Origin: Pegoplata infirma
Lineage: Eukaryota; Arthropoda; Insecta; Diptera; Anthomyiidae
NCBI GenBank assembly: GCA_963921195.1
Contig: OY992538.1
Location: 86,303,904 to 86,367,903, forward strand
DNA length: 64,000 bases
Reading direction: 5' to 3'
Part shown: in pieces, positions 1 through 64,000 of the stretch
How the letters are laid out: each line of letters opens with the position of its first letter
Position numbering within the stretch: the stretch's first letter is position 1
Position numbers and translations under genes: made by a program
Notes under the pieces: generated by a model
The model's input: only the letters and a program-made list of their open reading frames with translations
The model's database searches: none
Told to the model about the DNA's origin: nothing

Positions 1-81
1 TTTTATCAACAAATAAATTAGTTTTTCTTTCAACATTTGGTGCTTAATAACATCCGTAAAATTAAAAATTTATATTATACA

Positions 82-3000
82 ATGTTAGAAGATTCAATTA
101 CATCTAGTCCTTCCAAGACAAATAAATCAATACATAAAGCACGTTTACTAAGGAAACACAAACGTAAAAAGTTTGAACAAAGTATTAAAGGCAACGATCG
201 CGAAAAGGAGTTGGAACTCTTTAATATTTTACACGATTTTTATGAGAACTCTGAGGAAGAATCGGAATATGAAAGCAATAATAACACCTTTTTAGTTACC
301 AAACCACCTGCAATAGTTGAAAATTACAAACCCTTTGAAAAGGAAAAAAGTTTATTATTGGTCGATCGCATTGCATCCAAGCAAGAGTCTTCAAGAAATA
401 AATTTACTTTTCCAGAAACTCAGGGATTTTTAACTTGTTACAATTTAACTAAGCAAGAAGAACATTTTAAAAAACAAGATTCTACTTCCTTTGTAATCAC
501 AGAATCAGAATTGATTAATTGTTGCGATCAAGCGGAGAAAGTATTAGGGCACAAATCCGAAAATGAAATGAATTTAGCAAACACCACATCACAAAACTTA
601 CCTCATACTCCTCTTATAGATAAAATTTATCAAACTCAAGAATTTTCCACAACTACAAAACAAACAGTAACAAATAAAATGCATTCTGAGAATTCCACAA
701 CAGATAACTTATCCCAAACCGTCTTAAATGAAAAATCTCCGAATCATCAACATGAAATGGAGTTAGTTAATTCCATTTTACAAGATTTTTCTCAATCTCC
801 CTTAACTAAAGAGCAAACGATAATAAATACATCATGGCAGTATACACCAGAATTTCGATTACGTAGAAAACCTATAAAAACTTACAGTCGTCAGTTCCTT
901 AATCGAACACGAATAAATCTAAGCAAACGTTTAGAATGCTCAACCTCCGATGATGATAATGACAGTAATAGCAATTGTTCCACTCTGTCAATACAAGAAG
1001 ATATTGCTCCTCTGGAAGGAGAATTTAATCCGGCTGTATCTGTAACAAATACATCACAAAGATTATGTGAAAATCTTTTGAGTTTAACGGCCTTTTATAC
1101 CCAAAACTCAACTGATGAAAGTCAAAATTTAACTGAACAAAGTTTTTCCGAAACATTTTTAACTGCAGCTAGTCAAGAGAGATTAATGCCATTTTATAAC
1201 ATTCCTGATCTTATACAAGAAATTCTAACAATAAAATGTCCGAATAAATTACGAAATAATTCGTATAATTCAGATGAGGACTTTTATGGATTTTCTAGTA
1301 GTACTTCTTCAGATGTTCATGGAATAGATTTGGCAATGGAGGATGACCAGGAATCTATTAACAAGACTTTAATTACGCTACATGATATAAATGTAACAGA
1401 GGAGGTACTAGATATGGATATTAGTACAGAAGGTAAATATTTGTTAGAATAAGAACTAACTTTAATAATATACCTATCAAACTGAATATTATAAAATTTT
1501 AAGTTTTCCCTAGCGAAAAATGTTAACAAATTAATTTATGATAGTTAAGTTTTAATTTGGGGATTACTTATATTAATTATTTTAATCCACGCCCACATAA
1601 GGGTGCAAAGCTAAAAAATGTTATTTCTTTAACCGCTGGTCCAACTTCTTTAAGAATAGAAATGTTGAAACAAAGTACAAAAACTCTTAACACCCGTATT
1701 CAAATAAAAAACGAGTGTAACATCGAGTGTTTAACTTTTTTATTTCAAATATACTAGTAAGGAAACCTAAGAGTTCGATGTAAGACACTTTTTTCTTCAT
1801 TCTTATGATAAAATAAGTGGCTAACATCGATTTCCTTACATTCCTTTATGGAAAGCTTTGAGTAAAAACAAGTTAGTGTTAAATTCGGCTGTGCCGAATC
1901 TTTGATACCATTCAACGTGTAAAAAATTAAAAAAAAACAATTCAGGGGCCTTTTGTTTATTGTGGAGGTGGGGAGCGGGTCGGTGGAGGTCATTGGGGAC
2001 ACTTTCCCCTTGCGGGGTCCAAGTGCAGGACTTACAACTTCTTCCAACATTAAAATGTGTCAATTGCTTAACAAAAGTGTAAAAAACTGTAAAAAATTGT
2101 TTTTTTTAGTTTAGGAGTCTAGCTCTTTTAGTTTAGACTGTATTGTGTCTTTCACAGACAGACGGACAGATGGACGGACATCGCTAGAATGTCTTACCCG
2201 TGTTCTACACGTACCAGAAAAGCATAGATTTTTCTGTTAACAAACGTCAGTTGTTTTATGTTAACAAACGTCAGTTGTTTTATGTTATCGCATCGTAGAC
2301 ATAATTGTTCAGCATTTTCCCTTAACAATTATGTTAGAGATCAATCAAAAAGTAATGTCTACAGCAGCTGTTACCAACCTATGGTACGCGTACCACTAGG
2401 GGGTACGCGTACCACTAGGGGGTACGCGTCCGCGGGGGTACGTAAAATTTTAGTAATTTGGACATTTAGATTAAGATTAACTTTCCAATGCTGGTTCCGC
2501 AAAGTTTTCCATAACGTCAGGTTTTAAAAAAAACGTATTTTTGTGTAATATAGAGATCATTTTTTTCTATAATTTTGGATGATATTTTGAAATCTGACCA
2601 CTGGTTTTCGATTAACCTTTTGATGCTGATACCAAATTTTTCTATGATGTCAGGTTTTTAAATTTAAATTTATGTCAAAGTTCTCAAAAAACGTGTTTTT
2701 GGGCATTTTTGAGACAAGCTGTGATAGAGGGTATATTTTTGTACCATTTTGTTAAGCTTAAAATGCCTTTTCATTGTAAATACGAGAGAGTTTCTTTCGA
2801 AAAGTCACGGAATTATTAATCTGCCCTCGTATTAAAAAAAAACTTTAAAAAAAATTATATAAAAATTTTTTTTTTTTTTTAAAAAAGATTTAAAACATAT
2901 TTCCGCTCCCTGTGATATGTTTTTAGAACTTTTTTTAAGAGTTCAAAAACATCCGTTTATTTTAATTTTTGGTGTAGAATCGACTGGTGAAATCGGATTT

Positions 3001-6000
3001 GCAATATTTTAGCCGTTTTTGCGCTGCAGAAAAATCAGCTCAAAATCCGCGTTTTCAGATCAAGGCACAAAATTTTTTCCAAAAAAATACCACCGTTCTT
3101 TTCAGCTCCCCTAAATTCTTAAAAAAATCATAATACCCTCAGATCAAAAATTTCTAAACAACTCTAATATTTGTAAAGTTTTTTTAACGAAAACAAAAAC
3201 TCGTTAGGGGGTACGCTGCTGATAAAGTTTAAAATTAGGGGTACTCGAGGCAAAAAGGTTTGCAACCGCTGGTCTACAGTATTATTTAAATTAAATCGAT
3301 GTAAATACATTAATAAAAAACAAGTGACGTTTGTTAACAAAAAAATCTATGCTTATCTGGTACGTATAAAACCTGTGTTAGAATCGATCACTGATCAATA
3401 ATTTATATACTTTATGGGGTCCTAGACCGATATTTCGATGCGTTACACACGGAATGACAAAGTGAGTATGCCCCCATACTGTAGTTGGAGGGTATAATAT
3501 AATACGGCTGTAAGAAAATTATTTTGTTTGTGGGGTTTGTTTAGTTGTTCAACGGAAAACTTAGATTTGTAAAATAAAATGATTTAAAATAAAAGTAATT
3601 ATTTTCTGCTTTAATTATTTTTTAGCTTCCGACAGTGAAAGTATTGAAACTGATTTGATGAATTTTCAGCTTAAATCAAATGGTAAGAACTATCATATTA
3701 TCAACACATCGATAACTATAAAATTTTCTTAAGAAACTTTTGTGTTGTCGATAACTATAGAATATTCTGTAGAAAACTTTGCGTTATCGATAACTTGAGA
3801 ATTTTCTATAGAAAAATTTTTGTTATCGATAGCTAGACTATTCTGTAGAAAGTTTAGTGTTATCGATAACTATAGAATTTTAACAGAAAATGTTGTATAA
3901 TCGGTAACTATAGAAAATTTTGCGTTATTGATTACTATAAAATTGTCTATAGAAAATTTTCTGTTATCAATAATTAAAGAATTTTGTTTAGAAAATTTTG
4001 TGTTTCAAGTTTTCGATAATTTGAGAATTTTCAATAGAAATTTTGTGCTATCGATAACTACATAATTTTCTATATAAAATTTTGTGTTATCGATAACTTC
4101 ACAATTTTCTATAGAACATTTTCTGTTATCGATAACTTTGGAATTTTCTATAGAAATTTTTGCGTTGTCAATAAATATAGAATTTTCTATAAAAACTTTT
4201 GTGTTATCGATAGCTATTGAATTTTCTATAGGAAATTTTGTGCTATCGATAACTATAGAACTTTCTATAGAAAACTTTGCTTTGTCGATATCAAAAATGT
4301 TAAATACTATTTTTTCTCTTCTCTTTACAACGCATGTACAGAATTTAATGACTGGAATGAAGATGATTGTCAAGATGTATTTGCTGGCATCAATACTGAT
4401 GAAATTTTGCTACATCATATGAAATCCAAAGACCTCCAAACACTCTCTAAAAATCTACAAAATGAAGAAAATTATTTAAAGGTTGTTACACCCATATTGC
4501 CGAAAATACATCAAAAACTAGAATCCTCTAAGTACGTAAGCTTTAAAACGGCTTCTGCAAAGACAATTAAAGTATCAAAAGAAGCTCATATTATGGCAGC
4601 TAAAATATTGAGCAAATTACCGGATATTGAAATGAATCCAAAAACAAATAACTGTGATATACCAATTATGGATAAAGGTAAGGGTATATTATAATTTAAG
4701 GAGAACTAAAAGTAACGAAAATCGATTTGAAATAATCGTATTATGTTCAAAAGTTTGAACAAAAAACTATTTTTATTTTAATAAAAATTAAACAGAATCA
4801 GAACTAAAATGATTTGTAACATTTTTAATTTAAAATTTGTTAAAAAAATTTCTCACTTTTAGATTCTACCAATGATGTAAATATTTTAGAAAATCCAAAT
4901 GATTATGAATGGAATGATGATTGTGATTTTTTTGCTAATTTTCACACACCAGTTATTCCTAAAGAAAGACTTACAAATACATTACAATATAAGGAAAAAG
5001 TGATAAATGATACGTTTTCATATATTAATGATTTTCCTAGTACCTCAAAAAATGCCTTAAAGACAAATATAGGATTTCAAACTGCAGCTGGTAAAAAAGT
5101 TGCAATATCCAAAAAAGCTCAAGAATCTGTACAAAAGCTCTTAGGAGAATTCACAAATGAACTCAATAAGAATTACAGCTGTGACAAATTAAAAGAAATG
5201 AAAACTAAAATTTATTCAAAAACGCATAATATAGAATTAAATAAAAATGAGGGTCTGTTAACAAATTTACAAAGTATAGACAAATGTGATAATGAGAATT
5301 TAATCAAAAGCTCTAAAGAATCTTTTCATACTGAAACAACAGATTTTAAATTGCTAAATGGAAATGTGGGTTTCCAAACTGCGAAAGGTAAAGATATCAA
5401 AATTTCCTTAAAAGCTCAACAAAGTGTTAAAAAGCTTTTAAACGAATTTGATACGATTTCTCTTAAAAATTTTGAAATTGATTTAGAAAAAACCAAACAA
5501 GAAATTAATAGAAATAATAATGAAACTAAAGTAGATGTTATTAAAACAGTATCTAAGAATAATTCAGATGAATCTAACAAAATTAACGGATTTCAAACTG
5601 CCAACTGTAAACAAGTTAAAATATCTCTAAAAGCTCAGCAAAATGTTGAAAAGCTTTTGAGTGAATTTAATTCAAAGACTAACAATAATTTCGAAAATGA
5701 TTTGGAAATAATGAAAAATAAAATATATTTTAAAAATCGCAAAACTGAATTAGAAAAACCCCTACATACCGAAATTGCAATACAACGGCCCAGTACTAGC
5801 AATAATCTATTGAAAGAAAAGGATGGTTTTCAAACAGCTAATGGCAAAAAGCTTAAAATATCTTTAAAAGCACAAAAAAGTGTTGAACAACTTTTAAAAG
5901 AATTCAATACAGATTCAAATGATAATTTTGAAAATGATTTAGAAACATTAAAAAATAATATAAATAAGAAAAAACCTGCTTTATGCAATATAGAAAATAA

Positions 6001-7249
6001 TGAAGACAAACATTTTAGTGAAAATAATGAAGACTTAGAAAATATAATATTAAGTGAATGGCCTTTAGTAAAACAGACTCAAAAAGAGATTTCCAAAAAT
6101 GTAATAGAGTTCACAAATTCAAATTCCATTAAATCGTCAACCTGCAATCGTAAACTAGAAGCTGAAGATAACAAATGTTCTCCAGTTAAAGCCGAATGTC
6201 CTAAAAATATTAGTGAAAATTATAATATTGAAATACCAAATTTAATAAATCAAGGCTTTCAAACTGCAAAAGGAAATAAAGTATCGATTTCAGTTAAAGC
6301 ACAACAAGCTGTTGATAAACTTTTGCAAGAATTTCGTTCAGAATTAGTTGGCAATAATTATGATCAAGGACTAATGCAAATGAAATCTAATATCGAAATG
6401 AAAAATAAACAATTAAAACAAAAAAACTTGCATAAAGAAACTAGTCAAGTGGAAAATGAGTATGCTAATATGATTTTAAGTGAATGGCCTTTAAGTCCTA
6501 ACAAAGATGATACACCAAACGAAACACCTAAACAATTAACGGCTAAAAGAAAACTTTCAATAGATAATAGTGAAATACCGTCTCCAATAGCAATTAAATC
6601 CCCTCCCTCTAAGATATTTAGCAAAGGTTTGTATACTTCAAAAAGTTCTATGAGCGAACTTGCGATGAGATCACCTTTAAATTCGTCACCAGCCAATTCT
6701 ATAATATCACGAAAAAATTTATTATCTTTAACTAAAAGACGTAAAAATAAGAAAAATTCAGTGATAAATATTGATAATGATACTTGCAATAATAATTTTA
6801 ATGATAAAGTTATAACAAAAGTTAATATGGAACACGTCGCTACACCTATAAAATCATCGATTACATTAGGAACTACAATACAAACGCCGGCAACACCAAA
6901 TTTAAAAGAATTCTTTTCATATGCTCCCCAAACTTCTACACCCAGAGTTGAGAAATTATCGAAATCATCACAAAACGTAATGGATGTTGACTTTAAAACT
7001 ATATGCTGGGATAATAATGAATCTACGGTTAATAAAACTTCATCAAATTTAAATCATTCTACAAAACTTTCGGATAGTTCTTGCTCTAACATTTCATTAA
7101 ATTCCCCAAATCCTACTGCTAAAGAACGTATAGCTCGTTTAAAAATGTATGGTAATGCTCCAGCTGTTTCACCAATTCTGATAGGCACTCATCATAATTG
7201 TCGTCCTTCCGGTTTAAGACGTACTCGTAGCATGCTTAAGAAAACATAA
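82..7249 (+). CDS. Brca2: BRCA2 homologue, BRC-repeat protein (4 exons)
   Basis: Homologous-recombination mediator that binds and loads RAD51 in the nucleus. I join exons 82-1432, 3626-3682, 4342-4677 and 4863-7249; every junction is GT-AG and phase 1, giving about 1376 residues. Six BRC-type repeats of the form FxTAxGKxxxISxKAQxxVxKLLxEF begin at about F537, F653, F752, F825, F904 and F1047. The first (FKTASAK) is the most divergent, and the fourth has C in place of G (TANCK). Exons 3 and 4 both open with an acidic tryptophan motif (DWNEDDC, EWNDDC). The motif ILSEWPL occurs after repeats five and six. The C-terminal ~250 residues are basic and rich in S/T-P sites; I see no helical/OB-fold DNA-binding domain. 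The frame is open upstream to the window edge, so ATG at 82 is the first methionine seen and earlier exons are possible. Exon 1 has no recognised domain and is assigned by splice phase only. Confidence 0.
2197..3377. mobile_element. TIR element with TTA target duplication, nested in the INE-1-like repeat
   Basis: The termini are inverted repeats of about 70 bp: left ACGTACCAGAAAAGCATAGA, right complement ACGTACCAGATAAGCATAGA. They are flanked by TTA at 2194-2196 and 3378-3380, exactly where the uninterrupted copy at 41.46 kb reads GTCTTAGAAT. Without the inner hAT insertion it is about 266 bp. A 3-bp TTA duplication suggests a PIF/Harbinger-type MITE; the superfamily is inferred. Confidence 0.7.
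2365..3271. mobile_element. hAT-type non-autonomous element, 8-bp duplication GTCTACAG
   Basis: It starts CAGCTGTTACCAACC and ends GGTTTGCAACCGCTG, an imperfect inverted pair, and is flanked by perfect GTCTACAG at 2357-2364 and 3272-3279. The 8-bp duplication and CAG...CTG termini fit hAT. GTACGCGTACCACTAGGGG is tandemly repeated just inside the left end (2382-2440). No transposase frame was seen. Confidence 0.8.
3705..4295. repeat. Intronic minisatellite with TATCGATA motifs
   Basis: About 16 degenerate copies of a unit near 38 bp fill most of Brca2 intron 2. Each unit combines GTTATCGATAACTATAGAA with the palindrome TTTTCTATAGAAAA. The exact 8-mer TATCGATA, which is the DREF-binding DRE of flies, occurs about eight times; other units carry one-base variants. 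Open frames across both strands here are by-products of the repeat. Confidence 0.85.
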
Positions 7250-7545
7250 AATAAATTAATTATTTTCTTTTAAAAGGGAAAAAAGTTTGTGTAAAAAAAT
7301 GTAAGTTTATTTTATTTAACAATATGTAATAGTAGTATAAGTAATATTTCTCTATATGTGTTTTAAAAGTTTATTATAGTAATACAATTAAAAAAAACAG
7401 AAGAACGTATCAATGTTGTACACGTTATTCATTTTTATTTGCTGTTTTGTTTTTTGTATTCGCTTTCTACTTGACTTATCTAGTATAATTAACCTCATGT
7501 ATTTATTTGTGGAGTTTTCGATTCAGTTATAACACAATTGTTTTC

Positions 7546-7551
7546 AATAAA
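7546..7551 (+). promoter_or_regulatory. Candidate Brca2 poly(A) signal
   Basis: AATAAA lies about 300 nt after the Brca2 stop, with T-rich and A-rich tracts around it. An earlier AATAAA sits within 10 nt of the stop, so the site used is uncertain. Confidence 0.4.
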
Positions 7552-7559
7552 ACACTGTT

Positions 7560-8493
7560 CATAAGATAAAACTTTATACAACAAAAAAAAAAAAAGTAAG
7601 AAATTTTAATTTAAACAAGTAGAAAAGTTAAACACGACTTAACCAAATCCATGAATTTACTCCAGATTTGAGCATCAAAACATTTCTATTAGAAATGAAT
7701 TTGAGGAGAGGGCACTTTTTAAGTAATAGCAATTTTTTAAACACAAAAAAAAAAAAAATTATGTACAAATTTTGAAAGGGATATTTTTTTGAGTAAACCA
7801 CTTTTTTAATTCAGTTTTATAAAAAACAAATTTTTTTAGTGTTAAAATTTGTTTGAGTGTTTAAATTTTTTTGATTGTATACATCTATTTGACTAACTGA
7901 ATTATAATTTAAGACCGGGTTATATTCTTCGTAAATACGCCGACAGAAAATACAAACGGGCCAATACTGGTCCAGTAAGGTAAACGGCGGTACAAGTAAT
8001 GTCAGGACGTAGTATTTTTAGTATTTCAGTACGGACCCTGCATCTCAAATAATAACTCTGTTCTACGAATGGCTTGTAGGTAAGTTCAATTAATCTTTTT
8101 CGATATTTAATTAAAATCTTCGAATTTTAATTGAAATCCTCGAGTTTCAATTTTAATTGATATTTTTCCAATTTCAATTGAAATCATAAAGTTTCAGTTG
8201 ATGCTTTTGTGAATTTCGATTAATATTTTTCAAATTTCAATTGGAATCTTCGAGTTTAATATGATCGTTTTAGAATTTGAAATGAATTCATTAACCTAAT
8301 TTACAATGAAATCTTCGAACATGAAATCGAATTATTGAATATCAAATTAAATCTTTAAATTTCAAAGATTAAATTTTCATTTCTGCATCATACAAATATT
8401 ACATCATGATTAGATATCGGATTGTACAATGCTCAAAATTTAAATAAAAAATAATATTGAGATATCACAAAATCTTTTTTAAATTTCAACTCA
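7560..8493. other. No gene seen; AT-rich with degenerate short repeats
   Basis: Near 7615 is a short relic of the repeat head also seen at 34.19 kb (AAACAAGTAGAAAAGTTAAA). From about 8090 to 8370 a degenerate unit of 30-35 bp recurs, of the kind AATTTCAATTGAAATCTTCG. No coding signal. Confidence 0.5.
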
Positions 8494-9093
8494 CAAGGGA
8501 AGTCTCCCTAGTGTCACCCGCGGATCTTTATGGAATTGGTTTTATTTTGTAGAGAACAAAAAATAAAGGGACACATATTTTTTTTTAGCGGCCCAAATTC
8601 ATATTTAGGGGGTAAAAAGGAGGGGGGAAGACAAGGTAATTTTTCAGTTTTTTTCGTTTATCTCCTAAATTATGCAAAGAAACCTAGTCATGTTACATAC
8701 CAAATGAAAGGTCTTTGGAAAACCTATCTACGTGTGCTATGAACGTGTCCAAACATGCACAACTTTTCGTCATATTGAGTAAAATACCAAAATTTTAGGA
8801 CATTTTTGTTAATAGGTCGAAAAATATTAACTTCTTCGGCCCGTTGTTAGCACCACGAGATAGGTATTTTTAATACCTTTAATTTGATACCACACATGCC
8901 TATATTAATTTTGTTTAAATAGGCGTAAATTGTAAAAAACTGAAAAAGGACAATTTCCCCCCATACAAATCGACCCCCCCTAAAAATGAGTTTGGGCCGC
9001 TAAAAAAAAATACGTGTCGAATTAATTTTCGTTCTTAACAACATATCCAAATTTCATGAAGATCGGAGGGTGACACCAGGGAGACTTCCCTTG
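8494..9093. mobile_element. 600-bp TIR element
   Basis: Left end CAAGGGAAGTCTCCCT and right end AGGGAGACTTCCCTTG are inverted. The arms extend about 150 bp with small changes and include TTTTTAGCGGCCCAAA and its complement. TCA flanks both sides and may be a 3-bp target duplication. There is no transposase. Confidence 0.75.
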
Positions 9094-9529
9094 TCAGTGA
9101 AACTGAAATAAATGTTTAAAAAAACCGGCAGTTTTTGGAATTTAGAAAAACTGTAAATGCAGTTGTGTAAACAGGACCTTGAACCATCACTGAGCAATGT
9201 TTATGGATTACCCTACTTTATCCGTAAAAGTTACATAGGGTTAAAGTTGAAAAATCAATAAAAATGGCTTGAAATAATCCATAGTTTTTACCTTCTCTAG
9301 CTTTTTTTTTTTAAGTTCTCCTTATATTTCAATCTTTTCCGGCATAACACAAAGTCAGTACATATAAGAGATTATTTTAATGTTGGTTTGATAGATGCTT
9401 CATCGCTTGGTAAGAAGTTAAAGAAGTGGCCACTTCAAATCGGTACGCACTGTTGTAATCGTAACGACGCCCCCTGTTATCAAAATGGGAAAACATTAAC
9501 ATACGTTTTTAACAACAAATCTAGCGTTA

Positions 9530-9809
9530 TACCATATTCACATACAATGTTTAAAACATCGTTTAACTTTTGTGTTTAAAATTAAACGAAAGTGTTCGCA
9601 TTGTCAGTAGTTTAAAAAAGCATCCGCTTCTCTTCTGGTTCGATTAGCAGCGGCTGTTTTTTTGATGAAAACTTAACACAGGGTTGTTATTTCGTGTTTC
9701 CGAGATGTTTTGGAGATGTTTTCGAGATGTTTAAAATTAAACGAGGTTTTGTTTTGAATGTATGGGGAAACACATGTTTAAATTTAAACATGCCAATGTG
9801 AATATGGTA
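9530..9809. mobile_element. 280-bp MITE with TTA duplication inside the Tc1/mariner element
   Basis: Inverted ends TACCATATTCACAT and ATGTGAATATGGTA are flanked by TTA at 9527-9529 and 9810-9812. The terminal motif resembles the TACCCTATTCACAC MITEs at 47.8 and 48.2 kb. It is younger than its host transposon. Confidence 0.8.
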
Positions 9810-9864
9810 TTAATCTACAATTAATTGCGAGTAATTAAGTTTAATTTTAAAAAGTGTAGACACA

Positions 9865-10525
9865 ATGGAAAAAGAAGCTATAAATAAAATTGTGCACAAA
9901 TATCTAGAAAATCCGACTTTGGCGGGTTCAAATATAGCAAAATCACTTAAAATGGCTACATCTACAGTGTGTAAATTTTTTAAAAAAGTACAATAATAAA
10001 TTATACACTGAAATAAAGATCAAAATTGTGAAAAAACAGGAACTCGAGAAAAAAAATTAAAGCAGAAAGTGCTAAGGTCTCTCAAAAAAACCCAGGCTTA
10101 TCAAACAATAATCGTGCAAAAAAAAATGAAACTAGCAGAAGTATTGTACGTCGAATTAGTAAAAATGTTGGATTAAAGTCCTACCGTGCTAATTAATATC
10201 CAAATAGAACAGAAAAGAAAGAACCAGTAGCAAAAAAGTGTAGCAGATTGCTGTGTGATCAGGATTTTACCAATTTTTAGGGCTGCATTGTTATGGATGA
10301 TGAAAACACATCAATCCACCAAATTGCTCAAATCTTCGTCCAATCAAGAAATATTGGGCAATTTTTAAACGCAAATTGAAAAGTGTTCAGGAACAGTAAA
10401 TAACCATATTTTGATGAGAACAAAGTGGAATAAATTAGCTTGAGAGTGAAAAGAAAAGTTGTGCAGAAGTTGATAGGAGGCATTAAAAGAGAAGCCAGAA
10501 AATTTATACTAAATATGGACCCATA
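9865..10525 (+). pseudogene. Broken Tc1/mariner-superfamily transposase
   Basis: The ATG at 9865 opens a helix-turn-helix-like N-terminus (AKSLKMATSTVCKFFKK) that stops after about 43 codons. Downstream, in shifted frames, are a GCIVMDDE segment matching the first catalytic aspartate block and RPIKKYWAIFKRKLKSV, matching the block with the last catalytic acidic region. Several stops and frameshifts make it inactive. Confidence 0.75.
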
Positions 10526-11847
10526 AACTTCCAATTATATTTTTTTTAAAGGTTAAAAAATTACCTTTAATTTAATGTATAACATGTTAATATATGTTGT
10601 TTCATTTAAAATTTATGGTCGCTTTAATACGTACCGATTTTAAGTGGCCACTTCTTTATAAGACGGTTAAGTTTTGAAACCAAAAATTAAGAGTTTTTAA
10701 ATGTTCGAGGTTTTTTGATCAGGGATTTCGGCCCCCTCTATAAAATGAAAAAAGTTGAACTAGAGTTGGTAGCTGTTGTAATTCTTAACATTTTGGAATT
10801 AATCCCGTTAATGTGCCACGAATAGTTAAGGAGTTTCAGCAGCTCAAAATTCGAAAGAAAAAATTTGATTTTTTTTAAATACCAGTATTTCACGAGGCAC
10901 ATTCGCTGTTTCATTTCAAATTTGGTGGACTCTTGCGTAAACCGAGTTTTTTGTGAGTTTACATAAAAAAATCACAGGCGGGTTTATAAAAAATAAATTG
11001 CAAAAATTTTATGGCATTTTTTAAAATAGTTCGAAATTTGCAAATCTGTTTCCTATTTTTTTTAGTAGCAATTAATGCATCATGTTCATTTTAATACACC
11101 AAAAGACGTGCCTTACCGAGTAGAACTTTGACTTATTACTTTAAGCCATTCTGAGCGGTAAGCGCGATGATTTTATCTAAACACATCCAAGGCTTGACAC
11201 GAAATCGGATGAAATTTTTTTTAAATGAAAGCCCACTTGATGTGTCATCATAAAATCAGAGGCGGGTTAAAAAATTTTGATGATTATAGACTTTTTGGAC
11301 CATATTAAATTTCCTTGTTATAAAAAAGCATCACCGTTTTTTTTAAACTACTGGTACAATGATACGATTTTCCGTGATTTTTTTTAGTAATACCAACGCT
11401 CATTGCCTAAGTATGTTATACAAAATTGTGAAACTTTTCTTTTACCGCGAATTAATCGCGATTTTAGGTACTTAGATATTTTGTTTTTAAATCGTTTGGT
11501 CATTAAAGGGTTAAATTTATATCATATTTATATTTTAGAAGAAATGATATATCCTGGCATGTTTTAATAACGCATGCAACAAATGTGTAGAAAAAAAATC
11601 TTTAAAATATTTTCAAGATTTTTAAAACCGCTAAATCTTAAAACCGCCATAACTTTTGACCCCCTTACGCGAACGAATTTCTTATTCTTAAATAGCTTCT
11701 AATATTTATGCCAACTTTCATCGATGTGCCATCAAAATAAAAATCACATCTTTTTTACCTCAAAATTTAAGTCTTAGACGGAACTCCTCATATATGTATG
11801 TATATGGAACATTCTATGCCAAATCCGATACTTTGAAAATTTTTTTT

Positions 11848-12347
11848 TAAGGTGCGTTCACACAAGAAAGAAATCTCGATAGAAAAATCGAAAATTTGTC
11901 AACTCTAGCATTTTTAAATATCATCTCTAAAAAAAATAAATTTTGTTTACGTTATAATTTTTTATTAGGGTCGAACCAGAATCAAATGCGTAGCGCAAGA
12001 CGTAAAAAAAAACAAAAACAAACACATCAAATTTGAAATTTTTACGTCCGTTTGATTTAGGTAACTCACATTTAAATATTAGAAACGAAAAATTATTGGG
12101 CGTTACGCCTTACGCGACGTAATTTGATTCAGGTTGAACGCTTATTAAACAAAATACAGACTTCAAATCAAAAATAATATCAATATCTTCCAAAATTTGT
12201 AACATTATCAAAAAAAAGGTAGGAAATAATACGTTTTAGAGGAATTTGATTTGACACAATTATTGAAAAAGTAAAATTCACAGGTACACAGAGAAGTTTT
12301 TTTGGTATTTGTCTAGCAGTTTTCTCTCCCGTGTAAACGCGCCTTTA
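11848..12347. mobile_element. TIR element of ~500 bp (AAGGTGCGTTCACAC ends)
   Basis: Left TTAAGGTGCGTTCACAC faces right GTGTAAACGCGCCTTTA. It interrupts the old repeat around it and is itself interrupted. No ORF. Confidence 0.6.
11964..12146. mobile_element. Small foldback MITE nested in the previous element
   Basis: GGGTCGAACCAGAATCAAAT pairs with the complement of ATTTGATTCAGGTTGAACGC; arms are about 40 bp. TTA borders both sides, suggesting a 3-bp duplication. Confidence 0.65.
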
Positions 12348-12575
12348 GATTTTCGCAATTTTTTAAATGTTTTAAGTACCATTTGAAAACTCCTTCCTGG
12401 TAAAGTTTTTTGATGACTCGTCCAAAAGATATGAAATTAAAATACTTAAACTACTTTTACTCATAAATTCTTCAAAAATGATACAAATTAAAAAAAAAAA
12501 TTGTTTTAATTTTTAAAAAATACTAACAATTTTTCAAAAGTGTTCTATTATGCGATTTTTAAGTTTTTGAATTTA

Positions 12576-12680
12576 AGGCTGGATTACTCCATTAAATTTA
12601 ACTTTTTCATACAAATTTTGACATAAGGCTCAGTTAAATCGGCAGTTAGCAGCTAACTTCTCATTGAGTATTCCGCCCTA
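12576..12680. mobile_element. Hairpin MITE (GGCTGGATTACTC family)
   Basis: GGCTGGATTACTC faces GAGTATTCCGCCC. The interior contains GACATAAGGCTCAGTTAAAT. A fuller copy lies at 43201-43331. Confidence 0.7.
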
Positions 12681-12799
12681 AATCTAATTTTTTAAAAAAG
12701 TTTGTACTCTTGGACTTTTTTTAAATTTTTTGTTTAAAGCTTCTTGCTACAACCAAAATCGGAAGGGGATGAAACCAAAAGCAAATGAAAGTTGGAAGT

Positions 12800-13150
12800 C
12801 TATCCGTCTGTCTGTCTGTGGAAATGGTGATCACGGCCAAAATATTACACGGAGGTGACTTAAACTTAACATATTTATTGAAAGTTCTTCCGAGAAGTTT
12901 GGTATTGCATTTGAGCGATATCGGTTCAGCGGTTCAAAAGTTATGAACGAAAATGGACACCTCAAAAATTTTAGTACATTCAACATAACCTAAAAATACA
13001 AAATGCTTTAATTCGGCTGCTGATTGGCATATGTCAACATAATTGAACACTAAATGGTATTTAAACAAGTACGAACATATATTTTGACAAAAAAAGAAAA
13101 AAATCGCGGATTTTTTTTTACCAATTTTTTTTTTCGCGGAAATTAAAAAA
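12800..13150 (-). repeat. Partial INE-1-like repeat, minus strand
   Basis: The reverse complement of this block matches 38.33-38.67 kb, including AAATACCATTTGGTGTTCAA-type sequence, AACCGCTGAACCGATATCGC and the GTCT-repeat core. The head palindrome seen at 38.2 kb is missing, so this copy is truncated. Confidence 0.65.
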
Positions 13151-15245
13151 AAAAATCAACAGTAATTTCCTTTTAAATAAATTTTTTTTTTCAAAACCCT
13201 CCAAATTCGATATAAAAATTCCAATATTTTTTTATTTAAGTGTTTTATAAAAACTTACAAATTTCGGTATATTAAAAAATAAACTGTTTGGAGGATTCAG
13301 CGGTTTTATATGAGGGGTTCCACACTTAATTTAAAACTCACAAATTTTATTCGTAAATATGGGGAGTTCCACACTAAATATACAATTTTCATTTTGTTTT
13401 TACTCTCGATTATCTTAAAAAATAAAAAGTGAGAAGGATTTAGCGGTGAGGTGTTTAACAATTAACTGCCAAATCACAAATTATTATCATATCAACTTTT
13501 TTACATATAATTGTTTACTTGATATGTTCTCAAAAAAAAGTGCACACAATTATTTTGCATGTTCGTTTTTTTTTTTTGCAAAATGCTAAAAAAATATTAA
13601 ATTATAAAATTTTTTCCGCTTACGTTTGCTGAACAAATGGATTTTTATTGTTTTCTGAATTGTATTTTTTACTTTAATTTTTCGATTTTTTTTGCAAACT
13701 CTTAGGAAAAAACGCAGTAGATGTATTTTGTTACTCAAACTGAGTTTGGTTTTTATAACATGAATTAAAGATTTTAAAAACAGAAAAATACATGAAATTA
13801 ACATAATATTGTAAGGTAGCCATAACATTTTATAATGCAATTATTATCTAAAGATGGTCCCCTTTACAACGGTACCACACACACCTTTTAAAAATAAGCG
13901 GTTTATTTAATGCCAAGAATCATATAAGTTTGCCCCAATGTACAATGTAGTTTTTGTGAACATAGTATAGTACATTATCGTAGAGTTTGTGTTCGTCAAC
14001 TCAGCGGCATAACGTTCAGTATTTTGTTTGCGTACTAATACACAAAAATAAAATACAAACAATTTTTTGTGTATTCGGTATTTCTCGTTGGGAATGTTTT
14101 TGCGTACTTTCAGCGGCATAGTTCAGTACAGAACACTAAAGTACCGTTCGTTAGTGTTTTTTTCGAACAATGGGCACGAGCGATACACCATTGGATAGGC
14201 CTTAAAAACCATTTCGATCTGTATAAAATTTTCATATAGTTTCTTTTAAAGAAGTGTGAAAATTCCTCAAAAACGAAAAAATATCGCCCCCCCTTTGAAC
14301 CGCTTAATGGGAAATTGACAGCTAAGAATGAACAGGTAAGAGTAGAAACAGAACAAGTCCGGCACGACTTCTTCCATACGATTTGACAGATAAAACCGGT
14401 GGCCGGCGCCTGTGTGAAATAAAACTTGTTCTATTTTTTAAAGGTGTCAAAGCTCATTCTAATTGGAAACCGTCTCCCGTGCCGTGCTTGTTCTGTTCGT
14501 ACTATAACTCTTATTTTAAATCCTCCCCTCTTTACCATATGCAAGTTTCAGGATAATCGATGGGTGCCCTGTGAAAGACCTCCCTTATAAGTGCATCGTT
14601 TTATGGCGAGAGGAAATAAAATGGGCTCCACACAAGTGAATACCCACAAAGTGGCAATTTAAATGCTGCATTTTTTTCTTGTAATAAAGTCTCGCAACTT
14701 TTGTTTTTGTTGGCAAACGTGGGTGAAAAGCAATGAAAGAGGAAAACAGAATTCGTGATTTTTTTCTACCCCGTTTGGTTTTCACCCCCGTTTGCCTTAA
14801 ACATTTTTTTCAAGACTTTATTGCAAGCAGAAAAAAGCACCGTATAAGTTGGCTTAAAGCAATCGAAAGTCCTTTAAACCGAGTTTTGTTTAAAACACAT
14901 CAATGCAAATTGGTTAAAATGTATCTTGTCTTAAATATTCGATAAAACTTTTTAAAAGTATTCATCAATATTTTTAAAATTGGGAAATTAAAAAAAAAAA
15001 AACAAAAAAAAAAACTGATTTTAATTTTAACGGGTTTTCAAAAAAAATGTTTCCGGTTTAAAAAATACAACACTGTGTTTTTTAAATGTCTCCGTCTCTT
15101 TTCGTAACATATTTTTGTAATCTCTTTTGTGTAGAGAAAATTATGCTGTCAATCTCTACCATTTACAATTTCTACACCATCAAATTTGTTTAGTATGTTG
15201 TCGACATTTATTGTTTTTAACACAAATTTAGTGCATTTCGATTAA
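13150..15245. other. No gene seen; AT-rich intergenic DNA with one hairpin
   Basis: Long A and T tracts dominate. CAGCGGCATA recurs at about 14.01 and 14.11 kb. An imperfect palindrome at about 14668-14842 (TTGGCAAACGTGGGTGAAAA against TTTTCACCCCCGTTTGCC) is probably a MITE. Short open frames lack codon character. Confidence 0.45.
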
Positions 15246-15386
15246 TATGGCATTCACACTAGCGGCCTTAAACATGTTGTTTAACAAAACACCAGTAGCA
15301 GAATAAAAACGTAATGGACACGGAACAAAGACTTTTTTAAACATCTCACTCTTAAACACTTCAAAACAGCTAGTGTGAACGCCGTA
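15246..15386. mobile_element. 141-bp MITE, TAA duplication (TATGGCATTCACAC family)
   Basis: Ends TATGGCATTCACACTAGC and GCTAGTGTGAACGCCGTA are inverted and flanked by TAA at 15243-15245 and 15387-15389. The interior (ACACCAGTAGCAGAATAAAA) is nearly the same as the copy at 48196-48480. Confidence 0.85.
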
Positions 15387-15950
15387 TAAGTTCAACAATC
15401 TTTATAGATTGTAATTATTGCGACATTATTGACGAAAAAATCAAGTTGATGTGATAATTAAATTGTAACGGTCCATAAAACAATAATTTAAATGTATTTC
15501 TAATTGGAATAAAAAAAAAACCCAACTTGAAAACTATAAACTAAATAAAAGGAGAACAAAAACCACTAAATACGAGTGTATTATATACAATAACACCATA
15601 TAAGGTAAAAGGGGGGAGGAAGTAGTGCGAAAAAAGTAAATAAATTGTATTGAAAAAAACAAGAAACTTGTTTTAAAGCTAGAGAGAGACATTTTTGTCT
15701 TTGTTTCTATAATATTTTAAGTACAAAAAAGTAAAATATGTATTGCATTACACTTTCTATTTTTTTTTTCTTTTAATTATTATAGATGGTTAAAAAATAA
15801 TTGCATTACATAAGTATATTAAGTAAAATTTAAGTAATTTTGCAAAAAAAAAAAACTGTTATATTTTCTGCAGATAATAATTGTTTTCAAATACATATTC
15901 ATGTCAATAACAAATCTTGAAAATAATGAGATTGTGTGCTTGTGTATGGA

Positions 15951-16090
15951 TAGCCCTGTTCTCACTTGCGTTTTAAAACAAGTTTTTAGAATATGTTTTA
16001 AAGAATTTCTTTATGCTATTACAGTATATTGATAGATTAATACAAAAAATGTAGCGAAAACAGTTTTTTGCTATAAGTGAGAACAGCGTA
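15951..16090. mobile_element. Hairpin MITE related to the TACCCTATTCACAC family
   Basis: GCCCTGTTCTCACTT faces AAGTGAGAACAGC (the last T tract differs). The interior TTATGCTATTACAGTATATT parallels TTATTCTATTACAGTATATT in the 47.85 and 48.22 kb MITEs. Confidence 0.65.
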
Positions 16091-16605
16091 TATGACCGAA
16101 TTAACTGCTTCGTATTTGAAGCAACACTCATCAGGCCTTTTTTGTTGGCAAACTTTGATCGTTACCATGCATCAAAACGAAAAAAACGACACCTTAACTT
16201 CCATAAATTTCTCAATTTAATTTAGCGTCGTTTGGAATAGTTTTGTGTAATATTACACATTTTCAATGAAATATTGATAAAATTAGTTTATTAAATGCAA
16301 TTTAGCTTCAAAGCAACACAAAAACATTTATCTTTTTTATTAATACCAAAGAGAGCCATTAACAATAAGAGAATCATTCACAATGTATGCAAGTTAATTT
16401 TTAACTTCTAGAATTTTGAGCGTTAACACTAATGTGAACTTTGTATGGAAGAACACTGATAATTATGCCAACAAAAAACGCCTATCGTACATATATATTG
16501 AGCAAGTTCGATACTTAGTTAGTGTTGTCAATTCGATTTACCGACTTTTTGAATCGCTGATTTATTGTAATGTTGGATGCTCGAAAACTACACTCAAAAT
16601 AAAAA

Positions 16606-17149
16606 CACTAAGAAAATTATGTAAGTTACTACATGTTAATTATTTGTATATTTTACAGTAGTCAGTTGTTTTTGTATGAAAAATATCAAACAACTATTTT
16701 TTATAGTTATTTAAAGTCGTTTTTTTGAACAACTAACAAAAAAGTACTGTGATGTAGTAACAGTTATTTAAAGTAGTTAATTTTATTTTTTTTATCTCTG
16801 AGAAATTTTCAGTTTTTTTCCAAAAAAATAAAAATAAATTTTCGTTTTTTTATTTTACACAATTTAAAAAAAAAAAAATTGGAAAAAATTTGGTCTTCAA
16901 ATTTTTTTTTTAATTTTATGAAAAAAATAAACAATTATAAATTAATTATTTTATTTTTACTACATTTAAGTTGTTTTTACTACAAATGTAAGTAGTTTTT
17001 ACTACATAAGTCAGTTGTTTTTTGTCAGTTAAAATAACTAACATTGTTAGTTGATTTAACTGAAAAAGTAGTTGACCCCAAAACAACTTACAAAGTAGTT
17101 ATTTTAACTGACATTTTCAGTTGATTTTACTAACATAATTTTTTGAGTG
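16606..17149. mobile_element. CACTCA-type MITE, copy 1
   Basis: The right end ACTAACATAATTTTTTGAGTG is the reverse of the family start CACTCAAAAAATTATGTTAG. The interior is a dense series of GTTAGTT / AACTAAC / AGTAGTTTTTACTACA blocks. Related copies: 23241, 30963, 31931 and 35869. Confidence 0.75.
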
Positions 17150-17302
17150 CAAGGAATTCTTGTCAAATAAGAGATAGCAAAAAAAAAGTTACTAACTTTT
17201 CTTCTAATTTTACAAGGTTTTTTTGACTGTGTATTTTTGAATTTTTTGATAAGCTACTTTATTATACTTTTTTTAAAAATAAAAAAATATATCGTGGAAC
17301 TA

Positions 17303-18114
17303 CCCAGGCAGAAAAAAAAGAACGGGAGAGCGCTGGCAAAGTACTTTTTATGGTCGCTTGAGTGCTGGGAAAGCATCACAGTTTAGTACTCTCCCAGCGT
17401 CCAAAATGATAACCACGGTAAACGGTATGCCGTTGCTATTTAAAAGCGCTTTGAAAGCGCTTTAAAAACAAAAAATATGGTACTATTATAGCACTTTTAG
17501 AACAAAAAAATGGGACGTATCTAAATTGTATAAGTCCATAAGACACAACTTTTTTTGGTGTTTATTTGAATAAAGAAATTTATTAAATTAGGATAAAAAA
17601 TTGATTGCCTAATTTATTAGGATAAAAAACGGAAAATTTTGTTTTCCGTTTTCTTTGCGTTTTGGAATAAAAAAGTTATTAAAAATGCTTTTAGGAAAAA
17701 TTTTGGAAAAGTCCCGAAAAAAGTGGTGTATTGAACCGAAACGGGTTGTGTTCCAAAGGGATAGGCCCAGTGACATTTCATATACGAAGTTTAAGACACT
17801 TCCTCACGAAAGAAACAGGTGTTTTTATATAAAAAGTGTCAAGTTTGTAATATGTTGGTCATTGTGTATAAGTGACATATCATGAGAACTATCAAGGACC
17901 GGCCACTAATCCTGCAAGGAAATAAAAAGTATTCCAATTGTTATGAAAATTAATAAATTTTAATAAAAAATTTATATTTTGAACGGATTTAAATAGAAAA
18001 ACATTGGCAAAGCGCTTGGAAAGCACTTTTTCGATTTCATACTACCTTCTACACAAAAAATTAAGTGCTTTGCCGAGCCTTTTTCTTTGGAACGGTTGGC
18101 AGTTTCTGCCTGGG
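17303..18114. mobile_element. 812-bp TIR element (CCCAGGCAGAAA ends)
   Basis: CCCAGGCAGAAA and TTTCTGCCTGGG are inverted and flanked by TA. The inner arms repeat sequences such as GGCAAAGTAC / GCAAAGCGCTT. A right-end fragment of the same family lies at 43490-43617. No transposase. Confidence 0.7.
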
Positions 18115-18462
18115 TATATTCAATTTCAGATATCTGATAGTTTGACGATTGATTGCAAAATGTTTCGTGACATAGGCGTCATCTATGGTATTAATTTCAG
18201 AACCAAAAAAAAAATATTTTCATATTATTGAGTTATTTGCAACATGTTTTTTGTTTTATAAATAAAAAATTGAGCTATCTACAGTATTTTTTAATGGTAT
18301 TATTACTAGAGTAAACTTTTTGATTTTTTGATATCATCACTTTTTAGAAGGTCTTTGCATCAATAAAAATAATGGCATAGTTTTTTTTTTTGGAAAACTC
18401 CATTGCATTGTAGGGGCATCCCTAGTCAAAAAAAACTGCTTACATTTTCATACAATTTTTCT

Positions 18463-18578
18463 AAATGTCCCCAGGAACAAGTCAGCAGTTGGTCAGCAGT
18501 GCCCACCAGCATCGGTGACCACCAACAATGCTTTTAGAAAACCGCTGACCAACTGCTGACTTGTCCTTGGGGACATTT
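18463..18578. mobile_element. Hairpin MITE, ~116 bp
   Basis: AAATGTCCCCAGGAACAAGT and its near-complement ACTTGTCCTTGGGGACATTT form the arms, with GTCAGCAGTTGGTCAGC paired inside. Confidence 0.7.
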
Positions 18579-18922
18579 GGAAACATTTTATAAATATGTC
18601 AGTTTGCCGAATGGGGTACTCTATGGACTCTAACGAACTGAAATTTTTTGATGAGAACCCCTGCATTTTTTTTGGTGTAGCACAGTGTTATTTATTTTTG
18701 TTTATAATATTTTATAAAAGTTATGATAAGAACTAAACTTGAAACCATATTGTTTGTGGTTTTTAGTTAGCTTAATATTCAGTAGTACACTCAAAATAAA
18801 TTCTCTGTCCAATCAGCAGAAAAATCTGCTGTAAATACACCCGTTTTGAATCATATGAGAAATCTGCTGATTTTAGCAGACGCGGTTTGCTAAAAAATCT
18901 GTCGTGATTATCAAGGTGAAAT

Positions 18923-19055
18923 CAGGGGGTAGTTATGTAACTTAATAGTCGTCAAATCGTATCGTTAGCTCATTATTCCATTACCATATACTGCCATTTT
19001 ATGGTAATAGAATAATGAGCTAACGATGATTATCAAGTTACATAATTAGCCCCCA
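18923..19055. mobile_element. Hairpin MITE (GGGGGCTAATTATG family), copy 1
   Basis: GGGGGTAGTTATGTAACTT faces AAGTTACATAATTAGCCCCC, with inner arms ATCGTTAGCTCATTATTCCA. A second copy is at 55317-55448. Confidence 0.75.
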
Positions 19056-19391
19056 GCAAAGAAATCGGTCAAAACAGCAGAGAAATCTGCTAAGATATTT
19101 TTTTAAGAAAATTTTTGTTTTTAGAAAATTTGTTTTCAAGAAAACATTAATATATATTTTTTTAATTTAAACTTAAAAATAAAAAAAGGTTTCTGTAAAA
19201 TTATCAATATAATATACCTATTTTTTTTTAGTTATGTCAATTAGTCTCAATCGTTTTAATTGTATAAAAATCGAAAAAAATAACACTTTGAAAAAACATA
19301 TTAAGAAAGTTTTCTTCAAAAAAGAGTGACAAACTATTTCTGTAAAATTACAAGATAATCTGATAAAACAAATTTAAAAATATGTTTATAT

Positions 19392-20142
19392 GCTATTTAC
19401 ATATACCCCGAAATCCACATAAATTTGGATTTCAAATCCAATTAAAATCTATACCGTTTACATATGCTTTTTTGACATTTAGCGGGATTTTGTTTGTACT
19501 AACTCTGTATTTTCTTTTGATTTGTGTACAGGGTTGTTAGTTGGAAAATTACCCAATTTTATAAATATTTCTAAAAACAATGATTTTTCTTTGCCGGAGC
19601 CAATATTTTCCATCCCACTAGTATATGTTGGGACCACAATATCAAAAAATGTGTTTTTATGTAGAGCTGCTTCTTTAAATGCAAGAAAATTAACATTTTT
19701 GCCAAGTTTGGGGCCGCCACCATTGAGTGTTTTTCTTTGTTAGGAAGACCAAATTGGTCAACTAAATTGTGCGTTTACCATTTGCAATGGTAAATTTTAA
19801 ATGAAACATTGTTAAACATTGTTTTTATTAATCTTTTAATAGTTTTAAAAAAATAAATTTTAATTGTTTTTTTACTTTATAAAAAACAACAACAGCTGAT
19901 AAAAAATCGTGTGCAGCGTTGAAAAAAAACCATTAGGGGTGATTATTTTGGGAAAACCCATAGTTGTACAATTAAGTAGTAGACATTTTTTGGATTTTAA
20001 ATTGGGATTTTACGATTTTCCCAAAATCCAATTTTTTTTTTGTATGGGATTTGACATTTGAAATCCAAAAAAGTAATGGGATTTACTTGGATTTTCATTG
20101 AAATCCCATTTTTTTTGGATTTCGAGGCATATGTAAATGGCC
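19392..20142. mobile_element. ~750-bp TIR element with a conserved open frame, copy 1
   Basis: GCTATTTACATATACCCCG faces the complement of its right end CGAGGCATATGTAAATGGC. A core at 19485-19742 is open on both strands. The minus frame reads about 86 codons from 19740 to 19483 (contains KLGKNVNFLAFKEAALHK and SGKEKSLFLEIFIKLGNF). The plus frame is 73 codons but starts on TTG. The core is kept in the two copies at 60 kb. Product unknown; it may be a captured host exon. Confidence 0.6.
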
Positions 20143-20752
20143 TATTAAGAATATCGTTTTGATTGCATAAAAAAATTAACACTTTGCAAACTATTTCTGT
20201 ATAATTACAAAATAATCTGCTAAAAATATGTTCAAAAATATTTTGAAATTCAGTAGACAGAATCAGTAAAAACGCAGTAAAATTTCTGTTATTTTTAAAA
20301 CTGAATGACAGAGATTTTAGTAAAAATATCCATTTTAGCAGATAAACCTGCTGAAAGTTTGCGTTATCAAATTGAAAGTCGTTTTACAGATTTTTTGACA
20401 GATTTTTTCTTTTGAGTGTAGTAAATTGTTTTGTGGTAAAATTACGCCTATTAATAAAAAACACTTTATTTATGTATGTACTAGCTTACCATCCCGGTAC
20501 TTCGTTACCGGTTGTGCAGAATACAGAATAGAAGGATCAGGATTACTCTATCGATTTCCAAAAAATTCCCCTACGTAGTCTTTACTTTACTACCCCTACG
20601 TAGTCTTTGTTTTATTTACTTGTGGAAGTTTAAGTCTTCCATAAAAATATATTTCAATGAATAATTTAAACAATAAAATTTGAATAACTTCGCTGGTATG
20701 TTATCATGTTCATTCCGGGGGAAAAATATATTGACAATTTTCGAGCCCTTAT

Positions 20753-21052
20753 CACAGACTAACACAGACTCGACATAAGTGACAGGTGTCAAAAAAGTAG
20801 TTCTGAACCATATGGTTAATATTTTCAAATTATTCTACGAATTAGGTTAGAAAGAGAAAACTGATATAACGCGCCATAAGAAAAATAGATGCCAGATTGG
20901 TTTTTGTTGTTTCACTCACTCCTAAGTCGTAGAAAGTGTTGCCATGTTAGCGTAATACGGACTAAAAACCGCTCTGTTTTTCCCTAAAATCGCTTAGTTT
21001 TTCCCCATTTTTTCTTATAAAACTCTACTGTCGAGTCTGTTTATAGTCTGTG
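20753..21052 (+). mobile_element. 300-bp MITE, 7-bp duplication CCCTTAT (copy 1)
   Basis: It starts CACAGACTAACACAGACTCG and ends CGAGTCTGTTTATAGTCTGTG, with CCCTTAT at 20746-20752 and 21053-21059. It is the same size as and nearly identical to the copies at 50028 and 52260. The 7-bp duplication fits the P-superfamily 1360/ProtoP group; that placement is inferred. Confidence 0.9.
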
Positions 21053-21572
21053 CCCTTATGTCGGGATTTTGGATTTTGAGTGAATAAATATTTCAGTGAA
21101 AAAAGAAATTGGAATAGAAAAAATAAGTTTGAGTGAAAAAATATATAGAGGGAAAAAATATGGAGAAAAAAGCTAAACACGAAAAATTTGAGTAAAAACT
21201 ATCATTCCATATTGTTCCCTGCTCTATTCCATTTTGTTCCCCGTTCTACTCCATTTCATTTCCAATTCCATCTCCTTCTTCTAAGGTCATTATTATAGGA
21301 ACAAAAAAAGTACCAAAAGTACACTTTATTACCCCCATTAGAAACGGAATTTCTAAAAAGCACCCCTTCCAGAATGTTTTTTCTTCACCGAAGTATCCTA
21401 TACTCCATATTTCAATTATATAGGATCATTGTTTCAGCAAATATTAAAAGTACTTTTTATCCCCGTTAAGAAACGGAATTTCCAAAAAGTACTTTTCCAC
21501 ATCTTTTTTTCACCGAAGGATTTTACATTCCAAATTTTAAGTTTCAGTGACCATTATATTTATTGGAAAAAC

Positions 21573-22136
21573 CTTTTTATAAAAGGTACTTTTTATAAAA
21601 GGTACTTTTTATAAAAGGTACTTCTTATAAAAGGTACTTTTTATAAAAGGTACTTTTTATAAAAGGTACTTTTTATAAAAGGTACTTTTTATAAAAGGTA
21701 CTTTTTATAAAAGGTACTTTTTATAAAAGGTACTTTTTATAAAAGGTACTTTTTATAAAAGGTACTTTTTATAAAAGGTACTTTTTATAAAAGGTACTTT
21801 TTATAAAAGGTACTTTTTATAAAAGGTACTTTTTATAAAAGGTACTTTTTATAAAAGGTACTTTTTATAAAAGGTACTTTTTATAAAAGGTACTTTTTAT
21901 AAAAGGTACTTTTTATAAAAGGTACTTTTTATAAAAGGTACTTTTTATAAAAGGTACTTTTTATAAAAGGTACTACTACTTTTTATAAAATGTACTTTTT
22001 ATAAAAGGTACTTTTTATAAAATGTACTTTTTATAAAAGGTACTTTTTATAAAAGGTACTTTTTATAAAAGGTACTTTTTATATAAGGTACTTTTTATAA
22101 AAGGTACTTTTTATAAAAGGTACTTTTTATAAAAGG
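21573..22136. repeat. 16-bp tandem array, ~35 copies
   Basis: The unit TTTTTATAAAAGGTAC repeats almost without change. Sparse variants include AATGTAC, ATATAAGG and one extra ACTACT near 21975. The preceding 21297-21570 holds two dispersed related blocks (CCGTTAAGAAACGGAATTTC next to AAAAGTACTTTT), the probable seed. The unit holds TATAAAA and the near-palindrome AAAGTAC/GGTACTTT. Confidence 0.95.
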
Positions 22137-22737
22137 GTTTTGCAAAGTCAGTTCGGATTTCTTTTTTATAGCCCACTGAAGTTTTTATTTTTTTATCAAA
22201 GGCGTTTGGAAAACGTAAAAAATACTATAATAAGAACACATCTGAGCTTCAAAATATGATTTGATGTCTTCAGTGAAATTTTATGGCGGTTCTGCCATAA
22301 GGGGTCATTTTAGTCCTTTTTCAAAAACTAAACACAGAAGTCTAATAAAACGTCCATTTAGAGCGTAAAAATGTTCTACAAATATTTTCCTCATAAAATT
22401 TCACTAGGGGTTGTCGAATGTTCAAAGTTTGTGCGACATTCACAAAGTGCTTAAAAAGAGTCAAGTATAAAAAATCAATGTTTGTTATTTATTTTTGCCA
22501 AAGCAGTGTTAAAAAATATCGACAAAAAACAGTGCAAATATACTTTTGAGCTAAAAATGATGTTCTGATGTGTTTCATAAAATTTTATGATGATTCGTTT
22601 CTTTGACCAAATTAACCCTCTAGCTCCCGTTTTAAAGGGTCATTTTTGTCCTTTTTTTAAAAGAAATACAAAAAAGTCTATAAAAAAGGCAGTTAAAGGG
22701 TTAAAATGTTTTACAAATTTTTTCTGCATCAAATTAC
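22135..22737 (+). repeat. Dispersed ~600-bp repeat, copy 1
   Basis: It starts at GGGTTTTGCAAAGTCAGTTC exactly where the 16-bp array ends and matches 45083-45704 in ZCCHC8 intron 2 throughout. The TTAACCCTCTAGCTCCCGTT block is internally repeated in degenerate form. No ORF or terminal repeats seen. Confidence 0.75.
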
Positions 22738-23507
22738 AAAGAACAATTTAAATATCGATAAAAATTTTTTTGTTAAAAAACAAGGAAAACTGTCAAATAT
22801 TTGTAAAATTGGATTACAGGACCTTTTCTAGTAATTTGACAAGGTTTTTTTTTGAGTGTAGAACCAACTGTAATGAGAAATATGTGTTTAAAGTCACGTG
22901 AGCACAGTATTGCAAATATGTTTTTTTTTTATCTCAAATTTGTTTGCGGATTTTTTTTCACGAACATTTTTTTTTTTCACGAAAATTTTTTTTCCGCGCG
23001 GAAATTTTTTTTTTCAAAAACCTTTTTCCCCCAATATTTTTTATGTTACCAATTTTTTTTTTTCAAAAACCTTTTTTTCTCAAGATTTATTTATGTTACC
23101 AATTCTTTTAACAAACATTTTTGGTAATTTTTTGTTGAACAGTGAACATTCTTTTTCAAGTCCCTAAATTTTTTTAAATTAAAACTGTTTTTTACACCTC
23201 ACTGAATATTATTTATTAATTACTCTCTTTTTTTATTATACACTCAAAAAATTATGTTAGTAAAATCAACTGAAAATGTCAACTAAAATAACTACTTTGT
23301 AAGTTGGTTTTGGGTCAACTACTTTTTCAGTTAAATCAACTAACAATGTTAGTTATTTTAACTGACTTATGTAGTAAAAACTACTTACATTTGTAGTCAA
23401 AACAACTAAATAAGATAAGGTCGATAAAAATTATACTAAATTGTAATCATCGGAGGGCCCGCCGAATCTTAAGATATTAAAATATTATTGAATCATTTAA
23501 CTAAAAC

Positions 23508-25967
23508 ATGGAGAACTTTTTTATGCACATCAGATTTAAATACGACGTGGAAACATGTCAGTCACTAAAAACTTACTGCAAGATTATTAAAAAATTGGCT
23601 AAACATAAGGAAAGACTTAAATTTCTACTAGCTTGTAGGCAAAATGGAATTATACCAACACATATAAGAAACACAACGACTAAAACTAAACAACTTTTCG
23701 TGACAACAATATCACAACAACTTGGAAAAATTGAAATTAATTTCCATTTGAAAATTTTAAACCTGGAAATAAAAGAGACGAATTTAACTCTCAAAAACCT
23801 TAATTGGGATTTAAACAAAATTAGACATACCCTCAAAGAAACACTAAACGACGAAGAATTTGACAAATTCATAAGGAAACAGAAGACTAGATACAAAAAC
23901 TTTGTATCGAACAACAAACAGACACATTGTTCTAAGCTACAAAATCTTAAACGGAAACAATTAGAACAATTCAATTTAAAATATAACCCCTCTTGGTTTG
24001 TTAACAAAACAAATGTAAACTTTACGGAAGAAACAAAGTGGCTTCTTTCTCTAGGTTCTAAATTCGCCGTCCCTGTTAATGATAACAATTTTTCGACCGT
24101 AAACTTAATTGCTGATTTGGAACAGTGGGTACAAACGGTTTCCGACGATAGACAAAAGGATATAATTAGAACCAAAATAACAAACAGAATACTAACTCAC
24201 AAAAGAAAAGTAAGAAATAACCCAAAGGAAAAGTTTATCTTGAACATTTACGAAGAAACGAAGCGGTTTTTAAAAAGATACAAAGACGATATTGTGATCA
24301 CCAAATCAGATAAAGGCAACAAAACAGTCGTTATCTACAAAGAAGAATACAAAAAGGAGATGGAAAAGCTTCTACAAGATAAATCTACATATAAAACAAT
24401 GAGAACAGATCCAACCCAAAAGCTTTTAAGGACAAACAACAATCTGGTATTGGATCTTTTTAAACAGGGATATATCACGAAATTTGAGAAAAATAAACTC
24501 ACATCAAACGCAGCAACAGCACCAAGATTGTATGGTTTACCAAAAATTCACAAGCCAAATATACCACTACGACCTATCTCATCATCAATAGAAGTCCCAT
24601 GCTATAAGCTATCAAAACATATTGGAGGCATTTTGAGAAACATTATACTTGACAAATACAACATTAAAAATTCGTTAGAGTTAAAAGAAAAACTAGAAGT
24701 CGTGTCTTTGGATGAGAATGAAATTTTAATTTCTCTTGACGTGGTATCGTTGTTCACCAACATACCGATACATTTGGCTATAAACAATATAATGGCCCAA
24801 TGGAGCACCCTAAGAAACCATACACAAATACCCAGAACACATTTCCTTAAAATATTACAGTTTTGCTTAAATGACAACAACTACTTCATCTATGATAAAA
24901 CAATTTTCAACCAAACTTACGGAATGCCTATGGGTAACCCACTATCGCCCACAATAGCGGACATTGTATTGGATACATTATTAGAAAGAACCACGGAAGA
25001 ACTACGGGAGAAAAATGTACACATAAAACTAATAACAAAATATGTAGATGATCTTTTTGCCATCATTAAAAAGAGTGATGAAAAAATTATTTTGGAAACG
25101 TTTAATAAATACCACAACAAACTTAAATTTACCATCGAAAAAGAACAAAACGGATCGATACCATATCTTGATATGAGAATTTATAGGGAACACAACGGCA
25201 TAATTACAGATTGGTATACAAAAAACATCGCATCGGGACGACTTATAAACTACCACTCCACTCAGCCAATGGGACAAAAAACAAATACGGCCATCAACCT
25301 AATCAAAAAAGTTGTAAAAATAAGTGACAATAAGTTTTTACAAAAAAACATAACTAAAATTAAAGATATTTTACTTAATAATAACTATCCACAAAAAATC
25401 ATCACCAATTTAATTAAACGGGCAACTAATGAAGAAAGTCGGGAAAGTCGTATGAATAAAACATCTGGCATCACCAAATTTTTAAGTCTCTCATACATAC
25501 CAAAACTCACTGAGAGCAAACAAATAAAGGAATTGATAGATGATGAAACAGTTTTAGTAGCTCACAAAGCTAACAACACAATCTCCTCACTATTCACAAC
25601 AACAAAAACGAAAATAGAAAAAATACAACAGAGCAATGTTGTATATGAAATCGAATGTGTGGGCAATGATAACGAGACGTGCGGCAAAGTTTATGTAGGG
25701 ACAACAAAAAGAAGTTTAGGCACAAGAATAAATGAACACAAAACAGATATTGAAAAACAAAAATATACAACAGCTTTGGCGGTTCATTGTTTTGAAATGA
25801 AACACACCCCAAACCTCACCGACGTAAAAATTCTTGATAGGGAAAGGAAGATGAACAAGAGATTTACATTGGAGAGCCTACGAATCCAGGAGAGAAATAA
25901 TCTTGCCATAAATAAAAAAGAAAATAAAGACAATGCAAATGCAAACTACAACTTAGCTTTAATTTAG
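23508..25967 (+). CDS. Penelope-like reverse transcriptase/GIY-YIG endonuclease, copy 1
   Basis: An intact 819-residue ORF starting at an ATG in good context (AACATGG). It copies element RNA and nicks the target. RT landmarks in order: DKGN at about 268, YGLPKIHKP from 342, SLDVVSLFTN with catalytic D411, GMPMGNPLSP from 472, and YVDD at 512-515. The C-terminus holds a Penelope-type GIY-YIG endonuclease: VYEIEC from about 712, a C-x-C linker (C717, C725), VYVGTTKR with Y729, then R740 and E743-H744. Length and order match the endonuclease-bearing Penelope group. There are no stops or frameshifts, so activity is possible. Confidence 0.95.
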   Translation: MENFFMHIRFKYDVETCQSLKTYCKIIKKLAKHKERLKFLLACRQNGIIPTHIRNTTTKTKQLFVTTISQQLGKIEINFHLKILNLEIKETNLTLKNLNWDLNKIRHTLKETLNDEEFDKFIRKQKTRYKNFVSNNKQTHCSKLQNLKRKQLEQFNLKYNPSWFVNKTNVNFTEETKWLLSLGSKFAVPVNDNNFSTVNLIADLEQWVQTVSDDRQKDIIRTKITNRILTHKRKVRNNPKEKFILNIYEETKRFLKRYKDDIVITKSDKGNKTVVIYKEEYKKEMEKLLQDKSTYKTMRTDPTQKLLRTNNNLVLDLFKQGYITKFEKNKLTSNAATAPRLYGLPKIHKPNIPLRPISSSIEVPCYKLSKHIGGILRNIILDKYNIKNSLELKEKLEVVSLDENEILISLDVVSLFTNIPIHLAINNIMAQWSTLRNHTQIPRTHFLKILQFCLNDNNYFIYDKTIFNQTYGMPMGNPLSPTIADIVLDTLLERTTEELREKNVHIKLITKYVDDLFAIIKKSDEKIILETFNKYHNKLKFTIEKEQNGSIPYLDMRIYREHNGIITDWYTKNIASGRLINYHSTQPMGQKTNTAINLIKKVVKISDNKFLQKNITKIKDILLNNNYPQKIITNLIKRATNEESRESRMNKTSGITKFLSLSYIPKLTESKQIKELIDDETVLVAHKANNTISSLFTTTKTKIEKIQQSNVVYEIECVGNDNETCGKVYVGTTKRSLGTRINEHKTDIEKQKYTTALAVHCFEMKHTPNLTDVKILDRERKMNKRFTLESLRIQERNNLAINKKENKDNANANYNLALI

Positions 25968-26219
25968 TCAATTTTAAACTGTGATACAAAAAGAAAGAAA
26001 GTTCATCTGTGATATATTTTATTTTATTATTTTTATTATTTATTTTATTTATTTTTGTGTTTTATGTGGTACTTGTTGTATTGTTTAAAAACAAATTTAT
26101 TTAAAATTATAATGTAAAGATTATATGTAAGTGGAATTATTCTTTTATGTTGTGTTAGTTTAAAAAAAATTATTAAATTAAAAAAATATTGTTCTTTATT
26201 TTCCATAACGTTGCCAGAT

Positions 26220-26290
26220 TCAATAAAATTTAAATCCCTGAGGAAGTTGAAAAAATCTCAACGAAACGTCGGAGGAGTAAAATTATGAAT
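26220..26290 (+). ncRNA. Hammerhead-like ribozyme motif, PLE copy 1
   Basis: CTGAGGA (26238-26244), then a hairpin GTTGA-loop-TCAAC, then GAAAC and GTC (26268-26270). TCC before the core pairs with GGA after GTC for helix I, which can extend through AT-rich flanks. Hammerhead ribozymes are known in Penelope-like elements. Cautions: one extra A lies between the CTGAGGA box and helix II, and helix III is reduced to one or two pairs (AC/GT), so cleavage may need a dimer. Cleavage is predicted after 26270. Confidence 0.55.
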
Positions 26291-26463
26291 AAATAGTCTT
26301 TTATTTTTCATTTACTGTGACCTTGAAAGCCTGACTTAGATAATTCTAAGAAAAAACAACATAATTATAGATAAGGTCGATAAAAATTATACTAAATTGT
26401 AATCATCGGAGGGCCCGCCGAATCTTAAGATATTAAAATATTATTGAATCATTTAACTAAAAC

Positions 26464-28923
26464 ATGGAGAACTTTTTTATGCACATCAGATTTAAATACG
26501 ACGTGGAAACATGTCAGTCACTAAAAACTTACTGCAAGATTATTAAAAAATTGGCTAAACATAAGGAAAGACTTAAATTTCTACTAGCTTGTAGGCAAAA
26601 TGGAATTATACCAACACATATAAGAAACACAACGACTAAAACTAAACAACTTTTCGTGACAACAATATCACAACAACTTGGAAAAATTGAAATTAATTTC
26701 CATTTGAAAATTTTAAACCTGGAAATAAAAGAGACGAATTTAACTCTCAAAAACCTTAATTGGGATTTAAACAAAATTAGACATACCCTCAAAGAAACAC
26801 TAAACGACGAAGAATTTGACAAATTCATAAGGAAACAGAAGACTAGATACAAAAACTTTGTATCGAACAACAAACAGACACATTGTTCTAAGCTACAAAA
26901 TCTTAAACGGAAACAATTAGAACAATTCAATTTAAAATATAACCCCTCTTGGTTTGTTAACAAAACAAATGTAAACTTTACGGAAGAAACAAAGTGGCTT
27001 CTTTCTCTAGGTTCTAAATTCGCCGTCCCTGTTAATGATAACAATTTTTCGACCGTAAACTTAATTGCTGATTTGGAACAGTGGGTACAAACGGTTTCCG
27101 ACGATAGACAAAAGGATATAATTAGAACCAAAATAACAAACAGAATACTAACTCACAAAAGAAAAGTAAGAAATAACCCAAAGGAAAAGTTTATCTTGAA
27201 CATTTACGAAGAAACGAAGCGGTTTTTAAAAAGATACAAAGACGATATTGTGATCACCAAATCAGATAAAGGCAACAAAACAGTCGTTATCTACAAAGAA
27301 GAATACAAAAAGGAGATGGAAAAGCTTCTACAAGATAAATCTACATATAAAACAATGAGAACAGATCCAACCCAAAAGCTTTTAAGGACAAACAACAATC
27401 TGGTATTGGATCTTTTTAAACAGGGATATATCACGAAATTTGAGAAAAATAAACTCACATCAAACGCAGCAACAGCACCAAGATTGTATGGTTTACCAAA
27501 AATTCACAAGCCAAATATACCACTACGACCTATCTCATCATCAATAGAAGTCCCATGCTATAAGCTATCAAAACATATTGGAGGCATTTTGAGAAACATT
27601 ATACTTGACAAATACAACATTAAAAATTCGTTAGAGTTAAAAGAAAAACTAGAAGTCGTGTCTTTGGATGAGAATGAAATTTTAATTTCTCTTGACGTGG
27701 TATCGTTGTTCACCAACATACCGATACATTTGGCTATAAACAATATAATGGCCCAATGGAGCACCCTAAGAAACCATACACAAATACCCAGAACACATTT
27801 CCTTAAAATATTACAGTTTTGCTTAAATGACAACAACTACTTCATCTATGATAAAACAATTTTCAACCAAACTTACGGAATGCCTATGGGTAACCCACTA
27901 TCGCCCACAATAGCGGACATTGTATTGGATACATTATTAGAAAGAACCACGGAAGAACTACGGGAGAAAAATGTACACATAAAACTAATAACAAAATATG
28001 TAGATGATCTTTTTGCCATCATTAAAAAGAGTGATGAAAAAATTATTTTGGAAACGTTTAATAAATACCACAACAAACTTAAATTTACCATCGAAAAAGA
28101 ACAAAACGGATCGATACCATATCTTGATATGAGAATTTATAGGGAACACAACGGCATAATTACAGATTGGTATACAAAAAACATCGCATCGGGACGACTT
28201 ATAAACTACCACTCCACTCAGCCAATGGGACAAAAAACAAATACGGCCATCAACCTAATCAAAAAAGTTGTAAAAATAAGTGACAATAAGTTTTTACAAA
28301 AAAACATAACTAAAATTAAAGATATTTTACTTAATAATAACTATCCACAAAAAATCATCACCAATTTAATTAAACGGGCAACTAATGAAGAAAGTCGGGA
28401 AAGTCGTATGAATAAAACATCTGGCATCACCAAATTTTTAAGTCTCTCATACATACCAAAACTCACTGAGAGCAAACAAATAAAGGAATTGATAGATGAT
28501 GAAACAGTTTTAGTAGCTCACAAAGCTAACAACACAATCTCCTCACTATTCACAACAACAAAAACGAAAATAGAAAAAATACAACAGAGCAATGTTGTAT
28601 ATGAAATCGAATGTGTGGGCAATGATAACGAGACGTGCGGCAAAGTTTATGTAGGGACAACAAAAAGAAGTTTAGGCACAAGAATAAATGAACACAAAAC
28701 AGATATTGAAAAACAAAAATATACAACAGCTTTGGCGGTTCATTGTTTTGAAATGAAACACACCCCAAACCTCACCGACGTAAAAATTCTTGATAGGGAA
28801 AGGAAGATGAACAAGAGATTTACATTGGAGAGCCTACGAATCCAGGAGAGAAATAATCTTGCCATAAATAAAAAAGAAAATAAAGACAATGCAAATGCAA
28901 ACTACAACTTAGCTTTAATTTAG
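26464..28923 (+). CDS. Penelope-like reverse transcriptase/GIY-YIG endonuclease, copy 2
   Basis: Translates to the same 819 residues as the ORF at 23508, with all RT and GIY-YIG landmarks kept (YVDD at 27997-28008). Its 5' leader, unlike that of copy 1, is preceded by a full upstream copy. If promoter sequence lies in the 3' half of the element, as in other Penelope-like elements, this is the copy likely to be transcribed as a complete unit. Confidence 0.95.
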   Translation: MENFFMHIRFKYDVETCQSLKTYCKIIKKLAKHKERLKFLLACRQNGIIPTHIRNTTTKTKQLFVTTISQQLGKIEINFHLKILNLEIKETNLTLKNLNWDLNKIRHTLKETLNDEEFDKFIRKQKTRYKNFVSNNKQTHCSKLQNLKRKQLEQFNLKYNPSWFVNKTNVNFTEETKWLLSLGSKFAVPVNDNNFSTVNLIADLEQWVQTVSDDRQKDIIRTKITNRILTHKRKVRNNPKEKFILNIYEETKRFLKRYKDDIVITKSDKGNKTVVIYKEEYKKEMEKLLQDKSTYKTMRTDPTQKLLRTNNNLVLDLFKQGYITKFEKNKLTSNAATAPRLYGLPKIHKPNIPLRPISSSIEVPCYKLSKHIGGILRNIILDKYNIKNSLELKEKLEVVSLDENEILISLDVVSLFTNIPIHLAINNIMAQWSTLRNHTQIPRTHFLKILQFCLNDNNYFIYDKTIFNQTYGMPMGNPLSPTIADIVLDTLLERTTEELREKNVHIKLITKYVDDLFAIIKKSDEKIILETFNKYHNKLKFTIEKEQNGSIPYLDMRIYREHNGIITDWYTKNIASGRLINYHSTQPMGQKTNTAINLIKKVVKISDNKFLQKNITKIKDILLNNNYPQKIITNLIKRATNEESRESRMNKTSGITKFLSLSYIPKLTESKQIKELIDDETVLVAHKANNTISSLFTTTKTKIEKIQQSNVVYEIECVGNDNETCGKVYVGTTKRSLGTRINEHKTDIEKQKYTTALAVHCFEMKHTPNLTDVKILDRERKMNKRFTLESLRIQERNNLAINKKENKDNANANYNLALI

Positions 28924-29175
28924 TCAATTTTAAACTGTGATACAAAAAGAAAGAAAGTTCATCTGTGATATATTTTATTTTATTATTTTTATTATTTATT
29001 TTATTTATTTTTGTGTTTTATGTGGTACTTGTTGTATTGTTTAAAAACAAATTTATTTAAAATTATAATGTAAAGATTATATGTAAGTGGAATTATTCTT
29101 TTATGTTGTGTTAGTTTAAAAAAAATTATTAAATTAAAAAAATATTGTTCTTTATTTTCCATAACGTTGCCAGAT

Positions 29176-29246
29176 TCAATAAAATTTAAATCCCTGAGGA
29201 AGTTGAAAAAATCTCAACGAAACGTCGGAGGAGTAAAATTATGAAT
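29176..29246 (+). ncRNA. Hammerhead-like ribozyme motif, PLE copy 2
   Basis: Identical to the motif in copy 1, 2956 bp downstream: CTGAGGA 29194-29200, GAAA 29219-29222, GTC 29224-29226. Cleavage at both sites would release an RNA of exactly one element length. The same structural cautions apply. Confidence 0.55.
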
Positions 29247-30263
29247 AAATAGTCTTTTATTTTTCATTTACTGTGACCTTGAAAGCCTGACTTAGATAAT
29301 TCTAAGAAAAAACAACATAACTAAAATTTAGTAAAAATAAAATAATCAATATATAATTTTTTTTCAAACATTTTTCAGAGAAAAACTGAAGACCAAATTT
29401 TTTCAAAGTTTTTTTTTTAAAAAAAAGTTGTGAGAAATAAAAAAACAAAAATTTATTTTAATTTTTTGGAAAAAACTTAGTAAAAATAAAATAATCAATA
29501 TATAATTTTTTTTTTCAAAAATTTTTCAGAAAAAAAACTGAAGACCAAGTTTTTTCAAAGTTTTTTTTTTTTTTTAAAAAGTTGTGAAAAATAAAAAAAC
29601 AAAAATTTATTTTAATTTTTTGGAAAAAACTTAAAAAAATTTTCAGAGATAAAAATATAAAATTTACTACTTTAAATAACTGTTACTACATTGCAGTACT
29701 TTTTTGTTAGTTATCCAAAAAAACTACTTAAAATAACTAACAGAAATAGTTGTTTGATATTTTTCATACAAAAACAACTGACTTTGTAGTTGAAAACAAC
29801 TAACTACTGTAAAATATACAAACAACTAACATGTAGTAACTTACATAATTTTCTAAGTGAATCTTAGTTTTCTCAATAGTAGTGTTGGTGCAAATAGAAC
29901 CTTGTTGTTCTAAGGTCGCGATATGTTAACAGAATTAGATACCAAAAGGTATTTAAACATGTGCAAATATGTTTTTTTTTATCTCAAATTTGTTTGGGGT
30001 TTTTTTTCACGAACATTTTTTTTCGCGCGGAATTTTTTTTTGCGCGGAAATTTTTTTTCAAAAACCTTTTTCCCCCAATTTTTTTATGTTATCAATTTTT
30101 TTTCAAAAACCTTTTTTTCTCAAGATTTATTTATGTTACCAATTCTTTTAACAAACATTTTTGCTAATTTTTTGTTGAACAGTGAACATTCTTTTTCAAG
30201 TACCTAATTTTTTTTAAATTAAAACTGTTTTTTACACTTCACTGAATATTATTTATTAATTAC

Positions 30264-30933
30264 ATTTTGAGGATGTTTATTCTGGCTCGAGGTCATTATT
30301 TTCTTTACTAATTAAAACCATGATATTCTCATAGCATAATTTTCAAGAAAATTATTTTTTGTTTTAAATTTATTTATGTTGGTTATTTTTGCAAGACTTA
30401 ATCGACACGTGTTTCGGAATTTGTCAAGATTCCATTGTCAAGATTATTTAGCAAAAATAGAAACGATTTACTACAAAGTAGCAAACGAGTCTAATGACAA
30501 ATCGTTTGCGCACAAACTAAAGTATAAGAACATATTCGTCTCTATCCACAATGTGAATTAGAAAGACGAAAATATTGTACTATACTAGTAAGGCATCGGT
30601 TGTCAATAACCAACAAAAATATTTAAAACATTTTACATATGACTACAACAATATGTTATTTGTTGTTGTGAATGTAATAACCACATTAGGGTTATTCATC
30701 ACTATGGCGTGCCAACCATTATGTTCAAATTCTGATTAATTTTTATTAAAAAATAAAAATTGTTTTATAAATTTAAAACAAAAAATAATTTTCTTGAAAA
30801 TTATGCTATGAGAATATCATGGTGTTAAATAGTAAAGAAAATAATGACCTCGAGCCAGAATAAACATCCTCAAAATATAATATTTTAAAGGTCGAATAAA
30901 ACAATTTTTATTTTTTAATAAAAATTAATCAGA
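30264..30933. mobile_element. 670-bp TIR insertion in tandem unit 2
   Basis: Compared with the sister linkers, extra DNA lies between two copies of ATTTATTAATTAC (30251-30263 and 30934-30946), a possible 13-bp target duplication. ATTTTGAGGATGTTTATTCT on the left is inverted near 30.86 kb, with arms about 110 bp. A second inverted pair (CTGATTAATTTTTATTAAAA) is at 30.73 and 30.9 kb. No transposase. Confidence 0.65.
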
Positions 30934-30962
30934 ATTTATTAATTACTCTTTTTTTTATTATA

Positions 30963-31519
30963 CACTCAAAAAATTATGTTAGTAAAATCAACTGAAAATG
31001 TCAATTAAAATAACTACTTTGTAAGTTGGTTTGGGGTCAACTACTTTTTCAGTTAAATCAACTAACAATGTTAGTTATTTTAACTGACTTTTGTAGTAAA
31101 AACTACTTACATCTGTAGTCAAAACAACTAAAATTTAGTAAAAATAAAATAATCAATATATAATTTTTTTTTCAAAAATTTTTCAGAAAAAAAACTGAAG
31201 ACCAAATTTTTTCAAAGTTTTTTCTTTAAAAAAAAGTTGTGAAAAATAAAAAAAACAAAAATTTATTTTAATTTTTTGGAAAAAACTTAAAAAATTTTTC
31301 AGAGATAAAAATATAAAATTTACTACTTTAAATAACTGTTACTACATTACAGTACTTTTTTGTTAGTTATCCAAAAAAACGACTTAAAATAACTAACAGA
31401 AATAGTTGTTTGATATTTTTCATACAAAAACAACTGACTTTGTAGTTGAAAACAACTAACTACTTACTGTAAAATATACAAACAACTAACATGTAGTAAC
31501 TTACATAATTTTCTAAGTG
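30963..31519. mobile_element. CACTCA-type MITE of tandem unit 2, uninterrupted
   Basis: Runs from CACTCAAAAAATTATGTTAG to CATAATTTTCTAAGTGA. It is the undisturbed reference for the split copies 23241-29859 (Penelope dimer inside) and 31931-33250 (hAT MITE inside). Confidence 0.8.
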
Positions 31520-32439
31520 AACCTTAGTTTTCTCAATAGTAGTGTTGGTGTAAATAGAACCTTGTTGTTCTAAGGTCGCGATATGTTAACAGAATTAGAT
31601 ACGAAAACGTACTTAAACATGTGCAAATATGTTTTTTTTTTATCTCAAATTTTTTTGCGGATTTTTTTTCACGAAAATTTTTTTTCGCGCGGATTTTTTT
31701 TTTCAAAAATCTTTTTCCCCCAATATTTTTTATGTTACCAATTTTTTTTTTTCAAAAACCTATTTTTCTCAAGATTTATTTATATTACCAATTTTTTTAA
31801 CAAACATTTTTGCTAATTTTTTGTTGAACAGTGAACATTTTTTTTCAAGTCCCTAAATTTTTTTAAATTAAAACTGTTTTTTACGCCTCGCTGAATATTA
31901 TTTATTAATTACTCTTTTTTTTTTATTATACACTCAAAAAATTATGTTAGTAAAATCAACTGAAAATGTCAGTTAAAATAACTACTTTGTAAGTTGCTTT
32001 GTGGTCAACTACTTTTTCAGTTAAATCAACTAACAATGTTAGTTATTTTAACTGACTTATGTAGTAAAAACTACTTACATTTGTAGTCAAAACAACTAAA
32101 ATGTAGTAAAAATAAAATAATCAATATATAATTTTTTTTTCAAACATTTTTCAGAAAAAAACTGAAGACCAAATTTTTCCAAAGTTTTTTTTTTTAAAAA
32201 AAGTTGTGAAAAATAAAAAAACAAAAATTTATTTTAATTTTTTGGAAAAAACTTAAAAAAGTTTTCAGAGATAAAAATATAAAATTTACTTCTTTAAATA
32301 ACTGTTACTACATTGCAGTGCTTTTTTGTTAGTTATCCAAAAAAACGACTTAAAATAACTATCAGAAATAGTTGTTTGATATTTTTCATACAAAAACAAC
32401 TGACATTGTAGTTGAAAACAACTAATTACTGTAAAATAT

Positions 32440-33192
32440 TAGAGTCCGACCGAAACGGGTTTTAGAGGCCGAACCGAAACCGAACCGAATATTCGGCCGA
32501 AAAAGTAATATTCGGCCGAAACCGAACCGAAACCGAAACTTAAAAAAAAAATTACCGCTGGCATGAATAAATATAAAGCATATAATGCTTTTAAACCATA
32601 GGAATTGTTGTATTTTTGAAACAAAATACTTTTTTTAAAAAACTTACAAAAAAATTGTATATTTCGTTTGTAGATTAGGAGAAAATAATTTTTGAACTGA
32701 AACAGTTTTACATTTATTGCATAAACTTGTAACATTTTCTTCTATTGAACTGAAACAAGTGTAATGAAATACGAAATCAAAAAATTCAGCGACTTTTTCA
32801 AAGACATATTAACCCTCTGGAAATAAGCTCACACGGTAGAGTATTTGCCGTCGTTTGCTTTGATAAATTCATTCGCTTTCCAAAATTTCACTAATACACA
32901 CTCGTATTTCCACCAAAATCACTAATACTTTCACGTTTTTCGTATTTAGAATTGCGTAGAAACAAATATAATTGACAAATGTTCCTGAAGGTTACCTTAC
33001 TTGAATTTTAGTGAATGGGCAAATTTGAGTCCTGGAACGACTGGACACCCTTAGGACTTTTTTACATATTTTTTAAAATACCAAAAAGTTTCGGTTTCGG
33101 CTAATATTCGGCCAAAATTTTGCCGAATAGAGGCCGAAACCCCATTATTCGGACGAAACCGAGACCGAAACCGAATATTCGGTCGGACTCTA
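32440..33192. mobile_element. hAT-type MITE, 8-bp duplication TAAAATAT
   Basis: Starts TAGAGTCCGACCGAA and ends TTCGGTCGGACTCTA, with TAAAATAT at 32432-32439 and 33193-33200. Subterminal regions are runs of CCGAAACCGAACCGAA and complements. The undisturbed target is visible at 31.47 kb. A diverged fragment of the same family lies near 34.37-34.46 kb. Confidence 0.9.
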
Positions 33193-33409
33193 TAAAATAT
33201 ACAAACAACTAACATGCAGTGCATGTAGTAACTTATATAATTTTCTGAGTGTAGCTATAAACATACATATTTAATGCCATTATCATTATGAATAAATACA
33301 CTAATTTTACAAATAAAAATCATTAAAACTCTATTTGCCGTTTAACTTTATTTCCAGAATTATATTGTAATTTCAAACCAACCAGTTGGAACTTAAAACT
33401 CTATCAAAA

Positions 33410-33890
33410 ATGGGTGATGAATTTGATGGTTGCGAATGTGTGTGGTCCCATGAATTGGCCATGCAAAGATTGTTGAACTTTGTAAGTTTCTAAGAAATAA
33501 ATTAAAATTTAATAAATAATAAATGAATTAAAAAAAAAAAATATTTGCAGATAAGACAAAATCAAAATGAATGTTCAGATACAAATTGTATAGATGGTTA
33601 GTAAGAGAACTCAAAATATCGAAATGATTTCTAATAATTATAAAAAAAAAAAATATTTCAATACAGTTACAGGTCGTTTACAACAATTAACACCTTCGAC
33701 AACAACCGGAGGCGAAGATAACAGCTTTACTATGATGACAATGATTATGATTTTTGCTTTGATTATGTATTTAATAAGACCAGAATCCATAATGAAATTG
33801 ACCAATACTAAACGTCGTGGACAGGGTCCACATGATAATAATGGTGGTTCAAATCAACCGCCACCACCTTCACCGCCGGCGGTGAATTAA
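33410..33890 (+). CDS. SMIM14: SMIM14 (C4orf34/DUF2615) small membrane protein, 3 exons
   Basis: Exons 33410-33481, 33551-33596 and 33667-33890 join with GT-AG borders (phases 0 and 1) into 113 residues. The N-terminus FDGCECVWSHELAMQRLLNF with C8, C10, H14 and then C32 and C37 matches the conserved cysteine-rich head of SMIM14. One membrane helix spans about 60-76 (FTMMTMIMIFALIMYLI), followed by RPES and a proline-rich hydrophilic tail, also typical. Family members are small single-pass ER membrane proteins of poorly known role. An acceptor at 33355 upstream of the ATG (TTTCCAG) suggests a spliced 5' UTR. A second acceptor 6 nt downstream at exon 3 could omit two residues. Confidence 0.92.
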
Positions 33891-34128
33891 TTTTGTATTC
33901 CAACTAATTAATGTATAGTTTTTGCATTCGTTTTTTTTTTACATACTAATTATTGGTACTAATTTAATATTGCATACAAATTTATATGATTTTGTATGCT
34001 ATTTTATATTTTATATTACAAAATTTTTTATTCTTAAAACTTTCATTTTAATTGGTTGATATTAAAAAATATAAAATACAAACTTGATAAAAAATAATAG
34101 TTAAATACAATATTACACAAATTTGGGA

Positions 34129-34134
34129 AATAAA
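34129..34134 (+). promoter_or_regulatory. Candidate SMIM14 poly(A) signal
   Basis: AATAAA about 240 nt after the stop in AT-rich UTR-like sequence, before a repeat head at 34.19 kb. Confidence 0.4.
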
Positions 34135-35228
34135 AACATATTCGGAATGAAAATTATGTAAAATTTTTTAAATTTATAATTTTAAAAACATAAACAAGTA
34201 GAAAAGTTAAATTCGACTTGGCCGAATTTATGAATTCCTAAAACATTTTGAATACTCAGCAAAAAAATTTAGCAGAACTTAAAGTGGAACACTTATTATT
34301 TTAATTTGGGTCTGACTCACGAAGTATGCTCTGTTTTTTGCCACTCATCAGTTCATACAAAATAGTAGTGTCCGAACGAATACACCGTTTTTGGCCAAAG
34401 CTGAAGCCGAATATTCGACCAAATTTTCACTATTCGGTCAAACCGAAGCTGAATATTCGAAATAAAAAATATTTATGTTGTAAAAAAGCGAAAAAAAGTA
34501 AAACTCGACTCGGCGAAATACACAAATGCATGAGAATTTCTTTATAATTTTTTTTTCAACAATTTTTTTTTTTCATTAAATATTTTTTTTTTCATCAAAA
34601 TTTTTTTTCCCCAAAAAAAATTTTTCTCAATTTTTTTTGACCAAATTCTTCAAAAGAAAGATTCTTCTTCATATTTTGTCCATCTAAAAAGATAAAATAA
34701 AAAAACATGCACTAGGTTACAAAATGTAACCTAAAAATACGAAATGCGATTTTTACATACATGCCCACTAGGGTTATGACCAGGGAAACCAAAAATATGC
34801 AGTATCATGTTTTTTCTTGCGCTTTGTATTGATAAATGGGTTAGGTATTTATACGTTTCAAAATATTTTAAGAAATCTGGCATCGATTTGTTATAGCATA
34901 TTTTTGCATATTTTAGCCTTAATAGCATATTTGAGCATATTTTAGGTTTAAGATAGAGTTTCTATTCGGGAAAAATTTCCCGGGAATTCCCGGGAAATAT
35001 TTTTCTTGAAATCCCGGGATTTTTTCTTCGGGAAATTTCGGGAATTCTTCGTTAATTTTTTAATAAAAGTATATTTAATTTACACATTTGTAACACAATC
35101 TTAAATGATTTATTAAAAAATTGCATTAAAACTATGAAAGAATTACAATTTTTAAAGAAAGACTAGTGAGGATATGCTAGAGCTTGCATATTGTTTAGGC
35201 CTAATAATCATTTTTCTTTAATCAAACT

Positions 35229-35355
35229 AACCCCCAGTTTCTGTAACACGAACGTCATTCGTTTGTGACGAATTTATGTATATTTTGTTATTGTAACAAA
35301 AACAAAATACACGCAAATTCGTCGAATGGCGTTCGTATTACAGAAACTGGGGGTT
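35229..35355. mobile_element. Hairpin MITE (AACCCCCAGTTTCTG ends)
   Basis: AACCCCCAGTTTCTGTAA faces TTACAGAAACTGGGGGTT; further pairing of ACGAACG with CGTTCGT. About 127 bp. Confidence 0.75.
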
Positions 35356-35868
35356 AATTTCACTTCAAATGTTGGTTGCAAATTGGCAAAAGCTTTCTTA
35401 ATCTAAAATTCCAATGATTTCTTCTTTACGAAATTTAGTATTTCATATTCACAACAGCAATCTTTATAGTGCTTAAACAAAAATATCAATATTTTAAAAA
35501 ATATATAACAAACCTGGTTTTCAGCTTAAAATTTCATATATGAAGTAAAAGCCTGATATCTATCGGTCGTGAAAAAAAATATTTTGTAACGAACCTTGGA
35601 CGCCGCGAGTTCTATCCCAGCCACCAGTGGAAATTCGTCGTTACAATGGCTATATAGTACATTGGTGTTCTCATTTTGGCCAGAATGCCTTAAACCAATT
35701 AATTTTAATAATTCGAAAGATTAATTAAATACATCTTCAAGATATAATTTTCTTACGGTTGGCGTATTAATTAGAAAAATTTTCAAAAAAAATTATTAAA
35801 ACCGCATTTGATGCAAAATCGGGTATTTCCTAAAAAAAAATCGGGTATTTCTTAGTAAAACTATTTTA

Positions 35869-36417
35869 CACTCAGAAAATTATGTTAGTTACTACATGTC
35901 AGTTATTTGTATATTTTACAGTAGTAAGTTGTTTTCAACGGCAAAGTCAGTTGTTTTTGTATGAAAAATATCAAACAACTATTTCTGTTAGTTATTTTAA
36001 GTCCTTTTTTTGAACAACTAACAAAAAAGTACTGTAATGTAGTAACAGTTATTTAAAGTAGTTAATTTTATTTTTTTATCTGAAAAATTTTCAAAGTTTT
36101 TTTCCAAAAAATTAAAATAATGTTTTGTTTTTTTAAATATTCACAACTTTAAAAAAATAAAAAACTTTGAAAAAATTTTTTCTTCAATTTTTTTCTGAAA
36201 CATTTTTTATTGATTATTTTATTTTTACTACATGGTTATTGTTTTGACTACAAATGTAAGTAGTTTTTACTACATAAGTCAGTTGTTTTTTGTCAGTTAA
36301 AATAACTAACATTGTTAGTTGATTTAACTGAAAAAGTAGTTGACCCCAAAACAACTAACAAAGTAGTTATTTTAACTGACATTTTTAGTTGATTTTACTA
36401 ACATAATTTTTTGAGTG
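35869..36417. mobile_element. CACTCA-type MITE, full-length 549 bp
   Basis: CACTCAGAAAATTATGTTAG faces CTAACATAATTTTTTGAGTG, flanked by TA on both sides. This is the cleanest solo copy of the family that also forms the 23-33 kb tandem units. Confidence 0.85.
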
Positions 36418-36499
36418 TACAAAAGAATACATCTAAAATGGTTTCAAATTGGAAAATACGACCATAATTTGTAATACATATAACAATTTTTATATGGTA

Positions 36500-37325
36500 C
36501 ACTCAACCAAAAATCATTGTATTCCCAAAGAAAATCGTTGTAAATTCAACAGAAATCATTGTTGATTTTGACCCTACAAATATTTATGTTGATTTCAATT
36601 AAAATTGTTGTCAGTTTCTGTAAAAGTTGATCAACTCGTTTTTTTGTAAATCAACTCGTATTTTTTGTAAACTCAACTCATATTTTTGTTGATATAAGAA
36701 ATTTTATTAATAAAAAAAAGCTTGTTGTTATTTGTAAATATTCTTTTATTAAGTATAAATCACAATAATTTTTAGAATTATCACCGGCTTTTTAAGCTGC
36801 AATATTTAAACACGATATTTTCACACACACTTCGTTTATTTATGTTATGCACTCGTAAGCCATTCTCCAGTTTTCTAATGACACCAAATCAAAAACCTTA
36901 AAAAAAAAACAAAAAAATATATAATATAGTATGAATACATAAAGTAATCAATATATTTTATTACTTACCAAATATTTACAGATCAGAATCTGATCATCAG
37001 ATCCTATTTTTATTTATTTATATATTAAAAATTTTTTATAATATTAAATATTTTTATAAGAAACAAACACATAAAATAATTTTATAAGAGACACACAAAT
37101 TTCACATTGCTACCAACTTGATAATACAAAAATGAACGAACAGGGTTGTTTTTTTTTTTTTTGGTTTTATCTATTGAATTCTGTATAAGCGTTGTAAATA
37201 CTTGATTCAACATTACTGATTATTCAACGATATCAACATTAATTTTTGTTGAATACGGCAATATTCTGTAAAACTTGATCTACAATGGGTTTACTAATTT
37301 TTCTACTAAGATATTTCTATGAGTG
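36500..37325. mobile_element. 826-bp element with CACTC/GAGTG ends
   Basis: CACTCAACCAAAAATC at the left and TTCTATGAGTG at the right, with TA flanks. The left part repeats AATCATTGTTGATTT / AAATTGTTGTC blocks. Only the ends are shared with other CACTC elements. Confidence 0.5.
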
Positions 37326-37816
37326 TAAAGTTCAAAATTTGTTTTAAAAAATTCCCGGGAATTTTAAAACGATTTCCCGGGAATTGAAAAAGTCCGTTAA
37401 TTTAGAAACCCTAGTTTAAGAGCATATTTTTGGGGCATTTTTTAAGTTTTTTAGAGCATTTTTTCACTTTTAAGAGAATTTTTTTAAGTTTTTAGAGCAT
37501 TTTTTTCCGACTCTTTTTTTTTTTAACAACACTTATTTTTAAATTTTTAAGTTTTTATTTATTTTTTTTTTAATTTTGTAAGTGGATTGAAATGTTTGTT
37601 TTTGTTTTCTTTTCCAAAATAGCGGAGTTCTGACGATTGATTACCCTTTGGCCTGTTCTTGCTTCATTAACCCATTTTAACTCTCTAACTACCCCACATA
37701 ACGGTATTTTTTGGGTCTATTCTCTAAAAAATTGTAAAAAAAACACCTCGAGAAAGGGCACATAATTTTTTTTAAGAGCATATTTTTATTGTTTTTAGAG
37801 CATATTTTCCGTTTAA

Positions 37817-37945
37817 TACCCAATTCACACCTGAGGTGAAATCTTGTTCGAACGAGATTTCGATCATATGGTTGTGTATAAAATAATACAGACCATATGA
37901 TCGAAATCTCGTTCGAACGAGATTTCACCTCAGGTGTGAATAGGC
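37817..37945. mobile_element. Near-perfect hairpin MITE
   Basis: CAATTCACACCTGAGGTGAA and TTCACCTCAGGTGTGAATAG bracket paired arms containing TCTTGTTCGAACGAGATTTC. A central stretch of about 25 bases is unpaired. Confidence 0.8.
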
Positions 37946-38193
37946 CTTTAAGGGCATTTTTTAAGCACATAAAACGTTTTTTTAGGGCATATTTTTGGTT
38001 TCCCTGGTTATGACTCATTTTTGACAAAATTTTTACAAAATTAATATTAAAAATAGTATTTGCGGGTCATTTTGGCAAAAAAACCATCCGCACCAAACGC
38101 AAATTTCTAAAAAGTCACAGATATTTTTTGTTTTAAGTCCTATTTTTCAAAAATAAGGTAATTTTAACCATTCCAATGAATGAATTATATAAA

Positions 38194-38816
38194 ACAAGTA
38201 AAAAAGTTAAATTCGGCCTTGCCGAATCTAGTGATACCCTCCACAATTTCAAAAAGATTATCGCAAAAAACTTTATTTAAAAGGAAATTACTTTAAAAAA
38301 AAAAAAAAAATTTTTGAAAAAAAATTTCCGCAAAAAAAAATGTTGGTAAAAAAAAACAATCCGCGATTTTTTTCTTTTTTTGTCAAAAAATATGTTCGTA
38401 CTTGTTTAAATACCATTTGGTGTTCAATTATGTTCACATATGTCAACCAGAAGCCCAATTAAAGCATTTTGTATTTTTTGGTTATGTTGAATGTACTGAA
38501 ATTTTTGAGGTGTGCTTACATTTTCGTTCATAACTTTTGAACCGCTGAACCGATATCGCTCAAATGCAATACCAAACTTCTCGGGAGAACTTCCAATATA
38601 CATTTTAAGTTTCAGTCATCTCTGTGCAATATTTTGTCCGCGAGAGCATTTTCCACAGACAGACAGACAGACGGACAGACGGACATCGCTAGAATGTCTT
38701 AAAATCGATCGGGCATCATGAATATATATACTTTATGGGGTCCCAGACCGATATTTCGATGAGTTACAAACGGAATGACAAACTTATATATACCCTCTAT
38801 CACTAAGTGGAGGGTA
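38194..38816 (+). repeat. INE-1-like repeat, second type
   Basis: Head palindrome TTCGGCCTTGCCGAA, AACCGCTGAACCGATATCGC, core CAGACAGACAGACGGACAGA, then ATATACTTTATGGGGTCCCA and GGAGGGTA at the end. It shares head, core and tail with the copies at 1868 and 41053 but has a different middle; a truncated minus-strand copy is at 12800-13150. Confidence 0.65.
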
Positions 38817-39065
38817 AAAAAAGATCTTGTGAACACTAACGAATAAAAATAAAGACGCCCGGACTTTTATTTTTGGAGCTACATGCAGCCAAAGTTGACG
38901 TTATAAATAGTTAAGGTTATGCAGTTAAGGGTTAAACCGCCAAATTTTAATCTTGAAGGAATCAAAAAAGTCCCTCCAAAAAGCATTCGTCATTTTGACC
39001 GTAAATAGCTTTTCCTACGCATCGTTTGAGTCTCATATTTTCTTAGTTTTAATTAAACTAAGAAA

Positions 39066-39405
39066 ATACCCAATAAGCAATTTTAAAATTCAAGTGCAAA
39101 TCAAGTATAAAACAAGTGTAAATCAAGCCCTAAATTCCAGCCCCTGCTTGATTTATACTTGAATTACACTTGAATTCAATAGCATACTCCAGCAAAATGG
39201 ACACTGGAATTCAAGCCCTGTTTTTACAGCCTTTTCCCTGGTTTTCAAGCGTAAAAACAGCGCTTGAATTCAAGTATCCGTTTTGCTGGAGAATGCTATT
39301 GAATTCAAGTATAAATCAAGCATAGACTGGAAATAAGGGCTTGATTTACACTTGATTTATACTTGATTTGCACTTGAATTTTAAATGTACTTATAGGGTA
39401 TAGAC
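39066..39405. mobile_element. Foldback MITE (AATTCAAGTGCAAATCAAG family), copy 1
   Basis: AAAATTCAAGTGCAAATCAA faces TTGATTTGCACTTGAATTTT. The arms contain CTCCAGCAAAATGGACACT and its complement. A longer copy with two nested insertions lies at 48049-48668. Confidence 0.75.
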
Positions 39406-39929
39406 CAAAATTCAACTCGTTTGGTGCGGGAACTTTTTTAACGGAAGCGAAAAAGTAAAAATGCAATTCTAAATTTTTTTTATGGCCTTTTTGGCTATGG
39501 CAGGTAAATTTTTATATTTGCAAAAAAAATCCAAAAAGTCACAACCCTAATGCCCACTAAAGAGGCGGACTGAAAAAGTTAAATTTGTACGTCCTCTGGG
39601 TCTAAGTTGGAGTTCTTCAGGGGTTGGTTTAGTTCTTCAAAAGGAAGCTTCTTCTCCCTGGTCCATTTCATACATTTACTACTATTTAAATAAATGGACT
39701 AATTAATTGACGATTTCATTGGCATTATATTAAAACAAATGCCAATGAAATTTTTAGCATTGGCATTGTTTCAATCAATGCCAATGCCCGTTAAGGAATT
39801 AGTAGCATTAGTAATGCCAATTATGAAAAATTTCATTGGCATTAATAAATGCCTCAATGAAAACAAAGCATTAGCAATATTAAAAGTCGTATTTCCCTCA
39901 GCGAGTTGTGAAATTTTTTTTTTTTGTTA

Positions 39930-40450
39930 AAACTTAAAATGGCTATATCTCAAAAACTAAGCCAGATAGAGCAAAATGGAGGGGATTTTTGGTTCTTAGA
40001 ATCACCATGCTTTTGCCGGTCGTCTTCACATGTGTGGACCCTAATAGGTCCAAATTTTGAATCTAAAAAATTGGCACTCCCGAAAATTAAAAAATGCACA
40101 TACCTTTACCATTATTTTGCGTATTTTTCCATGTACTGCAATTTAGGGTCCCAATAGGGTCTTGAGAATTTTTGAAACTGAATAACTAAAAAACTATTGC
40201 TCTGAGGGTTTTCTAGTATTGGCAGACGAGTTCTAGAAACCAAGAGCTACAAAAATGCTTTTGGACTTTTTGTTGTGTCACCAATATTTACCGAGATATA
40301 AGCATTTTTAAATTTTCCGGAATCCCAAATTTTTTGGATTCATGTGAAGAGGACCCGCGAAAGTATGGAGATTCTAAAAACCAAAAATGCCCTCCATTTT
40401 GCTCTATCTGGCTTAGTTTTCGAGATATCGCCATTTTAAGTTTTTTAAAA
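39930..40450. repeat. Repeat with ~150-bp inverted arms, no gene
   Basis: CTAAGCCAGATAGAGCAAAA near 39960 is inverted near 40.40 kb (TTTTGCTCTATCTGGCTTAG) with further paired blocks (TTTTTGGTTCTTAGAATC). Sequence continues into the old repeat shared with 10.7-12.8 kb. Confidence 0.6.
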
Positions 40451-40631
40451 AATATATATGGGGCATTCCATGTGAAATCGGACACTTTGAAAAAAATTTT
40501 TTTTAGATTTTCCCAATTTATTTACAGTTTTTAGTATCCTTCGAAAACCCCTTCGTGGTAAATTTTCAGATTTTTTTGATGACCCGTGCAAAAGATATCG
40601 AATTTTTAAAAATTGGTAGTTTGTTCCTTTA

Positions 40632-40807
40632 AGCTTGATTTACACGTTAACTACCCTTGACCACCCTTATCTACTATTTCCCAGTATTGAAGGACAACAA
40701 TTGTCAAATTCAAATAATTTTTCATACAAAATTATTTAAACCCGGCAAACCGTATCACCAATACTGGGAAATAGTAGATAAGGGTGGTCAAGGGTAGTTA
40801 ACGTGTA
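40632..40807. mobile_element. Hairpin MITE (TTTACACGTTAACTACC ends)
   Basis: TTTACACGTTAACTACCCTT faces AAGGGTAGTTAACGTGTAAA; the arms reach CCCAGTATTG. It directly abuts the next MITE. Confidence 0.8.
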
Positions 40808-40962
40808 AAGGTACCTACAGACGACACAATATTACGTACAATATTCAATTATATTGATGGTGTGTGGGTAAGATTGACCATTGTACAATCGTCAATATTA
40901 CCCACACACCATCAATATAATTGAATATTGTACGTAATATTGCGTCGTCTGTAGGTACCTTA
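40806..40962. mobile_element. Palindromic MITE (AGGTACCTACAGACGAC family), copy 1
   Basis: AGGTACCTACAGACGACACA faces TGCGTCGTCTGTAGGTACCT. Nearly the whole element is self-complementary. TAA borders both sides. Copy 2 is at 50556-50713. Confidence 0.85.
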
Positions 40963-41052
40963 AACTGCCCTTTACTCAAACTTCTTTTACTCATAACTTC
41001 TTTAATAATGGTCCAAATTTCAAATTTTGTTTTTTTGCGTACTTTAAAAAAA

Positions 41053-41580
41053 ACAAGTGAGAGTGTTAAATTCGGCTGTGCCGAATCTTTTATACCCTCC
41101 AACACGTAAAAAAAAAACAGGGGCGTCTTTTTTTTTTGGGGGGGGGGGGGGGTAAAGTTGGTTGGACACAACCTCCCTGGATCCAACTGCAAGACTATGA
41201 ACTTCTTTTGACATAACAATGTTTCGTTTGCTAAGCAAAAGTACAAAAAACCTTTAAAAAATGGCTTTTTTTAGAGCTTTTTTTAGTTCTTAAGAGGGGA
41301 ACTTTTTCCCCCTGAACCGATTTTGCCCATGTTCGAACTTAACCAGCCCAATACCATGAGACATCTTCGTGCCAAATTTCAGGAGTCTAGCGCTTTTACT
41401 TTGGACTGTATCGTGTCTTCCACAGACGGACGGACGGACAGACGGACATCACTAGAATGTCTTAGAATGGATCACTGATCAATAATATATATACTTTATG
41501 GGGTCCTAGACCGATATTTCGATGCGTTACACACGGAATGACAAAGTGAGTATACCCCCATACTGTGGTTGGAGGGTATA
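41053..41580 (+). repeat. INE-1/DINE-1-like repeat, intact copy
   Basis: About 528 bp from ACAAGTGAGAGTGTTAAATT through the palindrome TTCGGCTGTGCCGAA, the GACGGACGGACAGACGGACA core and ATATACTTTATGGGGTC to GGAGGGTATA. It interrupts the old repeat whose sister is at 12.4 kb. It contains a run of about 13 G near 41140. Confidence 0.65.
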
Positions 41581-42086
41581 AAAATCCCAAAAAATTCTTA
41601 AAAGCGCTCTAGTATGCGATTTTTAAGTTTTTAAATTTAAATCTCATTTTTGAAAATGTTAGTACTCTTCGATTTTTTTGAAATTTTTTTGTGTAAAACT
41701 TCTATCGATTTTACAAATTTTTTGGCCAGAAGGATCGTGGGATAACGATTATTACTATTTTTAAAAATTTTTTGAAAAAAATTTATTGTAATTTTCCAAT
41801 CTTAAAATCATTTTTACTGTGCGTCATAGAGGGGTCATTTATAAGACCGACCCCCATTAATTTTTACGTCTTAACATTTCTTTGGAACAAACTAATACCC
41901 TATCTCCAATTTCTAAGGGGGCTCCCCAAGGGGGCTCCCTCACGGTACAATGGACTATTTTAAGTCTGAGTGCCATGGACTTGCCTAGAAAAATTTACTT
42001 ATTTTTAGGCTTGTACAACCCACCCTCAACTCAAAGGGGGCTCCCACACAAAACGACATTTTTCAAAATTTGCTCCGACCGCTCTA

Positions 42087-42713
42087 ACTGCCCTAATAGT
42101 GCCCTTAGAGCAACAAAATGTATGACCGACCCACAATATTTTTTTAGTCCAAACATTTTCTTTGAACACACCTACCCTCTATCTCTAATTGTTAAGGCGG
42201 TCCCCATACAATTTTTTTTGATTTTTTGTAAATTAGTTTTATTTAATCAGCTTCTACCGGTCCAATGGTGCGTCCGAGAGGGGTCATTAGTGAGACCGAC
42301 CCCCATTTATTGTTACCTTAAAACATTTTTTTAGAATATACCTACGCCCTATCTCCACTTCCTAAGTAGGATCCCATACAAAATTACATTTTTATAAAAT
42401 TTGCTCCAACTGTTATTTGTATGGGAGCCTACTTAGGGAGTGGAGATAAGGCGTAGGTATGTTTTAAACAAATATTGTAGGGTAAAAATAAATGGGGGTC
42501 GGTCTCACTAATGACCCCTCTCGGACGCACCATTGGACCAGTAGAAGCTGATTAAATAAAACAAATTTAAAAAAAAATCAAAAAAATTGTAAGGGGACCC
42601 CCTTAACAGTTAAAGATAGAGGGTAGGTGTGTTTAGAGAAAATGTTTGGACTAAAAAAATATTGTGGGTCGGTCATACATTTTGTTGCTCTAAGGCCACT
42701 ATTAGGGCAGTTA
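42087..42713. mobile_element. Foldback element with ~300-bp arms
   Basis: CTGCCCTAATAGTGCCCTTA on the left is mirrored by CTATTAGGGCAG on the right. The arms carry GGGGTCATTAGTGAGACCGA and complement, and the centre is a short unpaired loop near 42395-42420. The motif also occurs once upstream at 41826-41860, so the left arm may have been longer. Confidence 0.75.
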
Positions 42714-42741
42714 AGGCAGCTTTAAGCCATAATCAGCTTTA

Positions 42742-43075
42742 AGCCATAATCAGTTTAGAAGTGAGGTAATGAAGTAGTGAGGTAGTGCCTTATGTGATTT
42801 TCAATAAGAAAAAAGAGTATAGAAAATTTTTAAATTTGTGTGTTCTTCATACACATTGAATTTTGACATAATAATAAAAAGTAGAGCGAGGTAAAGAAAT
42901 TCTATTCTCTACAGATTTTGTTTACGTCTCTCTACTTTTTAGTCTTATTGAAAAATTCAATGCGTGTGAAGAACACACAAATTTAAAAATTATCTACACT
43001 CTTTTTTCTTATTGTAAATCTCATAGGACTCTACCTCACTACTTTACTACCTCACTTCTAAACTGATTATGGCTT
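42742..43075. mobile_element. Hairpin MITE (GCCATAATCAGTTTAG ends)
   Basis: GCCATAATCAGTTTAGAAGT faces ACTTCTAAACTGATTATGGC. The inner arms include TTTAAATTTGTGTGTTCTTC and complement. GCTTTAAGCCATAATCAG is directly duplicated just at the left edge. Confidence 0.75.
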
Positions 43076-43200
43076 TACTCCCTAAATTTGTTCCTTTTAA
43101 CGAAAAAAAAATCAAATAAATTATTAACAACTACATTGGCCAAACAAACAAAAATAAAGATGAAAAAAAATTTAGTTTTTTTGGGGATTTTTTTTTTATT

Positions 43201-43331
43201 TAGGCTGGATTACTCAATGCTCAGTTATAAAATAACTCTCCGTTAAATTTAACTTTTCATACAAATTTTGACATAAGGCTCCGTTAAATCGGCAGTTAGC
43301 AGCTAACTTTTCATTGAGTAATCCGCCCTTA
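43201..43331. mobile_element. Hairpin MITE (GGCTGGATTACTC family), copy 2
   Basis: TAGGCTGGATTACTCAATG faces CATTGAGTAATCCGCCCTTA. It is longer than the copy at 12576-12680 by a duplicated GTTAAATTTAAC-like block. Confidence 0.75.
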
Positions 43332-43489
43332 AAGGAACAAATTTATGGGTAAGACCAAAAAAAAAATTTTTTTCTGGGTACTCTAATGAATACCCTCCAC
43401 AATGTCCTTTTGAAGTTTACTATCACTTCAAAAGGGCATTGGGGTTGGTATTCATAAATTCAGCCAAGTCGAATTTAACTTTTAAAATT

Positions 43490-43617
43490 ACAAAAAAACA
43501 TTAAACATAACGCTTTCAAAGCATTTTTTTTTATTATAATTTCATACTACTTTGTACACAAAAAAATGCTTTGCCGGAACTATTTTTTTTGTACGGTTGG
43601 CTGTTTCTGCTTGGGAT
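43490..43617. mobile_element. Right-end fragment of the CCCAGGCAGAAA element
   Basis: AATTTCATACTACTTTGTAC and GGTTGGCTGTTTCTGCTTGG match 18035-18114 with substitutions; the left end is absent. Confidence 0.55.
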
Positions 43618-43734
43618 GTTTCAAATTGTGTTTTTGACTGAAAAATTGTGTTACACTTCACGACATGGAAATAAATACCTTCTCCTTTTAAATTAAATGA
43701 AACAAAACAAATAAAAAGTTACTTATGGCCAAAA

Positions 43735-43740
43735 TTTATT
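43735..43740 (-). promoter_or_regulatory. Candidate ZCCHC8 poly(A) signal
   Basis: AATAAA on the minus strand about 290 nt beyond the stop codon, before repeat-derived DNA begins. Confidence 0.45.
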
Positions 43741-44027
43741 CAATCTTATTATATGGAAAAAAATAATTACAGGAATTTAAAAAAAAAATCCTATGTATAT
43801 ATTTGTTAAAATTCTATATTACAATAATAAACTCTAATATAGTATTTTCTTTCATTACACACGTCGAATTTAAAATATAAATACATAACTTTTACACTTT
43901 CTTCAAGCAGGGTGTATTTATTTAAACAAAACAAAAAATAGTTTTCATTAATTTGGTAAAAATCTGGTAAAATATATGAATTGTCAATAGACATTAGTTT
44001 AACTTATAGTCTTGGTACTCGTATCAA

Positions 44028-47000
44028 TCATTCTTCACTATGTAATTTTTGTATAACGTTGCGAACTTTTTTTATAACACACTTCATTTGTTCATATTTA
44101 CCGGTTGAATCTGGTAAATTTTCAAAATTTATAACATCACTAACACCGACTTTAAAATTGTCACCATTCGGTAAGTTATCATATGGAGAAAACTTTAAAA
44201 CCGGAGTACCCATAAATGATTCTTTAATATTATCGGCATTCGTATTAGTTGTTACTGATTCCGTTATATTGTCCAAGTTTTCATCAGCAATGTCAATAAC
44301 ACACTGTTCTTTATTCAAGACTTTTGTATCTATTGTTGTAGAACTCTTATCGTCATCATCGCCTTCATCATTTGAGGATTCTTCTAAGGCTATTATTTCA
44401 TCAATTAGGGAATCCTCAATTTCTATAACGCTTGTATCAGCTTGTAATTCTTGTAATAATTGTTGTTTTTGTTTTTCTAATTCAATCAATGAATTATCGT
44501 TATCATTTGTTGGAGATTCACAAGTAGATGGTGGTGGACTTGTTGGCGGTGGAGGAGGTGGTTGATCTTGATCTTCATCTTCTGGCGGGGGCTCAGTAGG
44601 CGGTGGTGGTCGTGTAAATTCTACATTACCTACTGTCGTTGCTTCTGGATCCTCAATATCCATATCAGCCGCTTCGTGTACAGTCGTTTCATTAAAGCTC
44701 TCATCAATAGAAGCATTTGGAAAATCTTTAAGTTTTTTACGCTTATATGCTTTAACTACATTGTCACCCAAAGTCTTAACAAACTCATCTTTCATTTGTT
44801 GTATATTTAGCGGTGGAACATTGTGATATTTGTAGTCCTAAGAAAAAAATATTTTAAAATTTTAAAAAATATCTTTAGTTGGGACTTATCCATTTTTTCT
44901 ATTATTTTTCTTAGAATTAAAAAAATTTTATTAGAAAAATTATTTTTATTTAAATTTCGTAAATTTTTTTTTATTATTTAAACACCATTCTGTATCCAAT
45001 TACACTGTGCAACAAGAAAAATGAGCCTCAATGGCTTCAACGCCATATGAAAGTAGACCATCAAGTGAACAAAATCACCAAAGGGTTTTGCAAAGTCAGT
45101 TCGGATTTCTTTTTTATAGCCCACTGAAGTTTTTATATTTTTATCAAAGGCGTTTGGAAAACGTCAAAAATACTATAATAAGAACACATCTGAGCTTTAA
45201 AATATGATTTGATATCTTCAGTGAAATTTTATGGCGGTTCTTTTCTTAAAACATTTTAACCCTCTAGCTGCCATTTTAGTCCTTTTTCAAAAACTAAATA
45301 CAGAAGTCTACTTAAACGTCCATTTAGATTGTTAAAATGTTCTACAAATATTTTCCTCATAAAATTTCAATAGGGGTTGTCAAATGTTCAAAGTTTGTGC
45401 GACATGCGCAAAATGCTTAAAAAGGGTCAATTATAAATAATCAATGTCTGTTATTTTTTTTTTACCAAAGCAGTGTTAAAAAATATCGACAAAAAACAGT
45501 GCAAATATACTTTTAAGCTAAAAATGATGTTCTGATGTGTTTTATAAAATTGTATGATGATTCTTTTCTTTGACCAAATTAACCCTCTAGCTCCCGTTTT
45601 AAAGGGTCATTTTTGTCCTTTTTTAAAAGAAATACAAAAAAGTCTATGAAAAAAGGCAGTTAGAGGGTTAAAATGTTTTACAAATATTTTCTGCATCAAA
45701 TTTTACTTGGGCACGTCTAAGACAGAAAGTTAGTCCAGCATATGGAAATGCTTTAACATTTTAAAGTATTAAAATTTTTTTTTTATATTTTTTTTGGGCC
45801 ACTGTCGCCAACTCTTTGCCGACACTGACCCGATTGTATTTGTCTGACTGGGAACATACCCAGTCAGAAATAATCTGACTGGGTATGCCAATCTGTATGG
45901 GTATGCGACGTTATGCCAATCGCTGGCATAACGTCGGCTATACAAATTTACAACGTCTCCCCAACGACTAAATGATAACGTCGGAGTACGGTCTGGCGAC
46001 GCTTTTTTCTGACGTCGGCAAGGCGTTGGATTTATAAATTTTACAGTGCCCTCCCAACGTCAAAAAATAACGTCAGAGGATGGTTTTTCGACGCTTTTGT
46101 ACAACTTAAAGAAAATAATGTATGAGCAAATATTTTCCAAGACGGTAAAAGAACTTTTATACTCATCTGGATTGTGTGTGGTTTTTATTTGTTTTTAACC
46201 ATTTTATGTATTTTTTTTAATAAATATTTGACCTAAAAACTTCCAAAGAAAAAATGTGGCAGTGAAAAAAAGTACTGTGGTAACTGTTTATTACGTTTTT
46301 TTTAATAACAGAGTTGCATTTTTTTTAAATTGATGTCATATTTATTGTTTCTTTACAATACAGCAGCAGGAAACTGCTGCACCAAAAAAAAAAAAAACAG
46401 CAAAACCAAAAGTTTTTGGTATTGGTATAAAAGAGAGTAGAATTTAAGACAAGAAAAAACATTGAAATTCGATATTAAATTCAAAACATTGATTTAAAAA
46501 TAATTTTTTTAACATTTTATTTAAAACTAGCTGGACCCGGCCCGCGCTGCTGGGCCAGCTAGTAGCCTTTAGTTCCACTCTCGGTAAGCATTATCTATAG
46601 AGAAATTTCAACAAAATCGGTTCAGACATTTTTGCGTGATGGCGAAACGGACAGACGTAACGCTAAGTATAGTACAAAGCAGATTTGTCATTTTAGGCAT
46701 CTTTATCGAACCGTGGATAATTATTGCCTAAAGTTCCAAGTTGCGTCCTCGGTTAGTACTATCTGTGCTGCAAATTTAATGGAAATCGGTTTAGCACTTT
46801 TTTTTATTTAATAAAAAAAAAGTGCCATTTTTATACCCCTTTGCGAATCGCCCTATTATATGAATCACAGTTCCCGCTCGGTTAGTGCTATCTTAGTGAC
46901 AGATTCGGCTTAGCCGTTTTTGGGTGATTGCAAAACACGGAGACATAATTTTTAATTAAATTCTGAGTTTTTCCTTGTCTGGAGTTTATATTATCCTAAG

Positions 47001-49920
47001 AGGGGTGGTATTTTTTATTATAATTTTTAATTTTCTTTAGAATGCTGTTAATTTCTTTAACAAAACAAAGACTTTTTTATTTAAAACTAAAAAATCAATA
47101 AACTTGAAAATGGTTGTAAATTTTGTAAATACAGTGCTGCCGCAGCACTGCAGGAGTGGTGCTGACGTAACACGTGTGATACAAAAAAAAAACAGGGTTG
47201 GGGCAACGCTATATTTTTATAACCGTCGGCAATTTCTGACTGGGTAGTTACCAACAACTATTTCTCATCAACTATGGCATAGTTGGGGTTATTTCACCTA
47301 TGACATAGTTGAAAAAATAGTAATCAACAACTATGTAATTTTTTTGGGTGTATTACTCGTGTATACGATTATACTCGGTTACATGGTTTTATTGACATTT
47401 TTTGATTCGAATCAAAAAATGTCAAGGATCCTTCCATAAACAAACAAAACATGCCAAAATATTGTGTTTTTCTGGAGTTTATTTTAGTTCTTCAAGTTTG
47501 GCAGATTTACGAACTTGATTTTTTATATAAACGCCCCCAAAAAACTATTTTTGTTCTAAAAAATTAAATTAGGTCTATTCGATTACCCAAATTTCTTACT
47601 ATTTTTTACTACAACTGGAAAGTCTTGTTTACTTTTTGTATTGAAAATTTCCAGCTGTAGTAAAATGAGTAAAAAATAGTAGATTGTAGTAAGGTAATCG
47701 AATAGACCTATTGTTTCTTTTTCTAAAAAAATTAAAAAAAAAAAACATCTAAAAAAAGATTATTTTTGTTCGATCTAGACAATTTCCGAACTAAAACCTT
47801 TGATCAGCCTTTCACCACAAGACAAGTTCGGAAGTCTACCTTTTTTATACCCTATTTACACAGTACAGTTTTAGTCGTTTTTAGCAGCAATATTTTTAGC
47901 ACTTTCTTTATTCTATTACAGTATATTGACAGAAAATGCTAAAAATAATTGCTAAAAACGGTTTAAAACTGTAAGTGTGAAAAGGGTATTAGTTAGGACT
48001 GCATCGTGCTACACACAGACGGGTGGGCGGACATTCAAAGAATGCCTTCCCAATAAACAATTTTAAAATTAAAGTGCAAATCAAGTGTCATCCAAGCTCA
48101 AAATTCAAGCCCATGCTTGATTTATAATTGGATTATACTTGAATTTAATAGCATACTCCAGCAAAACGGACACTAGAATTCAAGCCCTGTTTTTATATGG
48201 AGTTCACTCTAGCGACCTTATACCCTATTCACACGTACAATTTTAAATCGTTTTTAGCAGCAATATTTTTAGCACTTTCTTTATTCTATTACAGTATATT
48301 GACAGAAAATGCTAAAAATAGTTGCTAAAAACGGTTTAAAACTGTAAGTGTGAATAGGGTATTAAACAAGTTGTTCAACAAAACACCAGTAGCAGAATAA
48401 AAACGTAATGGACACAGAACAAAGACTTTTTTAAACATCTCACTCTTGAACACTTCAAAACAGCAATTGTGAACGCCGTATTACAGCCTTATCACTGATT
48501 TTACAGTGTAAAAACAGGGCTTAAATTCAAGTGTCCGTTTTTCTGGAGAATGCTATTGAACTGAAGTGTAATTCAAGTATAATTCAAGCATAGACTGGAA
48601 ATTAGGGAAATTAGATTTACACTTGAATTATACTTGAATTTCAGGAATTTTTCAAGTGGCTTTTTGGGTTAGAATTGATCGCTGTTACACATGCAATGAC
48701 AAATTACTCATACTATAGTAACTATAGTATAAAATCTTAAACTTACATCATAAAAGTTTTCTCCTGGATGTTGATTAAAACCGGGAAATTCAACAACTTT
48801 TGAAATATTATATTTATGATTTGTTGTATCTACTTCACCCTCGTCTTCGTCGGAATTTAACATTTTAGAACCCTGAAATAAAATGTACAAATTTTTAAAA
48901 AATTTACTTTCAAAACCAAAAAAAAAAGTAACTTACATCGGAATTGAATAGATTTATGCCCGAATGTTCAACTTTAGCTTCTTCCAACCAACCAGGTGGA
49001 TAACCCAAAACCCGCATGCGATAAAAGAAAAATGGTAATTCTCCTTTACGCAGACCCAAAGCTTCCCTGAGTTTGTCACTTATACAACCGGGTTTTAAGT
49101 GGGCAAATCGCTGTTCAACGTCCACATGATAGCGTTCAGTTTTGAAAACCGATCTTCTAGCATTTTTTATACGTTTAGCATTATGAGGCTTTGGGCATTC
49201 TTTAATACTATGACCAGAATCACCACAATTAAAACAGGAATTATTTTTGGTTTTCTTAAATACATTCTCCTCTAGCTTTTGTTTTTTATGGGCTGCAGCT
49301 TCTTCATCCAGGAGTGCATCTTTTATTGCCCTTTTGTACGAAGGAACCTTCACAGTATCTATCTTTGCGGCCGGTTCAGTATCTATCATAAATAACTCAC
49401 TCAAACCGGTCAAATCAGGAGATTGTTCTTTATCAAAACGTTCTGGTTTCTCTTCAATAGGAGAAGCTGATGGCGTCTTAACACACGGTGGCATAGGAAT
49501 ATTCTCTATATCGTCCTTTGTTGCATATTTAACAGTCAAAGTTACGGATTCTTCGTCTTTTTTGGTTATAATTTCAACTTTTGGTTCAGTCTCCGTTCCA
49601 TTTAATTTGTCTTTTAATGTGGTTATAATTAAGTAGCCAAATTTATGAAATTTGCTTATATTATCAAATTTAATTTCGCATATATTGCCCTGTTCATTAT
49701 ATTCATTGTCATCTTCTGCATCTTCACTAACTTCTCCTTCTTCCATGTCGAGTTGAACAACAGCAGTATCGTTGTCAGCTGGCAAGGAAGGAGGTGCTGG
49801 CGGAATTTCCTCATCCACAGTATTTAGCTTTTCGCCATCTTGCGAGTCATCCAATGTAATACAAGTTATATCTGGTTCTTGTATAATACAATCACTATCG
49901 TTTGGATTAAATTTCGGCAT
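44028..49920 (-). CDS. ZCCHC8: ZCCHC8 homologue, NEXT-complex scaffold (3 exons)
   Basis: Exons 49920-48937, 48872-48747 and 44837-44028 join in phase 0 at GT-AG borders to give 639 residues. ZCCHC8 bridges the MTR4 helicase and RBM7 in the nuclear exosome targeting complex that degrades short-lived nuclear RNA. The N-terminal third is acidic. A CCHC zinc knuckle is at C229, C232, H237 and C242. A PSP domain follows (about 262-370, PFFFYRMRVLGYPPGWLEEA then FPGFNQHPGENFYD, split by both introns). After it come a proline-rich stretch (about 446-476), a short coiled coil (about 485-504) and the C-terminal MTR4-contacting type segment (GTPVLKFSPYDN... from about 582, ending FENLPDSTGKYEQM...). 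The ATG at 49920 follows a short 5' UTR. Intron 1 is 64 bp; intron 2 is 3.9 kb of transposons. Confidence 0.93.
45083..45704 (+). repeat. Dispersed ~600-bp repeat, copy 2 (ZCCHC8 intron 2)
   Basis: Matches 22135-22737 from GGGTTTTGCAAAGTCAGTTC to CTGCATCAAATT with scattered changes and one deletion near 45270. It is antisense to ZCCHC8. Confidence 0.75.
45855..47247. mobile_element. TIR element with TACCCAGTCAGAAAT ends
   Basis: TACCCAGTCAGAAAT on the left faces ATTTCTGACTGGGTA on the right. TCTGACTGGG is repeated inverted right at the left end. The ends resemble CCCAGGCAGAAA of the 17.3 kb element. It contains the repeat at 46531-46960. No transposase. Confidence 0.55.
46531..46960. repeat. 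Interspersed repeat with CTAGCTGGACCCGG head
   Basis: Begins ACTAGCTGGACCCGGCCCGC. It then has three degenerate copies of a ~150-bp block of the form AGTTCC...CTCGGTTAGTACTATCT...AAATCGGTTTAGC. A related but shorter head (CTAGCTTACCATCCCGGTAC) is at 20480. Insect genomes carry many such repeats; class not assigned. Confidence 0.5.
47570..47710. mobile_element. 141-bp hairpin MITE (AGGTCTATTCGATTACC ends)
   Basis: AGGTCTATTCGATTACC faces GGTAATCGAATAGACCT. Inner arms include TACTATTTTTTACTACA and complement. ATT borders both sides. Confidence 0.75.
47848..47988. mobile_element. 141-bp MITE, TTA duplication (TACCCTATTCACAC family), copy 1
   Basis: TACCCTATTTACACAGTACA faces GTAAGTGTGAAAAGGGTA, with TTA at 47845-47847 and 47989-47991. 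Nearly identical in length and interior to 48221-48361. Confidence 0.85.
48196..48480. mobile_element. MITE of the TATGGCATTCACAC family, TTA duplication, middle layer
   Basis: Flanked by TTA at 48193-48195 and 48481-48483. It is 285 bp with the inner element, 141 bp without it and one TTA, the same as the solo copy at 15246-15386. Confidence 0.85.
48221..48361. mobile_element. 141-bp MITE (TACCCTATTCACAC family), copy 2, inner layer
   Basis: TACCCTATTCACACGTACA faces GTAAGTGTGAATAGGGTA; TTA at 48218-48220 and 48362-48364. It splits the middle element at GCGACCTTA/AACAAG, the join visible uninterrupted at 15.26 kb. Confidence 0.9.
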
Positions 49921-50027
49921 TTTTTAGCGCATTTATTTATAAAAATTTCTTTAACAAAAATTACAACCAAAAATGAAAAATGCTTTATTATTGTTTTGCG
50001 ATAGTTAAGAAAAATCAACATCAGAGG

Positions 50028-50327
50028 CACAGACTAATACAGACTCGACATAAGTGACAGGTGTCAAAAAAGTATTCTTTAACCATATGGTTAATATTTT
50101 CAAATTATTCTACGAATTAGGTTAGAAAGAGAAAACTGATATAACGCGCCATAAGAAAAATGGATGCCAGATCGGTTTTTGTTGTTCCACTCACTCCTAA
50201 GTCGTAGAAAGTGTTGCCATGTTAGCGTAAAACGGACTAAAAACCGCTGTGTTTTCTCCTAAAATCGCTAAGTTTTTCCCCATTTTTTCTTATAAAACTC
50301 TACTGTCGAGTCTGTATTTAGTCTGTG
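50028..50327 (+). mobile_element. 300-bp MITE, 7-bp duplication TCAGAGG (copy 2)
   Basis: CACAGACTAATACAGACTCG to CGAGTCTGTATTTAGTCTGTG; TCAGAGG at 50021-50027 and 50328-50334. It lies within about 110 bp upstream of the ZCCHC8 start codon, so it may sit in or next to the ZCCHC8 promoter. Confidence 0.9.
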
Positions 50328-50555
50328 TCAGAGGGCTCTGCTTTGTATAACAGATTGGTATGGCAGCATTGGCCGATTGTAATGACTCTTAAACTTAAAA
50401 AAGCTTTTAATCAGCTCTTTTTAAACTGGTAAAAAAATGCTTTTAGCATCAGTGCTGCCAGAAGTGACGATTTTTCGTAATTTTGACGATTTTTTCATGA
50501 CATTTCGTCGCCTTATTATTGTTTTGCTCCATACGCCATTTTTGAAAAAAATGAG

Positions 50556-50713
50556 TTAAGGTACCTACAGACGACGCAATATTATGTACAATATTCAATT
50601 ATATTGACGGTGTGTGGGTTATATTGACGACTGTACAATGGTCAATCTTACCCACACACCATCAATATAATTAAATATTGTACATAATATTGCGTCGTCT
50701 GTAGGTACCTTAA
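50556..50713. mobile_element. Palindromic MITE (AGGTACCTACAGACGAC family), copy 2
   Basis: Nearly whole-length inverted repeat, AGGTACCTACAGACGACGCA facing TGCGTCGTCTGTAGGTACCT, closely matching 40806-40962. Confidence 0.85.
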
Positions 50714-50931
50714 GGAATTGAGTATATATAATATAAATATCCTCTTTCTTATTCCGAAGTCCGTTTTTTAAAACTTCGTTTCAAATTTGAGATATCCAGC
50801 ATTTTCTAAGAAAAAACACACAATTTTGACGTTTTTTTTTTTTTAAATTTGCGTTATAGAAAAGGCTCTAGATTATTTAAAAATTAACGGATCTTGAATA
50901 TTTTTGAAAAGAAGATTAATTATGTTGGTAC

Positions 50932-51679
50932 TAGTGTTTGGGGTCCGGGAATTCCCGGGTTGGATTTCCCGGGAATTCCCGGGAAAACACTGACGGGAAT
51001 TCCCGGGAATTTTTTTAATTTTTCCCGGGAAATCCGGGAATTTTGTAAAATAAACCTTTTTACATAAAAACGTTTATTTTACTTTAATTTTTACCATTTT
51101 TTTTACAAACAGGTATAATTAAATTGATATTTTATGTATTTTTTCTATTTCGAAGAACAGTGCAAATATATATTCATAGGAAATCTGACCAAGTGTAAAA
51201 AGTATGTTAATATCATGAAAAAACTTAAAAAGTCAAAAAATATACGTCGGTTAATGATAATTTTGCTAAGACTGTCAAAAAATATAAAAATTTTGAACCT
51301 AGAATTAACATTTCCAGAATGAATATTTAAAGTGTTGCCAAATATATTAGTTTTTTCTCGAATAACGCAGTTTTATTTTTTTTTTGCGATTTTTAGCTAT
51401 TTTTTGCGATTTTTTGTGAAGGAAAAAGTTGCAATATTTTTTTTGGTTTGTTTTATTGTATTTCAGGATTTTTAACTTTTATGTTTTGATTTTTTATGTT
51501 TTAATTAATTGTTTATCTCTAATAAAACTGTTTTCAATAAAAAGATACTCAAATTTTAATGTTTTTTAGGATTTACATTAATAATGAAAATTTCCCGGGA
51601 TTCCCGGGAATCCCGGGAAATAAATTATTTTTTTCCCGTTTCCCGGGAAATTGAAAAGTCCGGGAATTCCCAAACACTA
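50932..51679. mobile_element. hAT-like element with CCCGGGAATT-rich ends
   Basis: TAGTGTTTGGGGTCCGGGAA faces CCGGGAATTCCCAAACACTA. Subterminal TTCCCGGGAATTCCCGGGAA blocks resemble those of the 34954-37413 element. The 8 bp on each side do not match well, so no target duplication is claimed. Confidence 0.6.
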
Positions 51680-52259
51680 GTATTATTATTACTATTCTAC
51701 GTACCAAATTTTAATACCGTAACTTCTAAACATTTTAAGTAATGTCATATTTGCCATTTAGGTTGTGTGGGAGGTAGGCGTGTCCATTGACCGATCATCC
51801 CCATTTTTAATACCAGGCAACCTGACTATATAAGTGTTCTAAATACATAGTTTTGTAGATCTAGCTCTTTTTGTTTCATTGTTATTTTGTTTGGCATTGA
51901 GAACTCATTTGCTCCATATCACACCAAATGTGTATGCAAAATTGGATATGGAGCATAATACCATAAAATCTTATTTTCTTAAAAGCTTAAAATCTTTTGA
52001 TCTATTGTATGTAAAAGTCTGAAAACTTGAAGCTTTGTTTACAATATATGTAGCAATAAATGGTAAACATTAAAACAAAATCCATCGATTACTTTTCGAG
52101 AAAATTTGTGGTAAACCTATTTTATCGTTTTTCTCGAAACCGAGTTGTTGGCGTATGGAGCAAAACAATAATAAGCTGACGAATTATGTTTTAAAATCCT
52201 TAAATGAAATTTTGGTTTTGCGCGTATATAATCACCAACTTTGGGCATAAATCCCCAAG

Positions 52260-52560
52260 CACAGACTAAATACAGACTCGACAGTAGAGTTTTACAGGAA
52301 AAAAATGGGGAAAAACTAAGCGATTTTAGGAGAAAACACAGCGGTTTTTAGTCCGTTTTACGCTAACATGGCAACACTTTCTACGACTTAGGAGTGAGTG
52401 AAACAACAAAATCCGATCTGGCATCCATTTTTCGTATGGCGCGTTATATCAGTTTTCTCTTTCTAACCTAATTCGTAGAATAATTTTAAAATATTAACCA
52501 TATGGTTAAAGAATACTTTTTTGACACCTGTCACTTATGTCGAGTCTGTATTAGTCTGTG
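52260..52560 (-). mobile_element. 300-bp MITE, 7-bp duplication CCCCAAG (copy 3)
   Basis: Inverted relative to the copies at 20753 and 50028; CCCCAAG at 52253-52259 and 52561-52567. Sequence nearly identical to copy 2. Confidence 0.9.
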
Positions 52561-55316
52561 CCCCAAGTCTGGCAGCCCTGAATACTGAAATTTTAAGCTT
52601 TTTTCCAATGTTTCGCAAACTGTTAAATGGGATGATCTTAAACTGTAACAGTTTTTTTTAACAGACGCGCCACGCATGACAGGTCCCATAAAAGTAATCT
52701 AAACTTACAAGAAAGGTTCCCAAGCATTATACACCGATATGCCTGAAACTTTATCTCTCTGGCCCTTTGTTCCAACTAGGAATACCAGGAATTTATATAT
52801 GTATGCCTGAAACTTAAAATAAATATAAAAGAGACGATTTTGAGCTAGGGTTGTCTCGGCATATCGCCCATAGCGGGGATTTAGAGGGTCAAACAATTAA
52901 GATTTTTTGATTTTACAGCTATTTCTTTTTAAGAAACTGCATTATGTTTTTATATAGGAAGCAAGGTTTTTTGATACCTGTCCAACGGTCGTAAAATCTC
53001 GCAAAAATTCGGCTTTGTTAAATATATTTTTTCACGAAAAATTTTAAATTTGGTGGGTGGGTGGGTGGTGGTTGATTATATTAAGGCATATACCTACGAT
53101 ATCCATATAAATATAAAATAATCTTAAATACATTTTAGTCAAAACTATTTTTGCTCTGATCATTATTTCTGTTAGTTTTGGAGTTATCGGAATTTTCCCA
53201 AAGGGCAATTGTATTTAATAAGGAGGCAAATAATTTTTTTAACACTTATATGGTTGATAACCCGAGACATCCGAACCTTAAAATCGTCTCTTTTTATATA
53301 TATGGGCTATTTCACGTCAACGGGAGACCCCCCCGCCCCCAAAATTCTATTGGTCGTAGAGAGTTGTATTATGGCTTAAAATTTAGCCAATGATATCTAC
53401 TTTTGAAAGCTGAGTGGCGGAAGCGAATCGGGATACCCCGATCGGGATATGCTGAAAACTAATGAAGGAGTTATCGGATTTTTCTGAAATTTGTTATATG
53501 GGGGTTTATTGGGACGCTTATTTCAAATTTTCATTCAGATTTCAAAAATTCAAAATGGCGGATCCAATATGGCGGATGATTTTTTCGAGGTTTTCGCGTT
53601 CAAATAAAACTCGGTTTCCGGGTGTATTATGGGTCACTAAACACGATTCTGAATTTAGATTTCCAAAATTCAAAATGGCGGATCCAATATGGCGTTTTTT
53701 TCATTTGTTTTTAATTTAGATTTTCTTGAAACTTGGTATCCGGGGGCTATTTGGGACGCTGATTTCGAATTTTTATTCAGATTTTAAAAATTCAAAATGG
53801 CGGACTCAATATGGCGGACGGTTTTTTTTAGGTTGTCGCATTAAAATAAAACTCGGTTCTCGGGTGTATTAGGGGTCACTAAACACGATTCTGAATAGAG
53901 ATTTCCAAAATTCAAAATGGCGGATCCAATATGACGTTTATTTTTTTTTTAATTTCGATTTCCTTGAAACTTGTTATACGGGGGTTATTTGGGACGCTTA
54001 TATCAAATTTTTATTCAGATTTCAAAAATTCAAAATGGCGGAACCAATATGGCAGATGATTTTTTTTTTTTAAATTGTCGCATTTAAGTTAAACTCGATA
54101 CCCGGGAGTTTTATGAGTCACTTAGTACGAATCTCACATCAGATTTAAAATCGTTATTAAAAAAAATATAAGAGCCATGTTGGATCCGCCATTTTGAATT
54201 TTGAAAACCTTATGTCAGATTCGTACTAAGTGACTCATAATTCTCCCGGGTATCGAGTTCAACTTAAATGCGACAATTTAAAAAAAAATATCATCTGCCA
54301 TATTGGTTCCGCCATTTTGAATTTTTGAAATCTGAATAAAAATTTTAAATAAGCGTCCCAAATAACCCCCATATAACAAGTTTCAAGGAAATCGAAATTA
54401 AAAAAAAAAATAAACGTCATATTGGATCCGCCATTTTGAATTTTGGAAATCTCTATTCAGAATCGTGTTTAGTGACCCCTAATACACCCGAGAACCGAGT
54501 TTTATTTTAATGCGACAACTTAAAAAAAAACCGTCCGCCATATTGAATCCGCCATTTTGAATTTGTAAAATCTGAATAAAAATTCGAAATCAGCGTCCCA
54601 AATAGCCCCCGGATACCAAGTTTCAAGAAAATCGAAATTAAAAACAAATGAAAAAAACGCCATATTGGATCCGCCATTTTGAATTTTGGAAATCTAAATT
54701 CAGAATCGTGTTTAGTGACCCATAATACACCCGGAAACCGAGTTTTATTTGAACGCGAAAATCTCGAAAAAACCATCCGCCATATTGGATCCGCCATTTC
54801 GAATTTTTGAAATCTGAATGAAAATTTGAAATAAGCGTCCCAATAAACCCCCATATAACAAATTTCAGAAAAATCCGATAACTCCTTCATTAGTTTTCAG
54901 CATATCCCGATCGGGGTATCCCGATTCGCGCCGCCATATTGGCTCACTTACCATTGGGTTCAACTTCCGCCACTCAGCTTTCAAAAGTAGATATCATTGG
55001 CTAAATTTTAAGCCATAATACAACTCTCTACGACCAATAGAATTTTGGGGGCGGGGGCAGTGTTGCCATATATCAAGATTTCCCTTTTTTTGCAAGTTTT
55101 TTGAGGTGCTAAAAAGATTTCAAGATTTTTTCTAAAAAAACAAGATTTTTGGAAAATAATAAAGTTTTTTCAAGATTTTCTTAATTAGTTAAAAAATATA
55201 AAAATCATCAGTTTTTTTTTTTTGTAAATACCCAAAATATTGGTCCTATATCAACGTTTTAGTATACCGACCGATTCAGAATCACTATTTGGGTTGACTT
55301 AGCGTGTCCGCCCTTC

Positions 55317-55448
55317 AGGGGGCTAATTATGTAACTTGATAATCGTCATCGTTAGCTCATTATTCTATTACCAAAAAATGACACTATATAGTAATGGAAT
55401 AACGATGAAAACGATACGATTGACGACTATTAAGTTACATTACCCCCC
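55317..55448. mobile_element. Hairpin MITE (GGGGGCTAATTATG family), copy 2
   Basis: GGGGGCTAATTATGTAACTT faces AAGTTACATTACCCCCC; inner arms ATCGTTAGCTCATTATTC match the copy at 18923. Confidence 0.75.
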
Positions 55449-55909
55449 AGTCTATGTAAACGGTTACAATTAAATATGGCTTTATTCTATGAAATTATGA
55501 GATATTCGATTAAAATTTTGTTTTTAGCTTGGTAACCTTATTAAATCCATTTAAAATCAGGCCATTCTTTGACTTGGTCGCCATATGAAAATTCAACCCG
55601 ATATTCACTTAAATCTGTAAGTTGGAAACATACAACAATTTTTCACTTAAATTGTTGCTGCACTAATTAAAGATCTAACCACATATAGATCCAATCCGTC
55701 ACATATTGTCTAACATGCACCGGTGTTTGATATTTGCTTACTGTGCACAATTTTCCGAGCCTTCATAAATTATGACTCTTTCAAGGCTCAAAAAATAATA
55801 GAACGCTCGAAATTTGTTTTTTTTTTAACATTCATAAAGGAGTCTAAACAGACTCAGAAAGTAACAATTATTTTTCAGAATATTTTATGAGTCATATAAT
55901 AGCGCTTAG

Positions 55910-56123
55910 GGGCCCCTGTAGGTTAGTTGGTAGCGTGCTAGCCTATGAAACATGGGATCGTGGGATCGATTCCCACTAAACCCTTGGTCGATTTCGAGAC
56001 GACGGTCATTGTAAAAAGTTCTCGGTTATGTTTAAATAATTATTAAAAATGATTTGTAAATTAATTGGGAAAACTAAATAACAACTGAACATTGGATCAA
56101 AATTATTATTATTATATTATAAG
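55910..56123 (+). mobile_element. tRNA-derived SINE with target duplication AGCGCTTAG
   Basis: The 5' part resembles a tRNA with an A-box-like TAGGTTAGTTGGTAGCGTGC and a B-box-like GGGATCGATTCCC, the internal RNA polymerase III promoter. A tRNA-unrelated body follows and it ends in an ATT-rich tail. AGCGCTTAG flanks it at 55901-55909 and 56124-56132. Total about 214 bp. The parent tRNA was not identified. Confidence 0.8.
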
Positions 56124-56501
56124 AGCGCTTAGAAAAAGGGACCATTTTGAAAGGAAAAAGCATTCATATTAATATGTTTTCTGAGCTTCTAAGGACTCTT
56201 TTATGAGTCTTTCGAGTTTCAAATGAACGCTGGGTTGTTTTTTGATAATTTTTTTTACACTTGATTTTAAATTTAAATTGAAAATACATAAATTTGTATT
56301 AATTTTTAATTATTTCAATACTTTTGTAAAAAAAAGATTTTTTTCAGAAAAAAAAGATTTTTTTCAGAAATAAAAAGTTTTTTCAAAAAAATATATGGCA
56401 ACACTGGGCGGGGGGGTCTCCCGTTGACGTGAAATAGCCCATATATATATATATATTAATTTTCAGGCAAATCTGTGTATAACAGTTGAAAGACTTCCCT
56501 T

Positions 56502-57895
56502 CACTGAAAAAAATAGCTTCGTGAAATTAATGAAAATTGACTTAACCTTAATGAAAAATGACTCACGTTTTCAACCGAAGACAGGTTTCATTTGATTAAT
56601 GAAACTGGTGTCATTAAAGTTCCTTTCAATAAAAACTTGCATATAAATAATGAAAATATTCGTAGAACTTGTTTGAAACGTTTTATTAAGTTTTTCATAA
56701 AATGTATGAAAATATCCATTGATTAAATGTGGAATAGTAGTTGGTAATGAGCGTATGATAATTGCTTTTTACAAGTAACTAGTTGCTAACTTTATTAAGG
56801 TTTTGATATGGGAATTACGATAAATTCATGTTGGTTATAGTTATCAAAATTTCCATAGAAAGCCCCTAATAAAGTTAGGAACAAGTTACCTAAAAACAGC
56901 ACGTATCATACACCCATAAGTGAAAATTTGCATTAATAACAATTTTGGTAAGTCACATGTAACCATCACTGTAACCGTCATTGAAATTTTATTTAGGTGC
57001 ATGTCACAGACTCAATTCCGATCGGAATTGAAAAAAAGTTGTTACTCGTAAAACGCAAAACAATTTTTTTTTTTTCGGAATGAAATCACTTTCAAAAATC
57101 AGTGTGGAATTGAATTGCTAAAAGTGGTTTCATTCCGAAAAAAGTATTTGCATTGCGTTTTACGAGTGAACCACTTATTCCACTTCCGAACGGAATTGAG
57201 TCTGTGACATGACCCTTAATTGCACACTTTTTATGGTTTTCACCAAGTAACAAAACAAAATTTACACACAACAAAATTTTACTCCAAACTTAAATTGGTC
57301 TGAATTGCCATATAAGGTAAACTATAAAAGACAAAAACGCGATGACATTAAAAACACGTGCTGCCAAAACGTAGCAACAACGTAGCAATGGAACAACACA
57401 AATTACCCTACATTTCATCACAAAATTTTAATGACTCAAAAAACTATTTTTCTGTTGCAAATTATATTTTATAAGAAACAGTCAAAAGAAACACTTATAC
57501 GGAACTTTTCACTTGTAATTTCAATTAGATATAACCAGCATAACACACACACAAGTTTCAATAACAAAGCAAAAAAATATAAAATTATTTTATTTTATTA
57601 GAAAAAAGTTAACACACATGTAAAAATTACAATAAGACTAAACACGTGGTGTAATAAAACGTCGTATGTTTTTGTTCTGTTTTCTTTCTCTTATTCGCAA
57701 CGCAGAGTTGTATTTAGTTCTAAAAATCTTATGATATTTTTTAATGAAATTATGAAATCTAATGAAACAAGTTTCATAAAATTTGTTCATAACATGCATG
57801 AAATTTCAATCAGCTTATGAATTCCTTCATTTAAGTAATGAAAACAAAATAATGAATCCGTTTCATTAATATCAGGAAGGTTATTTTTTTCAGTG
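56502..57895. mobile_element. 1.4-kb TIR element (CACTGAAAAAAATA ends)
   Basis: CACTGAAAAAAATAGC faces TTATTTTTTTCAGTG. Subterminal regions on both sides hold dispersed AATGAAA / TTTCATT motifs. A hairpin near 56740-56920 and the element at 56994 lie inside. No ORF. Confidence 0.65.
56994..57217. mobile_element. Hairpin MITE (CATGTCACAGACTCAATTCCG ends)
   Basis: ATGTCACAGACTCAATTCCG faces CGGAATTGAGTCTGTGACAT; inner arms ACTCGTAAAACGCAA and complement. Confidence 0.75.
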
Positions 57896-58125
57896 TTGTT
57901 AGTTAAAACTAGCAGAGCGTCGCACTTTTTTCCCACGTTTTTTGTTACAAAACTCTAATGTCCACAAGTCCATAAAATAATTTTAACTTCATTCCACTCC
58001 AAATTCTGTATTCCTGTTTTCCCTATTGAATAAGTTTTAAAAAATTTTCGTTGATTCATTTTCATTTTCGTTGATTCATAAATTTTCTAATTAAATACAC
58101 ATATTTTTCATTGAAATATACAATC

Positions 58126-58131
58126 TTTATT
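58126..58131 (-). promoter_or_regulatory. Candidate poly(A) signal for a minus-strand transcript
   Basis: AATAAA on the minus strand about 760 nt beyond the stop of the putative exon at 58894-59002. The intervening DNA is AT-rich and free of recognised repeats. Confidence 0.25.
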
Positions 58132-58893
58132 TTACGACTAGATCCAAAGAAGTTTCAAATTAAACAATACATACAAAAATTACGTCATTAATTAATACAA
58201 ATATTTAATTAATGCATTTATGCAAAATAAATCTCTGCCAAAAATTAGATGTTACACATTAAAATCTTAAAATAATAAAAAATAATTACCAAATTTAATA
58301 TAAAAAATAAACTTAAAATTATTAAAAAAAAAAAATAATAATTTATACAATAAAAATAACTGATAATTATAATATTTATATTAAATTACTAAACTTATTT
58401 ACATCAGACAAATTTTCGAAATACTTGTAGTAAATTGAATGTTTGAGTAAAAAATAAAAAGAAAAAAGAAAATGTTAACCAAAAAATAAAATTTTAACCA
58501 AAAATAACTGTACATTTATGAATTTTGAAAAATATAAAAACCTTTTTTTGGTCTTTTTTTACTTTTACATTAAGTTGTTTGATTATACTTACACAAAATA
58601 CAATGTATGTATAGCTAATAATTAAATAATTAAGTTTTAACTTTAATATTTTTTTTAGTTCATTTTTTATATATATTTTTTTTAAATAATTGCCAAATAC
58701 ATCAAATAGTTATCAATTCATTATAGATAAATCAAACATTTTTAGGTACCTATTTTTTAAAATAAGAAATTTTATAATACTTTTTTTAGGGCTCGTGTTT
58801 TTTTTTTTATTAATTTTACATTATTCGCTTCTGGAATATTATAGAGTTGGTAAACTGACAGAGATAGGAGGATTGTGCGCCGTTTTTTTGTGT

Positions 58894-59002
58894 TTACTTT
58901 TTGCCCAAAGTATCACGCCATTCATTGTATTTATCCATTTCCTCATGCAATTGTAGTGCCTCTATGCATGCGTTAAAGAATGGTGAACCAAAGCAATCTT
59001 GT
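58894..59002 (-). CDS. Possible terminal coding exon of an unrecognised minus-strand gene
   Basis: Minus-strand reading from an AG acceptor at 59003-59004 to TAA at 58894-58896 encodes about 35 residues of protein-like composition, containing FNACIEALQLHEEMDKYNEW and ending RDTLGKK. The block is less AT-biased than its surroundings, lies outside any repeat I recognised and is followed by a UTR-like tract. The upstream acceptor has a weak pyrimidine tract. I did not identify the protein and found no partner exon up to 64 kb; it could also be a relic. Confidence 0.35.
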
Positions 59003-59634
59003 CTATACATTTTTTTTTAGAAAAATAAATAGAAAATAAAATGTAAGAAAATTAGTATTTTATATATAAAATTGTGTACAAAATATATTTTATTTTTTAA
59101 TCAGACTTTTCAAAAATTGCTGTTTAAAATTTATAAAAAAAAAACAATTTTAAAGTTTTGGTTGATATTAAAAATTTCCAAAAACTTTTATTTGTTTGCA
59201 GTATTAAAAAAAAAAAAAAAAAATCAAAATAATATTGCAGAAAATTTGCTGCTAGAATTTATGATAAAAACAAAATACATATGTTGGGTTGATATTAAAA
59301 ATTCCCAATAAAAAAAAAATCATTTGTTTGCAATCTTTAAAACAAATTAAAAAAAAAAATTGTTTAAAAATTTTGTTCCAAATGATATTAAAAAATTTTC
59401 TAGAAAATTCAAATATTTAAACTTAAAAAAGAAACAAAATTATAAGAGATATAAAAGTTTCAAGTTTCTATGAAATTTTTTTCGCAAACTGCATGTTTGC
59501 GACGATAAACTCAAGTTTAAAGTTAGTTTTAATTTACGTCGTTAAATTCTACAGTGTTAAAATCTTTTTTTGCTCCACTGTGCATAAAATAACGACAATA
59601 TTGCCAACTAAGCGCTTTTTTATTTGTATTATAT

Positions 59635-60384
59635 GCCATTTACATATACCTCGAAATCCAAAAAAATGGGATTTCAATGAAAATCCAAGTAAATCCAATT
59701 ACGTTTTTGGATTTCAAATGTCAAATCCCATACAAAAAAAAACTTGGATTTTGGGAAAATCGTAAAATCGCAATTTAAAATCCCAAAAAATTTCTACTAC
59801 TTAATTGTACAACTATGGGTTTTCCCAAAATAATCATCCCTAATGCTTTTTTTACAACGCTGCACACGATTTTTTATCAGCTGTTGTTGTTTTTTATAAA
59901 GTAAATAAACAATTAAAATTTATTTTTTTTAAAACTATTAAAAGATTAATAAAAACAATGTTTAGCAATGTTTGATTTAAAATTTACCATTGCAAATGGT
60001 AAACGCACAATTTAGTTGACCAATTTGGTCTTCCTAACAAAGAAAAACACTCAATGGTGGCGGACCCAAACTTGGCAAAAATGTTAATTTTCTTGCATTT
60101 AATGAAGCAGCTCTACATAAGAACACATTTTTTGATATTGTGGTCACAAAATATACTAGTGGGATTGAAAATATTGGCTCCGGCAAAGAAAAATCATTGT
60201 TTTTAGAAATATTTATAAAATTGGGTAATTTTCCAACTAACAACCCTGTACACAAATCAAAAGAAAATACAGAGTTAGTACAAACAAAATCCCGCTAAAT
60301 GTCAAAAAAGCATATGTAAACGGTATAGATTTTAATTGGATTTGAAATCCAAATTTATATGGATTTCGGGGTACATGTAATATG
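59635..60384 (-). mobile_element. ~750-bp TIR element with conserved open frame, copy 2
   Basis: Reverse orientation of the element at 19392. Ends GCCATTTACATATACCTCG and the complement of GCTATTTACAT. The conserved core frame is open, here on the plus strand (about 60027-60296), with several amino-acid changes from copy 1. Confidence 0.65.
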
Positions 60385-60478
60385 CTATTTACATATACCC
60401 CGAAATCCACAAATCCATTTACTTGGATTTTCATTGAAATCCCATTTTTTTTGGATTTCGAGGTATATGAAAATGGCC
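60382..60478. mobile_element. ~97-bp internal-deletion derivative of the same TIR element
   Basis: Only the two ends remain: GCTATTTACATATACCCCG then AAATCCATTTACTTGGATTT and CGAGGTATATGAAAATGGCC. It sits between the two full-size copies. Confidence 0.6.
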
Positions 60479-60482
60479 TATA

Positions 60483-61158
60483 AATAGCATATTTAGCGGG
60501 ATTTTGTTTGTACTAACTCTGTATTTTCTTTTGATTTGTGTACAGGGTTGTTAGTGGGAAAATTACCCAATTTTATAAATATTTCTAAAAACAATGATTT
60601 TTCTTTGCCGGAGCCAATATTTTTAATCCCACTAGTATATGTTGGGACCACAATATCAAAAAATGTGTTTTTATGTAGAGCTGCTTCTTTAAATGCAAGA
60701 AAATTAACATTTTTGCCAAGTTTGGGGCCGCCACCATTGAGTGTTCTTCTTTGTTAGGAAGACCAAATTGGTCAACTAAATTGTGCGTTTACCATTTGCA
60801 ATGGTAAATTTTAAATGAAACATTGTTAAACATTGTTTTTATTAATCTTTTAATAGTTTTTAAAAAATAAATTTTAATTGTTTTTTTACTTTATAAAAAA
60901 CAACAACAGCTGATAAAAAAAAATCGTGTGCAGCGTTGTAAAAAAGGCATTTGGGATGATTATTTTTGGAAAAACCATAGTTGTACAATTAAGTAGTTGA
61001 AATTTTTTGGGATTTTGAATTGCGATTTTACGATTTTCCCAAAATCCAAGTTTTTTTTATATGGGATTTGACATTTGAAATCCAAAAAAGTAATGGGATT
61101 TACTTGGATTTTCATTGAAATCCCATTTTTTCTGGATTTCGAGGTATATGTAAATGGC
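60483..61158 (+). mobile_element. TIR element with conserved open frame, copy 3 (left end lost)
   Basis: Same orientation as copy 1 and head-to-head with copy 2. It begins at CATATTTAGCGGG, lacking about 90 bp of the left end, and keeps the right end GAGGTATATGTAAATGGC. The core frame is open on both strands as in copy 1. Confidence 0.65.
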
Positions 61159-61159
61159 A

Positions 61160-63640
61160 TAAAAGATAAATTTAAAAAACCAATAACATTTGCTCAAATT
61201 GTTTGACAGCTAATTTAAAAACAGAGAATTGGCTATAAAAATAAGCTTTTTTATAAAAAAAAACTTTGTCGGTTATATTTTATACAAAAGCTTTAGCATA
61301 ACTCTCTTTAGCTTTATCATTTCGAATTTTTTGGGAATTTTAATGGAAATAAACAGGAACAATAGGCGATTAAGCTTCGACAACACTGGCACTATAGACT
61401 AAACAGACGCGACACTTGTAAAAGATGTCGAAAAAGTAATCTTGAACCATATGTTTACTTAAACGTATGATTTTAGATTTTGGAATATTAAAGCATTATC
61501 ATTCGATTGCCAGAATTAAGTTGATATTTTAATTCTCTTTTACAACCACATTAACGTTTCGAATAGTTGCAGAAAACGGGTACAGGCATAGGGGTGAAAC
61601 GAATAAGTTTCGCACATGTTTATGTATTAGTGACGCACGCGCACGTAACTTTTGACGTTTCATACAAAACGCATACAAAACAATCAACGAAAATACAGAT
61701 GCAAAAGCTCACACGTACAGGCACACGTATTCTAGACAGAGAAGTAAATTTAGTAGTATTTTGTATGCGTCCATATTGAAAGTACCAAAATAAGCACTCG
61801 TGTTGCATGTCTATATGGTCTGTGGTACAGGTCATCGAAAAATCTTTGCCCCAAATGATTAAGTCGACACTTTATAAGACCCAGACATCCGTTTGTCAAA
61901 AATAAGAACATTTTGTGTAATCTAAGGATTTGGCAGAGATCAAAGAGAAAAAGAAAAGGAAATAATCTGAGAATTATTTTCTAATAAAATGCCCAAAAAT
62001 CACAAAATCATTGAAAAAAATTTCTCGAAATCTTTGAATATTCTATATGAAAACTCTGAGACCTTTTCTCTAGGAAAACTCTGAAAATCTTTCTATGTAA
62101 AAAATCAGAGAATTTTTTTCTAGACACAATTTTTGAAGTTTTCTATAGAAGAACAAATTTACACAGATGATATTACATTTTTAAGATGATATTACATTTT
62201 TAAGGTTGCGATTTGGAGATTTTGAGGGAAATTGTGAAAAATTTTGATTTTGAGCGATTCCATTATTGTACCAACATAAAAATTTTAGAATATATTCTTT
62301 AGGACTTTCTCTATAAGATTAACAAGTAACAAAAAAAAAATCGGGGGATACCATCCTCACCATTTTCTCCTCCCTTTATCACGACCTTAAAATAAGGGAG
62401 GTAACCCTTATTTTTTTCGAAAAATTTTTGGTTATGGTTGGTCTTTTAGAGCCTATTATGAGCTTCAAAACAAACCAAAGATGGGCTTTCTAGCTATAAT
62501 AGAACCAACGATATTAAGTTTTTACGGTGTAAAGTGTCGCGACTGGGAGATTTTGTGGCCCCTGTTGACTTAGAGGGCTGAAAATTTGTACTTCTTAGTT
62601 TTTTTACGTAGTGTAAAAACTAAACCAAATTTCATCAATATCGGAGGGGGTCAAAAGTATTCATGATTGATTTCACTAAGAATGACCCAAAAACAACTTC
62701 AAATAACAGTTGTAACTCAAATTTTCTGAATTTTTTTATTAACAAAAAAAAAACTTTTAACCTCAAAAACGGTTAAAATTCTTTGGTAATAATTCCTGCT
62801 GTATCTGACACTTCCAACTCGTTTAACACATCTGTTTTTCTGAAAATTTCTAAAAAATTATATTATAAAATGTTAGATTGAGCTAGTTTTTTTAATAAAA
62901 AAAAAAACTCAGAAACTGAGAAGTTTTCTATGCGAATGATGCTTCTAAACTTGAAAATTTTTCTATACGACGAATTTTTCTAAATATTATAATTTTTTGG
63001 TGGGAAAATGGCCCAGGATCTGAGAAAGTTTTTCTGCAGGTGTAAAAAGCACATAACGACTTGTTTATCCTTTTCTCTGTTTTCTTTTTCCAATAAAGCT
63101 TTGAGTCCGAGATCACACCTAGGTATTGCGTCCTTTAGATAGTTCAGGGATGACTCCATCTAATTTAGGATTATCAAACCTGTCTAACAATAAGTCCTTT
63201 TGTGAACCAAACGAGTTTGGTTTTGGCGGAATTAGGTATCAGATTATTGGTTCATTATAAAAAAAATCAGGAATAATTTACAAAAATCCTCCAAAGAAAA
63301 AGTTATCAAAATTATACGAATATAACGGTATATTACAAAATATGTACACTAGAGAGTCCCTTATTTTGGAAATGTTGTAAATGTTGAGACGGTACCCGAT
63401 CATTTTTTTTCTTTTTGACTTAAAAATAACTGAGGAAAAATTTTACGCCCCTACGACCACGCCTTCACTACGCAAGCGGGGCCCAAAAAATCATTTTTCT
63501 ATACAAACCAAAAAAAAATTTTTTTTTAAATTTTTTTTGTTATTAATTATTATATTACTTGGTTAGCTTATTCACGACAAAAAAATTTGATTTTGGTGGG
63601 ATAAGGCTTTCAGCTCTAAAAAATTTTGGAAAAAAAAAAT
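61160..63640. other. No gene seen
   Basis: AT-rich DNA without recognisable genes. A short block at 61390-61455 (AGACTAAACAGACGCGACAC) may be a decayed relative of the 300-bp MITE. CTTTATTTT and AAAACTCTGA-like fragments recur near 62050-62130. Short open frames lack coding character. Confidence 0.4.
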
Positions 63641-63971
63641 TAGAGCCGCAGGAGTCCTACGGTAAAAATTTTTTTAAAAAATATTTTTTTTTTTAGTTTT
63701 GACAAGCAACGGTTTTAGTTGTTTTGTTGCTTTAAATGATATATATTCATAAAAAAATATTATTTGTATCTGTGACATCGTGTTCTAAAAAATGGTAAAA
63801 AATTCATTTTTGATGTTTTTCGATACACGATAAAGATGTCACAGATATGAATAATATTTTTTTTAAATATATATCATTAAAAGCAGCATACCAACTAAAA
63901 CCGATGCTTGTTAAAATTAAAAAAAAAAATATTTTTTAAAAAATTTTAACCGTAGGACCCCTGCGGCTCTA
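63641..63971. mobile_element. Foldback element, ~331 bp
   Basis: TAGAGCCGCAGGAGTCCTAC faces GTAGGACCCCTGCGGCTCTA. The arms extend through AAATGATATATATT and ATCTGTGACATC with their complements, leaving a central unpaired stretch of about 60 bases. Confidence 0.75.
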
Positions 63972-64000
63972 TTTTTTTTTTTCGAAAATGATAAAGATGT

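Follow-up and report, generated by a model that had tools for sequence, protein, structure and literature searches.

An apparently intact two-unit Penelope-like element in Pegoplata infirma and the RNA from which it may have been copied

How did two complete and identical copies of a Penelope-like element (PLE) come to lie head to tail in the genome of the anthomyiid fly Pegoplata infirma, and what kind of RNA could have served as their template? The locus lies within a 64,000-nucleotide stretch of contig OY992538.1 (the window, which is without N; features are given in its coordinates, on the + strand). Copy 1 (23413–26364; u1–u2952 of the unit) and copy 2 (26369–29320) form an exact 2952-bp repeat with a period of 2956 and are joined by TTAT (26365–26368), the final four nucleotides of the 2956-nt unit. 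The base-by-base comparison called for in the first-pass annotation gave 0 mismatches in 2952 bp, a 95% upper bound on divergence of 0.10%, and a perfect repeat of this length cannot be a product of chance; two neighbouring units of the host repeat array around the dimer are 4.4% apart (gaps included). The two full copies 2956 bp apart that the annotation had described were thus borne out together with their period, while the start and ends it had given were a few bases off.

Each copy carries an open reading frame of 819 aa plus stop (23508–25967 and 26464–28923), and both frames are open and encode the identical protein with RT and GIY-YIG landmarks that had been reported for them; the many ORF differences that would have spoken for two old insertions were absent. 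The RT domain (PF00078, E 5.7e-10) occupies 24546–25145 in copy 1 and 27502–28101 in copy 2, and the stretches SLDVVSLF, YGMPMGNP and YVDD, which we take to be RT motifs, are present and conserved in a 16-sequence alignment that includes the window protein. Invariant in that alignment are also Y714, C718, C726, Y730, G732, R741, H745, E790 and N803, giving the GIY-YIG pattern Y, Y/G, R, H, E, N and C..C/H..H across all 16 sequences; the region from Y714 to N803 in the numbering of A1 (25644–25913 and 28600–28869) presumably supplies the residues of a GIY-YIG endonuclease. This assignment rests on the alignment because the Pfam GIY-YIG profile, PF01541, misses the window protein; it matched one of the 48 members of set A2, and P0059 (49% identical) has it in its precomputed domain list. 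The five best Foldseek matches in the PDB were telomerase structures (best E 2.8e-10, with TM-scores of only 0.28–0.41), and a PDB sequence search with A1 as query had four hits at E<=1, namely maturase, GsI-IIC and retron-type RTs, the strongest at 1.3e-4.

Judged by its sequence, the element is a canonical EN+ PLE with a predicted TERT-like RT and a predicted C-terminal GIY-YIG endonuclease, and its earlier identification as an apparently intact PLE is supported. It has the tandem or partial-tandem units with a pLTR that are typical of canonical PLEs (in the window dimer, at locus L010 and in related families), a minimal hammerhead motif in the pLTR of both copies with covariation in stem II, and the optional 3′ tail of 30–40 bp, seen as two classes of 3′ end that are 34 nt apart. 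Naiad-type PLEs have permuted domains with an N-terminal GIY-YIG, and membership among them is ruled out by the position of the GIY-YIG residues at 714–803 of 820; a retrozyme, which is non-autonomous and non-coding, is ruled out by the intact 819-aa ORF in each unit. Searches for related DNA found none in viral_contigs and matched one bacterial stretch in genome_contigs, which is uninformative. The element is of a known kind, and its value lies in ends that bear on PLE replication.

Read from 5′ to 3′, the dimer presents a candidate start in copy 1, a hammerhead, the start sites and a hairpin, followed by the intact copy-2 ORF and then by another hammerhead. The hammerhead motifs (26235–26273 and 29191–29229) have predicted cuts after 26270 and 29226, exactly 2956 nt apart. 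Stem II shows two-sided changes in three of its five pairs, with 35 of 35 cells paired; a control slid by +3 also gave two two-sided pairs, and the outer pair of stem I is broken in two of seven families. An Rfam scan at E<=1 gave no hammerhead match.

Between the covarying hammerhead and an invariant GC hairpin lie two sites at which reverse transcription appears to start. Site 1, ACAACATAA (26356–26364), accounts for 7 of the 26 own-family 3′ ends read in the host genome, and site 2, the "tail" end TACTAAATTG (26390–26399), for the other 19, so that all 26 map to two sites 34 nt apart; in a family of 89% identity 10 of 10 ends fall at the same two sites (5 and 5). The 3′-end table holds 37 ends, from 40 scored of 633 candidates, and one of them, C1:294405834, which is outside the 26 read, ends between the sites at query 222. 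The dimer's own 3′ end is at site 1 as well (29312–29320). Site 1 is 92–94 nt beyond the predicted hammerhead cut, in sequence with ACAACA, and in an RT-start domain whose sequence is conserved in related families (26319–26378) a predicted fold pairs GACCTT (26319–26324) with AAGGTC (26373–26378), enclosing an inner hairpin and the A-rich site 1. The GC hairpin, TCGGAGGGCCCGCCGA (26406–26421, also 23450–23465), a putative protein-binding site, is identical in five of five aligned internal junctions and is missing beyond terminal start sites. Given truncations of the anole PLE together with this conservation, the RNA seems to need the downstream hairpin.

The TTAT of the dimer junction follows ACAACATAA also in the own-family copies whose 3′ end lies at site 2, and it is constant among the own-family copies extending beyond it. 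The comparison of other copies' junctions that had been proposed earlier finds TTAT recurring within the family, and a template jump adding an untemplated TTAT was rejected on the same constancy.

The flanks were compared with two empty sites in sister repeat units of the window (31126–31132 and 32094–32100). A target duplication of 5–7 bp brackets the whole dimer: AACTAAA on the left (23404–23410; CTAAA at minimum), followed by a filler TA (23411–23412), and CTAAA on the right (29321–29325), where the preceding AA (29319–29320) is common to the element end. A 7-bp duplication was matched by 41 of 20000 random placements. The junction inside the dimer has no CTAAA duplication. The target also resembles the element end; this was tested after it had been noticed, its local score was equalled at 395 of 20000 random places, and the resemblance is only suggestive. 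Microhomology, AAAACAAC, occurs at both sides of the target, and this may account for the unit-exact length better than any counting of laps does.

Elsewhere in the genome, arrays span 1.02–2.79 units. Most of them agree with the earlier remark, made also in the available text of PMC8969392, that one copy of a PLE tandem is usually truncated. Among other complete copies the nearest is L010, which is separated from the window unit by 3 substitutions plus indels; it is a pLTR-unit locus with a 205 bp repeat, and the hairpin is present only there among the 14 own-family loci tabulated. The 2.79-unit array, L030, belongs to a related family, and its units are distinguishable, with 1 and 3 mismatches between them. 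Five of eight aligned short derivatives begin at the ORF stop codon, where we place a candidate transcription start, AGTCAATTTT (25966–25975, also 28922–28931); this disfavours a transcription start at u1 as the explanation of the exact 5′ end. A one-lap copy, L012, has its 3′ end at u30 and its 5′ end at u40. Its 5′ end adjoins the start site with a gap of 9 nt, that of the window dimer with a gap of 4–6 nt, but the pattern is only suggestive, since the search picks up long copies preferentially and other arrays have their ends at different places.

We consider it likely that the PLE was inserted once and recently, as a two-unit array templated from RNA; that TTAT stands at other own-family junctions argues that the dimer was templated, and against both a duplication after insertion and two insertion events. 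It is very improbable that the element inserted twice, or that a single inserted copy was then doubled at the DNA level: a recent duplication would leave identical copies, but the junction lacks the CTAAA duplication and has exactly the family TTAT, which end joining would be unlikely to restore, and a 0.9986-unit insertion would offer no terminal repeats for unequal exchange. An equally slim chance attaches to an assembly artefact in which one copy was doubled in the assembly graph. Perfect identity across 2.95 kb is what such an error would give, yet the junction continues into the hairpin and the ORF, which would have to be borrowed from a family in which L010 alone of the tabulated loci retains the hairpin; moreover, L030 with its distinguishable units stands in the same assembly, and contigs of 228–332 Mb suggest long reads. 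Of the original interpretation, the intact PLE and its recent insertion as a dimer stand, with the target duplication around the whole and the family-canonical junction in their favour, whereas the recent duplication after insertion that had been offered beside them does not fare well.

If a single templated insertion is accepted, what was the template? Sequence-level support (identical complete units, the usual family junction, the enclosing target duplication and fixed ends downstream of a hammerhead) suggests an RNA bearing a unit junction over a single straight RNA. That this RNA was a unit-length circle made by the hammerhead and read for two laps is a tentative reading, the most probable of the options, to which we give somewhat less than even odds; a multi-unit linear RNA and re-entry via pLTR repeats compete with the circle but are compatible with a single templated insertion. 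A longer-array transcript, reverse transcribed from an internal junction to yield two units, is rather unlikely. A multi-copy mRNA is proposed in the available sections of PMC11167929, and L030 shows that an array of 2.79 units exists in a related family, but the parent would have to hold about 3.1 units or more, were transcription to begin at the upstream copy's stop codon. No such parent was found among the 40 of 895 candidates scored, and none of the 52 listed matches is an own-family array of more than 1.9986 units. A linear template would also leave unexplained why the 5′ end coincides with the unit boundary when the candidate transcription start lies elsewhere, and, if the hairpin region is needed, at least one unit would be lost per round and arrays would not be self-maintaining. 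In LTR elements, RT transfers from the 5′ end of the RNA to a matching 3′ region, and a similar shift at the 5′ end of a [pLTR]-[unit] RNA could add units without a circle. L010 provides a locus of this form and canonical junctions are predicted, as found, but neither an RNase H nor a transfer step is known to us for PLEs, and we regard this route as less probable still than the linear transcript.

The closest parallel for the junction-bearing template is PAc, a Poseidon element of Anolis carolinensis (Penelope/Poseidon clade), as described in the available sections of PMC11167929. PAc shares with the window element its domain order, tandem units, AT-rich target, the hammerhead core CUGAGGA-N-stem II-GAAACGUC, internal initiation of RT some 90 nt beyond the cut, at an ACAACA motif, and two start sites with the tail between them; counted on the printed RNA, its RT starts 82–89 nt beyond the hammerhead cut at ACAACACA. 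In PAc, however, the hammerhead and the beginning of the ORF overlap, and RT is initiated within coding sequence; in the window element both hammerhead and RT start lie in a non-coding stretch, the predicted cut preceding the ORF by 193 nt and site 1 lying 99 nt upstream of the ATG. The same sections report that the PAc hammerhead cut only with protein present, that hammerhead mutants were still competent for insertion in vitro, and that public reads had no RNA ends at the cut. Penelope of Drosophila virilis is likened by description (PMC11167929, available sections) as a fly PLE with a GIY-YIG endonuclease and an optional 30–40 bp tail; tandem structure is not mentioned in the portion of PMC12910113 available on D. 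virilis elements. At the protein level, the named records include full-length PLE proteins of Calliphora vicina, Haematobia irritans, Eurosta and Rhagoletis that are 48–55% identical to that of the window element. Metazoan retrozymes also have tandem units with type I hammerheads, and the available text of PMC7229834 proposes circular RNA templates that give tandem cDNA; they differ in being non-autonomous, with 150–450 bp repeats and canonical hammerheads, whereas the window element is autonomous and its hammerhead minimal.

In the scheme that we favour, the PLE enzyme would have bound the hairpin downstream of site 1 on RNA carrying a unit junction and nicked AT-rich DNA, copying would have begun internally at ACAACATAA, and RT would have read 5908 nt, crossing one junction and returning to the following one. 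The predicted template would be a circle one unit long, formed when hammerheads cut a tandem transcript and the product was ligated, and traversed for two laps. Because each insertion stops short of the hairpin, a linear transcript would be expected to shrink by one unit in every round, and, with the 3′ end of the insertion upstream of a conserved and seemingly needed element, propagation would require a step that restores the junction. For the same reason a tandem pLTR would be both product and requirement if PLEs in general replicate via hammerhead-made circular RNA, read from an internal start through at least one lap, a proposal that we hold a shade more tentatively than the circle at this locus. 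The literature searches listed no experimental work on circular PLE templates, which is not proof of their absence, and what the PLE hammerhead does is "still a mystery" according to the available text of PMC7761336. If PLEs do replicate through such circles, the two-lap dimer and the one-lap L012 would be footprints of lap closure. This locus and its relatives provide a concrete argument on the role of the PLE hammerhead.

The two copies of the Penelope-like element (PLE) in the window form a direct repeat (23413-26364 and 26369-29320) whose 2952 bp, compared base by base within the window, contain 0 mismatches, just as the first-pass annotation had claimed in describing two full copies without differences. 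TTAT separates the copies, and we number the unit as 2956 nt, with u1 at 23413/26369 and TTAT at u2953-2956. Each copy has one ORF of 819 aa, and its description as an intact RT/GIY-YIG ORF also held: the protein matches RVT_1 (Pfam, E 5.7e-10) and its GIY-YIG residues (positions 714-803) are invariant across 16 aligned sequences, the window's protein included. The Pfam GIY-YIG profile had no match in the window's protein and, in a wider alignment of 48 members, matched only 1. The AlphaFold model is confident (mean pLDDT 89.6, pTM 0.83), and telomerase structures fill the top five places among its PDB matches, at modest TM-scores of 0.28-0.41. Among the best 120 of 453 relatives, the closest protein, encoded on a 2585-bp contig, is 99% identical, and the named relatives are from Calliphora, Haematobia, Eurosta, Rhagoletis, Musca and others.

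The target of the dimer is itself a repeat with sister units at 30934-32439, and joining the dimer's two flanks identified two empty sites within the window (CAAAACAACTAAAAT). The left flank terminates in CAACTAAA, then TA, and the right flank opens (AA)CTAAAAT, so that, relative to the empty sites, a target duplication of 5 bp, or 7 bp when the element's final AA is included, encloses the entire dimer; under identical rules the 7-bp duplication was matched or exceeded in 41 of 20000 random placements. Since the duplication brackets the whole dimer and the junction TTAT belongs to the unit, insertion as a dimer, one option raised in the annotation, is supported. An assembly artefact as the source is unlikely, and we conclude that this PLE dimer, of a known kind, is most probably real, intact and very recent.

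The target repeat (~966 bp, AT-rich) is both tandem and dispersed (29472-32439, 35857-36419, 16654-17149). The window also contains a 16-bp tandem repeat (21573-22136, 35 copies, 96% matches), a 1.5-kb palindromic inverted repeat (53415-54936, 95%) made of 242-bp tandem units, and direct and inverted repeats at 19380-20145, 59616-60396 and 60491-61179 (~95-96% alike). Host sequences include an ORF with BRCA2 repeats (4844-7246, Pfam E 1e-21) and a ZCCHC8-like exon with PSP and a zinc knuckle (48913-49923, minus strand), whose nearest named proteins are from Musca (54%) and Haematobia (53%), which points to a higher fly as the host.

In the assembly (1.384 Gb, 813 contigs; the window is C3:86303904-86367903), scoring 40 of 895 candidates for the unit gave 52 matches, and 40 of 633 candidates were scored for the junction. 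Among the matches listed, the only other near-identical complete copy is L010 (C1:227036714-227039666), which differs from the unit by 3 substitutions plus indels and follows a copy truncated to 205 bp in the classic pLTR form, while the remaining 98-100% copies are fragments or lack part of the 5' end. The nearest to complete of these, L012 (C1:306802636-306805525), is a single unit lacking the first 39 nt and ~57 bp internally, and its 5' end carries a 24-bp stutter from the GC hairpin region. At L035 (C2:147084200-147089900), two related PLE copies, 99.8% alike, are inverted head-to-head, as expected if both target strands were extended.

Own-family insertions end 3' at two places, which we read as RT start sites: among 26 distinct ends, site 1 (ACAACATA/A) is used by 7 and site 2 (TACTAAAT/TG), 34 nt beyond, by 19 (window, L010, L011, L012, L016, L017, L018, L022, L025, L029, L043, L057, L058, L063, L064, L066-L074, L081, L082). 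One short derivative accounts for 9 of the 19, and L058 (97% identical) ends a few nt before the usual site 2. The junction-query table has 40 rows, 37 of which contain a 3' end: site 1 (query 199-204) accounts for 7 of these and site 2 (230-239) for 29, with one between the sites (C1:294405834, query 222, a table position outside the 26 read ends). This table is biased to longer matches and therefore to site 2. In a related 89% family, 5/10 ends are at site 1 and 5/10 at site 2 (L013, L014, L015, L019, L020, L021, L024, L027, L028, L075). Own-family copies ending at site 2 contain TTAT and then the first bases of the next unit; TTAT is therefore part of the unit and the dimer junction was templated.

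Both copies have a hammerhead motif, TCC-CTGAGGA-A-GTTGA..TCAAC-GAAACGTC-GGA. When 7 family sequences of this genome are compared, its stem II is paired in 35/35 cells, with two-sided changes in 3/5 pairs; slid controls had 25-54% of cells paired, the +3 slide likewise with 2 two-sided pairs. In 2/7 sequences the outer pair of stem I is broken, and Rfam gave no match at E<=1. Downstream, GACCTT and AAGGTC enclose an inner hairpin and site 1, followed by TCGGAGGGCCCGCCGA, unchanged at 5/5 aligned junctions. Site 1 is 92-94 nt beyond the predicted cut; the PLE of Anolis carolinensis has the same core, with RT start ACAACACA 82-89 nt later, as counted on the RNA printed in PMC11167929. That study also reports that genomic 'tail' ends coincide with RT start sites and that RNA downstream of the RT start is required.

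How, then, are tandem units kept? All insertions read stop at one of the two sites, both of them upstream of the GC hairpin, which in the arrays examined is only inside or at the start of arrays. If the hairpin region is needed, RT could begin only at internal junctions, and a linear n-unit transcript would yield at most n-1 units. Nevertheless, eight listed arrays span 1.02-2.79 units: L036 (1.02), L010 (1.07), L032 (1.29), L031 (1.62), L078 (1.62, from division of its coordinates), L033 (1.80), the window (2.00) and, by self-comparison, the related PLE at L030 (2.79; C4:14438900-14448300), with one 5'-truncated unit and two nearly or fully complete. Two hammerhead cuts could release an RNA that forms a circle, restoring the junction and allowing any number of laps. 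Counting against a hammerhead-made circle, the anole hammerhead cleaves only with protein present and its mutants leave insertion in vitro unaffected, according to PMC11167929. Strand transfer through the pLTR would likewise restore the junction and add laps, and we regard it as unlikely; a longer parent array, lost, unassembled or unscored, may also have been a linear source.

At its 5' end the dimer stops 4 nt before second-lap closure (6 with the longer duplication), while L012 is one lap minus 9 nt (5' end u40, 3' end u30). These ends are suggestive of lap closure and we grade them no higher because the remaining arrays' ends fall elsewhere in the unit, AAAACAAC is common to target and element end, and the genome search is biased to long copies. 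That the dimer's 5' end is the RNA 5' end is unlikely, because short derivatives start at AGTCAATTTT, the ORF stop codon (5/8 aligned copies), which looks like a transcription start. The derivative itself (~330 bp, L066-L073 and L081, 9 copies seen, e.g., C2:142297860-142298041) begins at u2554, stops at site 2 and has lost 91 bp in between (u2715-2805); it lacks an ORF and retains the hammerhead, with one core change in L081, and is likely a non-autonomous passenger, or else repeated 5'-end products of one source. The value of the dimer is in the junction and end evidence it brings to how PLEs maintain their tandem form.
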